From the NCBI RefSeq assembly GCF_004210375.1, contig NC_134834.1, forward strand, positions 89,780,170 to 89,844,169: a stretch of 64,000 nucleotides of DNA. Reading direction: 5' to 3'. Shown piece after piece: positions 1 to 64,000 of the stretch. The stretch's first letter is position 1, and each line of letters starts with the position of its first letter. Made by a program: the position numbers and the translations under genes. Origin of the DNA: Tachypleus tridentatus. Taxonomy: Eukaryota; Arthropoda; Merostomata; Xiphosura; Limulidae. Below the pieces are notes generated by a model. The model made no database searches and was not told the DNA's origin. It saw nothing but the letters and a program-made list of their open reading frames with translations.

Positions 1-99
1 TTATATCCACAGATTTTTCTGAAGTATAATAATCTTTGGCGTTATTGAAATCATATATGTTTAATATTTGACGTCCATGATAGGTTTTAGTTGAAAATA

Positions 100-720
100 A
101 CACTAAAAACATAATGTGAGAATTATCCGACGGTTTCAGTGACTGTGTTTTTTTTATCGTGTGTAGTTAAATGTGTCATCTAACCAAATCGCTATGTCAC
201 AGGCATTCTGCTTTGCACGACTTTTCCTTTATTTGGGGAACGGTATTTCAAGTAATGGGTTAATGACTGATCCTTAAGGAACACCTGTTTGTATATTGAA
301 TTGTTCTTAATATTCAATATTAATTCCTACTTCAGTTGTTGTGTTTATGACAAATTGTGATAAATTGTAAAGGAGGTCATCGTGCCAAAGAGAGTCAAAC
401 AAGCGTATGACGTCCAAATATTGTTGCTATGGTAACGTGCGTTCGCGGTTGAAGCCATGAAATATTGATACTCTCAATGATGTCAGGTGGTCAGCTGTTT
501 GTCTATAACGTCTGCAATCGTTTTGTATATTTGATAAGATTTTGCTTCCAGGTGGGACAGGAGTTTAGCCACGTTGATGATGTTGTTAAACAGACTAATG
601 AACTGATAGTAGGATGGATCACTGAGGTTATTGTCGGACTTAGCTATTTCTGTGGTTATCTCAGTCATCAGGGTAGTATCCGTGGCATAAGGTCACTAGA
701 TGTTGTTGTTTTGAATTAAG
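100..720 (-). pseudogene. LINE fragment: ORF1 tail joined to reverse transcriptase core
   Basis: Read on the minus strand, 668-483 encodes a 61-residue helical segment (MTEITTEIAKSDNNLSDPSY...) that looks like the C-terminus of a LINE ORF1. Immediately after it, at about 440-330, comes FDSLWHDDLLYNL, which matches RT motif A (AFDSVWHDGLLYKL-type). At about 310-165 follow a degraded GVPQGSV motif (GVP-stop-GSV) and a degraded ADDIAIW catalytic motif. The endonuclease domain expected between ORF1 and the RT is absent, so this copy carries an internal deletion. It has several stops and runs towards the window edge. It belongs with the 5' LINE portion at 812-3225 on the same strand. Calling it a jockey/CR1-type LINE is family knowledge; the exact family is not determined. 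Confidence 0.65.
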
Positions 721-811
721 CACAAAGCTGCACAATGGGCTATCTGTGCTCTGCCCACCATGGGTATCGAAACTAGGTTTTTAGCGTTGTAAGTCCACAG
801 ACATACCACAG
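721..811 (-). repeat. Second SINE family fragment (tRNA-like)
   Basis: The plus strand reads cacaaagctgcacaatgggc, then a degraded tRNA-like segment (gggtatcgaaactaggttt, gttgtaagtccacagacata). On the minus strand this gives a B-box-like GGTTTCGATACC-type element. The same sequence recurs inside the minisatellite at about 36745-36905 and 37660-37805. The fragment lies inside the LINE remnant and separates its ORF1 tail from its 5' part. Confidence 0.5.
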
Positions 812-3225
812 ACATATCTATTTCCGAGGGGTATTTTGTGATCCACAGGGTAACATCTTTGGTAAGTAGACTCATAGCTTATTATAAATCTTGTTATGAT
901 GACTTCATAAGTGTAGATTCCATACATGTTTTGTAAGATTTGATCCTTTCTGTCTTAATAGGTTTGATTTGTCTACAGTTAATACCAAGTGTGATTCCTC
1001 TGATGACGATCGAAGCTCTTTCTGGAACGTTCGTTGAAATTTTGCTTCCATTAAAGGAAGGTGACGGTGAGGATTTAAGAAGTACTGGGTGGTGTTATGA
1101 CTGATTGGATTTAACGAATACCTCTCCCATTGGTAGACTCATAGTTTCGGGGAATTGAATTTTATGGAAACATTTTTTAATGTCCAGCGTTTTCCGATTG
1201 ATGGAAGTTGGCGGGTGCTCCTTCGATGATAATTGTGGGGGAATTAACTGGGTTGTTTGCTTTGGTGAATCTGGTACGTGAGTTGGTTATTTTACTCTGT
1301 GTTTGAGATTTTACCTGAAGAATAAACTTAATTAGATACCTTACCTTTGTTTACTACCCTAGTGAGTTGTTGAATAAGGGTGTTTCGTAGAGTTGTGTAA
1401 AAAGAGAGCTGGTTGTGGAAATAGACTTGCCTGCGTTGTCAATTCCGTAGTAATATCAGGAGAGCTTCCGTAGACCGCTTTCGATACGGTCCGGCGTAAA
1501 GTTGCGTCGAAGTTAGGAAAGGTACTGATGGACGTGTTACCGGCGATGACCGTTTTTCTTCTTTATGACGAGTGTGTGTTAAAATGTTTAGCCCTGATAA
1601 AAACTGTTCTTCATAGGTAGAGATAAAATCTTATATATGAGATAAAAACGTCTTACCTGTCTTTTACTTTGTATTAGTGAATGAATATAATACAATATCA
1701 GTAAATACCAAGTTCAAAATATTAATCAACACCATTCAAATGAGTGAATTCTGAATACAGTTCTCTGACGTTGCCTCTGTCATACACAAAGTATCTTAGA
1801 GTTTCAGAACCATTCAGGAGAGACATTGAGTCCGTACATTTATGTGACATTAGAAGGCTGCCAACTAAATGAAGGATGTATGCTAAACTTGCTGATTTAT
1901 ATCTTTAAATATCTAGATAGATGGATATCATATCCACACTTAGAGGAAAATACTATACTTGTATGTTATGCACCACTGCACAAAAAACAAGACAAAAGTC
2001 TATAGCTTTATGTATGATGGTGAGTAAGATATTTACAGAAGTGACAATAGCAATATTTCATTACCTATTATGAAATATGTTAGAAAATGTGTATTATGAA
2101 AATACATTTTTAGTACTGCTATTTCGTATTATTTGAAAAGTAAGATATTAATTTAGCCTGTGTACAATGTGTATTTTGTTTCAGGAATTTTTCTCTCAAA
2201 AACATAAAATACACTCTAAAATTGGGTAATTACCAATTTTTTGATAAGGTTTGAATTCCAATACACCAGTGGGTTATTCGTATAAAACAGAAAGAAATTT
2301 AAATTTGCGTTGTATAAATAGTTTTCGTTATTACATATATTTAGATGCGTCGATAAACACTGAATTTCTGAGGATGATGGACAATAATATCAATAAGTTT
2401 CCTCTTGGAATGTGGGTCTTAAAACTTAAAATTCAAAAATTCGTGATTTTGTCACTACAATGGACAAAGCACAAATAACCCACTATACAGATTTTCTTAA
2501 CAACAACGACACAAAAAACGAATATAGGGTTTTTTTAAGAATAATTATAAATATTTTGAATAACTATAATTGAAATTCTAATTTAGTTTGCTGACCTTCT
2601 CGTACTGTTTTAAAACTGGTTTATAAAGTATTTTTTAAATTCGTTAACATTCGCATACTTTTCTATTATGTCGTATAACGTGTAATTAGTAAAACATTTT
2701 TAGATTTGCTGTTTTTAACGCAGTCCTAGCTTTTGATTCTGTTTTCATTTACTTAACCCTATCAGTTTTAATATTCTCTTAAAGTATACACTTGTCTCTA
2801 TGTTGTCCTTAATAACTAAGTTTGTGATCAAAATGTTTCACATGCATATATTTCATTAGTCGACATTACATTGTAAAACATGCCAACTAAGATGTACTAA
2901 CAAACTTTTGTGCTGAAAGTATCGCCTACTTGGTAAACATTTTAAGGAAACTCTCTCATATAAACGTTCTAAAATCTAATCAATATTCATATAGAAACTG
3001 ATGTATTACTAGCAACAGGTATTTTATAAAGTATACTGTTATCACGAAGAGTATTTTTGCAATTTTAATATAATGTAAGACTCGGTGAAATGATTTTTTT
3101 TAAGATTCCAGCATATATGTATTTTAATATTTTTTCTGTTATTCTAATTAATCGAAAGATGAGACATTTTATTGTTAATAAACAAATTGAGAAAATGTTG
3201 ATTGTTTTCTAAACCTTTATTGATT
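812..3225 (-). repeat. LINE 5' portion (ORF1 remnant), left arm of a large inverted repeat
   Basis: This stretch is the reverse complement of about 47172-49297, with colinear blocks throughout. For example 1480-1640 pairs with 48420-48680 and 2955-3070 with 47340-47460. The partner copy carries gag-like ORF1 remnants with cysteine-knuckle residues, so the shared sequence is best read as the 5' UTR and ORF1 of one LINE family inserted twice in opposite orientations. About 575 bp (roughly 1880-2455) has no counterpart in the right arm. No frame is open across this arm. Confidence 0.6.
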
Positions 3226-5221
3226 TTTTATATCAACACAAATTCTTTATCAGAAGCTTCCCAGTTCCTCAGCTGGAGGCTTGACGACTTCAAAACTAAA
3301 AATACATGTTTGATACCCTTAAGAAGCAGAGTTCAGCTAGAAAACACAAAATCAAACATTATTATTGAGAAACATTATCACTTCTCATCTAGAGCATACA
3401 AAGCTTTGTACACTCATTACCAAAAGACAAAGCTGATTTTACAGAGAAAGTTATTAACATGAACCTGCAAAAAATAAATTTTGTTCTTTTAAACAACCGA
3501 ACTTTACGTAGTGAGCGAACACAATCACCTGATACATCAATGTCTATGTTTTCTTACTGTGAGTCCAAATAAAATGATTTAGAAATTTTAATGATACGTT
3601 CGGTTCTATCGGTTAAGAAAAATACAGTAACTTAATTTGATCATTTTGGCCTTTTTTTTCTTACTTATAAAAGTTGTGCGATTTTCTTTTGATGAATTTG
3701 AATAAGGATTTATCTCACGTGTTCTTTTTCCGTCATTATTGGCGATGCAGGATCTACCAAACGTAATATTAAAATATACCTTTTTGGAGTACCACTTTCT
3801 AAGCCTTGTGTTTAGAGAAAGTACCATTTTGGTAAACAACTCAATTACTTTATTAATATAGCCACGTAGAAAAAAATAACATAGTGTTAATATTTTTATT
3901 CGGTTTTGTACTAAGTTTGTCATCATAATTCTTTCTGATTTGAAATAATACAAGTTTACAATAGTGAATTTCATTTTTTTATAAATACGACATATTTATA
4001 TTGTCTATTTTATTTCCTTTGTTCACACACACATAAAAACATATATATATACATATGCGGTTGTCTATACACTTAAATTTGTTGTAAACTTTTGGAAACT
4101 GAAAAACTATTATTAAGGCAATGTGTTATGTTGAAATAAAGGAACGAATCTGTTTCTGTAGTGTTAACTTCAACCTTAAATATCGTTTTTTGATAGAATA
4201 AATTAATTTTACCACTGTACCAATAATTCACTTAAGTATATAAATAAATCGTTTCTGGAACCAGAAAATTCAGTTAATCATAACGAAACCGCTTCACAGT
4301 AATTTCATTCACCACTCACAATCGTGATGTTGTTCAAGTTTGAAGTGTGAATAGATTAAATACGAAATAAAACAGGTAACAGAACAGCTATATGAATTGT
4401 AAAGGTTTACTTTGGCAACTACAACTTTGTGTAAGTGATGCCTGTATTTTCATGATATCTGAAGAGAAAGTTCAGTTTTCTTTACCGAACACTCAGTAAC
4501 GAGAATCAGTAATGTTTTTACAAAATCAGTAATTAAAATTCACTGGTAACTAATTCTGTGAAGAATAGTTTGAAGTTAATGTTCTTGATATTCAGTATGT
4601 GTAAATTATCACTCTTTCTACATTGGATTGAATTACGGTGGGTTCTAGGGTGTTTATCAGATATCACAGTTACTATCACTATAATTTTCACATCTGAATG
4701 CTTTACAGACACATTATATAATAAAGTTCCGAAACTGTTTAAAAACTTTTGATGTAACTTAAACAGTTATTCGCATTTGGGAATGGATAGGAAATAACTG
4801 GTTTCAAAGAAAGTATGAAATATACATGAAGGAAAAATAATATTCTTCATCCAATAAAACATTCTGTGTTGTACATTTAGTTAGATAGATATACAAATGT
4901 GATTTTGTAAATGTAAAAGTTTTTATGATCTTTATGGCCATATTTGTTGTTGAAACTAATTAAAAAAGTTCAAATTGTTAAATATGATATTTTTTCTATG
5001 AAGTCGCAAGAGTTGTACATGATAGATAACAGTAATTCAACTTAAATTTGCATTAAAAATAAGAGTATAGTATCAAAGCTTAAACATATGAACATGTGCA
5101 GCATTCTTTTGTAAAAGGGTTTGCAAAGATAGAAAATGGTGGTCCCTCGAAAGTACCAAAAGTATTAAAATGTGGATAAGAAGAGGTATTTACAAATTAC
5201 TTATACCTATTGTGTAAGGTT
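3226..5221. other. AT-rich intergenic sequence, no gene seen
   Basis: Only short open frames occur here (86 codons at 3202-3462 plus, 122 codons at 3606-3974 minus). Their composition follows the AT-rich background and I recognise no motif in them. Confidence 0.6.
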
Positions 5222-5432
5222 TCTTTTGTTTTTTTGTTTTAATTTCGCGCAAGGCACAATAGGGTTATCTGCGCTATCTATAAGACTGGAGAGAAGGCAG
5301 CTTGTTATGACCACCCACTGCCAACTCTTAGACTACTTTTTACCAACGATTACTAACTTTATAACGTCCCCAACAGCTGAAAGGACGAGCATGTTTGTTA
5401 CTGCTAGGATTCGAACCCGCGATCCTCAGAAT
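5222..5432 (-). repeat. tRNA-headed SINE, minus orientation
   Basis: On the minus strand this reads from a tRNA-like B box (GGGTTCGAATCC-type, seen as ggattcgaacccgcgatcct on plus) into the common SINE body and the aatttcgcgcaa tail near 5240. It is moderately diverged. The same body occurs at 10816, 31288, 34315, 50508, 51152 and 63322. Confidence 0.8.
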
Positions 5433-6283
5433 TTTGTAATGAATTTGATCTACATGTGTTTACGTTATCAAATATATTAAATTCAATTTACTGCTAGTTA
5501 TATAATTAACAAAAAATAGATATGCTACTTCAGAAAAAGATAAACAATTTATTATTATTAATTGAAAACAAATAAATAAAATTATCAAAACATAAAGAGT
5601 AAAGTAGTGTGTTTTCCATCTTGAAGGATTCTTTCTTCATACACAATTATCTTTTAGGAAATACAATTAAACCTAAAGATGTTAAAAAAAATACTTTCCT
5701 ATTATATAAATTTATTTTTAGGTATCATTGTTATTATTGTAAACGCTATAAGGCTTGGTATATGTGAAAGGTATAACTTATCGGTTTTCTTCTTAGATTC
5801 CTTATCCTTATTGTTTATTTTCTCCCCAAGTTTCACTATATTAAACTTTCCCAGTGTTACATTTTCTTAACCTTCTTTAGGTAATATTTAAATCCATTGT
5901 TAAACATCCGTACTGGAATATATAGAAAAGGAAAAAAATCAGGAAAAAATTGTTTTCGAATTTAGTACTTTAAATAAAATTAACAGAATAATTAATAAAA
6001 GAAGCCAATCATATAGAGTCTTATAAAAGAAGAATCTAAAGAATATTTCCCAAGTAAGCAAAATCGTTACCTCGTTAATATTACATTTTGCTCGTCGTAA
6101 TTATTATGTACACACAGTTTATGGCAGTTCACATTTATAAAAAGCCTGTGTTTATATATACCTTTTGTTTGTATAACTTGAAACTAATGAAAGGCTTACA
6201 GTAATCGAAAACACCTCTTTCTCGTGTAAATCAGCTTTAGGTACGTTATTACTAAGTAAGGGTTCTGTTATCTTTCAATAATT
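5433..6283. other. Intergenic, nothing recognised
   Basis: AT-rich sequence upstream of the gustatory receptor pseudogene. A 63-codon hydrophobic frame at 5679-5870 is not supported by any motif. Confidence 0.5.
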
Positions 6284-7646
6284 ATGGACTTGAATAGTCG
6301 AATAATTCAATCAAATCATTTCCATGTTAGGCCGATATCGTCCGTAAGTGTGGACATGGTCAGCGCAAGAACTCAATCTAATGAAGAACATGAGATGCCA
6401 CAATTGTCTGTCGGTACTGACCTAGTGAGTTATAAATCTAAGTCATATCAAGAACCAAAAGTGAGACAAGTTGTCCCGTTTTATTCCTTATTGATGTGCT
6501 CATTGAGAATCTTGGGTTTTGATCTTTTAGATTTATCCACAGAAGTTACGGTTCAACGAGGATGTGGAAAATATTGTAAACTAAGAAAGTTTTGGAACAT
6601 CATAACAGTTGTGTATGCTGTTTATAACTTAGGTTATAGTATTTCTCTTTGTGTCATCCACAGCAGATATGAGTTTTTGTTGTATATGTCCTGGATTTTA
6701 AGAAACGCTGGTTCTTTTCTTACTGTGATTATGTTTTTGATAAATAAACGAAAGACTGGACACTTGAGTAAAACTATAATCAAAAACATGATGTGCGCGG
6801 ACAAAAGTCAATTGTTGGGTTTAAAGAAATTATGCTTGTGTTCTGTTATCAGTGGTTGGATTTATGTAATCCTATTTTTCACAACCGGATCGCTGAGCCT
6901 ACTATCGAAATATGACTCAGACGTTATTCTAGAAAGAAGCTATTTTGGTATGTCAATTAAAAGTTTCAACGGAAAATGTTTTGTTTACCTTTTTCTCCTT
7001 CTAAATTATGCCATGTACAGTATTGTTGTTTTGGGAACTCTTGTGTTTGTTCCAATATTTTATATTTATCTTTCTGTAGCAGTAGAAATATGTTTTAGAA
7101 AGTTTAACCGTAGAATTGAAAAGCTGACGAAATCTAAAGAACCCATTATTTTGGAACACATTAAGGAACTGTCTTTAAACATGACAAGTTAAGAGAATTG
7201 GTAGACTTTATGAATATTTGTCTGTCATTCGCTCCTCTGGTGTGGTATAGTTTATTACTATTGGTCACTAGCTTAGAAGTAATGTATCTACTTAGAGTTT
7301 CAACGGCTTGGGAACTTTATTGGATTTTTGAAATTTTTGCATACATTCATCTTTGGCTGATATTTCTGGAAACAACTGTTGTGTAGGAAAGCGTATCAAG
7401 ACGTCACAATTGTCTGTATTTCTCATTCAACTGTTAGCGAGGAAAACTAATGTTACAACTCCTTTTCATACTTTTTTCCACGTCCAAATGCTGGAAAAGC
7501 AAGTTTGTAGTCCTGTTTTTCTTATGGCAGGAGGATGACTTACTATATCACAAAAACTTATTTTATCTGGTTTTGGTGTAGTTTTCACCTATACTGTGTT
7601 TTAAATTGAGCTAACGCCAAAAGCTTTAAAACAAATTACTGGTTAA
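6284..7646 (+). pseudogene. Gustatory receptor-like pseudogene (7TM chemoreceptor)
   Basis: The first frame (6284-7192, 302 residues) aligns end to end with the intact receptor at 52213-53601. Shared blocks include VVxFYSLLxCSLRIxG, YxLGYSISLxVI, WILRNxxSFLT and GKCFxYLxLLL. Similarity then continues through two frameshifts, at about 7180 (before the DKLRELxD segment) and about 7385 (before GKxxKTSQLS). It ends with in-frame stops at a Cys-equivalent position (AGG-stop-L) near 7538 and inside the C-terminal signature (FTYTVF-stop-IEL). The insect GR signature TYhhhhhQF is therefore broken twice. Several transmembrane stretches survive in the first frame. The multiple independent lesions argue for a real pseudogene rather than a single sequencing error. 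It is on the opposite strand to its paralogue. Confidence 0.85.
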
Positions 7647-9299
7647 AAGCGAATTTTTCTTACATGCATTTGAATTGCCTGTGAAAATGTTTTTCACATA
7701 ATTTTTGTGTGTTAATTGCTTCTCGACAGAACAAATATTTTCAAAGTGAGAGACTCCGTTCAAAATAGCACACTTCTTAGCAATAATTAATGACTTTTAA
7801 CTTGGATCCCATCTATTTTCTGGACTGTGAAAGCTTTGTGGTTTGGACGTACGACACGCATTGTTCGTGTCACGAGTTGAAATTTCTTTGAACGAATAGG
7901 CTTGTAATATTTTGGCCTATGGGCTTTCTGTTATGTTGATCAGTTCCACATTATAGTGTGTAACTTATAATTTGCATTAACTGGGATTAACGAGCTGCTC
8001 TCGTTTGAGTTAGTAGTCATTGCTAAATTGGTTGGAGCAGGTAGCCTTGGTGTAGTTTTGTATAGAAGCATGGATGTGCATGTACATTAGTATGGGTTAA
8101 CGAAAGGGACACATAAATACATTATATCCATCTGGTGTACATTTGATAATGCATTGAATGCAATCGAATTTATTTTTACATGTAAATTTAAAATAATAAG
8201 TGTTTTACAAACAAAAGTTATTAATTACATTTTCTCTGATTTTGTATTTGGATCTTAAAAGTTTCATTATGTTTATTGTCTGTTAGAAATAGTTACACGA
8301 AGAAATGTTTGGAATCATCTGTTTTATTATAAAATTGACATAATTTTCAGTTTTCACTTGCATAAATACAACTACTGTAATTCGGAGATGAGGTGTATCT
8401 TAAAGTAAAATTTCTGGGTTTAAAAATTTACTATGATGCAATGTAACATTTTATGTCAACTAATTTTCTATGAATGGTTTAATCTCTACAACGTTATAAA
8501 TTTAGAACTATTATATATTTGTAACATATTTATGCTACACATTATTTACTATATCTTTAAAAATAAGAATAATTTTATTATTAGTTTTTCTCTTATTTAA
8601 TTCATGTATACTACAGTGTAATTACTAAATGTGTCAAGAGAAAGTTGCATCTTTTAAAGGTTTCATCCTAAATTTAGTAAGTTATGTGCGTTATACAGAT
8701 ATTCTTATACTTATTACATACGAAATTGTATATTTTTATTATTTTCATTGCTAAACTGTAACAACAATAGAGTATTATATATTTTAACATATGTACCAAG
8801 AATAAACTATCAGTGTGTATATAGATATTATTTACTTTCTATTCCTTTGACTTAACCACATATGAGATGATCCGATACGAAACAGTTGTCAATCTACCGT
8901 GAATTTAACAGATATATGGAAAGCCAGTTAAACAACGTGAAGGTATAAAACATTTAATGAGTGTTTCAAAGTGAGACATAATGTTCGATTGTGTTCGGAA
9001 GTTTTTGACTAAGAAGTATAAAAGAATACGTGTGTATAGCAGTACCGATTTTGTATTGATTGTATAGAATGAAGGAAGTTATTCATCAGTAATAAATCCA
9101 ACATTTATATGACAATTTCTGGGTATTATCTACACTCTCAAAGTGCAGCCTTAATTTCAAAATGCTGAGCGCATTTGTTTCTTTCTCTCTGCAATGAACC
9201 ACTAATTGCGGATCTTCGAATTTATAGTTCAATCACTCTCATCACTAGACAACACCAAAAAAGCTCACGTAAAAATATTGCTAGTTTCTACAAAGTTTA
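7647..9299. other. Intergenic, nothing recognised
   Basis: AT-rich sequence with no open frame worth naming and no repeat that I could match within the window. Confidence 0.5.
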
Positions 9300-9502
9300 A
9301 TATGTAAGGTGTTATACTTTGCAATTTAAAAGAAATCTTAATATTCGAATTTCTTTGAAATAGATAAATGTTTTGACTTGTTAATTAGTCATAGATTTCA
9401 GAGATCTGAAATGGATTTGTGACTGTCACCCAAATAGCGGCTTTAAAGGGAGAAATAAAACTTATTTTACAACCTAAAATTTAATTTTTGTATTTAAACG
9501 TA
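9300..9502 (-). repeat. Dispersed repeat, inverted partner of 63800-63990
   Basis: Blocks such as gatagataaatg-like, gttttgacttgttaatta, ttcagagatctgaaatgg, gtgactgtcac and gcggctttaaagggagaaat occur as the reverse complement at the right end of the window. The homology stops at about 9502, where the Tc1-like element begins, so that element appears to have inserted here. Confidence 0.65.
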
Positions 9503-10628
9503 CCAGTGAAAAGTGTTCGTACCCCTGCATCGTGAGTAATTTTTCTCTCATAACCTAAAAAGTTTTCCGATTAGGATAATGAAAGTAAAGCATATTATAA
9601 ATATTATACTAATGCACATCTACATAAGTTTTTATGTAAATTGAACGAAAAAAAAGTTTATAATCAAATAACCAATCATAGAAGGGGCAGAAAGTGTTTG
9701 TGCGTCTACTTTAATGGTCAGTTGTGTAGCCTTTCAGGTGAATTACTTGGCGCAATCTCTCCTCATAGCCCTCCATGATCGTTTGACAGTACTCAACTGG
9801 TATTTTCTTCCATTCTTCTTTACAGAACGCCTCCAAATCTTGCAAGTTTTTAGGATGACGCTGATTAACCCTGGCCTTCCACTCATGTCAGTTGTATTGA
9901 CATCAGGTGAATGCGATGGCCTCTCCAGAACGTTTATATGGTACCTCTGCAACTAGGATTGCACATATTTCAATGTGCGCTTAGGGTCATTGTCGTGCTG
10001 GAAGACCCAAAGACGCCAAAGCCACAAGTTCCGAGCATCATTCTTGATATAAGTTGATATATATCAACTTACTCTTCTTTTTTCATGATTCCATTGATGC
10101 GGTGAAGGCTGCCTACACCAAAATAGCTGAAGGAACCCCATATCATGATCGAGCCATCTCCGTGTTTGAATGTAGGGACGGTGTTCTTTGGAAGATTTTG
10201 TTCCCTCTTCTTACGGAAAATATTGCGAACATCATCGTGTTCGAAAATCTCAATTTTAGTCTCGTCTGACCAATGAATACTCTTCCAGTGGTTAAAGGGA
10301 TTATCTACATGCTCTCTTGCATACCTCAATCGTGCTTCTAAATGAACATGCTTTAAATATGGAATTCTACGAGGACGTCATGCTTTGAACACAGAAGAGC
10401 GTAACATGTTCGTAACTGTAGAGGTGCTCACTACACCCCAGTTTCCCTCATCAGTTTCTGTATTTCATTACGTGTTAAACGAGGGTTCCTACTGACTTCT
10501 CTGAGAACCTTCCTGTTGTTTCATTCTAAATATTGGTAAGGCTTCCGAAACGAGGGAAACTAGCAGTATATCCTGTAAGCTTTAACTCAGCAATTATGCT
10601 TTGAACAGTAGATTTCGGCAAATTAAGG
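9503..10628 (-). pseudogene. Tc1-like DNA transposon relic (DDE transposase)
   Basis: Minus-strand reading gives a Tc1-family transposase in pieces. The helix-turn-helix remnant (LPKSTVQSIIAEL-type) lies near 10625-10540, then [26 protein letters not shown] (first catalytic D) at 10329-10240, [12 protein letters not shown] at about 10170, FQHDNDPKRT (second D) near 10000-9965, and a C-terminal SPDVN segment followed by EEW-like residues to about 9743. Frames are broken by several indels. The left end begins with ccagtgaaaagtgttcgtac next to a TA, as Tc1 elements insert. The N-terminus stops abruptly near 10628 and no matching second terminal repeat is clear. Confidence 0.85.
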
Positions 10629-10815
10629 TATGCAGGAATACAGAAAAGAGACACAAGAGACTTATATTTTACAAGTGTTGCAGATAAGTTGAATAACATT
10701 TTAGAGGTTTCAATATTTTAGAAATATATTATCTTCTCTGTCAGTAGATCTTGTATTAATTGATTTAAAATCGTTATAACATTTTAACAGATCTGTCGAC
10801 TTTAAAATGGAAATG
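10629..10815. other. Short intergenic stretch
   Basis: AT-rich; nothing recognised. Confidence 0.4.
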
Positions 10816-11096
10816 GGTCTGGCATAGCTGGGTGGGTTAAAGCGTTTAAGTAGTAAACCGAGGGCCGCGGGTTCGAATTCCGGTCGCATAAAAGATGCTC
10901 GCCCTTTCAGTCGTGGGGGCGTTATAATGTGACGGTCAATTCCACTATTCGTTGGTAAAAATGTAGCCCAAGAGCTGGCGGAGGGGCCGTGATGACTAGC
11001 TGCCTTCCCTCTAGTCGAACACTGCTAAATAAGAAACGGCTAGCACAGATAGCCCTCGAGTAGCTTTCTGCGACATTCAAAACAAACAAACAAACC
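10816..11096 (+). repeat. tRNA-headed SINE, near full length
   Basis: A tRNA-like head with B box GGGTTCGAATTCC at about 10869 is followed by the conserved body (cgccctttcag, gtgacggtcaa, gtagcccaagagctggcg, gctgccttccctctagtc) and a tail of (aaac)n repeats. It lies just left of the 5S/LINE array. Confidence 0.85.
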
Positions 11097-11262
11097 TTTG
11101 CGGGAAATTGAAAAAAAAAAACAAGCATAGATAAAAACATTCTGTGACTTATAAACAGCAATTGTGGAGACTAATTGTTGGTGCAAATAAATATAAATTA
11201 ATTATTCTTGTTATATAATATTGCATCAGGACTACTACGTTTTTATCACTACACACGTAAGT

Positions 11263-12338
11263 TTTTGTAAAATTACTTTGTCTAGAAATATAACCCAGCA
11301 GAGAGAGACTTCACTCGGAGACACCGACGATTGCACACCTTATTTATAAATCAAATATCTATTTTATATGTATGTACATTTGAAAATTAACTTTCCAATA
11401 ACGACAAGAGTCTTTGCTATTGGAGTATAAAACAAAATAGGTGAGTAGAAACAACAAGAACAAAAAAAGTTACAAAACAGTAAAAGCAAAATTGAAAACT
11501 TAGCAGTGAAAGGAAAACGCGAAGGAAACGTCTTCAGATAAGTAGGAACTCGATACGTGGCACGCTTCCGACTCGCGAACGGTAGTAGCCGAGTGTGACA
11601 GGTGCTGTTCCTTTATTCATTCTGTTTCTATAACGTCAGAGAATTATTCCCAGTTTTTGCAACGTACTTTCATTAATATCCATACACTTCTTTAGCGAGA
11701 GACAAAAGAGCGACTTCTGAGGCACTCCCACTAGACGGTAGCCAGCGTTTAATACTATTTTGTCGTAGGAAGAGACGGAGGCGAGTACACACGACTTCTC
11801 CCGATGGAAACCAAAATACACGTTAATAAACACAGGTAAATTAATGTGTATAGCCAAATGACGAATAAAAGAAGGTGAATATTAAATAATTCTAATCCCG
11901 ATGCAAGCTCGTGTTAAAATCTAAATTCTGCACACACATCTGCAAGTGATGGGATGTGAGCCTGTGTAACGAGAGTAAAATACCAGATTTTGCGAAAGTA
12001 GGTCCGAAAGAAATATAAAGAAGACATAAACACCAACATGTGACTAAAAGACGTTTGAGAAAAGTTCTCAGAGGCTAAATTGATCAATTTAAGTGTTCCA
12101 TGTCAATGACACACACGCCTGTGAGCGACAGTTTCCATATCCCCGAAATGACACTCGTGTTGTTCCGGGGATGTGTAACGCAAACCAGAGTTATCAGGCT
12201 CCACTTTCCAGCGTCCTCCAGTAAAAGTGAATTCCTAAAGCATCTTTTATATTTCACAGCTAGGAAATTTTGGGCTGCGAGAACGATTTTCTTTCAGAGT
12301 AACACTTAAAAAAAACCAAATAAGAAAAGAATTAAACT
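11263..12338 (+). other. Partial 5S intergenic spacer at the left edge of the array
   Basis: This is colinear with 19002-20077 of the next unit. It lacks the two 400-bp subrepeats because the array edge falls just after them. Short frames here (for example 12100-12309 plus, 11636-11857 minus) are repeated in the other spacers with differences and show no protein motif. Confidence 0.8.
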
Positions 12339-12377
12339 GTCATCGTTCATACCACGTTGAAAGCGCCGGTTCTCGTC
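12339..12377 (+). rRNA. 5S rRNA gene, 5' third (nt 1-39), interrupted
   Basis: GTCATCGTTCATACCACGTT and the following GAAAGCGCCGGTTCTCGTC match the 5' part of arthropod 5S rRNA. The first six bases pair with the last six (GATGAC) of the 3' piece at 17959-17964, which restores helix I. The gene breaks off exactly where the LINE begins. The internal Pol III control region lies beyond the break, so this piece should not promote transcription by itself. Confidence 0.93.
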
Positions 12378-12496
12378 ATCGAGTACAGACGTGTTTTTCG
12401 AGCTCCTCATTGCCTTAGTGTAAATTTAACAGCTAAGCCTAGTGAGCGTGTAGTTCTTTTTTTTGCTAGATTTTGTATTTTTCAAGTTGTTTGACG

Positions 12497-13590
12497 ATGT
12501 CTTCATCAACCAAGAAGGTCATGGAAGTTATGCGTCGTACAGTTTTTGTTGAAACGACTAATTCAAGCCATGGGGACGTTATCCATTCTGTTATTTCTAC
12601 GTTTGGTGCTGCTTCGGTCACTGCTGTAGTTCCTCGCCCGGGTGGATATGAGGTAACTTTTGTTCTTCCCGACGATGTGGACCTGGCTATAGATGCTGGT
12701 CTAACTGTAAATGGTGTGCACTGTTCGGCTAATGGTGTCACTAAACGTACTATTACTGTGTCATTTATGGACGTACCCGAATATATCGACGATGATATTA
12801 TACTAAATAAACATAAAGATTATGATTGTGAGGTGAAAAGCCCTATTGTGTGGAAGAGGGACCAGGGCATATACTTAGGTATACGCCATGTTCGTGTGTG
12901 TTTTAGTGAGAAGTGTATCTCTTTGCCGTACGTAGTAAAAGTTTTTGATCCTTTGGGCAAGGCCGTAATGGTAAAAGTGAAGCATGATCGCCAGTCAAAA
13001 GTATGTAATTTATGTTTGGGGGCGGATCATCTATATCGCGATTGCCCCCCAGTTTATATGCCGACATTGTCATATGCAGGGACACGTCCGTCAACGTTGT
13101 CCCAAGCTTGTTGTTCCTCGAACTTCCTCTAGTGACGACGCTGAAGTGGCCACGTCTACTATTCTCGTGACGCCGCTGAAGTAGACACGGCTGCTCCCTC
13201 TCGTGCAGTGCCTCATGATGTTGACACCATTTCTGTTTGTCTACGCGTTGATTCGGAGGTTTCCATTTCAGGTGAGGCTGCAGCTACCCATCGGGTGTTG
13301 GGACGATGTTTCTGCCCGACGATCGACGGTTTCTGGTGGGGCCAGGGAACGGGCAAGTAGTCACCCCCCTGCTGCAAGTCGCAATTTTGATCGTCACTTC
13401 CCGCCACTTCAGGTTAGTGGTGTGAGTACCGCCGGCGATGTGGAGGTGCCTCTTCCTCGTCGTTGGGAGGTATGCTAGTGTGGTGGCAATGTCTCCTGGT
13501 GACACTTCTAAGAAGGGCAGTGGACGAAAACGGGTGTCGGACGTGCCAATACTACGGATATCTCGGGCGAAGGCGGTGTCGCAGCCTTAA
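12497..13590 (+). pseudogene. LINE ORF1 (CCHC nucleic-acid-binding protein), copy A, frameshifted
   Basis: This corresponds residue for residue to the intact ORF1 at 20238-21332. I chose ATG 12497 (MSSSTKKV) because the upstream extension starts at a TTG. Residues up to the first zinc knuckle (CNLCLGADHLYRDC) are in frame. A C-run with one extra base at about 13045-13051 then shifts the frame just before the second knuckle (CRHCHMQGHVRQRC). Further single-base differences lie near 13160 and 13255. The lesions sit in or near homopolymers, so both real decay and consensus error are possible. Confidence 0.88.
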
Positions 13591-13753
13591 ATGTGTTTTT
13601 TGTGACAGTTTGTTTGTTTCAGTTCGTGTAAGACTGTCATTTATTGTTATTTGAACTTTGTGCATATTTGCTTAGATCTTTACATTTATTCTTGTTATTT
13701 TTGTGTTTGTGACAGTTTCCTTTCAATTCTTGTACCTTTACTTTCTCTTTAGC

Positions 13754-16700
13754 ATGGTACATTTACTAAGGGTGGGAGTTTTGAATTGTAATGGGTTGCG
13801 TAATGTTAGTAAGCTGGCTTATTACCTGGATTACTTTGTTACTAATTTGATGTTGTTTGTTTACAGGAAACGTTTTCACTGATAATTTTATGATGTCGTT
13901 CTGAAATTTTGGCCAGGTGTAGTTTTTTTAATAATTCTACTTCTGGCCGACAAGGGTTGCCATCTTGGTACAGCAGTTTTGTGTGATAATGTTACATTCT
14001 TTTCTTCTGATGGGGTGGGTAGGGTTCTGACAGTCAAATTCAGTTTCGAGTCTTTGTCTTATCTGTTATCATCTGTGTACGCTCCTCGCGATATCTCCGA
14101 GCGACGGGAATTTTCCAAAACTTGGAGTATTGTTTGGATGGTTGCACGGGATTGCTTGTTGTGGGAGATTTCAATTGTGTGGTGGATGTGGCACGCGATC
14201 GATTTCCGGTCCGTTTCTACCGAGACGCCAGCCGTTCGGCTTTTGTCCAGTTTCTTAATAGGTTTGATTTGCTTGATGCGCATTCACTCATATCGCCGAC
14301 TACACCTGGTTTCACATGGAAGCGTTTTGTTAATGGTGAGATGATGTCGTCACGTATTGACAGGGTTTTGCTTTCTTCTACCTTGCAGGGGACTGTCCAA
14401 CGTTTCCGTACGTTGTGGTTTCCTGCTACAGATCACGCTTTATTGGGCTTCGACCTTACTCTGCGACCAATTGTCAGAGGTCCTAATTTCTGGCACTTCA
14501 ATAACCAGTTATTGAGGGATGCCGAATATGTGAAAGCCATTAAGCTGTTGATCGCCAGAAGTCGTAGTTGGTCAGTTTATGGGACTGATAAAATTAAATG
14601 GTATGAACAATTGAAATGCGCGTTCCGTTTACTTACCGAGCGTTATTCGATTCTTCGTGCGCGGGCATCCCGTTCTCGCAAATGTCAGCTTGAGTCGTCC
14701 ATCAATCGTGAGCTTCGAAAACTGACCCGTTTCCCTGGTAGATCTAAGGTCAAATTGTATGAACTTGAAGACGCATTGGAGACTTTGGATCACGATACCA
14801 TAGAGGGGCGAGGATTCGATCTCATATTCGTTGGTTTGAGGAGGGTGAGATCTACGTCTTACTTTCTTCGTATGGAAAAGGTCCGTCAAAGCAGAATTGA
14901 GTTTAGATCCATGCTCACTGATAGGGTGTGGAGGTGTCCGGTGTGGACGATATCGCTGCTGTTTTACATCAGTATTATTCCGCACTGTACTCTAAGGATA
15001 TCGTTCTGCAGGCAGACATAGATTTAGTTCTCTCATTTGTTGATCGAACTCTTTCCAGTGAACAAGCTAATACTTGTGATGCTCCATTCACGGTTCCGGA
15101 AGTTATCGCTGCTTTAGACAGTTTACCGCTGGGCAAATCTCCTGGTTTGGATGGTTTTACCTCCGAATTTTTCAAATATTTTCTACCTCTTTTGTTGACG
15201 ACTTTTTATCTGTCTTGTCTCAACTGTTTCACTCTCCACAGTTGCTCCGTACAATGTGTTCTGGGGTAATTGTTCCTATCCCGAAAGGGGGGGATCGACG
15301 GTTGGCGGCTAACAGTCGGCCTTTGACATTGCTTTGTACTGACTATAAGCTTTTGGCCAAAGTGCTGGCTCGTCGCCTTTCGTCTGTGATCTCCAGCTTA
15401 GTTTCAGATGACCAATCCGGGTGTATACCTGGACGGACGTTGCTGATACTCCATTAACACTCGTTTTGCTATTGCAATCTTTAGCACGTACCGGCCAGGG
15501 TGGAATCTTTTTGAAGCTCGATCAGATGCAAGCTTTTGATCGGGTGGCCTATGACTATCTATTTCAACTTCTTCTGCGTATGGGTTTTGGTGCTACTTTT
15601 GTTCATTGGGTTCGTCTTTGCTATACTTCTATTTCTAGTTGTGTAAAGTTTAATGGATTTCTCACTAATGATTTTGCTATTACTCGGGGTATTCGTCAAG
15701 GATGCCCCATGTCTGCTCTACTTTACGTTCTCAGTGTCGAACCGTTACGAAATATGTTAGTCCATAATGTACATATTACTGGTATTGGTGGTGATGTGCT
15801 ACTCACCACGCCTTCACTTACTTATCAGCATGCTGATGATACCACCTTAACCTTACGAGACGCCGAATCTTGCCGCATGTGTTGGATGTCTGCCAAACTT
15901 TTGGCAAAGCTACTGGTGGGAAGATCAACTGGACCAAGAGTCAGGGTTTGTGGGTTGGGTGTTTGGCCTCTTCTGCAGACTTCGTCCTTGGTGAGTTGAG
16001 AATTTCCCAGGATCCTATTCGGATTTTGGGAATAGTTTTCCACTCTAATTTCGATGTCATGCTGCAAGATACGTGGCAGGGTGTATTGCGCAGGGTATCT
16101 CGTGTCTTGGTGTCGTGGCGATTTCGTTCTTTGTCGCTAAAGGGTAAATCTCTTGTGGTGAACTCCTTGGTGGCATCGGTGTTATGGTACCCGTTGAATA
16201 TACTCCCGTTGCCAAGACAGTTTGAGGCTAGATTTCGCAAATGTATACTGGATTTTATTTGGCGGGGAGGTATACATAAAGTGGCATACGGTATTCTGAT
16301 CCGGAGTTATGATTGTGGAGGTATCAACTTGGTTGATATTAACACTCGTAAACTCGCATTCCGTTTGAAGTTGTTGCAGCGTTGTTTGGATGCTTCTTGT
16401 CCTTCCACCTTGCGACAACTTCTTTCTGGATTTTTCTTGTTATGGTAATCTCTCTTTAAGCTTTCGGATTCTTCAATGCCGTATTTTGCCACGTTTTGTG
16501 AAATCGTTACCTTTCTATATTCAGGAAATGTTTCATGCCTGGAAGGTTCTTCTTGGGGATAAAGGGATTGTCCCAGCTCTCTTTCCCCAAATTTTGATGA
16601 ACCTTTGTTTTCAATCCGGCTATTGTTGATGTTCGCCACCGAACATTTCATTTTCTGAATTTATTAACGCAGGTTTGGTTCAGGTCCGTCATTTAATGTA

Positions 16701-17599
16701 CGAGGTGCTCCTGCTTTTCTTCCGGTGGGGGCAGTGATTGAAATGTGTACGGACGCTGACCCGTTGGCCAATGCCCGCACAATTTTTTCACATTTTCATA
16801 TGCTCAAGGAGGCGTTGCCTGTGGAGTGGTTGCCGATTTTGTCTACCCAGCCGGCTCCTCTTCCGTCGTCCACATGTGTTGTGGATTTATATTTTCTGGA
16901 CCACTCCGATAATCGAGTTCATTTTCAAGGTTTATCTGTGCGGCAACTGGTGGGATATTTACAGTTTTCACTCGCTACTAATTTCCCTGCTCCATTCTAC
17001 TGGGGGGATATTGTTCCTCCTGGAGACTGGAAACGCATTCGTAAAACGCTTATTCTTCTTTTGTAGGTTTTTTTTTGTTTGTGATGTGGATTATTTACTC
17101 TGGTTGCGGGCGATTACCACAAATGTCAAGCTGATACATATGGACAGACATCCCACAGGGTTGTGCACTTTCTGTTCCCAGGCGCCGGAAACCATAGACC
17201 ATCTGTTTTCCAATGTCCTTTTGTACAGCCCTTGTGGTCATATGTATATAAATTATTGGCATTTTATTTTGGATGTCCCATATCAAACTGGGTATGGAGG
17301 AGATGCCTCTTGGTGGGATCTCATCCTTCGTTACCAGGAGATGCTGGAACATATTCCGTTTAATTACAAGTTTGGCACGTCAGGTTATATGTTCTGCTCG
17401 TTCAGTTTCTTTGGCACGAAATCGCGTCATTCATTTAATTTCCATGTTTAAAGTGCGTGTACGGAGACATATATATCTTCATTATCATAGATCTTTGTTA
17501 CATAACTCATTAAATGTTTTTTATTCTGGGTATTCTTATATTGGTAGCTTGGTAACCCAAGGTGCCCAAGGTTATTTCTTGTGTACGTTGTTAAGATAA
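13754..17599 (+). pseudogene. LINE ORF2 (endonuclease-reverse transcriptase), copy A, frameshifted
   Basis: Starts at MVHLLRVGVLNCNGLRN, the usual opening of an AP-like endonuclease. Seen in order: VVGDFNCVVD near 14155 and SRIDRVLLSS with DHALLGFDLTL near 14350-14460 (endonuclease); PLGKSPGLDGFTSEFF near 15125; VPIPKGGDRR near 15275; LDQMQAFDRV (RT motif A) near 15515; GIRQGCPMSALLY (motif B) near 15690; YQHADDTTL (motif C, HADD instead of YADD) near 15825. The C-terminal region ends in a basic segment (SMFKVRVRRHIYLHY) and TAA at 17599. Total length is about 1,280 codons, normal for the clade. At least half a dozen single-base frameshifts break it, mostly at positions different from those in copy B. 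Confidence 0.88.
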
Positions 17600-17872
17600 G
17601 TTGTTATTTCATTATATTTTTGTTACCAATGAAAGATCCATTGATTTCTTGTTTGTTAATGTTCATTATAATGTTTGTTGGATTACCTGCTGTTCCAATT
17701 ACCTCTTTTATTTCTTTTTCCTTAATTTTATTAACTTTGTGGTAATTTTCAGCATGGTAATCTATAGAGCTATTGTTACATGCTAATTCATTAACTTGTG
17801 TTTTATTTGTTGTATTTCTGTGTATACCCCCTCGTTGAGGTGGGATAAATAAAGAGAAAAAAAAAAAAAAAA

Positions 17873-17964
17873 GCCGGTTCTCGTCCGATCACCGAAGCTA
17901 AGCAACGGCGGGCTCGGTTAGTACTTGGGAGGGTGACCACCTGGGAATACCGGGTGATGATGAC
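17873..17964 (+). rRNA. 5S rRNA gene, 3' two-thirds (plus 13-bp duplication)
   Basis: After the duplicated gccggttctcgtc the sequence continues as a normal 5S 3' portion (79 nt, 17886-17964). It contains box A (AGCTAAGCAACGGCG, 5S positions 50-64) and box C (TGGGAGGGTGACCACCTG, positions 80-97) of the TFIIIA-binding internal promoter, and ends with GATGAC, which pairs with the 5' GTCATC. Joined to 12339-12377 without the LINE it makes a 118-nt 5S gene. This fragment keeps the promoter elements although the gene is broken. Confidence 0.95.
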
Positions 17965-17975
17965 TTTTTTTTTTT
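17965..17975 (+). terminator. RNA polymerase III terminator of the 5S gene
   Basis: A run of eleven T directly follows the 5S 3' end, the standard Pol III stop. The next bases, cacgttgaaa, repeat ten bases of the 5S 5' region. Confidence 0.85.
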
Positions 17976-20077
17976 CACGTTGAAATTTGTAGGTCTCGCA
18001 AAGAGTTGATCGATACGTCTCACTTTTTTTCACAATTTCTGATTTAAGAGATAAAAAATCCTTCCGAAAGAGAGAGAAAGAAAGTGGTTGACTCAATTGA
18101 AGTGCCTTAATACTGGGTATTTATTATGGTAAACTGTTGGGAAAACATTTTGTTATAGGAACTAATCAACTTTTCCATCAACAAGTCAGTTGATAAAACA
18201 CGCTTCGAAAACGAAATTCAAACATTCATTTCCTGCGATCGTTCAAGAAAAGTAGCAGCTCTCTAAGCAGGTGGCGTTAGCCGCGTTCCATTTCAATTTA
18301 AACCAAACCCCTCCAATCAGACGTACATTGGAGAAAAGAAATAAACTATCTTAGCGGGTCGATCTTCGGAATGCACAAAGGGTGCGAAATCTACAAAACA
18401 GAAACTTCGTTAATGAGTAGATCCAGCCCACATCAATCTAAGGCAGTCTTATACAGATGGAATTTAAAACGTTTCCCTATTTCACAAAATTGTCTCGCTC
18501 GTGCACGTTTTGCCTAAGAAAAAGCAATTGTCGAGGGCTCTGTCTGCTACACAGAAAAGGCGATGCGACAAATATTTCGAGTTTCCTTACATAACGTTCG
18601 TTCGCTACGTTTTGTAAAATTACTTTGTTTTAGAAATATCGTTGAAGAAAAGTAGCATCTCTATAAGCAGGTGGCGTGAGCCGCGTTCCATTTCACTTTA
18701 AACCAAACACCTCAATCAGACGTATATTGAAGAAAAAAGAAATAAACTATCTTCGCGGGTCGATCTTCGGAATGCACAAAGGGTGCGAAATCTACAAAAC
18801 ATAAACTTCGTTAATGAGTAGATCCAGCCCACATCAATCTAAGGCAGTCTTATACAGATGGAATTTAAAACGTTTCCCTATTTCACAAAATTGTCTCGCT
18901 CGTGCACGTTTTGCCTAAGAAAAGCAATTGTCGAGGGATCTGTCTGCTACACAGAAAGGCGATGCGACAAATATTTCGAGTTTCCTTACATAACGTTCGT
19001 TCGCTACGTTTTGTAAAATTACTTTGTCTAGAAATATAACCCAGCAGAGAGAGACTTTACTCGGAGACACCGACGATTGCACACCTTATTTATAAATCAA
19101 ATATCTATTTTATATGTACGTACATTTGAAAATTAACTTTCCAATAACGACAAGAGTCTTTGCTATTGGAGTATAAAACAAAATAGGTGAGTAGAAACAA
19201 CAAGAAAAAAAAGTTACAAAACAGTAAAAGCAAAATTGAAAACTTAGCAGTGAAAGAAAAAACGCGAAGGAAACGTTTCAGATAAGTAGGAACTCGATAC
19301 GTGGCACGCTTCCGACTCGCGAACGGTAGTAGCCGAGTGTGACAGGTGCTGTTCCTTTATTCATTCTGTTTCTATAACGTCAGAGAATTATTCCCAGTTT
19401 TGCAACGTACTTTCATTAATATCCATACACTTCTTTAGCGAGAGACAAAAGAGCGACTTCTGAGGCACTCCCCTAGACGGTAACCAGCGTTTAATACTAT
19501 TTTGTCGTAGGGAGAGACGAAGGCGAGTACACACGACTTCTCCCGATGGAAACCAAAATACACGTTAATAAACACAGGTAAATTAATGTGTATAGCCAAA
19601 TGACGAATAAAAGAAGGTGAATATTAAATAATTCTAATCCCGATGCAAGCTCGTGTTAAAATCTAAATTCTGCACACACATCTGTAAGTGATGGGATGTG
19701 AGCCTGTGTAACGAGGTAAAATACCAGATTTTGCAAAAGTAGGTACGAAAGAAATATAAAGAAGATATAAACACCAACATGTGACTAAAAGACGTTTGAG
19801 AAAAGTTCTCAGAGGCTAAATTGATCAATTTAAGTGTTCCATGTCAATGACACACACGCCTGTGAGCGACAGTTTCCATACCCCCGTAATGACACTCGTG
19901 TTGTTCCGGGGATGTGTAACGCAAACCAGAGTTATCAGGCTCCACTTTCCAGCGACCTCCAGTAAAAGTGAATTCCTAAAGCATCTCTTATATTTCACGG
20001 CTATGAAATTTTGGGCTGCGACAACGATTTTCTTTTAGAGTAACACTTAAAACACCAAATAAGAAAAGAATTAAACT
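17976..20077 (+). repeat. 5S intergenic spacer, unit A to B, with two 400-bp subrepeats
   Basis: About 2.1 kb separates one 5S terminator from the next 5S start. It contains a direct tandem duplication, 18241-18640 and 18641-19038. Both start gttcaagaaaagtagc or gttgaagaaaagtagc, pass through gcaggtggcgt, gcgggtcgatcttcggaat, gtagatccagcccacatc and ctgtctgctacacagaaa, and end in ttgtaaaattactttgt. The remainder (19039-20077) is single-copy within the unit. No gene is seen; the short frames are not conserved between copies. Confidence 0.85.
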
Positions 20078-20116
20078 GTCATCGTTCATACCACGTTGAA
20101 AGCGCCGGTTCTCGTC
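20078..20116 (+). rRNA. 5S rRNA gene, 5' third, second unit
   Basis: Identical over all 39 bases to 12339-12377 and broken at the same nucleotide by LINE copy B (gccggttctcgtc at 20104-20116, then aacgagtacagacg). Confidence 0.93.
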
Positions 20117-20237
20117 AACGAGTACAGACGTGTTTTTCGAGCTCCTCATTGCCTTAGTGTAAATTTAACAGCTAAGCCTAGTGAGTGTGTACTTCTTTTT
20201 TTTTTGCTAGATTTTGTATTTTTCAAGTTGTTTGACG

Positions 20238-21332
20238 ATGTCTTCATCAACTAAGAAGGTCATGGAAGTTATGCGTCGTACAGTTTTTGTTGAAACGACT
20301 AATTCAAGCCACGGGGACGTTATCCATTCTGTTATTTCTACGTTTGGTGCAGCTTCGGTCACTGCTGTAGTTCCTCGCCCGGGTGGATATGAGGTAACTT
20401 TTGTTCTTTCCGACGATGTGGACCTGGCTATAGATGCTGGTCTAACTGTAAATGGTGTGCACTGTTCGGCTAATGGTGTCACTAAACGTACTATTACTGT
20501 GTCATTTATGGACGTACCCGAATATATCGACGATGATATTATACTAAATAAACTTAAAGATTATGATTGTGAGGTGAAAAGCCCTATTGTGTGGAAGAGG
20601 GACCAGGGCATATACTTAGGTATACGCCATGTTCGTGTGTGTTTTAGTGAGAAGTGTATCTCTTTGCCGTACGTAGTAAAAGTTTTTGATCCTTTGGGCA
20701 AGGCGGTTATGGTAAAAGTGAAGCATGATCGCCAGTCAAAAGTATGTAATTTATGTTTGGGGGCGGATCATCTATATCGAGATTGTCCCCAGTTTATATG
20801 CCGACATTGTCATATGCAGGGACACGTCCGTCAACGTTGTCCCAAGCTTGTTGTTCCCCGAACTTCCTCTAGTGACGACGCTGAAGTGGCCACGCCTACT
20901 ACTTCTCGTGACGCCGCTGAAGTAGACACGGCTGCTCCCTCTCGTGCAGTGCCTCATGATGTTGACACCATTTCTGTTTGTCCACGCGTTGATTCGGGTT
21001 CCCCTTCAAAGAAGGCTGCAGCTACCCATCGGGTGGTGGCCGATGTTTCTGCCCGACGATCGACGGTTTCTGGTGGGGCCAGGGAACGGGCAAGTAGTCA
21101 CCCCCCTGCTGCAAGTCGCAATTTTGATCGTCACTTCCCGCCACTTCCGGTTAGTGGTGTGAGTACCGCCGGCGATGTGGAGGTGCCTCTTCCTCGTCGT
21201 TGGAGGTATGCTAGTGTGGTGGCAATGTCTCCTGGTGACACTTCGAAGAAGGGCAGTGGACGAAAACGGGTGTCGGACGTGCCAATACTACGGGTATCTC
21301 GTGCGAAGGCGAAGGCGGTGTCGCAGCCTTAA
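20238..21332 (+). CDS. LINE ORF1 protein, two CCHC zinc knuckles, intact
   Basis: An open frame of 364 codons from ATG 20238 (MSSSTKKVMEVMRR). An upstream in-frame TTG extension is not preferred. The N-terminal 150 residues form a domain of the kind placed before the knuckles in Tx1-clade ORF1 proteins (ITVSFMDVPEYIDDD, then IRHVRVCFSEKCISLPY). Residues of about 178-210 carry two CX2CX4HX4C knuckles: CNLCLGADHLYRDC and CRHCHMQGHVRQRC. The C-terminal third is Ser/Pro/Ala-rich and low-complexity, and ends in a basic tail (KKGSGRKR, RAKAKAV). The family role is to bind the element's RNA and assist integration. ORF2 starts 162 bp downstream. This is the only full-length LINE frame in the window. 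Confidence 0.9.
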   Translation: MSSSTKKVMEVMRRTVFVETTNSSHGDVIHSVISTFGAASVTAVVPRPGGYEVTFVLSDDVDLAIDAGLTVNGVHCSANGVTKRTITVSFMDVPEYIDDDIILNKLKDYDCEVKSPIVWKRDQGIYLGIRHVRVCFSEKCISLPYVVKVFDPLGKAVMVKVKHDRQSKVCNLCLGADHLYRDCPQFICRHCHMQGHVRQRCPKLVVPRTSSSDDAEVATPTTSRDAAEVDTAAPSRAVPHDVDTISVCPRVDSGSPSKKAAATHRVVADVSARRSTVSGGARERASSHPPAASRNFDRHFPPLPVSGVSTAGDVEVPLPRRWRYASVVAMSPGDTSKKGSGRKRVSDVPILRVSRAKAKAVSQP

Positions 21333-21494
21333 ATGTGTTTTTTGTGACAGTTTGTTTGTTTCAGTTCGTGTAAGACTGTCATTTATTGTTATTTGAACTT
21401 GTGCATATTTGCTTAGATCTTTACATTTATTCTTGTTATTTTTGTGTTTGTGACAGTTTCCTTTCAATTCTTGTACCTTTACTTTCTTTTTAGC

Positions 21495-24400
21495 ATGGTA
21501 CATTTACTAAGGGTGGGAGTTTTGAATTGTAATGGGTTGCGTAATGTTAGTAAGCTGTCTTATTATCTGGATTACTTTGTTACTAATTTTGATGTTGTTT
21601 GTTTACAGGAAACGTTTTTTACTGATGATTTTCCTGATGTCGTTCTGAAATTTTGGCCAGGTGTAGCTTTTAATAATTCTACTTCTGGCCGACAAGGGGT
21701 TGCCATCTTGGTACAGCAGTTTTGTGTGATAATGTTACATTCGTTTCTTCTGATGGGGTGGGTAGGGTTCTGACAGTCAAATTCAGTTTCGAGTCTTTGT
21801 CTTATCTGTTTATCATCTGTGTACGCTCCTCGCGATATCTCCGAGCGACGGGAATTTTCCAAAACTTGAGTATTGTTTGGATGGTTGCACAGGATTGCTT
21901 GTTGTGGGAGATTTTAATTGTGTGGTGGATGTGGCACGCGATCGATTTCCGGTCCGTTTCTACCGAGACGCCAGCCGTTCAGCTTTGTCCAGTTTCTTAA
22001 TAGGTTTGATTTGCTTGATGCGCATTCACTCATATCGCCGACTACACCTGGTTTCACATGGAAGCGTTTTGTTAATGGTGAGATGATGTCGTCACGTATT
22101 GACAGGGTTTTGCTTTCTTCTACCTTGCAGGGGACTGTCCAACGTTTCCGTACGTTGTGGTTTCCTGCTACAGATCACGTGCCTTTATTGGGCTTCGACC
22201 TTACTCTGCGACCAATTGTCAGAGGTCTATAATTTCTGGCACTCAACAACCAGTTATTGAGGGATGCCGAATATGTGAAAGCCATTAAGCTGTTGATCGC
22301 CAGAAGTCGTAGTTGGTCAGTTTATGGGACTGATAAAATTCAAATGGTATGAACAATTGAAATGCGCGTTCCGTATACTTACCGAGCGTTATTCGATTCT
22401 TCGTGCGCGGGCATCCCGTTCTCGCAAATGTCAGCTTGAGTCGTCCATCAATCGTGAGCTTCGAAAACTGACCCGTTTCCCTGGTAGATCTAAGGTCAAA
22501 TTGTATGAACTTGAAGATGCATTGAGACTTTGGATCACGATACCATAGAGGGGGCGAGGATTCGATCTCATATTCGTTGGTTTGAGGAGGGTGAGAGATC
22601 TACATCTTACTTTCTTCTTCGTATGGAAAAGGTCCGTCAAAGCAGAATTGAGTTTAGATCCATGCTCACTGATAGGGTGTGGAGGTGTCCGGTGTGGAAG
22701 ATATCGCTGCTGTTTTACATCAGTATTATTCCGCACTGTACTCTAAGGATATCGTTCTGCAGGCAGACATAGATTTAGTTCTCTCATTTGTTGATCGAAC
22801 TCTTTCCAGTGAACAAGCTAATATTTGTGATGCTCCATTCCACGGTTCCGGAAGTTATCGCTGCTTTAGACAGTTTACCGCTGGGCAAATCTCCTGGTTT
22901 GGATGGTTTTACCTCCGAATTTTTTCAAATATTTTCTACCCTTTTTGTTGACGACTTTTATCTGTCTTGTCTCAACTGTTTCACCCTCCACAGTTGCTCC
23001 GTACAATGTGTTCTGGGGTAATTGTTCCTATCCCGAAAGGGGATCGACGGCTGGCGGCTAACAGCCGGCCTTTGACATTGCTTTGCACTGACTATAAGCT
23101 TTTGGCCAAAGTGCTGGCTCGTCGCCTTCGTCTGTGATCTCCAGTTTAGTTTCAGATGACCAATCCGGGTGTATACCTGACGGACGTTGCTGATACCCAT
23201 TAACACTCGTTTTGCTATTGCAATCTTTGCACGTACCGGCCAGGGTGGAATCTTCTTGAAGCTCGATCAGATGCAAGCTTTGATCGGGTGGCCTATGACT
23301 ATCTATTTCAACTTCTTCTGCGTATGGGTTTTGGTTCTACTTTGTTCATTGGGTCAATCTTTGCTATACTTCTATTTCTAGTTGTGTAAAGTTTAATGGA
23401 TTCCTCACTAATGATTTTGCTATTACTCCGGGTATTCGTCAAGGATGCCCCATGTCTCTATGCTCTACTTTACGTTCTCAGTGTCGAACCGTTACGAAAT
23501 ATGTTAGTCCATAATGTACATATTACTGGTATTGGTGGTGATGTGCTACCACCACGCTCTTCACTTACTTATCAGCATGCTGATGATACCACCTTAACCC
23601 TGAGACGCCGAATCTTTGCCGCATGTGTTGGATGTCTGCCGAACTTTTGGCAAAGCTACTGGTGGGAAGATCAACTGGACCAAGAGTCAGGGTTTGTGGG
23701 TTGGTGTTTGGCCTCTTCTGCAGACTTCTGTCCTGGTGAGTTGAGAATTTCCAGGATCCTATTCGGATTTTGGGAATAGTTTTCCACTCTAATTTCGATG
23801 TGATGCTGCAAGATACGTGGCAGGTGTATTGCGCAGGGTATCTCGTGTCTTGGTGTCGTGGCGATTTCTGTTCTTTGTCGCTAAAGGGTAAATCTCTTGT
23901 GGTGAACCCTTGGTGGCATCGGTGTTATGGTACCCGTTGAATATACTGCGTTGCCAAGACAGTTTGAGGCTAGATTTCGCAAATGTATACTGGATTTTAT
24001 TTTTGGCGGGGAGGTATACATAAAGTGGCATACGGTATTCTGATTCGGAGTTATGATTGTGGAGGTATCAACTTGGTTGATGTTAACACTGTAAACTCGC
24101 ACATTCCGTTGAAGTTGTTGCAGCGTTGTTTGATGCTTCTTGTCCTTCCACCTTGCGACAACTTCTTTCTGGATTTTTTTTATTAAGTAATCTCTTAAGC
24201 TTTCGGATTCTTCAATGCCGTATTTTGCCACGTTTTGTGAAATCGTTACCTTCTATATTCAGGAAATGTTTCATGCCTGGAAGGTTCTTCTTGGGATAAA
24301 GGGATTGTCCCAGCTCCTCTTTCCCCCAAATTTTGATGAACCTTTTGTTTTTCAATCCGGCTATTGTTGATCGCCACCGAACATTTCATTTTCCTGAATT

Positions 24401-25331
24401 TATTAACGCAGGTTTGGTTCAGGTCCGTCATTTAATGTACGAGGTGCTCCCTGCTTTTCTTCCGGTGGGGGCAGTGATTGAAATGTGTACGGACGCTGAC
24501 CCGTTGGCCATGCCCGCACAATTTTTCACATTTTCATATGCTCAGGAGGCGTTGCCTGTGGAGTGGTTGCCGTTTTTGTCTACCCGGCTCTTCTCCTCCG
24601 TCGTCCACACGTGTTTGTGGATTTATATTTTCTGGACCACCTGATAATCGAGTTCATTTTCAAGGTTTATCTCTGCGGCAACTGGTGGGATATATACAGT
24701 TTTCACTCGCTAATAACTTCCCTGCTCCATCTCTACTGGGGATATTGTTCCTCCTGGAGACTGGAAACGCATTCGTAAAAACGCTTATTCTTCTTTGTTG
24801 GTTTTTTGTTTGTGATGTAGATTATTTACCTGGTTGCGGGCGATTACCACAAATGTCAAGCTGATACATATGGACAGACATCCACAGGGTTGTGCACTTT
24901 CTGTTCCCAGGCGCCAGAAACCATAGACCATCTGTTTTCCAATGTCCTTTGTACAGCCCTTGTGGTCATATGTATATAAATTATTGGCATTTTATTTTGA
25001 TGTCCCATATCAAACTGGGTATGGAGATGCCTCTTGAGTGGGATCTCATCCTTCGTTACCCAGGAGATGCTGGAACATATTCCGTTTAATTACAAGTTTG
25101 GCACGTCAGGTTATATATGTTCTGCTCGTTCAGTTTTTTTTGGCACGAAATCGCGTCATTCATTTAATTTCCATGTTTAAAGTGCGTGTACGGAGACATA
25201 TATATCTTCATTATCGTAGATCTTTGTTACATAACCTCATTAAATGTTTTTTTATTCTGTGTATTCTTATGTTGGTAGCTTGGTAAACCCAAGGTGCCCA
25301 AGGTTATTTCTTGTGTACGTTGTTAAGATAA
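21495..25331 (+). pseudogene. LINE ORF2 (endonuclease-reverse transcriptase), copy B, heavily frameshifted
   Basis: Opens MVHLLRVGVLNCNGLRN and stays in frame through LQETFFTDDFPDVVLKFWPG to a frameshift near 21720. Later pieces match copy A: SRIDRVLLSS near 22090, PLGKSPGLDGFTSEFF near 22870, the LDQMQA motif A near 23260, and YQHADDTTLTL near 23565. Many one-base insertions and deletions separate them, and the C-terminal region (24400-25330) is split over all three frames. Because frameshift positions mostly differ between the two copies, a comparison identifies the likely original frame at nearly every site. Neither copy can encode the protein as written. Confidence 0.85.
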
Positions 25332-25595
25332 GTTATTTCATTATATTTTTGTTACCAATGCAAGATCCATTGATTTTTTGTTTGTTAATGTTCATTATAA
25401 TGTTTGTTGGATTGCTGTTCCAATTACCTCTTTTATTTCTTTTTCCCTTAATTTTATTAACTTTGTGGTAATTTTTCAGCATGGTAATCTACAGAGTTAT
25501 TGTTACATGCTAATTCATTAACTCCTGTGTTTTATTTGTTGTATTTCTGTGTATACCCCTCGTTGAGGTGGGATAAATAAAAAAAAAAAAAAAAA

Positions 25596-25688
25596 CCGGT
25601 TCTCGTCCGATCACCGAAGCTTCAAAGCAACGGGTGGGCCTGGAGTACTTTGGGAGGGTGACCACCTGGGAATACCGGGTGAGATGAC
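25596..25688 (+). rRNA. 5S rRNA gene, 3' two-thirds, diverged copy
   Basis: Same position as 17873-17964 but with several changes in box A and the following stem (gaagcttcaaagcaacgggt, then gggcctggagtactttggga) and one small deletion near the 3' end (GGGTGAGATGAC). Box C (TGGGAGGGTGACCACCTG) is unchanged. It would be unusual for functional 5S; either this broken copy drifts freely or the local consensus is poor. Confidence 0.85.
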
Positions 25689-25700
25689 TTTTTTTTTTTT
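25689..25700 (+). terminator. RNA polymerase III terminator, second unit
   Basis: Twelve T follow the 5S 3' end, again succeeded by cacgttgaaa. Confidence 0.8.
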
Positions 25701-27562
25701 CACGTTGAAATTTTGTAGGTCTCTGCAAAGAGCTGGATACGATTCCCTTTACCTTTTCACAATTTCTGATTTAAGAGATAAAAATCCTTCCCGAAAGAGA
25801 GAAAGAAAGTGGTTGACTCAATTGAAGTGCCTTAATACTGGGTATTTATTATGGTAAACTGTTGGGAAAACATTTTTTATTATAGGAACTAATCAACTTT
25901 CCATCAACAAGTCAGTTGATAAAACACGCTTCCGAAAACGAAATTCAAACATTCATTTCCTGCGATCGTTCAAGAAAGTAGCAGCTCTCTAAGCAGGTGG
26001 CGTTAGCCGCGTTCCATTTCAATTTAAACCAAACCCCTCCAATCAGACGTACATTGGAGAAAAGAAATAAACTATCTTAGCGGGTCGATCTTCGGAATGC
26101 ACAAAAGGGTGCGAAATCTACAAAACAGAAACTTCGTTAATGAGTAGATCCAGCCCACATAATCTAAGGCAGTCTTATACAGATGGAACGTTAAACTATT
26201 TCCCTAAACTCACAAAATGCGTGCACGTTTTGCCTAAGAAAAACCGATTGTCGAGGGCTCTGTCTGCTACACAGAAGAAGGCGATGCGACAAATATTTCG
26301 AGTTTTCCTTACGCAACGTTCGTTCATACGTTTTGTAAAATTGCTGTTTTTTAGAGAATATCTTTTGAAGAAAGAGTAGCTCTCTGCTAAGCAGGTGGCG
26401 TGAGCCGCGTTCCATTTCACTTTTAAACCAAACAATCAATGACGTTAGTAGAGAAAAAGAAAGAAATAAACTATATTACTGGTCGATCTTGGAATGCACA
26501 AAGGGTGTGAAATCTACAAACTTAAACTTCGTTGTGAGTAGATCCAGCCCACATCAATCTAAGGCAGTCTTATACAGATGGAATTTAAAACGTTTCCCTA
26601 TTTCGCAAATTGTCTCTGCTTTGCATCGTTTTGCCTAAGAAAAAGCAATTGTCGAGGGATCTGTCTGCTACACAGAAAAGGCGATGCGACAAATATTTCG
26701 AGTTTCCTTACATAACGTTCGCTGATTGTAAAATTACTTTGTCTAGAAATATAACCCAGCAGAGAGAGACTTACTGACACATCGACGATTGCATTCCTAT
26801 TTATAAATCAAGTATCTATTTTAAAACTACGTACATTTTGAAGTTAACTTTCCATAACGACAAGAGTCTTTGCTATTGGGTATAAAACAAAATAGGTGAG
26901 TGGAAACAACATGAAAAAAAAAGTTACAAGGAACAGTAAAGGCAAAATTGAAAACTTAACGAGTGAAAGAAAAACTTGAAGGAAACGTTTCAGATAAGTA
27001 GGAACTCGTGCAGTGGCACGCTTCCGACTCGCGAACGGTAGTAGCCGAGTGTGACAGGTGCTGTTCCTTTTATTCATTCTTGTTTCTATAACGTCAGAGA
27101 ATTATTCCCAGTTTTTTACGTACTTATCATTAATATCCATACACTTCTTTGGCGAGGAGACAAAAGGAGAGCGGCTTCTGGGAGCACTCCCCACTAGACG
27201 GTGGCTCCAGCGTTTAATACTATTTTGTCGTAGGGGAGACAGAGGCGAGCACACGACTTCTCGATGGAAACCAAAATACACGTTAATAAAACACAGAGTA
27301 AATTAATGTAAATAGCCAAATGACGAATAAAAGAAGGTGAATATTATAATAATTCTAACCAGTTGCAAGCTCGTGTTAAAATCTAAATTCTGCACACACA
27401 CATCTGTAAGTGATGGGATGTGAGCCTGCAATGTAACGAGAGTAAAATACCAGATTTTGCAAAGTAGGTCCGAAAGAAATATAAAGAAGACATAAACACC
27501 AACATGTGATCTAAAGACGTTTGAGAAAAGTTCTCAGAGGCTAAATTGATTCAATTTAATGT
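25701..27562 (+). repeat. 5S intergenic spacer, unit B to C, cut by the scaffold gap
   Basis: Colinear with 17976-19835. The two subrepeats are at about 25968-26363 and 26364-26755, with many small indels. The sequence runs into N bases about 260 bp before the next 5S 5' piece would be expected. Confidence 0.85.
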
Positions 27563-28062
27563 NNNNNNNNNNNNNNNNNNNNNNNNNNNNNNNNNNNNNN
27601 NNNNNNNNNNNNNNNNNNNNNNNNNNNNNNNNNNNNNNNNNNNNNNNNNNNNNNNNNNNNNNNNNNNNNNNNNNNNNNNNNNNNNNNNNNNNNNNNNNNN
27701 NNNNNNNNNNNNNNNNNNNNNNNNNNNNNNNNNNNNNNNNNNNNNNNNNNNNNNNNNNNNNNNNNNNNNNNNNNNNNNNNNNNNNNNNNNNNNNNNNNNN
27801 NNNNNNNNNNNNNNNNNNNNNNNNNNNNNNNNNNNNNNNNNNNNNNNNNNNNNNNNNNNNNNNNNNNNNNNNNNNNNNNNNNNNNNNNNNNNNNNNNNNN
27901 NNNNNNNNNNNNNNNNNNNNNNNNNNNNNNNNNNNNNNNNNNNNNNNNNNNNNNNNNNNNNNNNNNNNNNNNNNNNNNNNNNNNNNNNNNNNNNNNNNNN
28001 NNNNNNNNNNNNNNNNNNNNNNNNNNNNNNNNNNNNNNNNNNNNNNNNNNNNNNNNNNNNNN
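27563..28062. other. Assembly gap, exactly 500 N
   Basis: Exactly 500 N bases, a conventional placeholder for a gap of unknown size. It falls inside the tandem array, so the true number of 5S/LINE units here is unknown. Confidence 0.98.
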
Positions 28063-28812
28063 TTAATGGGCTAAAAGAAAATTTTAGCTTCAAAATGTAA
28101 TTTCCAGTTTGAAATGCTATTAAAGTAATTATTCATATTTTGAAATAGTTATTTCTTCCTGTCACTGAGTGTGAAATTTGATATTTTAACAGTATTTTAG
28201 AAGGTTATTAAAAACTACTTTTTCACACCCTTGGTAAGATAGAAAGGCATTGGTTAACTTCTCTGAAAGATAACCGATAAAATTTCCCAAGAGATTATTA
28301 ATGCTAAAACAATGTCAAATTATGTAAGTCGGTATGTATACAAGATACAATAATGTCAGTTGCTTTCGATACCTGCCAGTAATTATTATGGGCTATTGCC
28401 AAAAAAAGTTGGCTTTTATAATATTAAATACATAGTAAACGTAGCTGAATAGTTTCTCTAAGTAAAGCTATTTTGTGGTGTGTTATTTCACTTCATTGTT
28501 TTATTTGTTTAGCGAATAGCTACAGAATGGTCTGTCAGGAGCTGTATCCACCGAAATACTCGAACCCAACATAAAAGAATTACAATTATCAAATCACTCT
28601 GGTGGGTTCCAGGAGGAGGTTTATGTTGATTTGTCTATTTCTCATTGGAGTGATAGTTTTGTGCTTTGATTATATGGAAAATAATGTTAAACTAACGAAA
28701 TTTTAAATAAAAATAGCAATTAATCTGGATTTAAGTAATCCTATAAACTACTGAAAATTGTCATAAAATTTCATAGGCGAGTATAAAGCTCTGGTGTTTG
28801 CATACATGTTAG
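28063..28812. other. Intergenic, nothing recognised
   Basis: AT-rich sequence right of the gap. It shows no similarity to the array unit, so the array ends within the gap. Confidence 0.5.
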
Positions 28813-28940
28813 AACTGTATCTCAAGACGGTTCTTATGGGTGTTAAAACTTTTTCGAAAATAAAATACAGGACAACGTTTTGACATTCTAAAAAAAGTTG
28901 TTTTTTTTTTATACCCACCGTCCTGAAATACAGTTTTACT
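28813..28940. repeat. Penelope-like element terminal fragments in inverted arrangement
   Basis: 28813-28893 reads aactgtatctcaagacggtt, tgggtgttaaaactttt, aaaatacaggacaacgtttt. 28908-28938 holds the reverse complement of its first part (tacccaccgtcctgaaatacag). A related segment is at 31721-31812. Terminal sequences of this kind in Penelope-like elements, as I recall them, carry a hammerhead motif (see 31721). The identification is tentative. Confidence 0.4.
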
Positions 28941-29526
28941 TCAACTGAGTTTATCGTCATCACGGATTTATTAGAAGTAATAGATAAAATACATGGCCAA
29001 GGTCATGGACGAATTTGTGTTAAAGAACAATCGTGTTTTAACAAAAGTTAAACGAGCTTGCCCTACAATACTGGCTGCAGTTCAACATATGTTAATTTAA
29101 AGTGAGGTGTGTGCTACTGTTTTCTAAACTGAACATCTTCACTTAATGTATTCGTGAAATGATCAGAAATGTTCTTCCAACAGCAACTCGTCTTGTAAAC
29201 TAACGCATTTGTTAAACACGCGTGATTGCTTAAATCTATCAATTCTTACTTAATAAATATATCGAATTTATTCATGGTGATAAGTGCTTTACACATGACT
29301 AGTTAATCTCATTCCACATAGGGAGACCGAGAGATTGAGATACAATGTGATCTACCATTGGCTGATATATGTTGTTATGGTAACGCGAATTTAACAAAAA
29401 AATATCAAAGGAAAAGGCAACAGAAACGTGTGTATATTACTTTTTTTGTTTCAATACTCCCCAACTCAAGCCAAAATAAATATGTTTATATGAAAGAAAA
29501 TGGGCTTACTATAATGACCACATCCA
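28941..29526. other. Intergenic, nothing recognised
   Basis: AT-rich; no gene or matched repeat seen. Confidence 0.4.
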
Positions 29527-30612
29527 CGGAGATGCCAACTATTTCAAATGACTGAGCGTAATGATGGTAGACAGAACCCGTACAGATATCGTACAACCAC
29601 TGGATACAGTTTGGGTCATCCATGTCTGTGGATCCATCTGTGGCTAAACTGTAAACACTGTTAGTAAGTATGCTTGAAATCATTTTGTCATCTTCACAAC
29701 ACAACATTTGTACAATGGCTGTAGTTTTGGTTCTAGCACAGCCATATTTTTCGCTACATCAGAGTCTGGGAACATTTCTCTGAATACATGTCCTGCATGA
29801 GAGGCTACAGCTAGGTAAATTATAAGCAATGACGAATTGCGTGAACATCACTTCTGCATTTATGGTTTCATATTCTGAATTCTTACTCATAAATGTCGTT
29901 ATCTGCATCATTTTGTCTTTGCCTCAGTTTTTTATTGGTGAGATGCCGACTTTGTATGTCTGGAACAATCGTTTATTCCGCCATGTGCCACAGAAAATCG
30001 ATGTGACAAACTGTACAAAATGCATGACTGTCACTGACTTTGATGGAATGATCGGATATTTTGCACTATACTCTTTCCTAAATTTTTTATTCACAATTTT
30101 AGTCCTTTTAGATTTACCAGAAACAAGACAATCTGGTGAACGAGGCCTCTTTTTTTTCACTTGTGAATCATCACATTGGTGTTCCTATGCCGCATAGAAA
30201 ACGAGAAATGCCCATCTACGCGAGCGCTGATTGGCTAACAAACACTGACGACGTAACTATGGATTCACCCACGTACCCAGTATGGAGAATCACCGCACTC
30301 AAAGTATTGGTAAACGTCGGAGATACAAATATTTTTTATTATTTCAAGCACAAACACGATTATCGCAAGCAGCCATTTGGACTATGTCTTTTATTTATTA
30401 TCAAAATGTATTTGTATCTCACTAGAAATTTTCTTTTCACCACTTTCAAGCCCTGGGGGAACAATTTATCACTTTATTGTACAGGCCTATATAATATATA
30501 ATAATTTGGGAGTTGCAACAAGTCGTAATATTTGTCTGTATGAGCGTATCGTCGTAATGTATACACCAAAATCGTAATGATTACACTCAAATCATAATGG
30601 TTGGCATCTCTG
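29527..30612 (-). mobile_element. Internally deleted hAT-like DNA transposon with TIRs and TSD
   Basis: The ends are inverted: CGGAGATGCCAAC at 29527 and CAGAGATGCCAAC (reverse complement of 30600-30612). Both sides are flanked by catcca (29521-29526 and 30613-30618). Within the element, the minus strand encodes a BED-like finger in two frames at 30160-29920: KKKRPRSPDCLVSGKSKRTK, SDSHAFCTVCHIDF, then SVAHGGIND and RH...SHQ residues. Near 29690-29590 comes SVYSLATDGSTDMDDP with LYPVVVRY in a shifted frame, typical of the hAT/KIAA1586-type transposase core. The catalytic C-terminal half is missing: coding sequence runs straight into the left terminal repeat. It is a 1,086-bp non-autonomous derivative with frameshifts. 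Confidence 0.75.
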
Positions 30613-31287
30613 CATCCAAGTCATGGTTGTAAATTCTAAAGCTGCGTTTCACATCATTGGTGTGTCCCATAATGGCGTAAGTAATGCCAATTACTTCGAG
30701 TTTGATGCAGACGATTCGATTTATATTTAAAATTTAAACTATAGGTTCATTTATTTCGTGGCGAGTTTATACAAAACCTGAAAAAACTATCCACAAACGC
30801 CGAACAAAAAAGAAAGTAGCGAAATAGATGACGAAGGTCTGTAACAATAAAACAATGAATGTATAAATATTTATATATGGAAATAAATCAATTAAACAAC
30901 AATGATAAATTTAAAGATTTAAAAAAACAACTAAAATTTCAGTTAAACACAAACAACATGTAGAATTGTTTAATATCCAGCTATCATGGGAAAAGTCTAA
31001 ATGTTGCTATAGTAACTAAGAATTAATAAAGTTGTCAAGGATGAGGGGTCTTTGAGCACTCTACCTGGTTACAATGTTTTTAAATAGTCTCAAATCAACG
31101 AATAAGAATGATTTTCAAAATTTAGTCTATTTTATATTTGCGAACAATCACAATATTTTAATACTAAATGTAGCAAGGAAGTGTTATGATGTAACTGTGA
31201 GCTGTTTTATACATCCAGAGAGAAACATGGCTATACCAATACGAAATTCGGGACGAAATAAATATTAACTCCTCACTTACTATAGTA
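30613..31287. other. Intergenic, nothing recognised
   Basis: AT-rich. Several short frames, none with a recognisable motif. Confidence 0.4.
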
Positions 31288-31530
31288 CCGGCATCGCCAG
31301 GTGGTTAAGGTACTAGACTCATAATCTTAGGGTCACGGGTTCGAATCCACGTCACACCTAATATGCTCACCTTTTCAGCCGTGGAAACGTTATAAAGTGT
31401 GGTCAACTCCACTTTTCGTTGATAAAAGAGTAGCCCAAGAGTTGGCGGTGGGTGGTGATGATTAGCTGCCTTCCCTCTAGTCTTACAGTTAAATTAGGGA
31501 CAACTAGCGCAGATATTCCTCGGTCTACAT
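31288..31530 (+). repeat. tRNA-headed SINE
   Basis: The head ggcatcgccaggtggttaag with B box GGGTTCGAATCC is followed by the common body (gtagcccaagagttggcggt, gctgccttccctctagtctt) and a truncated tail. Confidence 0.85.
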
Positions 31531-31720
31531 AAACGTAGCAACCATCTGAGTTGACATAAAATGTCAACCAGTCACTTGAATTAACGGTTCACGTAATGTA
31601 ACATCAACTCCTTAAGGTATATTAGGGTGTATATATTACTTACTACTATGCTTCACCGCTTGTTGTAATATAACATGGCCTTGTCTGAATGAATCGTGTC
31701 GCGAAAGATATTTCCAGTAA

Positions 31721-31812
31721 TGTATCTGCGAACGGCTGGTATGGGTATTAAAACTTTAATAATAAAACACAGAACAACGTTTTGACCTTCTCAAGTCATT
31801 TTCAAAATAACC
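31721..31812 (-). repeat. Penelope-like terminal fragment with decayed hammerhead-like motif
   Basis: The minus strand reads TTGAAAATGACTTGAGAAGG, TCAAAACGTTGTTCTGTG, then TTAAAGTTTTAATACCCATA and CGCAGATAC. Known Penelope-like termini carry a type I hammerhead (CUGANGA, stem II, GAAA). Here the stem GACTT/AGGTC is partly kept, but CUGANGA has become TTGAAAA and GAAAC has become CAAAAC, so catalysis is unlikely. The assignment is from memory of these termini. Confidence 0.45.
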
Positions 31813-32359
31813 CGACGCTTTCATGCTTTAAAAAATCATTTATAAATATAAACTAATATACTTTTAAGAATGTGAAATAAGATTAATTAGGACAGTAATA
31901 AATTTCAAATATAACAATATTTTGCTACATCAAATGTGCGCCAACTGATAACTATACAACATAAATATATATAATAGTAAACATCCTCTAGAACGGTCAA
32001 ATTGGTGTCTTCACTGCAATAGCACTTCTTCAAACAGAGGATTTCTTGTATAATAAAAACAATTCTAATTCTTTTGTCGTTTCAGCAAGTCCACTGGTCT
32101 CAGGTTTAAACGTGAATTTTACAGAAAAAAGAAAACTTTGTAGTCAAAAGAACTACTCATACTGATTAATTTTGCAGGTTCACATTTTTTATAAAACATA
32201 TGTGCTAATTAATAAATGAAACATATAACTTGGTGCAGAAAGAGCCCTTTCCGAGCGGCAATTCGAACGTTTTAGTTTTACGTTTGCCGCTAGGAAAGTA
32301 CTGTGGAGTAATAGTTGCCAAACAAACTGCCAACGCCAGAGCGTTGAATGTAAATAAAC
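31813..32359. other. Intergenic, nothing recognised
   Basis: No gene seen. It ends in a GC-richer stretch just upstream of the putative start at 32360. Confidence 0.4.
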
Positions 32360-32539
32360 ATGGCCAGTGCATACGGAGAAACAGAGGCAGAGTCTGTTTT
32401 GATTTCGTGTTCTGAACAGTGTCGAGTGGCGCCATATCAATCTCGAACCTACTCTGAACGAACCTAGAACAGTTACTTTTGACACAGATCTGACAAGTTC
32501 TAGTGATGAGGACAGTTCCACGAGCAAGAGTAGTGGAAC
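32360..32539 (+). pseudogene. First exon-like fragment of a P2X7-tail-like (ballast-domain) protein, frameshifted
   Basis: ATG 32360 opens MASAYGETEAESVLISCSEQ and then CRVAPYQ. The sequence tatcaatctcgaacctact becomes YQFEPT if one C is ignored. PYQFEP is the hallmark of invertebrate proteins related to the cytoplasmic P2X7 tail. In the shifted frame the acidic/serine run LTSSSDEDSSTSKSSGT follows, also usual in this family. It ends at gaact followed by gtgagtga, a good splice donor. The cysteine-rich zinc-binding part would be in later exons; I do not see it before 33 kb. The single-base shift makes it a pseudogene or a sequence error. The family call comes from memory of the motif. Confidence 0.5.
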
Positions 32540-33087
32540 TGTGAGTGATACTGAAGAAATAAGATTATATATTAAAACAACATGCTTTATGAGGTTTATG
32601 AGATTTACATTTAATATGACAATGTCAAAGTACTGTGTTAAGATTACTTTTATTATGATGAGTTATGGAAATATGTTATGGAGTTTATATTTGATTGTTT
32701 ACAAGTCTACAATGTTTTTTTTTTAAATACATAAAATGTACTTGATTACTTCAACATGTTCAAGACATAGTCTTATTTCAATTTATCTTGATATGTCAAA
32801 TTTGAAAAATGGTATTCTTCAAACTTTTCCATGTGTAAAAATGATACAAAAACATCTACAGAATGATCTACCAGCTTTTAAACTTCAAATATACTCTATT
32901 TGGGATAGATTTGTCCACTGTCTAGACTAAGAAATCAAGATTTCACTGACTCTAAGGTGCCACAAATGCAAAACACGCTCATGAACGTGAAATGTGTATG
33001 TCTAGTTACATTCTTCAAAAACTTGTACTTTTTAAATTATTATATTATACTAGTTATTGTTTATCACTTTATACTGCACACATACCT
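32540..33087. other. Stretch between the two convergent exons
   Basis: AT-rich and consistent with intron sequence of either neighbour. A 64-codon frame at 32736-32930 is not recognised. Confidence 0.35.
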
Positions 33088-33464
33088 TTAAGTTTATTCT
33101 TTTCGTGATGGCAAGGGATGGCTTCAAAGGGGTGGAACCTGAACACTGCAGGCTGAGATCAGCCCTCAGCTCTACACGAGGAAAGGTGGTGGGGACGATC
33201 CTGTCTACTACCGATGGTTTTTTCAGTCTCAACCTGCCTGGCTTGAAATACACGGAATCCAAAACAGTGGGATCCGACACAAAACATAAGCGTTCAAAGT
33301 GATCTTGACAAAGCTTTGCATGGTGTGAAGGAGTCCAGTTCTTCCTATTGACCATTCCTACCCACTGTCGCCACCTTGCCGTTCCTTCTCCTTGCACGGA
33401 AACGAAAGAAGCTTTTGCCCGATGCCGAACCGTTTTTACATACATAAGCAACACAGTAAACCAT
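33088..33464 (-). pseudogene. THAP zinc-finger domain exon, frameshifted
   Basis: ATG at 33464 (minus) opens MVYCVAYVCKNGSASGKSFF, the normal start of a THAP domain with C-X4-C and a conserved FFRF. The reading frame is lost over an A/G-rich stretch near 33400-33380 and resumes as RWRQWVGMVNRKNWTPSHHA, then KLCQDHF (the C-X2-H pair) and later PSVVDRIVPTTFP, equivalent to the AVPTIF box that ends THAP domains. The exon ends with aaacttaaag followed by gtatgtgtg, a strong splice donor at about 33087. THAP domains bind DNA through the C2CH zinc module and occur in host regulators and in domesticated or active P-like transposases. Downstream exons were not found. Confidence 0.75.
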
Positions 33465-33700
33465 GTTATCATAAAACAAACATAAAGTAGCAATATCAAG
33501 ACAAAATAGTCTCACAAAGTATGTAATCTGAAAAAAGCACCGATAGATTTACATAAAACACCAGCACTGAAAGGAACAAAATGGTCGACGCGCAACGAAG
33601 CGTGTCTGGCACGTATTACGTCATAGTTATAAAACGTCACGGAAACAGCCAAGCGACCGAGAGGAGCTTGAGTTCGAAAACACGTATATATTGTTTCATT
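33465..33700 (-). promoter_or_regulatory. CpG-richer segment, possible promoter of the THAP gene
   Basis: Around 33580-33690 the sequence is unusually rich in CpG for this window (gtcgacgcgcaacgaagcgt, acgtcatagttataaaacgtcac, agcgaccgag). It contains two TGACG/CGTCA half-sites and a TATAAC-like element on the minus strand. It lies directly upstream of the THAP start. A 93-codon plus frame here (33581-33862) has no recognised motif. Promoter activity is an inference. Confidence 0.3.
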
Positions 33701-34314
33701 TTTTACTCAAAACTAAAGTGTTTAAAATATGTCAACCACACAGGAATTATACCTAACCAAAGTACAGTTTCTAAGGCAATTATTAAATTTGTTGAAAGTT
33801 CACCTTTAACACGAATCAGGCCTTTACTAAGTACGCCTATATTCGATAAATATATTAATTAACACTAACTTGTGTACATTTTCACAGTAGTTTAAATATT
33901 GTTAAACTTTACTGTACTTAAAATTTTTAAAATATCTAACGTTAGGTTGTAGAGCAATATTATAAAGAATTAACAAATTACTGTCTAAAATGTATAATAA
34001 AGTATACTCACGTTGGTTTGTACGCATGCACCTTTAGGTAGTAGGTGCAAACACATTTTCGGAACAAACAAAAACTCATTTTTTATTGCAACAGAGACAA
34101 ACACTTATATACCAAATACTGACGTTTTAGTCTAAAGAGAAATATCTGTTACCTTTCATTTCGCTCATCAATTACTTTTTATTATTTTATTAAAATTACT
34201 TCATTTTTTTGGATTATTTAAACTGCCTTTTCCACTTATCCAGCGCCTCAGCGATAAGTCAATGAACTTACACGCTAACAAGCGGTACTTAACTATATCC
34301 TAAAGAATTTCATA
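33701..34314. other. Intergenic, nothing recognised
   Basis: AT-rich; no supported feature. Confidence 0.4.
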
Positions 34315-34590
34315 GGCTCGGCATAGCCTAGCGCGTAAGGCGTGTGCCTCGTAGTCCGAGGGTCGCGGGTTCGTGCCCGCGTCGCGCTAAACATGCTCGC
34401 CCTCACAGCCGTGGGGGTGTATAAAGTGACGGTCAATCCCACTATTCGTTGGTTTAGAGTAGCCCAAGAGTTGGCGGTGGGTGGTTATGACTAGCTTCCT
34501 TCCCTCTAGTCTTACACTGCTAAATTAGGGACGGCTAGCACAGATAGCCCTCGAGTAGCTTTGTGCGAAATTCCCAAACAAACAAACAAA
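34315..34590 (+). repeat. tRNA-headed SINE, well preserved
   Basis: The head ggctcggcatagcctagcgc through B box GGGTTCGTGCCC is followed by the full body and an (aaac)n tail (caaacaaacaaacaaa). Confidence 0.88.
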
Positions 34591-35699
34591 TAAAGAATTT
34601 CAAAAGAATAAGAAAAAAGAACGCGTTTTGTTAGCTTAGATGCTTAATTTCGAATCCTTAAAAACGAAAATCAACGATACGACTTTACATGTAACATATT
34701 ATATAGATCTGTTACGGTCGCAATTAATTAATCGTCAAAAGAAATAGGAAATCTTTATTGCATATAAATTATTAAAGTAATATATGTTACGTGTTTGTAT
34801 AGCTACGTAATTAGTATCATAACAATACTATCACAGAACAACAACAACAATAATACATTTACACATTGTTAAACTCATGTCACAGAAGACTTGTAAAATA
34901 GAACATTACAAGCAGTTTCATAATTTTTTAAGAATATTTAAATATCACTCAATTATGTATATTAATTCCGAAGAAGCCGCAAAGGCGAAACATGGTTTGA
35001 ATAAAAATATATTATTTTATATTTAACTGGCATGTAAAGGTCGTTTCTCTGAACTTTATCAAAACATTAAAATAAAGTGCAACAATCATATATTTTCTCT
35101 TAACAACAATTATCTATGTGATATTGTAAACACGTCTTGGTGCAAAGAGTAAAACCTTAGAAACCAGTTCTACAGAAAAGTATCAAAAATATTATAAAAC
35201 AAGTTCCAGATAAAATGGATTTGTTTTCTTTTCTCGAATTAGTCGTATAATTTTTTGTCTACTCAGGCGGATGGAAAAATCGCTCGAACTCGAAAACATG
35301 TATTTACTTTGTGTTTGCGGTATTTTAGTAATGTTAGCTTCAATTTATTTAAGACTCAATCGATCAAATTCCACAAAACATTTGCCAAAAGCCATCAAGC
35401 TGTTGATAAGTTTCCTGTCCGCTACGCTAAAACAGGGGTTCGATTTACTAAGTTCCGACACACTGTACCTTGAAATCGTGTTCCTCATATATATTAAAAA
35501 ATAGCACATAAAGAAAATTACCATGGCTAGAAATTAAAAAAGCTATCTCATATCAGTTATGAACAAGAAATATCCAAATTTTAGGTAAGTAATGAGACTT
35601 CACAAAATTAGATTACATATTTTTTTTTCATAATTAAAAATTGTTTAATTATCTCATGTTAGAAGAATTTCACCGTCAAAGATATGTGGAATTAAGGGA
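34591..35699. other. Intergenic, with a hammerhead-like motif near 34969
   Basis: Mostly AT-rich. At 34969-35000 ccgaagaagccgcaaaggcg and aaac resemble a hammerhead core (CUGANGA, GCC/GGC stem II, GAAAC) with one change in the first box. The overlapping short frames at 35255-35504 have no motif. Confidence 0.35.
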
Positions 35700-36744
35700 A
35701 CTCAAGTGTCCTACACTCTAAGTAAGAAACTATTGGAAGGAACAGACCTCTACTAAAAGTAGAAAGTAACTGGAAGGAAATACACTACACTACAAGTAAG
35801 AAGCTACTGGTAGGGACAGTCCTATACTGTAAGTAGGAAGTAACTGAATAGAAATATACTACACTACAAGTAAGAAGTAACTACTCCAAGTAAGAGTCTG
35901 GAAAGAAGTATACTACAAGTAGGAAGAAAACTGGAAAGAAGTATCCTACACTCTGAGAAAGAAGCTACTGGAAAAAAGTATCATACACTCTGAGTGGGAA
36001 ATATCCAGAAAGAAGAGCTAGCCTTACAGTCTCAGAGAGAAGTAAAAGGAAGGAATAGTTCTACACTCTGCGTGTGAAGTAACAGAAGGAAGAGTTCTAC
36101 ACTCTAATTATCAAGTAACTGGAAGAAAGAGTTATACACACTAGCATGAGAGAAAATGCATGGAAGAGTTCTACACTTTAATTAAGAAATAGCTGGAAGA
36201 GAGAGCATGAGTAACTTGGAAGAGAAGAGTTCTACACTCTAATTGTAAAGTAACTGGAAGGAAGAGTTCTGTACTTACATGTGAAGTGACTAGAGAAGAG
36301 TTCTACATTCTGCGTGTAAAGTAACTATTGGGAAGAGTTCTACACTCTGCCTGTGAAGTAACTGGAATAAAGGGTTCCATACTTCTCGTCTGAAGCAACT
36401 GGAAGGAAGAGTTCTACACTCAAAATAAGAAGTAAATGGAAGGAGGAATTCTACATCCTAAGTAAGAAGGAACTGGAAGATGGAAGAGTTCTACACTCCA
36501 ACTAAGAAGTAAAAAGAAATAGGAGTTCTACACTCTGCATGTAAAGAAACTGAAAGAATGAGTTCTACACTCTAACCAGCAAGTAACTGAAAGGAAGATT
36601 TCTGCACTCTAATTATCAAGTAACTGAAAGGAAGAGTTCTACACTTCAACTGAGAAGTAACCAGAAGGATCAGTTCTACACTCTAAATAGTAAGTAACTG
36701 AATTAATGAGTTCTACACTCTAAATAGTAAGTAACTGAATTAAT

Positions 36745-36905
36745 GAGTTCTACACTCTTTGCACGAAGCGTTTGTGTGTTGTTTTTATAGGAAAGCAACA
36801 TTAGGCTATCTGCTAAGAACACCGAGGGGAGTCGAACACCTGATTTTAGCGTTGTAAATTCGTAGACATACCGTAGTACTAGCAGGGTGCTCGCATGAAG
36901 CAACT
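36745..36905 (-). repeat. Second-family SINE inside the minisatellite, copy 1
   Basis: Plus strand: gtttgtgtgttgtttttata, ggctatctgctaagaacacc, gtcgaacacctgattttagc, gttgtaaattcgtagacata. On minus, the latter is a tRNA-like head. Very similar to 37655-37805, including the flanks. Confidence 0.65.
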
Positions 36906-37654
36906 AGAAAAAAAAAACTAACAAGTAACTGGAAGGAGGAGTTCTGCGCTCTGCATGTGAAGAAACTGAAAGAAAGAGTTCTACACTCTAACTAACAAGT
37001 AACCAGAAGGAGGAGTTCTGTACTCTACATGTGATGTAACTGAAAGAAAGAATTCTACACTCTAACCAACAAGTAACTGGAAGGAAGAGATCTACATTCT
37101 AATGTCCAAGTTACTGGAAGGAAGAGTTCTACACCCTAACTAACAAGTAACTATAAGAGTTATACAATATTTGCATGAAGCAAATGGATGGATGAGCTCC
37201 ACTTTTTAATCAAGAAGTAACTGAAAGAAAGAGTTCTATTGTTTTCGTATGAAGTAAATGGAGAGAAGAGTTCTGCACTCTGTGTGTAAAGTAACTGGAA
37301 GGAAGAGTTCTGTACTAAGCATTTGAGATGATTAGAAGTGGAAGGAAGAGTTCTGTACTAAGCATTTGAGATGATTAGAAGTAAGAATTCTACACGATGC
37401 GTGTGAAGTAGCTATAAGGAAGAGTTCTACACTCTGCATGTGAAGTAACTGAAAGAAAGAGTTCTACACTCTAACCAACAAGTTACAGGAAGGAAGAGTT
37501 CTACACTTCAACTCATAAGTAACCAGAAGGAGGAGTTCTACACTCTAACCAACAAGTAACTGTAAGGAAGAATTCTACACTCCAACTGAGAAGTAACCAA
37601 AAGGAGGAGTTCTACACTCTGCATGTGAAGTAACTGAAAGAATGAGTTATACAT

Positions 37655-37805
37655 TTTTGCATAAAGCGTTTGTGTTTGTTTTCTTACAGCAAAGTTACAT
37701 CAAGCTGTCTGCTCTGCACACCGAGGGAAATCGAACACCTGATTTTGGCGTTGTAAATCCGTAGACATACCGTAGTACTAACGTGGGGCTCGCATTAAGC
37801 AACTA
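37655..37805 (-). repeat. Second-family SINE inside the minisatellite, copy 2
   Basis: Same insert as at 36745, with the same left flank (gcataaagcgtttgtgtttg) and right flank (gcaactaggaaaacaactaa). It was therefore probably duplicated with the minisatellite rather than inserted twice. Confidence 0.65.
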
Positions 37806-37915
37806 GGAAAACAACTAACAAGTGACTGGAAGAAAGAGTTCTACAATCTAACTAACAAGTAACTGGAAGGAAGTGTTCTACACTATAAATAACAAGTAAC
37901 TGGAAGGAAGTGTTC

Positions 37916-39783
37916 TAATAATAAGTGTTTTTAATAATTTGATTGAGACTTGATTTTAACACCATTGAATTATTTTTCATTCATTTTAAATAGGTTTATA
38001 TACTAACTTTACTTGCATATTATGTAAAGCCTAATGTTAAGATCTTAACTCTCTGGCATTATTTGGCGTTGTTTTCAAATTGTTTTAAATATTCAATGTA
38101 TTAAAAAATACAACTACTTAATCCTCTTTCTAACTTATATCTCTTTTGTTATTATATATATAAACAAATGTATTAATATTTATGTAATAACTTGTTATTA
38201 AAGCGAGTTTTATTCATTATTAGGTTTAATTTGTAACGCCATCTATTTTGTGTGTGAAATTCCATGTCGAACAGCGTGTTTTAAGTGTAAGGATTGGACT
38301 ACACTTTATAATAAGGTTTGTAGCCCAATTTCTAACATGATGTTTTCATAGATCGTATTGGGTAAACTTTTCACTACCAGTTATAAAATTTTGTTTCTTA
38401 ATATTTTTCCTAAAGTATAATTAGAAGTTAACAACAGTAATAGAACTGTTTTTGCTTATATTTGTCACAGATCATATACTTGGTATTTATCAAATAAAAG
38501 TAAAGTTAAATACAAATTTAATCACAGCTCCATCAGTATACCTAAAAGTAATTTAGTACAAACTTTCTGAACAACTGTAGGTAATAACTCAAACGTATTA
38601 TCTTGAAATATACTTGTGATTATATTACCCTCATGACTTAATTATGTAACTCTTGTGTTCTTTAAAATTTTTTGTTGTTGTTTCTTGTTAACTTTGGTAT
38701 GGTGGAATTAATCTCCATATTAAATCATTAACAGAAAAAGTTTTAGAAAAAAAAACAAATACAGTAATTTTAGACATTTTTTCAGAGCTACATCTCAACA
38801 CTGTACATTTTTTTACATAAAACATCTTTTCATTTTTAACAGTAATTTGTTATATCATTTCTTCATATCATTGTGGTCGATTTCATCTAGAATCAAACTG
38901 AGCTTACGAACAGAGACTGTATAAACAAAATTAAAATATATATTTATGTTTAAAGAAATTACAGCTTTCTAAAGAGTTAGAACAATTGCAGTGATTGTTT
39001 TTTGCTATTAATTTCTTTATTATTTGACGTAACTTGTAGTGATAGATATTTTATTTGTATATATGTGTTAAACATCTCTTTCCACTAGAAGTTAAATTGA
39101 AAAAACAGTTGTGATATACAGGCCTAATGCATTCTTTAATTGGCTATAATCTCTACTATAATGTTGCTTATTCCACAAAATATAAATTTTATTGGTTGAT
39201 TCAAAAGGTTCTTAAAATCACTGTATACAGTATAGAATTTGCTATTTATAATATTCTTATATATCTTTATTTTAAATATTAACAGTTTCTTTCTTTCTTT
39301 TTTCTTCTAAGTTTTTCCTTTATATACTGATAACATCTAAATAAAATGCAGAACAAATGAAGTTTGAAATGAATAAGAGCTAAAGCAGTGTTTCTAATTA
39401 AATTATTTCAAATTAATGTTTCTAAGATAAATTTATGGTAATCTTGTTACTGTATTTTTTATCTAAAGAATAAGGGGTCACTTCTTTATGATAATTTTAT
39501 CAGTTTATTACTTTTTAAACATTAAGGAATAACTTATTTTACATTTTATTTTGATAGAATAAAATTAGAAAGTTAGAAAAAAAAAGCCATTTGTGAAGAT
39601 TAGAAAAAAGTTAAATCATCTTACGCTTGTCCAAATTTGTTTCATTTATTAACTTATCTTTGCTTTTACACATTGAATTATAATTAGGACAAGAGAATGG
39701 TAGGAAAAATTGCATACCATGTTAAGTCTTTAATTTGATGAATATCTTTTGATAGTTCAGCTATTCATGAATTTCAACTTAAA
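37916..39783. other. AT-rich intergenic sequence, no gene seen
   Basis: About 1.9 kb of very AT-rich sequence with no open frame above 60 codons and no matched repeat. Confidence 0.6.
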
Positions 39784-40259
39784 ACCCCTCAGTGTTGATT
39801 CCTGCACATGGTGAGGGGACCTTTCAGGGAAGGTTCTGTTCTATCAGTTTATCTCCTCTAAGATCTAAATATTCATCCACGTATTTGCCATGCATGACAA
39901 CCCGTGAAAGGGAGGAGAGTATCCTCGTGGTTCAGGGGTCCAAACCTAACACACCACTTTGGCATTGAATTCCTGTAGACGGGAAGCCTTTGGGTGACCC
40001 CCCTTGGGTCAGTCGGCTAGTCCACTTGGGTTAAGGTCAACCAAGTTCCATTGTTGGATGTTCTCAACAGGTGTTGTGGACATTGTATCTGATGCTGGTG
40101 TTTGGGTATAGAGCTCATGAAACCCTGGCATTGCTGCAGTGTCCTTGTTTGACACTGTAGTGCATCCCCTTCTAGGACTCCATGGTGGGTGGGGACAGTG
40201 GGCTCCGAAATATTTTTTTTTATAATGGATCCTCCATATAAAAACTTTAAACAATGGTG

Positions 40260-41150
40260 AAAAACAGTCCATAGGTAAACGACCACGTCTTGATGATTCT
40301 GAACAGCAATCTTCAACATCTGTAACACCTGTTGTACCTCATTTTCTTATACTACAGTCTTTTTCAAACAAACCCTCAGGGGAGATGTCTCCATTTTCAT
40401 TCAGAAGAGACTAGAGGGACTTGCCGTCTCTCCAAAGTTAGGAAAGAAGCTTCAATCTGGTGACATATTAGTGGAAACATCCACATCTCAACACAGTGAA
40501 CTTCTCTTGCATTCAAAGGTGATTGGGGATATACCTATTGAGGTTACACCTCATGCTGCTTTGAATTCATCACAAGGAGTTATTGTTGAGAGGGATTTGA
40601 GTAACATCCCCTGTCAGAGATTCTTGCTGGTTTCTCCACTCAAGGAGTTACTGCAGTGAGTTGTATCTCCACTCACAAAGATGAAATTACGATACGGACC
40701 AATATCCTAATTCTGACATTTACATCACCACGTCCACCTACCATCACAAAGGCAGCTTATCTCAATTGCAGGGTACGGCCATACATTCCAAACCCTCTTT
40801 GTTTTCAGTGTCAGCGGTTCAGCCACTAAAAACGTCATGTCGTGGTTCCCTGACATGTGCTTGTTGTGGTAGCAAGGACCATGATGCCTATGAGTTTGAA
40901 ACGGACCCTCACTGCGACAATTGCAATGGATTTCACCCATCCTACTTTCGTTCTTGCCCTAAATGGTTGGAAAAAGAGGTGCAGCATTTAAAACCATTCA
41001 TAACATTACTTATCCTGTGGTTCAAAAGTTGCTGTCCACCACTTCATCTTGGACGTATGTTGCTGCACGTTTTTCCGCTACTATTGTGAGAGTGCAGACG
41101 GATCTCTCTGTGCCTCCAAAAGAATTGTTCTCAAAATAAATGAAAAGTCT
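40260..41150 (+). pseudogene. LINE ORF1 with CCHC knuckles, broken
   Basis: Fragments in different frames read GVIVERDLSNIP, FSTQGVTAV, LTFTSPRPPTTITKAAYLNCRV and RPYIPNPLCFQCQRFSHS. Then comes a knuckle region with CRGSLTCACCGSKDHDAYEF, CDNCNGFHPSYFRSCPKWL and later QTDLSVPPKELFSK. The CX2C..H...C spacing identifies zinc knuckles of a gag-like ORF1. One knuckle cysteine is replaced (DAYEF for DAYEC-type). Several indels break the frame. Confidence 0.75.
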
Positions 41151-41482
41151 TTTGACCTCCGTGGTGAAAAAACGTTGATGAATCAACTTTAACACTTATC
41201 TCTGTCCCTTATATACATTCCATCAAATCCTAAGATCCATTTTCTTTGGTTTCAGTTACAGGCATTTCCTCTGATACATCTTCTTCTCCCACCCCAAGAT
41301 GCAAAACAATCATTCGTCGTCCTCAGTCACTGGAATCCACTTCCAACAGCAAAGACCTGCTAATTCGACCCAGCGCAGGGTTCATGTAGGTCGATAGATC
41401 TCCCTCGAATAAAGATAGTAAAGAAAAAACATGGTCATAAACAGAAGTGTTCTTCACCCAATTTACCTACATGTAAGTAAAA

Positions 41483-44400
41483 ATGGCCATTTTGATAATA
41501 TGGAACTGTTGAGGTTTATGTTCTAATTTGGATGACATCAAAACACTAATTGCTTCCAATCATCCTGTATGTCTTTTCTTACAGGAAACATTTCTGAAAC
41601 CTGCTGATAGTCATCATTCGGCAGTTTTCTTTGTACAGAAATGACAGGCTGAGTGATGGAAGAGTGTAAAGAGGATTGGCACTGTTGGTTGATCAGCATG
41701 TACCACTCTGTCTATGCCACTCGACACACCCTTAGAGGCCATAGCCATATGTGTTTTCTTGAGTCATACCATTACTGTTTATTCTCTCTACCTGTTGCTT
41801 GGAGAGCCATGATCAATCAGATGTTGATATTCTCATTGAACAGTTGCTTGCCGTCTCCCTTTTTCATCCAGGGGAACTTTAATAGAAATCATCCCCTCTG
41901 GGGAAGTGCTGATATTGATAAGAGGGGTCACTCTGTAAATTTTATGCTCTCTGATCACAACCTTTCTCTTTTCAATACTGGTTCTTTTACTTATTTTCAT
42001 GCACCTAGTCAGTCCTTTACTGCTATTGATCTCTCAGTTTGCTCCCCTTCACTTTTCTCCCATTTTTCATGGAGTGTTGACAATAATTCAAGAGGCAGTG
42101 ATTATTTTCCCATAAGTTTGAGAGAAGCTGGCTGTAGTCGATGCCATTTGACTCACGTACCACGGTGGAAGCTGGATTACCCAAACTGGCCCTCTTTCAC
42201 TGCTCTTGCTGAACATGATCCTGTCATCATCTGTAAGCCATCAATAGATAACTGTGTGGCAACAGTAACTGACTGTATTATACAGACAAATACCCAATGT
42301 ATTCCTAAAACCTAGACATACTACCACGATATCCTCATCCGTGGTAGAATCCTGTCTGCCACATGGCATAGAAGGCTCAAAAACAGTCCGGAGATACTTT
42401 CTGTAGATATCTCACACCCTCAAACCGCATCGCATTCCAGCAGGCTTGTACACATGCTCGGTGGGTAAGATGAATTGGGCAGAGCGATCACCTATTTCCT
42501 TTTGAGCTGATTATCTCTGTAACTATACTCATTCCATTATACTGGTGAAACTCACTCTGGCCCTTCATCAGTCTAGCAGTACATTGGTTGGACCTGATTA
42601 TGTACACTATGAAATGCTGTGCCATCTATCTCCTGCTTCTCTTCCTATTCTTCTGATTGTTTTTAACGGGATCTGGCAGGAGAATGTTTTTCCTGATGCA
42701 TGGCTCCAGGCTATTTTAGTACCTTTCTCTAAGCCTGGGAAGAATTCCAAGATTCCTTCAAACAGCCATGCAATTGCTTTGATGAGCTGTCTATGTAAGA
42801 TCTTAGAGAGGATAGTTAATGCTCGTCATGTTTGGTTCTTCGAATGAACCCCCTTTTGCCCACCCAGTGTGAGTTCCGATGATAGCTCTCCCCTGTGGAT
42901 CAACTAATTTGACTTGAAACGTCAATCAGAGAAGCCTTTCTCAAACGACAACATCTTGTATCAATAATCATTGACATTGAGAAGGCTTATGACATAACAT
43001 GGAGGTATGGCATTTTGTGAGACCTTCGAATATATGTGGGTTACGTGGCTATTTACTCATTTTTATTAAAAACTTTTTAATGGACAAGAGATTCCAAGTT
43101 TGTGTGGGTTCGACACTTCCCAGTTATTTTCTACAGGAAGTTGGAGTCCCTCAGAACTGTGCTTTGAGTGTCACACTTTTGAGTATAAAGATTAATGCCA
43201 TCACTGAACAACTCTTTCTCACTATTGCAAATGGGATCTATGTTGACGACTTTTACATCTCATGTCAGTTGTCAAACATAAGGTATATTGAGCAGCAGCT
43301 ACAGACTGCCCTCAATCATTTATTGAAGTAGACCACAGTAAACGGTTTTAACTTCTCTCTCTCTCTCTTTAAAACCATTTGCACGAACTTTTGTCACCAA
43401 TGGAGTATTCACCCTGATCCTGAACTCCGTATCGGTGAAGTTGTGCTGCCTGTGGTCCCTGAGAACAATGTCTTAGGGTTTAACTTTGACCATAAGCTGA
43501 CCTTTTTACCACACATCAAGCAGCTACGAGTCAAATCTACAAGAGCACTGAACATCCTCCATGTACTCTCTTCCACCACTTGGTGAGTGAATCGATGTTC
43601 TGTGCTAAAGGTATATAATGCTGTTATTCAATTAAAACTCGAGTATGAGTCACTAGTCTATGGCTCTGCCAGGACCTTGGCCTTAAAAGATGCTGGACTC
43701 CATTAATCATCGAGGACCTAGGCTCTGTACTGGGGCTTTCTGCAATTTACCAGATCAGAGCTTATACATAGAGTCTCATGAACCTTATTTGCACCTCTCC
43801 TGTTTGCAACTGTCTTTACTATATGCTTCAAATCTTCGTTCCTTACCAAAGCATCCCACCTGGGGTTGTGTTTTCATTCCTCAGTAGGCCATACTTTTCA
43901 GAATAGATGATCTGCCATTGGTCCTTTTGGTTTTCGTATTCAGGTGTAGTTGGATGAATTCGGTCTGTCCTTGGATAACATTGCTGTATCCACTGGTAGG
44001 CCCATCCCACCATGGCTTCTTACAGTTTCCAAATGTGACCTAACTTTAAGTCATCTGAGAAAAGCAGATACTCTCGATTGGAAATACTATGTATTATTTG
44101 CTGAACATCTTTCGAATCTTCCTTCAATTCCTATTTATATGGATTGTTCAAGATCAGGTGACACTGTGGGCTCTCTCATGGCTTGTTGAGATTTGGTGGT
44201 TGTGCACAGATTCCCCTCTACAGCTTCTGTGTTCACTGCTGAACTGTATTTCATTTCTCTTGCCCTGGATCACATAGAATCTAAGCAGTACTCAAACTGC
44301 GCTATTTAGACTGACTCGCTTAGTTCTCTACTGGCTCTGGAATCGTTTAATGTCAGTTCATACCATTTTCTCGCCGATATTCAAAACTGACTGGCCCATT

Positions 44401-44987
44401 TCTCTTTAACATCTACTTCTATCCAGTTCTGGATACCAGGCCACGTTGCTATTCGCTGGAATGAGCTTGCCAACACCGCAGCTAAATCTATCTGCTTTGG
44501 CACTGTCACTGCTGTGACTGTTCCATACATGGACTATGGTCCTGTATTCAAGGCTCGGCTCTGTGCCAGCTGGCAGTCGACTTGGAGTGAGCAACGTGAA
44601 AACAAGCTTTTCTAAATAAAACCCTATATTGGACTTTGGCCATCTTGCTTCTGTAAAGATCGGAAAGAGGAAGTTGTTCTACCTAGACTATGCATTCGTC
44701 ACGGCTTTTTAACTCATCATTTTCTTTTATCTGGAACTGATGCACCAATATTTACTCTGTGTTACACTTAGGTCACGTTAAGCCACATTCTACTTTCTTG
44801 CTGTTGTGACGACTCTCAACGACAAAACCATTTTAAACATGTTATCTCCTAAGGTTTGTCCATAATGTTAGACAGTGTTATTGGTGATGATGACACTGTC
44901 CACCTTAGAAATGTTTTTAGTTTTTCAAAGGCCATTAATCTTTTTAATGCCAGTTCAGTTTTTAATTTATACATTAGACCTTTTTAA
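41483..44987 (+). pseudogene. LINE ORF2: endonuclease, RT and RNase H, broken
   Basis: Starts MAILIIWNC-stop-GLCSNLDDIK and LFLQETFLKPAD (AP-like endonuclease). It continues with GNFNRNHPLWGSADIDKRG and SDYFPISL near 41870-42120. RT pieces follow: ILVPFSKPGKN at about 42715, DIEKAYDITW at about 42975, GVPQNCALSVTLLSI at about 43145, IYVDDFYISC (FVDD-type catalytic motif) at about 43240. RNase H residues appear at YMDCSRSGDTVGS (44135; TDGS-type), TDSLSSLLALESF and WIPGHVAIRWNELAN (44310-44480). It ends near IRPF-stop at 44987. About 1,170 codons in the original frame, with many stops and indels. Confidence 0.82.
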
Positions 44988-45317
44988 TGTGATTACCCTT
45001 TAAGAATTGCAGTCCATCTAGTTCGATTTGAAATTACAAAATGGCCATAACATCAAATAACTCGAAACTAGGACTGGAAAGGACAACTTCAGGTGACTAA
45101 CGCTGCTGTTTGGACTACGCAGAAGTCATCCTTGCGAGTTCTTATTAAGATTTTGCTACAAGTTTTTAAAACTTTTATTACTTTACTGTTTGAAAATAGC
45201 CATAACGTCAAATAACTCTGAATCTGTACTGGAAAAGCCAACTTCAAGTGACTTACAATGGTTTTTGCACTAACCTATTAGTCTTCCTGGTGAGTTATGA
45301 TTATTACAGTCACGCTT

Positions 45318-45392
45318 GTTTGTTTTTGTTTGGTTTTGGAATTTCGGACAAAGCTACTCCAGGGCTATCTATAGAACGTCCTTTCCAACTTG
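45318..45392 (-). repeat. SINE tail fragment
   Basis: cttgtttgtttttgtttgg, then tttcggacaaagctactcca and gggctatct match the reverse complement of the common SINE tail. It is inserted in the LINE 3' UTR. Confidence 0.6.
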
Positions 45393-45592
45393 AATTACTG
45401 TAGGTTTTCTCTTGATTTTGTAGACTAGATGTAATCATTGGTTTTATGCTATTTATGTGTTTTTTAAACTTTGTTTTGTTTTACCTTAATTTCCTTTTAT
45501 GAATTTTACTAAATTTACTTTAACTTTTCATCAGATAGCCCAGCTGCTTTGTGCCATAAGATACCAAATCAACCAACCAACCATTATTTGAT

Positions 45593-47171
45593 GGTGTAGT
45601 TCATAAGTTTTATAAACTTATACTAACACTGCACTTAAAACTGTAAAGTATGAAGTCTGTACTCTGTGTTAAAAGCCATGCCAAGAGTTTTCAATTATTA
45701 CAACTAACCTACTTTCATGCTGGTCCTGTATGTGTAATCTCTAGCTTAGCAATATATATGTATATGTCTGTATATTTATCATAAACAAATAAAGCTAACA
45801 TTTATCAACTAATTTTCATGCCCAGTCAACACCAGTAGTTTAATTTTTTTCATTTGACGACCAAATCTTGAAGACTCACAATGTATAATTGCCACTCACT
45901 ACTTTTTGACATATTTTAATCTTGAAACCAGACAGTATCACCCTACTTGAATAGAAAGGATATATAATAAAGAATTTCAAAAGCAATAGCCATATAAACC
46001 TGGAAAGTAGGTCACTAGCTTTTATTGTGTACTATAGTAAATAAATACTCAGTTACTTTTCTCTGTGTCAAATACCATGTCTAACTAGCTATCTATTGTT
46101 AAATTTTAATTATTTATAAGAATGAATGGATGTGTATGTATATATGTATGTGTGTGTTTATATGTATGTATGTTTATATATATGTAATGCATAAAGACAT
46201 TTAGAAAACATTGCTAGTTATTAAATTTTTATGGAGGCAGACAGTTATTTTTAAATTTGTGCACTTTAGCCCTTAATTTTTTATCAAAAAGAAATTAAAA
46301 TGTATATCAATATATTATGTGTTTCATGTAATAGTTTTACTGCTTTCTCTGTAAATTCTGGTACTATAGTATTTCAGACACAAACTAACTGTTGTAAAAC
46401 CATATCAACCCATATGTTATCCCAGTTTATTAATTTTATTATAGAAACATTTTGTTTTGAACTTTTCTATTAGAATAGAATATTTCACATAATGAATGTA
46501 CTTAAAGATTATCAAAATGTATCATAAATAAGCAACAAATATGGAATTAGAAGATAAGTGAGTTGTGGGATTTCATCTTTCATTCTTTCTATTTTGCTGC
46601 AGGATATTCGATTTCTGTATCTCTCTTCATGAATAAGCTGTCTGAAACCACCCATGGTTTATATTTTGAGACTATATGCAGGCCTTAGAACTGTACAAAC
46701 AAAGGTCAGTAATGTATATGTTATGAGCTGATAAACTTTTTATAAAATGTAGCAAAAATTCTGTAAAATACAACAAATTATTCTATATGTCATGTGTTGT
46801 AATTTTAAGGTTATACCTAACAAAAATGTATTTAATCTACACAGAGTATAGAGGAAAGTAAAGTCAGTGGTATTTGTATGTTAAACATGAAGAACTTAGC
46901 AACATAATCATAATTAGAACTTAAGTGTTTCAAAATTGATGTGTCATATTGGTTAATTGCATATTGTAGGTATTTGTATCTGTTGTGAGAGAAAATTATT
47001 ATCTCACAATGTATTACATTTATTATTTACCCTTGAAACATGTTACTGGAGTGATTACGTTAAACATTTGTAAGCACATGAATATTTCAAATTTTGTTAA
47101 AAGTTATATATCCAAACTCTGAGAAACTGTTACTCTGGACAGAGACAGATTTAAGATGTTATAAGGTTGTC
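45593..47171. other. AT-rich intergenic sequence with a short microsatellite
   Basis: No gene seen. 46125-46190 is an atgt/gtgt/tata-rich microsatellite. Confidence 0.55.
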
Positions 47172-49500
47172 ATAAATAAAGGTTTGAAAAACAATCAACA
47201 TTTCCTAAATTTGTTTATAAACAACAAAATATCTTATATTTCGATTAATTAGAATAACAGAAAAAAAATTAAAATATAAATTAAAATATAAATTAAAATA
47301 TATAAAAGTTAAAATTAAAATAAAGCATTTAACGGAGTCTTACAAAATATTAAAATTGCAAAAAATAGTCTTCGTGATAACAGTATACTTTATAAAATAC
47401 CTGTTGCTAGTAATACATTAGTTTCTATATGAATATTGATTAGATTTTAGTACGTTTATATGAGAGGGTTTGGTTAAAATGTTTACCAAGTAGGCGATGC
47501 TTTCAGCACGAATGTTTGTTAGTACATTTTAGTTGGCATGTTTTACAGTGTAATGTCGACTAATGAAATATATGTCTATAAATCATTTTGATCACAAACT
47601 TAGTTATTAAAGACAACATAGAGACAAGTGTATACTTTAAGAGAATATTAAAACTGATAAGTAAATTAAAACAAAATCAAAAGGTAGGACTGCGTTAAAA
47701 ACAGCAAATCATGACCTGAATAATTATATAAGTTTGTTATAACCAAAAAGAACCCGAAACAAAAATAAAAACTGTACACTAATTGAAAGGAGACCAGGGT
47801 ACAAGCTAAAACGTGGGATATAAATTGTACTCTTTGTCTTGGAGGTGACTGTGGATATAGGACTCTCGCTGTTATATATAACAGAGTTTGGTTATTTTGA
47901 TAATAAATGCACAATAATGACTTATTAGTTGCCAAGTTGATAAAAAAGAAAAGTATTTATCTGTTTTACTAATTACACGTTATACGACATGTTAGAGAAG
48001 TATGCGAATTTTAATGAATTTAAAAACACTTTATAAACCAGTTTTAAAACAGTACAAGAAGGTCAGCAAACTAAACTAGAATTTCAATTATAGCTTTCAA
48101 AATATTTATAATTATTCTTTAAAAACCCTATATTTGTTTTTTGTGTCGTTGTTGTTAAGAACAAGTCTGTATAGTGGGTTATTTGTGCTTTGTCCATTGC
48201 AATGACATACATTTTTCATTCAGTTAGCAGACTTCTAATGTCACATGAATGTACGGACTCAATGTCTCTCCTGAATGATTCTGAAACTCAAAGAGACTTT
48301 ATGTATAAGGCAGAACCAACGTCAGAGAGTTCTATTTAGAATGGACTCATTTGACTGGTATTGATTAATATTTTGAACTTGGTATTTACTGATATTGTAT
48401 TGTATTCATTCACAGATAAAAGGTAAAAGACAGGTAAGACTTTCTTTATCTCATACATAAGATTTTATATCGACCTATCAAGAACAATTTTTAACAGGGC
48501 TAAACATTCCAACACACACACTCGTCATAAAGAAGAAAAACAGTATTCGCCAATGACACGTCCATCAGGACCTATCCTCACTTCGCCGCAACGACTTGCC
48601 ATTTTACGCCGGACCGTATCGAAAGCGGTTTACGGAAGCTATCTGGATACTGCTACGAATTTGACAACGCAGTCAAATCTATATCTACATCCAGCTAACT
48701 TTCTCCACAACTGTACGAAATACCCTTATTCAACAACTCACGAAGGTAGTGAACAAAGGTAAGGTATCTAATTAAGTTTATCTCTCAGGTAATACCTCAA
48801 CCACAGAGTAAAATAACCAATTCACGTACCAAATTCACGAAAGCAAACAACCCAGTTAATTCCACCATAATTATAATCGAAGGACTACCCGCCAACTTCC
48901 ATCAACCGTAAAACGCCATGGACATTAAACATGTTTCCATGAAATCCAATTCCCCGAAACTAGGAGTCTACCAATGGGGGAGACAGTCGTCAAATCCAAT
49001 CAGCCATAACACCACCCAGTACTTCTCAAATCCTCGCCGTCATATGCCTTTAACTGAAGCAAAATTTCAAACAACGTTCCAGGAGCCCCACAGTAAAGAA
49101 CATTAATCATCATCAAAGGAATCACACTTGGTATTATCTGAAGACGAATTAAACCTATCAAGATAGAAATGATCAAATCTTACAAAACAGGTATGGAATC
49201 CACTCTAATGAAGTTGTCATTACAGGATTCATAATAAGCTAAGAGTCTACTGACCAACGGTGTTACCCTGTGGATCACAAAAATACCCCTTCGAAATCGA
49301 TAAATCCTATCTAGCAGTCGTAACGTCTTAACAGCCAGCGATGTGCCACACCCATGAAGCCTTCAAAACCACACATCGCTTTGTCAGGTGCGGAGGCCTA
49401 CATTGTGTCAGTCAATGCGAGAGTTAAAGATTTTCAGACCCTAATACCTGTAACGTACTGTGCTCTGATCAAGGGCACGTCATTGGTGGTCACCAAACCA
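47172..49500 (+). repeat. LINE 5' portion (5' UTR and ORF1), right arm of the large inverted repeat
   Basis: Reverse-complement partner of 812-3225 up to about 49297, then it continues to about 49500. Plus-strand frames hold ORF1-like pieces: SPQRLAILRRTVSKAVYGSY at 48586-48645, IIIEGLPANFHQP at about 48870, IKPIKIEMIKSYKTGMESTL at about 49150-49210, LLTNGVTLWITKIP at about 49250, and a knuckle-like RCGGLHCVSQC at about 49380-49420. The frames are broken and no RT follows, so this is a 3'-truncated copy. Confidence 0.6.
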
Positions 49501-50507
49501 CATATTAACAACATTTATGTATTTCAAATAATACCTTTGTCGAAAGTTTCATTATTTTTCCTTATTCTTATAACTGTTTTCAAAAGTCCTTCACTAACAT
49601 ACATACCTATATTTTATCCAAGATCATATAACTTTCAAACATTTTTGTATGCCTTGTTATTCTGTATCTAAATAGTGATAAAAGAAATGTAAAGATCTGT
49701 CTGTGACCTTTATGTAGTCTGTCGGGTGAAGTTGGAACATCCTTTATTATTTTTAACATAGTATTGTAGCGCTTCGTTATTGACGAGGATGTTTAGGGAA
49801 GAACGATCTCTTAACAAAGAGAACTGACTGACTTGAAATTCTAATGTGTCAGTTTTAAGGAGTAGATCAATGTTAGTATTTATATTTATTAAGTTTTTAC
49901 ATGGAAGTAAGAGAACAAATAATATAGAAATAGCTAATTATATTTAATATTTATTAACTATTCTAACTTTTGTTAATATTTGAGCTTTTCTGAAGCTCAT
50001 GACAGAAAATATTGATTTTTTTGATAGAAACACTTGATTCCCACATAATATAAACGAAAGAAAACTATATTTGTAAAAATATTTAACAGGAGATCACAAA
50101 TGGGACGGTAAAAGGTTTGATGGTCTCTCAAGTTTGACTGAATAGATTACTTGAAAATGTATGTTGTTAAGAATAGAATAATAAAGGTTCTCTGGATTAA
50201 CTGCAAGTATTTTCATCTAGTTAGCCAAGAGATTGTAATATTTGTTCTAAAGATTAAGATATTTTTCTATGTTGGAGTTTCCGAATTTTGTTTTTGGTTT
50301 CTTCTCTCTATGAAAGAGTAGGAGGTTGACTCAGATCTTTCTGCTTACATGTGTAAAATAGTCCCCTGTACTCAGTAACTTCCTAGTAGACGTACAATTT
50401 AATACAACATTGAAGGTATCTATTTTTAATATTATATATTATCTAGTGTATTATGAGCTGATGGACTAGATAAAAGGCAACTTTTAGCAACACGTATTAA
50501 TTAATCC
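49501..50507. other. Intergenic, nothing recognised
   Basis: AT-rich, no supported feature. Confidence 0.45.
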
Positions 50508-50718
50508 AAGTCGTACCAAACATGCTCGCCCTTTCAACCATGGGGACGACATAATGTAACGTTCAATCCTGCTATTCGTTGGTAAAATAGTAGCCCAAGA
50601 ATTGTAGTTGGGTAGTAATAACTAGCTGCTCTCCCTCTAGTCTTACGCTGCTAAATTAGGAACGGCTATCGGAGATGGCCCTTGTGTAGGTTTGCGCGAA
50701 ATTCAACAAACAAACAAG
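50508..50718 (+). repeat. SINE body without head
   Basis: Begins at gtaccaaacatgctcgccct and runs through the conserved body to caacaaacaaacaag. The tRNA-like head is missing (5' truncation). Confidence 0.8.
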
Positions 50719-51057
50719 CATTTTTATTTTTTTCATATATATATATTGATAAAAATACTAGCAGCCAAATCTCAATATCTTATGAAAGAGGAAATAAAAT
50801 AAAAATTATTTGTCTTTATTTGGTGTTCGAAAACAAGACTCACAAACTTAAAAGGTTTTGTATTTTAAAGGATACTTTTCATTATCCAAAGTTCACACTT
50901 CTGTAAAAACTAAGCAGTATCACGTATGTTCGTCGTTGTAATATACTATAACACACACTTATGGATAAATATTTTGTGAGAAGTAATCTGTGTGATAGAT
51001 ATGCGTAACTTTAAAAAACAACGAAAACTTAAGATAAGGGTGTTCTTATTTAACCTA

Positions 51058-51415
51058 GGCCCGGCAAAGCCTAGTTGATAAGGCACTCGACTCGTAATCC
51101 GAGGGTTGTGGGTTCGCATCCCTGTCGCACCTAAATATGCTCGCCTTTAGAGGCCTGGCATGGCCTAGCGCGTAAGGCGTGCGACTCGTAATCCGAGAGT
51201 CGCGGGTTCGAATCCTCGTCGCACTAAACATGCTTGCCCTTTCAGCCGTGGGAGCGTTATAATGTAACGGTCAATCACACTATTCGTTGGTAAAAGAGTA
51301 ACCCAAGAGTTGGCGGTGGGTGGTGATGACTAGCTGCCTTCCCTCTAGTCTTACACTGCTAAATTAGGGACGGCTAGCACAGATAGCCCTCGAGTAGCTT
51401 TGTGCGAAATTTCAA
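51058..51415 (+). repeat. SINE with two consecutive tRNA-like heads
   Basis: The first head, ggcccggcaaagcctagttg through gggttcgcatccctgtcgca (51058-51140), is followed by only about 15 bp of body. A second complete head starts at 51152 (ggcctggcatggcctagcgc, GGGTTCGAATCC) with the full body and tail. The anticodon position of both heads reads CGT in the loop ctcgtaa, as in a tRNA-Thr-like source. This is either a dimeric SINE or one SINE inserted into another. Confidence 0.82.
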
Positions 51416-52212
51416 AAATAAACTTATTTAACCGTCTCTGTATTTACTGTAAAATACTTAACGTTAAGAAATAATTGTTACAGATTTCATACGATTAAAT
51501 GAAATTCGTGTAATTATTCAAATGAGATAGTACACCAGTACTCTTTGTTCTCGGTGTATCTCAAATTATTAAACAGTAAGCTTATACTTACAGATATATG
51601 TCTAATATTCAGTTTATTAACTTATTATTGAACAACATAACTCAAGAAAGTAAAAAAAATTAACTTACTTTTATAACAAGTGATAATGAAATGTTGATTT
51701 ATTTTATGATTTACCAAAAGGAAGTGAAATATTTAATTGTAAATATTTCTGTTTTAAGTTTTAATCAAACAACCAATAAACCAATAAAATTCATCATTCC
51801 AAATATTATTTTTAAAACTTTATTTGAAACAGAATATAATCACAACATAAATTACAGGTCTCAAGTACAAAATCAATGAGTTTAAATTATAGTATTTTAT
51901 ATTGTTGCATGTAAAGACAAACAGCCACTATCCAGAAGTGCAAACAATTGATATTACGTGTGATCGTCATTACCACATAGAAAGTAACCCACGTACAAAT
52001 AAATACAATTTTAAAGAGAGAGTCTGTGTTATCCAGACACAATTTGTGTAAAAAGTTTTAACAAATGGTGTCAGACTAAAAACTGTATATTTCATTTATA
52101 AAATTGAATTTCCAATAAGTGTTAAATTATTTGTTTCATAAAGTGATAATAGTATTGAAACGACGAGTTTGAAAAAGAAAAAGAACATTTCTTCTTAATG
52201 TACTCTTTAGCA
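51416..52212. other. Intergenic, 3' flank of the gustatory receptor
   Basis: AT-rich; a 62-codon frame at 51691-51879 is unremarkable. Confidence 0.4.
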
Positions 52213-53601
52213 CTACTGACCAGTAATCTTGTTTAACGCTTCTGGTGTTAATTGAATCAACAACACAGTATAAGTACAAATTACACCGACAACAGGTAAA
52301 ATACTTTTCTCTGATATAGCAAGACAGCCTCCTGCTGTAAGGGAAACTGGATTAGATACTTGTTTCTCCAGTATTTGGAACTGAAAAAAGACAAGAGAGG
52401 GTGATGTCACATTAATTTTTCTCGCCAAACGTTGAACAAGAACTCCAGACAACTGTGACGTCTTCATAAGCTTTCCTGCAGCAACAGTTGTTCCGAGAAA
52501 TACAATCCACAGATGAGCATATGTAGATATGTCAAATAGACAATAAAGTTTCGATATTGAGGAGTATGTTAATAAATGTGTCACTTCCAAGCAAGTAATC
52601 AGTAGTAAAAGGCTATACCACACCAGGGGAGCGAATGACAGACAAGTATTCGTTTGATCTATCAATTCTCGAAGTTTGTCATATCTGTATGACAGTTCCG
52701 TAATGTGTTCCAGAACAGTAGGGTCTTGAGAGTTCGTCAGCTCCATAGTTCTGGAGTTAAACGTTTTAAAACACATTTCTACTGCTATAGAAAGAGATAT
52801 ATAAAAAATTGGACCAAACACGAGAACTCCCCAAAAAACAATACTGTACAATCCCCAGTCTAGAAGTAGCAATAAGTATGCAAAACACTTCCCACTAAAA
52901 CTATTAACTGTCAAGCCAAAATAGTTTTCTTCTAAAATATTATTCACTTTATCATTCGTTAATGAGCTCAGTGATGAGGTTAAAAAGAATATGATTACAT
53001 AAGTCCATCCAGTAATTATGGAATACAAACAGAATTTCTTTACTTTTTTTAATAAATTCTTGTCTGTGAAAATCAAATGTTTGTTTATGGCTTCCAATAA
53101 TATTATAATATTTCGTTTATTAAATAGAAAAATAATCATCGTTAAGAAAGAGCTTATGTTTCTTAAAATCCATATAATAAGCCATAAACTGTTACCTTTA
53201 ATGTTGATGACGTAAAGAGAAATGCTATAACCTAAGTAGCATAAAATATAAATAAATATTACGACGTTCCAAACCATTCTGAGTTTACATATTTTCCAAC
53301 ATCTTCGTTGGACTGATGAACCATTGCATGGACAAAGAAGATCAAGACCCGAAATTCTCAGTGAACACAACAACAGGGAATAAAATTGGACAACTGGTCT
53401 CACTTGAGATTCTTGAAGTGATTGAGTTTTGTGGTTATCTAAGCCTATACTGGCGGACGAACGCGATATTCCATGCTCTTCATGTGACTCATCTCTTGGA
53501 CTGGTCATTTTAATACAGACAAATGATAGCTGCTTTCCATATTCTTCACCTGTTTGATATTTAGGGTTAGACAAATCCATACTAGCGAACGATAGCGACA
53601 T
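52213..53601 (-). CDS. Gustatory receptor (7TM chemoreceptor), intact, single exon
   Basis: An uninterrupted 462-codon frame. Residues 1-66 are hydrophilic. Hydrophobic segments follow at about 109-131, 138-160, 190-212, 238-276 (long, possibly two passes), 321-345, 355-375 and 430-452, which fits a seven-transmembrane protein of normal family length. Near the C-terminus TYTVLLIQL (residues 443-451) matches the arthropod GR signature TY-x5-QF, with L in place of F. Family role: a ligand-gated cation channel subunit with inverted topology on chemosensory dendrites; the ligand cannot be told. ATG 53601 is the first in-frame start; M8 is an alternative. No splice sites are needed. The paralogue at 6284-7646 (plus) shows which blocks are conserved. 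It is the only clearly intact host protein gene here. Confidence 0.92.
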   Translation of the reverse strand: MSLSFASMDLSNPKYQTGEEYGKQLSFVCIKMTSPRDESHEEHGISRSSASIGLDNHKTQSLQESQVRPVVQFYSLLLCSLRISGLDLLCPCNGSSVQRRCWKICKLRMVWNVVIFIYILCYLGYSISLYVINIKGNSLWLIIWILRNISSFLTMIIFLFNKRNIIILLEAINKHLIFTDKNLLKKVKKFCLYSIITGWTYVIIFFLTSSLSSLTNDKVNNILEENYFGLTVNSFSGKCFAYLLLLLDWGLYSIVFWGVLVFGPIFYISLSIAVEMCFKTFNSRTMELTNSQDPTVLEHITELSYRYDKLRELIDQTNTCLSFAPLVWYSLLLLITCLEVTHLLTYSSISKLYCLFDISTYAHLWIVFLGTTVAAGKLMKTSQLSGVLVQRLARKINVTSPSLVFFQFQILEKQVSNPVSLTAGGCLAISEKSILPVVGVICTYTVLLIQLTPEALNKITGQ

Positions 53602-54469
53602 CTAATTTATCTTATTTGGGTAAGCTCTCTGCTTGATTAGATTCTCACTTAAGGAAGGTAACAGAAGGTTTACCATAGACGAACATTACGAATGCTGGTT
53701 TGATATGAGTAGAAGGTATTTTCCTTTAGTCTACGTGTTTTATCTATTCCAACCAACAAAAGCAATACATATACACACACTGTTGTTATGAGGGTTAAAA
53801 TAGAGAATGATTGATTTGTGTACATTATTACAAAAAGCAAAATAAAAGTTTGAACCGTGTGTGAGGTAAGTAAATTTACATAAGTCTTTTTTTTTATTAA
53901 CAGTGTATATTTGTGCTTCAGTCACCATGGTAACAGCTCTTTAAACACATAATTTTGCTAATTTTTATACCATATTCATACATGTAAGTTGGATGTCGAC
54001 AAGACGTTATCTAACTGAATTTTTTGATGTACTTTAAACACATATGTAAAAAGGAGTATTAATATTTTGAAAAACGCAACATTGAAATTGAAACATTTTA
54101 AAAGTAGCCGATATTGTCTTATTTTCTGTTATAATATTATATTAACTATTAAATCGATTTTACAAATCATATTCTCTAACAGACATTTACAGGAAACTAT
54201 ATATATTGTACAAGCCTTCATTTGATGACAAAATATTAGAAAATTCGGTGTTGTGCCCAGATTTAATGGTAGGTTAGTCAGATATATAACATGGTTAGAT
54301 TATTTCAGCAAACGTAAAATAATCGTGCGTTCTTTATCCTACTGATAAGAAAGTAAATTATTTTAGCACTTGACAAATATACGAATTGAATGCAAACGCA
54401 AACTAACGTGGCAGGGATTTAGTTTAGAGAGAGAGAAATCGTAACAATTCTCTCTCCAACTGGGGTGTT
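53602..54469. other. Intergenic, 5' side of the gustatory receptor
   Basis: AT-rich; should hold the receptor promoter, but no specific element is evident. Confidence 0.4.
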
Positions 54470-57400
54470 CAGGAACGTTGTGGTTCCTCTTCGTCCCCTT
54501 TCGTGAAAGGTTATTAGGTTTAGTTTTCTTTATTTATTTGTTAAATAATTTTTTACTCTTTTTTTGGGTGAAGGAGGTCATTTTTAATGTTATCCTAGAC
54601 CGAAACAAAGGCAGCACCGGAGAGAACGGCCAGGTCCTGTCCCGAAAGGCAGAAGTCAAAGTAAATATGAACATGAACTCAAACGACCTGAATCAGGGTC
54701 TGGCAATAAAGTTGCCTGGGCTGGGATCTAAAAATTCAATGCCTAAGTTTTTGCTGTGCGGGGAAACGGGAGTGCCACAAAAGTTTTGCCTGTCCTGTGC
54801 CCGATATCTGAAAAAGAGAATACATATTATTAACATGAGTTTAGTTCTTCAGATACTTTGTTGTGTAATTTGTAATTCTTGAAATATGTTGTAAGGTGAA
54901 ATGTATTTTGTTGGTGCACTAGTTAATTTGTATAGTGATGCCGTTAGTTTGTTTCTGTTTTCTGCTTTTATATAATATTTGTGTGATATTTCGGTTAGTC
55001 TATTTCTTAGTGTTAGTAAGTTACTGATTTGATGTATGTAATTTACTGGCGTGAATGACGGTAGACTGAATGCAGATCTTAGTATTCTGTTCTGTTTAAC
55101 TTGGATTTTCTGGAGTGTGTTGTTTGACATGTTGTATGTTACTTGACATCCATACTCTATTAGTGGACGGATGTAAGCCTTGTATATTTGGATAATGGTG
55201 TTTGGTGAACATTTCAATTGTCTACTGGTTAGAGTCATTAGGTGTGAAATCCGTTTTCTAATTGATGAGTTTATGTTGTTAACATGTTTTTTCCATGTTA
55301 GTTTTGTGTCGAAAGTGATGCCAAGGAATGTGATGTTTTTGCTCATGTTAATGGTCGTATTTCCGAGTGATAATTTTATTTTTTCTAGATTTTGTTTTTT
55401 GTTTTTATAATTTCCTGTAGAAGGTGATTGCTTGTGTTTTGGTTGGATTTAACACTACTCTCCACTTGTTACTCCATGTTGAGACGTTATTCAGTGATTC
55501 TTGTACGCGAGACATGGCCATCACTAGGTTTCTGGAGGTGCTCCAGATAGCGATGTCGTCTGCGTGTTGTGAATTATGCGTGTATGTTAGATTTGGGACA
55601 GGTATGTCACTGACGAAAATAATATATAAAATTGGAGAGAGGACTGATCCTTGTGGCACTCCTGCGGTTATATTAAATGATTTAGATATAGTTTTATTGA
55701 CTTTTACTTGTGCTGTTCTATCTGTTAAGAAATTTGAAATCCATTTAACTATAGTGGGATTTATTTTCAGGTGTTTTAGTTTGTATTTGATGGCATTGTG
55801 CCATACGCTGTCGAATGCTATTTTGACATCTAGGAATACCCCAATGGTTACTTGGTTGTTGTTGAAAGCTTTATAGATTGATTCGGTTAGTCGCGTGAGG
55901 TGATCTGTTGTTTGCCTGTTTTTCTGGAGGCATTTTGGGATTCTGGAAGGATGTTATTTGATTCACAAAATGGAGAAGACGGTTGGAGATAGCTCTCTCC
56001 ATCAGTTTGCCAAGGCAGCTTAACAGACTGATGGGACGGAAATTATCTGGATTAGTTCTGTTGGTTTGTTTCTTTGGGATCGTGGTTATAATGGATTTTT
56101 TCCAGTTGCTAGTGAAATGTTCATGAAGTTTGTGAGGTGTTGTAATAGGAGAGTAGAGCTTTTTTTCAGAATAATGTTTGGAATTTGGTCATGTCCGGGG
56201 GAAGTATTCTTCATGTTTTTGATATTAATTTTTAGTTCAGTTATGGTTACTTTTTTATTGATTGAATTTAAGTATGCTTCTAGTGTCTCGCCAGGGAACC
56301 GTGGTGAGAATGAAGCTTGGTTTGTATTTATGAAGTTGTTGACATGATGTTGGTGTTGTGTGTCAAAGTCTAGTGAATTTAGGTCGCTAAAGGAGGATTC
56401 GTAGTAGTCAGCTAATAAGTCAGCTTTCTCTACGTCCGTCCTTGCGATTTTATTGTTGTGTGTGATATGTTGTAGCATGTGATTTGTGTTTTTTGTCTGA
56501 AGCTATACTCTTGAATTTTTTCCAAAATTCTTTTGGATTGTTCTTGATTTTTTCTAATTTTTTACAGAAGTTTTGTCAATTAGTTTCTTTTGCTGTTTTA
56601 ATTTCTTGTTTAATATTTGCATTTGTTCTATTGATTTGTGTTTTGATATATGGATCACGTGTAATATAGTGTGTTCGTCATAATTGTCTGCGTTTGATTA
56701 TTAGTGCGTGAATTTCTGGTGTTAGAGTCCATTGATTATGTGATTGCTTTCTTCTTGTTTTAGGAATTGTGTTTTTTATGGCTTTCTGTATGGCTTCTGT
56801 AACTTGATTTACATAATTGTCTAGTTCTGTCTTGTTGTTAGCATGTTCACTTGTGTGGGGTAGGTATGAGTCCAGTCAGTTTTGGTATTGGGTATGCAGA
56901 GGGAGGCACGTACGCCACGGCAGGGTGGCGCGGGTGAATCATACATGAAATGGGGAAGTGGTCACTCGTGATTTCATCATGTACTTTAAAGTTAGAGATT
57001 CTGTTTACTGTGTTCTTGGGTGCTATGATGAAATCAAGTACATCGTATGAGCCGTTGGCGACTGAAAAGTGTGTAGGTGTATGGTCGTTAATTAGGTGCA
57101 TTTTGTTACTAGAAAGAATTTTTTTTATGCACAACCCTCTGCGTGTGTTTCTGTTTCCCCTTAGTTCTGTATGCGGAGAATTAAAATCCCCAATAATAAT
57201 TGGTTTGGGTTAGTGATTTACACATTTTTGAAGGAAGTTAATGTCAATATCTTTAGATGGTGAACAATATATGGCTAGAATCGGACTAGTTAGCCGGTTG
57301 TTAAAGTGTATATTACAAAAAATAGTTTCATTTATGTTAGATATAAAGGAATCTTCTATTGATATTAAATGCTAAAATTCTGTAGTAAAGTAGGCTATTA

Positions 57401-57700
57401 TACATCTGTTGTTTTCTGAGTAAGGTATGCTGTGCGTGATGAATCCGGGGATTATGGTATTTTGTTTCTCTGTGCAGAGTGTTTCTGATACGATGATAAT
57501 GTTGGCATTTATATGTTTGTTTATGTTGTATATTTCTATTCTTTTATCTTTGAGGTTTCCTTGGCAGTTGATGTGTAAAATTTTAATGTGTTGTATCATT
57601 GTGTTGTTTTACTTCCCTTGCATGAATTTTAAGTGAAAGATGGTGTGGTTTGAGATGGGGAAGGTGAAAGTAATAACTTGCAAGGCTACAAATAGCCTTG
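54470..57700 (-). mobile_element. Decayed LINE without RNase H (ORF2 only)
   Basis: Minus-strand element with a 3' UTR at about 54470-54848 and ORF2 remnants up to 57599. No ORF1 is visible beyond 57600, so it is 5'-truncated or starts in a short leader. It lacks RNase H, as jockey/CR1-type LINEs do. Confidence 0.82.
54849..57599 (-). pseudogene. LINE ORF2 (endonuclease-RT), broken
   Basis: Read from 57599 down: MIQHIKILHINCQGNLKDKR and NIIIVSETL (endonuclease start), SYDVLDFIIAPKN with EITSDHFPISCMI at 57060-56940 (endonuclease end), then ELKINIKNMKNTSPGHDQIP at about 56240 (RT motif 0/1). Next are a multi-frame stretch with GRPISLLSCLGKLMERAI at about 56030, MPQGSVLSPILYIIFVSDIP at 55659-55600 (motif B), NSQHADDIAIWS (HADD catalytic motif), WRVVLNPTKTQAITF, and ITFLGITFDTKLTWKKHVNN in the C-terminal thumb segment (55346-54849). 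About 920 codons originally. At least five frame breaks. Confidence 0.85.
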
Positions 57701-59212
57701 AGTGATTCGTGCCTTGATTTGTAGGTTTTCTGTTTACATAATATTTATTTGCTTTTAAAAACCTATGATAATACACAAATTACACTATCAGATGCAATGC
57801 AATCTAGAGTTGATAAAAATTATTTTTTCTGTGTAATGAAACAGTTCAGTTTATAAGAGGTTAACATACCTCTATCTCATTTCTTTTCTAGTTTCAGATA
57901 GTGTATACATATATACATATTTACCTTATTTATCACGTACCACTAACTAATAAATGTATTTTCTCGTTATCCAATAACTATATAAAATGATTAAAATGGA
58001 CTGTTATTGAATAATATTTAGATAAATACTCGTGTTCATTGCATCCACGTATTTAAAGTCATTTTTATTAAATATGTAAATAAATAAATCTTTAGAATTT
58101 CAATACAAACCAGTTTGATGGTTCAAAATAGAAGTGAAATGTTCAACAGTTTATCAACTTATTTTTAATGTATTTATATTAGTACTTTAAAATAAAACGT
58201 AAACGAATTTAAATATCTTTTTTAAACTTAAACGAAATTATACATAATATAAAGTTCACACTTAGAATGTGTAATTTTCCACAAACTATAATAAACGGAG
58301 AATTTAACCTATATAAAGAAAGAAAGAAAATTAACAAAAACATGCAAAGAAGGTCAACAACTCATTCCTTTTCTAATTACTTATTATCATAAAGTTAAAA
58401 TTAATGTAAATTATATACAAAACGAACTCGAAAAATATTATATATAAAATTGAAAAAGCCACTTTTCGAAAATGCAAAATCGTGTATCTCGAAGACAAAA
58501 AGAAGACAATGTAGTGTCATAAAGAAGTGAAATGAAGTAGAGATACCTAACGAAGTTATTTTTCCTTATATATCACCAAACATAAATATTTAGGTAAAAT
58601 ACAGAGTACATACAATAAATTTATTACAGTCCATATAGGAGAGAAGACAATGTTTTGTATAAGCAGGTGTTATTATTCCACTTTTAGATTAGGTTTTTAC
58701 AGACAGTTGGTGTCCTTTTGAAACGCTTCAGTACAGGATGAAAGAAGAATTGCCAGCCAGAAATAGATTAATATTAGATGAATGGAACATATAGAGTATC
58801 CAAAGTCTTCTGCACTATACAATCAGTATATTTAGGTAGCCAATAAATGTATAATATATGAGTTGAAGGCGTAAAACAAATCAATGCCAGAAACATTTAA
58901 TTTCATTAGACAGCTTCATAGAACATATTAACTTTCCATCACGGCAATAAACTTAAAAAAAAGTACAAAAATATGTTGTAAATGTAAGATGATGTAGGGA
59001 TGGCAGTTCCAAAAATACAAATAATAATATAGGAATAATGTAGAAATAAAGTATTCTTCACAAGTGTTAAGACAAAGTTAAAAATTAGATTTCAGGCTAC
59101 TCTCAAAAACTAAGGAAGGTAAGTCATAAGTAAAACATCAACACGTTTATTAAAATTCATATTTATCACAAGCAATAATTATTTTTGTGTCTCTTTTGCT
59201 TTAGTGACTACA
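57701..59212. other. AT-rich intergenic sequence, no gene seen
   Basis: About 1.5 kb without open frames or matched repeats. Confidence 0.55.
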
Positions 59213-60165
59213 GACTGTCTTTCTGGCATTGTTGAAACATATTTATTGTTCTTTTGTGTTCTTTAAATATTTCTTCAAATGACTATAAAACAATTCTACG
59301 AAGTTTCTTTGAATGTAACTTTGATTTTTCAAGTATGGGATACAACAAGACCCAGACCTACTTAATATTTAGGTTGAGACCTAATGACTCCAGTATCTTT
59401 TTTCTAACGTAAGTAAATTCTACGCAGATCAGATGAGTATCTGTGGTCTTCGTAGTAGATTCGTTACCAATAATTAGGAAACAGTTGGATATACCATGAA
59501 ATATCAGTATCTAGTAGTACTTCAACTGCTCTATTATTCCATCTACTTTGTAAATATCTTCTGCCGCCTCAGCAGAAAACACAGCTTCTCCTTTGCTTCA
59601 TGGTTGGCACTATGCATTAAGTGAAGAATTTCTCACTTTTCTTCTGCCGGACGTACAACATATGCTTTAAAATAAATATTTAAAGCTTGGAATCATCCAT
59701 CCATAATACCCTTTTCCAAAATCAACTGTCCAGTCTTTGAATTTTTTAGCAAACTTCAGTCTCTTGACAATATTTGGAGTAAAGGTTTTTCAACTGTTAT
59801 ATGACGAAATATTATATTAGCGTTGAGTTCTCTGGATACTGTACATCTGGACACTTTTCTGTCACTTAGTAAAAGGTAATTTATCTCATAATTGAGATCA
59901 GTGGTAGTCTTCCTTCTTTTCCGGGGATGCATATTCGAAGATACTTAACATCGGTAACATTGAGTTTAGGTGTTCTTACTTTTTACTTTCTGTTTTCGAA
60001 TTTACTTGTATCGGTCTCACGTTCTCGGATGTACTTGACAGTGTTTAGAAAGCACTTCAGTATGCAGTAATTTGTCCAACCAGCAGCAAGTAAAGCTTTC
60101 ATGCAAGTTGTTGCTCTACTGCAGATTCTCCAAACTCTTTGGACTGTTGCATAGTAACAAAACTT
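59213..60165 (-). pseudogene. Second Tc1-like transposase relic
   Basis: The minus strand starts near 60150 with MQQSKEFGESAVEQQ (Tc1-like N-terminus). It continues in broken frames through PEKKEDYH, then KRLKFAKKFKDWTVD at about 59740, followed by shifted VLWMDDSKFQ-like residues (the first catalytic D region), and remnants to about 59213. The RLKFAKKxxDWTxxDW block is diagnostic for Tc1-family transposases. Highly degraded, with no clear terminal repeats. Confidence 0.65.
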
Positions 60166-61219
60166 AATATATAGTGTTAAACAAGTTTTTTTTTTTTAGG
60201 TTTAATTACGGAGTGTTTCAAACAATGAATTTTATCAATATGTTAATTAAAATAGTATCCTTCAAGTAGTACAATTATAGGAGAATCCTAAAGAATGATA
60301 AGTATTCTCACTCTTGCTCAATCAAAATCAGTGAAGCCTAACTATATCTATCAAGATTACACTCAGTTATGGCATGGCAGAATTAGCTTTATCAAATGGA
60401 AAGAATTACAAAATATTCTATTGTCCTGACATTTTCGCACTGTACTATTCAAGTATCATCCCTACAGGACTTTACACATTAAAACATATTGTTACACTGT
60501 GAAATGTATAAGTACATACATAATGGAATGGTGACTGGTCGACTCCAGGAAAACCGCTTTTTTCAAATTTTAGAAAAGTGACATTGTTGATCTAAAAATG
60601 TACAATAACCAATTACATTTAATGTCATTTTAATTTTTAACTTAGGTGAAAATGTAATACAGTTTTATTTTTCATTATGTGTTTAGATTATATCTCTTAT
60701 ATTTTGAATGATATTTATATTTACTGTGTTAAACTTGGTTTTCGATGATAGTGGAAAGCCCACTCAGTACCTTTTTTCTTCAGAAAAAAACAAAAAGTTA
60801 TTACCTTATCTAATATGTTCGTGTATATATGTATCAGCAGTTATTTTGACATAACGCGAGGGACTTCAGTGTTGTAAAGTAATAAACCAAGATCCAGGAG
60901 TTATGTATATCTTTTAAGCTTGAAAACGCTCTAAACCTCTTTTAGATGTATAGAACATATCAAATTACAGGGGCAAGAACTTTCAAAATTGTATTGAAAA
61001 CATCAACTTTGTAGATTTCTAAAATCTTAGAGTTATCACACAGACACGTCAAGAAAAAAAACTTTATGAAAAAAATAAACCGGAACTACTTCAACAGTTT
61101 CTGCTGGGACATTATATGACAAGGTTTGGGTGGTAAGGTTATGTTAGTTGGTTCTTGACCTCCAACTGTTTATAACTGTTTATTACTACTACGGGTAATT
61201 TCTACACAATCCATATAAA
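60166..61219. other. AT-rich intergenic sequence, no gene seen
   Basis: No supported feature. Confidence 0.5.
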
Positions 61220-62480
61220 CAGCTGGCCAAAATCTTAAGGCCAATGATCATAAAGAAAAAATATGCATTTTGCGTTGTTAAACTCAACCACTTATTTGAG
61301 TAGAGCTTTGAAAGATGAAAATAAGAAAAGGAAAAATAAAAAAGTTTTCTAGCATTTAATAAGGAAAGTGTGAACACTATGAAATTAGCCTAAATACTAG
61401 CTGGTGAAAAGTTTAAGGCATACCAAAAAGAAGTCCTAAACAGGGTAGGAATTGCCCAACAAGAGGTCTCAGGAGTAAGTCACAAGGCTGTCATTGCGAA
61501 TAACTGCGAACATTCGATTTAGCATGGTCGATATAAGCATTTACAGAAGGCTGGCTGAAATGTTATTCCATGTGTTGAAGATGGCTTCACGAAGATCATG
61601 AACTTATTGTAATTGACGTCAATTTCTATAGATTTTCTTTGCCATACACCCCAAACATTTTCAATGTGGTTCAGTTCGGGCGAACACGCTGGATAGTCCA
61701 AAAGAATCACGTTGATCGCCATTAAAAAGTCATTTCTATTCTGGGCATTGTGGATTGCAGTGTTGTCCTGCTAAAACATCCAGTCATTTCTAAACAAGCG
61801 AGGGCCTTTAGTCAATATGGATGCTCTGTCCAACATGCCCACGTAGCCAACTCCTGTATAATCTGAAGCTCCATTGCTCCATGGAAGGAGAAAGCACCCC
61901 AGATCATGATGGAACCTCCTCCACTGTGTCGTGTAGAAAGTATCTCCGGTGGGATATCCTTATCGTGTCAGTAACGTTGGAAGCCATCTGGGCCATCCAA
62001 GTTGCATTTTTTCTCATCAGAGAGCAAAACCTTCTTCCACTTCCTACGTCCCATGTTTGGTGCTTCTCAGTATAGTTTAACCGAGCTGTTTTGTGGTGTG
62101 GAAGGACGCGTGGCCTTTGAAGACGTTTACGGTTTTTAAGGCCTTTTTCTCGTTGATACCGTCTTATTGTTTTTGAGATGTATTAGACGTCCGTAAGAAC
62201 CTTAATCTGGTTCGACGATCGGATGGTGTCTTGCCGGACAACCCGTCGAATTCTCCTACTCAACGCCGGCGAAATGTTTTTGGGCTGACCACTTGAAATT
62301 CTCGTTCCATATCCCTTTGAGTATTTTAAGAAATTTGCAACAGCAATTTCACTTCACCCAATCTCACAAGCGATGGAACGTTGAGAGAGACTTTGATTTT
62401 GCAGCTCGAAACGTTTGCCACGTTCAAACTCTGTCAGGTGTATAAGGTGTACTTCACAGTGCTTGAGGAACAATTGCTTT
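61220..62480 (-). pseudogene. Third Tc1-like element, left terminal repeat present, transposase broken
   Basis: The left end cagctggccaaaatcttaag is a typical Tc1-like terminus. On minus, the transposase starts near 62480 (HLTEFERGKRFELQNQSLSQ, helix-turn-helix). It continues GTRISSGQPKNISPALSRRI, QRPRVLPHHKTARL, then [14 protein letters not shown]-like residues, and near 61722 YPACSPELNHIENVWGVWQRK (SPDLNPIENxW box with the last catalytic acidic residue), FNTWNNIS and the C-terminus at about 61510. Frameshifts and stops are frequent. No matching right terminal repeat was found beyond 62480. Confidence 0.82.
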
Positions 62481-63321
62481 ACGATCTTGTAGTATATCAG
62501 CACAAAAGATCCACTGTATTTATTTTTCAATTTCCTACATAGAAAATCATGTTATCATTCCACTATAGATGTAAAGCTTATTATTTGTTAGAATAGTATT
62601 ACCATCGCTTCTGCGTACGAAAAACACCTCATAAGATGTGTAATGAACGAACCGCGTTATTGTCAATGGATAAAAAAATGCATTGTGGTCGAAACTCCAG
62701 TATTAAATAGTCTTCTAATTCTTTAAATTTTCTAAAGAATAAAATTATATGTTAAAAATGTAGTAGGCTTAGCATAATCACTTATGAAAAGAATAATTAT
62801 AGTTAGTTTTCGCCAGCTTTTAAAAATGTGGTTGTGGGATGTCTTAACATTAACGGTTTGTAAGTCACTTGATTTTTCTCTATGTATGTGTCTGTGCATG
62901 TGAGGAATGTACTTCAGCTTCATATTAGGTAACATGTGTTTATTATAAGTGAAACTCTGTAAGTTTTAAGTGATTATTATTATTTTGCAGGAAAAGAGCG
63001 TGCATTAGTATGTTTACCAATATGTACTCCAACTAGACGCAGAATAAGTATCGACCTTTATGTGCTATAGACTTAATAATATTATATTTATTTAATATAT
63101 ACAAGAGGTTAATAATTACTTTAGGTAACTACTTAACACAGCTATTATAGGAAGAACAAAACAAACTTCAGAGCTTGTAAGTTGTTGTAAAATATAAACA
63201 AACAATAAATATACGAACGAAACAATCATTTGGTGAATATTCGCTTGGAAAGATATACAAACAAAAAGGTAAATGTTCGACTAACTCTTGTTTAAGGATA
63301 ATGTCCAGTCATGTATATATA
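62481..63321. other. Intergenic, nothing recognised
   Basis: AT-rich. Confidence 0.4.
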
Positions 63322-63578
63322 ACTCAGGTGTTCGACTCGAAATATGGGGATAGCGGGTTCGAATCCTCACCACACGAACAATTTGTAACTTTTTTCAGCC
63401 GTGGAAGAATTACAATGTGATGTTTAGTTTCACTATTAGTTTGTAAAATAGCAGCGCAAGAGTTGGCTGTGTGTGTTGATCACTTGTTGCTTTCGCTGTA
63501 GTATTACAGAAATAAAATATGGAGGGATAGCGCACATTGTACTCGTGTAGCTTTGGAAGAAATTGAGAAACAAACCAA
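63322..63578 (+). repeat. tRNA-headed SINE, diverged
   Basis: Partial head with B box gcgggttcgaatcctcacca, then a diverged body (cagccgtggaagaatt, gcagcgcaagagttggctgt) and tail gagaaacaaacc. Confidence 0.75.
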
Positions 63579-63799
63579 GACACAAATATTCATACAGGTC
63601 ATGTGATGTTATAGAGAAATTATAAGTCAGTAAACTACTCAACAATGAAATCAATTAATTTATCCTTTATTTACTTCAATATCGACTTCAAGGAAAGAAT
63701 TGTAATATTACAGATGAATGGAGGTTAAATTATTTTCAATGAAGCAATAAATGGTGTTATTACTTCTTTCCAACACAAATATTTGGTTTCAAGTAATTT

Positions 63800-63990
63800 A
63801 CTTTTCTCCTGTAAATTTAAATACAAAAATTAAATTTTAGGTGGTAAAATAATTTTTATTTCTCTCTTTAAAGCCGCTTTTGTGTGACAGTCACAAATTC
63901 ATTTCAGATCTCTGAAATCTATTGCTAATTAACAAGTCAAAACATTTATCTATTTCAAATAAATTCGAACATTAAGAATTGTTTCAAATT
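63800..63990 (+). repeat. Dispersed repeat, inverted partner of 9300-9502
   Basis: Shares, as the reverse complement, the blocks around gtgtgacagtcac, cagatctctgaaat and taacaagtcaaaacatttat. Here the sequence continues left without the Tc1-like insert. Confidence 0.65.
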
Positions 63991-64000
63991 ACAAACTATG

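Follow-up and report, generated by a model that had tools for sequence, protein, structure and literature searches.

How does a 5.5-kb LINE come to lie inside a 5S rRNA gene, and is 5S the only kind of gene that it enters? The locus that raises this question lies in a 64,000-nt stretch of horseshoe-crab DNA (Tachypleus tridentatus), hereafter the window. The original prediction placed the LINE precisely inside the gene, after nt 39, and this holds to the nucleotide: a 118-nt 5S gene is interrupted at that point, with nt 27-39 present on either side of the element.

12339-12377, + strand: left part of the 5S rRNA gene (nt 1-39), identical to uninterrupted genomic 5S genes
12359-12377, + strand: 5S nt 21-39, the 19-nt 'leader' of 36 tabulated non-5S copies
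12365-12377, + strand: 13-bp repeat, left copy (5S nt 27-39)
12378-17872, + strand: LINE copy 1, full length, with an A16 tail at 17857-17872
17873-17964, + strand: right part of the 5S rRNA gene (nt 27-118; Rfam RF00001), beginning with the right 13-bp repeat at 17873-17885
17965-17975, + strand: T-run 3' of the 5S gene, a Pol III terminator by position

The repeat reads GCCGGTTCTCGTC at 12365-12377 and 17873-17885, and its third occurrence, at 20104, belongs to a second LINE copy. The downstream 5S part scores 40.4 bits with RF00001, barely above the cut-off of 38. Joining the two parts gives a 118-nt empty site. Of 464 genomic candidates for it, 40 were scored and match without interruption at 99% identity, and 5S nt 21-51, which runs across the insertion point, has 109 exact uninterrupted occurrences. 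The minimum free energy structure of the empty gene has the three-way 5S layout and pairs GTCATC with GATGAC, bearing out the terminal pairing that had been proposed together with the T-run. The fold energy itself is unremarkable (z -1.46; 15 of 200 shuffles fold equally well), so the case for a 5S gene rests on the 109 uninterrupted genes.

A second LINE copy, missed by the original prediction, sits in a second 5S gene of the window, within a tandem array.

11263-27562, + strand: tandem units of ~7.74 kb (unit 1, 11263-19008; unit 2, 19009-26725; unit 3 cut by a gap)
20078-20116, + strand: second 5S gene, nt 1-39
20117-25595, + strand: LINE copy 2
25596-25688, + strand: right part of the second 5S gene, which has several minor differences (23.2 bits, below the cut-off)

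The repeat 3' of the A-tail is 12 bp long in copy 2, and the gap that interrupts unit 3 of the array is an assembly gap at 27563-28062. Independent insertion of copies 1 and 2 was considered and rejected, as their flanks are duplicated as well. Because the 5' flank and LINE differ by ~2% between the two units, the window's copies represent one insertion followed by duplication. Many small indels separate the copies (within the LINE, 0.71 indel events for each substitution), and these look like unpolished long-read errors.

Two ORFs are predicted in the element; ORF1 is broken in copy 1 and open in copy 2.

12497-13132, + strand: ORF1 of copy 1, frame-shifted, with CCHC-like knuckles by eye
13754-17599, + strand: ORF2 of copy 1, split over several frames, with a predicted APE-type endonuclease, reverse transcriptase and C-terminal zinc-binding stretch
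20238-21329, + strand: ORF1 of copy 2, open (364 aa from the first ATG; 373 codons stop to stop)

ORF1 is open over at least 364 aa in seven of the 30 copies fetched, with a family maximum of 365 aa; its CxxC..H..C pattern was seen by eye, and the zf-CCHC_2 match is weak (E 0.055, below cut-off). In Pfam, ORF2 of copy 1 matches RVT_1 (4.9e-13), its best reverse transcriptase pieces spanning 15080-15454, 15412-15996 and 15840-16445, and gives two matches below cut-off, Exo_endo_phos (0.0054) and zf-RVT (1.1e-4). Copy 2 likewise points to an apurinic-type endonuclease (Exo_endo_phos, E 7.2e-4, below the curated cut-off). Among solved structures, the sole match of the copy 1 endonuclease at E<=1 is 2v0r 'LTX' (E 3e-4), which we take to be an L1-endonuclease variant. 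The cited part of one source has APE carried by the Tx1 and R1 clades (PMC4640811). All three reverse transcriptase pieces match L1 ORF2p best in the PDB (8.8e-9, 2.3e-9 and 2.3e-6), and R2 reaches 1e-5 for the palm and is absent among the matches listed for the other two, a coarse group test given that the solved relatives compared are few (L1, R2). In a control, the preference was reversed, the window's Jockey-like reverse transcriptase preferring R2 over L1. Around the reverse transcriptase, open frames extend to 968 aa in a copy with 96% identity and to 1173 aa in a relative with 85%. Judged by these protein comparisons, the LINE belongs to the L1 group, in line with the original prediction. 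Membership in Tx1 is putative but likely. As a first lead, an approximate Tx1L reverse transcriptase stretch scores 80 and 74 bits versus 54 and 58 for L1. No relatives of one 195-aa reverse transcriptase piece were found in IMG/VR and GTDB contigs.

The host genome has 19 coagulin-family matches, against none in 14 control genomes, which agrees with the earlier suggestion that the DNA is probably that of a horseshoe crab; to our knowledge, the coagulin/coagulogen family is confined to these animals.

Genome-wide, there are 137 exact LINE 3' ends. We read the 3' flanks at 102 loci and tallied the 100 that have an exact 3' end; L072 and L073, without the exact pattern, were left out (the L072 flank is tRNA-Leu by eye). 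Insertion is target-specific, with 98 of the 100 young 3' ends in Pol III-type sequences, although the counts overstate insertion events because many copies sit in tandem arrays and are not independent. The targets comprise 5S (42), tRNA or tRNA-like genes (52: Val 38, Leu 8, Asp 2, Ser 2, Met 1, Thr-like 1), 7SL RNA (2) and tRNA-derived SINEs (2), and at two 3' ends a recognised Pol III target is absent. Insertion is thus not confined to 5S rRNA genes, and the description of the element as 5S-targeting fails for the 58 young copies outside 5S. The flank mapping proposed earlier therefore gives a divided answer: the majority of copies are not in 5S, yet 56 of those 58 lie in other Pol III-type rather than unrelated sequences, which makes the range of targets broader but not random. 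Two uninterrupted tRNA-Val loci resemble the empty site of one LINE copy, L084/L018, whose two flanks they match at 96-98%. ARAGORN calls a complete tRNA 5' of the LINE in Val, Leu, Asp and Met copies and a Phe tRNA in a close relative; among degraded upstream tRNAs, those at L088 and L154 are not called and that at L083 is called Phe.

What guides the element to these genes? The A-tail joins 5S at nt 27, 7SL at nt ~35 and tRNAs inside the gene, at the base of the anticodon stem. This is a matching position across tRNAs, the break lying ~8 nt 5' of the anticodon in Leu-CAG, Leu-CAA, Ser and Met and 9-10 nt in Val and Asp. At the break (slash), 5S (TGAAAGC/GCCGG), tRNA-Leu (CTAAGGC/GCTGG) and tRNA-Ser (TTAAGGC/GATGG) are alike and have AARGC/G in common, as would be expected if an endonuclease motif chose the target by DNA sequence alone, independently of Pol III factors. 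Val (TTATCA/CATCC), Asp (GAGTA/TCCCC) and 7SL (TAGCT/ACTTGG) lack the motif, yet the tRNAs are broken at the matching position, and we give sequence-only targeting a substantial chance that falls somewhat short of even.

The 5' ends carry a second signature. Our tally holds 57 of them, 21 full-length in 5S and 36 outside it, after L001-L008 were dropped as repeats of L039-L068 copies. The 21 ends in 5S have a single uniform junction without a duplicated leader. Each of the 36 non-5S ends has 5S nt 21-39 ahead of the LINE, preceded in 32 by an extra G (which the target could supply in at least two), and a T stands immediately before the leader or G in 33. The LINE start was absent from 11 of 28 predicted 5' stretches. 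Since the 19-nt leader is found on all 36 non-5S 5' ends tabulated, it probably arrived with the element RNA. Reverse transcriptase template switching onto 5S rRNA, instead of transcription from a 5S-inserted copy, is an unlikely source: L1 chimeras with non-coding RNAs have been reported (PMC13174262, in the part cited), but the leader ends exactly at nt 39, the start point of full-length 5S copies, and the same 19 nt occur in all targets read, so that one founding 5S insertion explains it without an extra step.

Target duplications in tRNA and 7SL range from 21 to ~719 bp and mostly leave the whole gene upstream. They measure 51-60 bp in Val, 60 bp in Asp, 105 bp in Leu-CAA and 21 bp in Ser; that of 7SL (~267 bp) ends in the terminator T-run, and the ~719 bp of Leu-CAG is measured as a distance, within which two pieces (350 and 223 bp) align. 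The 12-13 bp duplication predicted at 5S agrees in length with the repeat of the window's copies (13 bp in copy 1, 12 bp in copy 2) and may reflect a staggered cut, but the RNA-borne leader confounds it wherever a full-length copy lies in 5S. The idea that the 13-bp repeat is the RNA leader alone was dropped, as a leaderless truncated 5S copy at C10:90.252 Mb duplicates 13-14 bp. Because of that copy we retain for 5S copies a 13-nt stagger, which may be real and act together with leader annealing. Another leaderless truncated 5S copy, at C10:113.376 Mb, has no duplication and is missing 4 nt.

Among junctions read on both sides, we distinguish ~16 types by eye. They occur in 5S, 7SL and the tRNAs Val, Leu (three kinds), Asp, Ser, Met and Phe and vary in duplication length or truncation; Met and Leu-TAG have a damaged right side. 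Diverged sister copies are located in tRNA-SINE heads and 5S. Both observations argue against a history of few insertions and no real targeting, in which the LINE spread with 5S, tRNA-Val and 7SL arrays by unequal crossing-over and gene conversion; identical-junction clusters at C5:57.6-57.8 Mb, C13:271 Mb and C4:105 Mb fit such a history, and the window's two copies are one such duplicate, but as a general explanation we find it very unlikely. In the tree, 5S and tRNA copies are intermixed with 6 changes (bootstrap 5-6); the same tree shows them partly clustered (13 and 5 of 500 shuffles as low), and starred branches force just 2 changes. A strictly 5S-specific LINE like Mutsu of zebrafish, its few other copies stray or secondarily moved, is barely credible. 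In its favor, the 5S junction is shared by 42 of the 100 3' ends and by 21 of the 57 5' ends, and the leader itself consists of 5S sequence. Against it, 56 of the 100 3' ends lie in tRNA, 7SL or tRNA-SINEs (the tRNA ones at a matching position), non-5S copies with both ends read have their own duplications, and the tree mixes tRNA with 5S copies.

We thus consider it very probable that the locus belongs to a recently active L1/Tx1-group LINE family of the horseshoe crab that uses target-primed reverse transcription to insert within genes transcribed by Pol III. How it is targeted we infer as follows. The endonuclease would nick the bottom strand at a fixed site, and the nick would prime cDNA synthesis. 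The element RNA would begin at nt 21 of the upstream 5S and carry the 19-nt leader; it is probably capped, which would account for the extra G. Where the new target is 5S, the end of the cDNA would anneal to the cut top strand (nt 21-39) and fix the junction. At a foreign target, annealing would be impossible and the leader would be kept, with the second cut made at a T-rich place, for example a Pol III terminator. Because the upstream gene would be left whole, the same site could be open to repeat insertion. The leader step at the 5' end has a precedent in R2, as described in the cited portion of PMC3774820. Rfam gave no HDV-like ribozyme in 12330-12580 up to E 10; an unlisted ribozyme fold may be present. 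Taken together, we tentatively suggest an animal LINE family that is directed into the bodies of several kinds of Pol III gene not by one DNA motif but by the architecture of the genes or the Pol III machinery, with a 19-nt 5S piece captured as a permanent RNA leader, a 5' junction templated at 5S and untemplated elsewhere, and a second cut at the Pol III terminator that rebuilds a whole, re-hittable upstream gene; this composite could prove wrong somewhat more readily than right.

Among the top matches listed in searches of open-access full texts, we found neither a horseshoe-crab 5S or tRNA LINE nor a LINE inside several Pol III gene classes. The cited part of a 2018 review has Pol III-directed retrotransposons inserting beside genes (PMC5911963). 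Here, a single young family lies inside 5S, 7SL, tRNA-like SINE heads and no fewer than five tRNA isotypes (Val, Leu, Asp, Ser and Met), to which a close relative adds Phe. Because the same 19-nt leader meets either a matching 5S or a foreign tRNA target, the genome is a natural experiment on LINE 5'-end completion, the step postulated for R2 in the cited passage of PMC3774820. Such LINE enzymes may be of use for placing DNA in multicopy loci.

Several known elements can be compared with this family. Mutsu is placed in the Tx1 clade, and R2 has a restriction-like endonuclease and a single ORF. The descriptions that follow are those of the cited sources. Mutsu of zebrafish is a two-ORF LINE of about 5.5 kb inserted in 5S genes (PMC11202950, PMC3706591). 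The horseshoe-crab LINE, with a length of ~5.5 kb, two predicted ORFs and a presence in 5S genes, is similar; compared with Mutsu as described there, it differs in having 42 of the 100 young copies read in 5S and the rest mostly in tRNA, 7SL and tRNA-SINEs, and in carrying a 5S leader. Zebrafish also harbors two LINEs specific for small-RNA loci, Keno in U2 and Dewa in a tRNA-Leu spacer (PMC3706591). Like Mutsu, each is named there with a single target, and Dewa occupies a spacer whereas the horseshoe-crab LINE lies inside the tRNA. The Dictyostelium elements TRE5/TRE3 and NLTR-A/B are LINEs of the L1 clade that target tRNA genes, and TRE5 targets 5S as well; TRE5 ORF1 binds TFIIIB and needs the B box, and the elements insert beside the gene, e.g. 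40-54 bp upstream or 40-150 bp downstream (PMC5911963, PMC5391098). These elements are amoebal and adjacent to the gene, whereas ours is from an animal and has its A-tail inside the tRNA. In R2, rRNA sequence retained on the RNA is postulated to anneal and yield uniform junctions, and the RNA is released from the 28S co-transcript by an HDV-like ribozyme (PMC3774820). The horseshoe-crab LINE resembles R2 in its 5'-end rRNA leader and uniform junctions at the rRNA target, and differs in its APE-type domain, its L1-nearest reverse transcriptase and the lack of an HDV-like Rfam match in 12330-12580. Dada elements of fish, found inside tRNA (near the anticodon or A box), 5S and snRNA genes (PMC8869645), likewise enter several small-RNA gene classes but are DNA transposons. 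In Tribolium freemani, Jockey-like LINEs interrupt 5S/satellite arrays, described with no point of insertion within the gene (PMC11202950); there, too, an arthropod 5S array is interrupted, but by LINEs of a different clade.

The LINE family inserts into 5S rRNA genes and into a range of other Pol III-type sequences. An exact 28-base pattern from the LINE 3' end occurs 137 times in the host genome (2.17 Gb in 205 contigs), with no occurrence of the reversed control pattern; coagulin, which is not known outside horseshoe crabs, gives 19 family matches in this genome versus none in 14 control genomes. Locations were listed for 100 of the 137 ends. Of 102 3' loci read, L072 and L073 lack the exact pattern, and the tally comprises the other 100, the youngest-looking copies, which are non-independent through heavy tandem amplification. 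The targets are 5S (42), tRNA-Val (38), tRNA-Leu (8), tRNA-Asp (2), tRNA-Ser (2), tRNA-Met (1), a tRNA-Thr-like sequence (1) and tRNA-derived SINEs (2), with four at first lacking assignment. Val, Leu, Asp, Met and Phe are labelled from ARAGORN calls on the upstream gene; Ser, Thr, Leu-CAA and SINE were labelled by eye, and the broken tRNA of one Ser copy falls short of the Rfam cut-off (27.1 bits against 29). Two of the four, L089 and L090, are 7SL: a 122-bp stretch of each is 99% identical to a full 7SL gene (L089 scores 31.9 bits in Rfam, E = 2.9e-5, under the family cut-off of 70). Pol III-type sequence thus lies at 98 of the 100 ends, and no Pol III target was recognised at the 3' ends of L035 and L114 (2/100). 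The original prediction of a 5S-targeting LINE is not supported: 42 of the 100 ends lie in 5S and 56 in other Pol III-type sequences. Queries made of LINE sequence only gave 19 copies in 5S nt 1–39 and 11 at tRNA loci from the 5' end (40 scored among 180 candidates, 30 fetched), and 16 in 5S and 14 elsewhere from the 3' end (40 scored among 225, 30 fetched). The 7SL genes themselves stand in tandem arrays of ~3.8–4.0-kb units on contig C3 (78.26–78.39, 81.59–81.61 and 49.54–49.57 Mb; 26 genes scored), an apparently unusual arrangement.

Copies outside 5S genes carry a piece of 5S at their 5' end. Among 57 tabulated 5' ends, all 21 in 5S read 5S nt 1–39 followed by the LINE, and all 36 elsewhere have 5S nt 21–39, the leader, between target and LINE. 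The leader matches with at most two mismatches in 35 of the 36 (L107 has a 1-nt gap), an extra G precedes it in 32 and a T stands ahead of that in 33. Because the tRNA genes lack such a sequence, the leader arrived with the element RNA. Reverse transcription through an RNA cap would add just such a G. In 28 stretches at predicted 5' ends (8 + 20), the LINE start is present in 17 and absent in 11.

The first base past the A-tail is nt 27 in 5S, the foot of the anticodon stem in tRNA targets and nt ~35 in 7SL. In Leu-CAG, Leu-CAA, Ser and Met the break falls ~8 nt ahead of the anticodon, and in Val and Asp 9 nt ahead (10 if the A-tail hides a template A); in L091 and L092 the target starts further in than in other copies. 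AARGC|G at the break is common to 5S, Leu and Ser and absent in Val, Asp and 7SL.

Duplications, measured on paired ends of single copies, span 51–60 bp at Val, 60 at Asp, 105 at Leu-CAA, 21 at Ser, ~65 at Phe (in a relative of 85% identity) and ~267 at 7SL; the ~719 bp at Leu-CAG is a distance, aligned as 350- and 223-bp pieces. The upstream gene is usually whole, Ser excepted (Val, Leu, Asp, Met and Phe by ARAGORN, Leu-CAA by eye, 7SL by BLAST), and degraded upstream genes such as L088 and L154 form exceptions. The uninterrupted tRNA-Val loci L035 and L161 match the left and right flanks of copy L084/L018 at 96–98%. In 10 of the 100 3' flanks, a tRNA half runs directly into the next LINE's leader, the pattern expected either from successive insertions into a restored gene or from unequal crossing-over. 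Of two truncated copies read in 5S, L192 retains a 13–14-bp duplication and L191 fuses 5S nt 1–22 to LINE position ~4375 without one.

Within the window, the coordinates read bear out the predicted LINE and its surrounding 5S gene. A second copy lies inside a second 5S gene, as part of a 7.74-kb tandem unit that reaches an assembly gap at 27563. Across the 5' flank and LINE, the divergence between units 1 and 2 is ~2%, so both copies represent one insertion; 3' of the 5S gene they differ by 10%, perhaps partly from misaligned 400-bp subrepeats. The gap (500 N, 27563–28062) directly follows a third, cut-off 5S/LINE unit, and the array is probably longer than the window shows. Elsewhere, 5S genes on contig C10 (113.308–113.468 Mb) form a large inverted array, on the plus strand up to 113.380 Mb and on the minus strand from 113.397 Mb, and on C9 (24.990–25.015 Mb) lies a 5S array that is uninterrupted and has a unit of 1.84 kb. 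ORF2 is disrupted in both window copies, which are separated by numerous small indels. Since a 96%-identical copy has an open frame of 968 aa around the RT and the 85% relative one of 1173 aa, and 7 of 30 copies have an ORF1 open for at least 364 aa, working copies may exist in the genome. The window also contains:

36785–36862, 37683–37761, 738–796 (−); 34341–34600, 51171–51430: tRNA-headed SINE-like repeats of two kinds
55411–57209 (−): Jockey-like LINE (clade by eye), RVT_1 at 55411–55953 (1.4e-25)
40303–43328: decayed second LINE, Exo_endo_phos_2 domain (2e-11)
6260–7189 (+), 52216–53601 (−): related pair of proteins with a multi-pass look, 72.5% alike in DNA across 1.2 kb
35700–37900: dense diverged internal repeats, 65–78% alike

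The two proteins have no Pfam match and look gustatory-receptor-like by eye only. The Jockey-like LINE lies outside 5S genes and supplied a control RT. Outside the window, diverged sister LINEs have inserted into both SINE-like kinds (the second by eye).

Three RT pieces of the family have L1 ORF2p as their nearest solved relative, and the control RT behaves otherwise. An approximate Tx1L stretch outscores L1 and is a lead only. One review puts Tx1, together with the vertebrate F lineage, within the L1 group (PMC3747384). On a tree built from 1.8 kb of sequence in 30 copies, in which L057 is a long branch, the 5S/tRNA target needs six changes (5–6 in bootstraps), and starred branches force at least two. 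Shuffled targets need 9.1–9.3 on average, with values as low in 13 and 5 of 500 shuffles. Both targets have thus been used, clearly clustered, within one young lineage. The 85% relative sits at tRNA-Phe and has the leader. Seven diverged relatives (RT 64–74% aa), were sampled from the low end of 150 scored among 2756 candidates. The 3' ends of six lie in tRNA-derived SINE heads, five of one kind and one (C10:137.89) of a second kind that the window also contains (by eye); the seventh lies in 5S (38.7 bits, cut-off 38). The leader is absent in all three with a readable 5' end; duplications occur in two, one of 13 bp and one of ~15 bp (by eye). Pol III-type targeting therefore looks older than the leader. 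A further diverged LINE of 76% DNA identity (C9:41511400–41511900) begins directly past 5S nt 39/40, so an older subfamily also used the 5S site.

The A-tail, duplications and L1-like ORF2 point to target-primed reverse transcription from a fixed bottom-strand nick. The cDNA of nt 21–39 would pair exactly with a top strand of 5S that had been cut after nt 39, and such pairing would account for the uniform 5S junction and its single leader copy; at non-5S targets the leader would have no pairing partner. A search for an HDV-like ribozyme found none. This proposed annealing step is the same as that postulated for the 5' end of R2 (PMC3774820).
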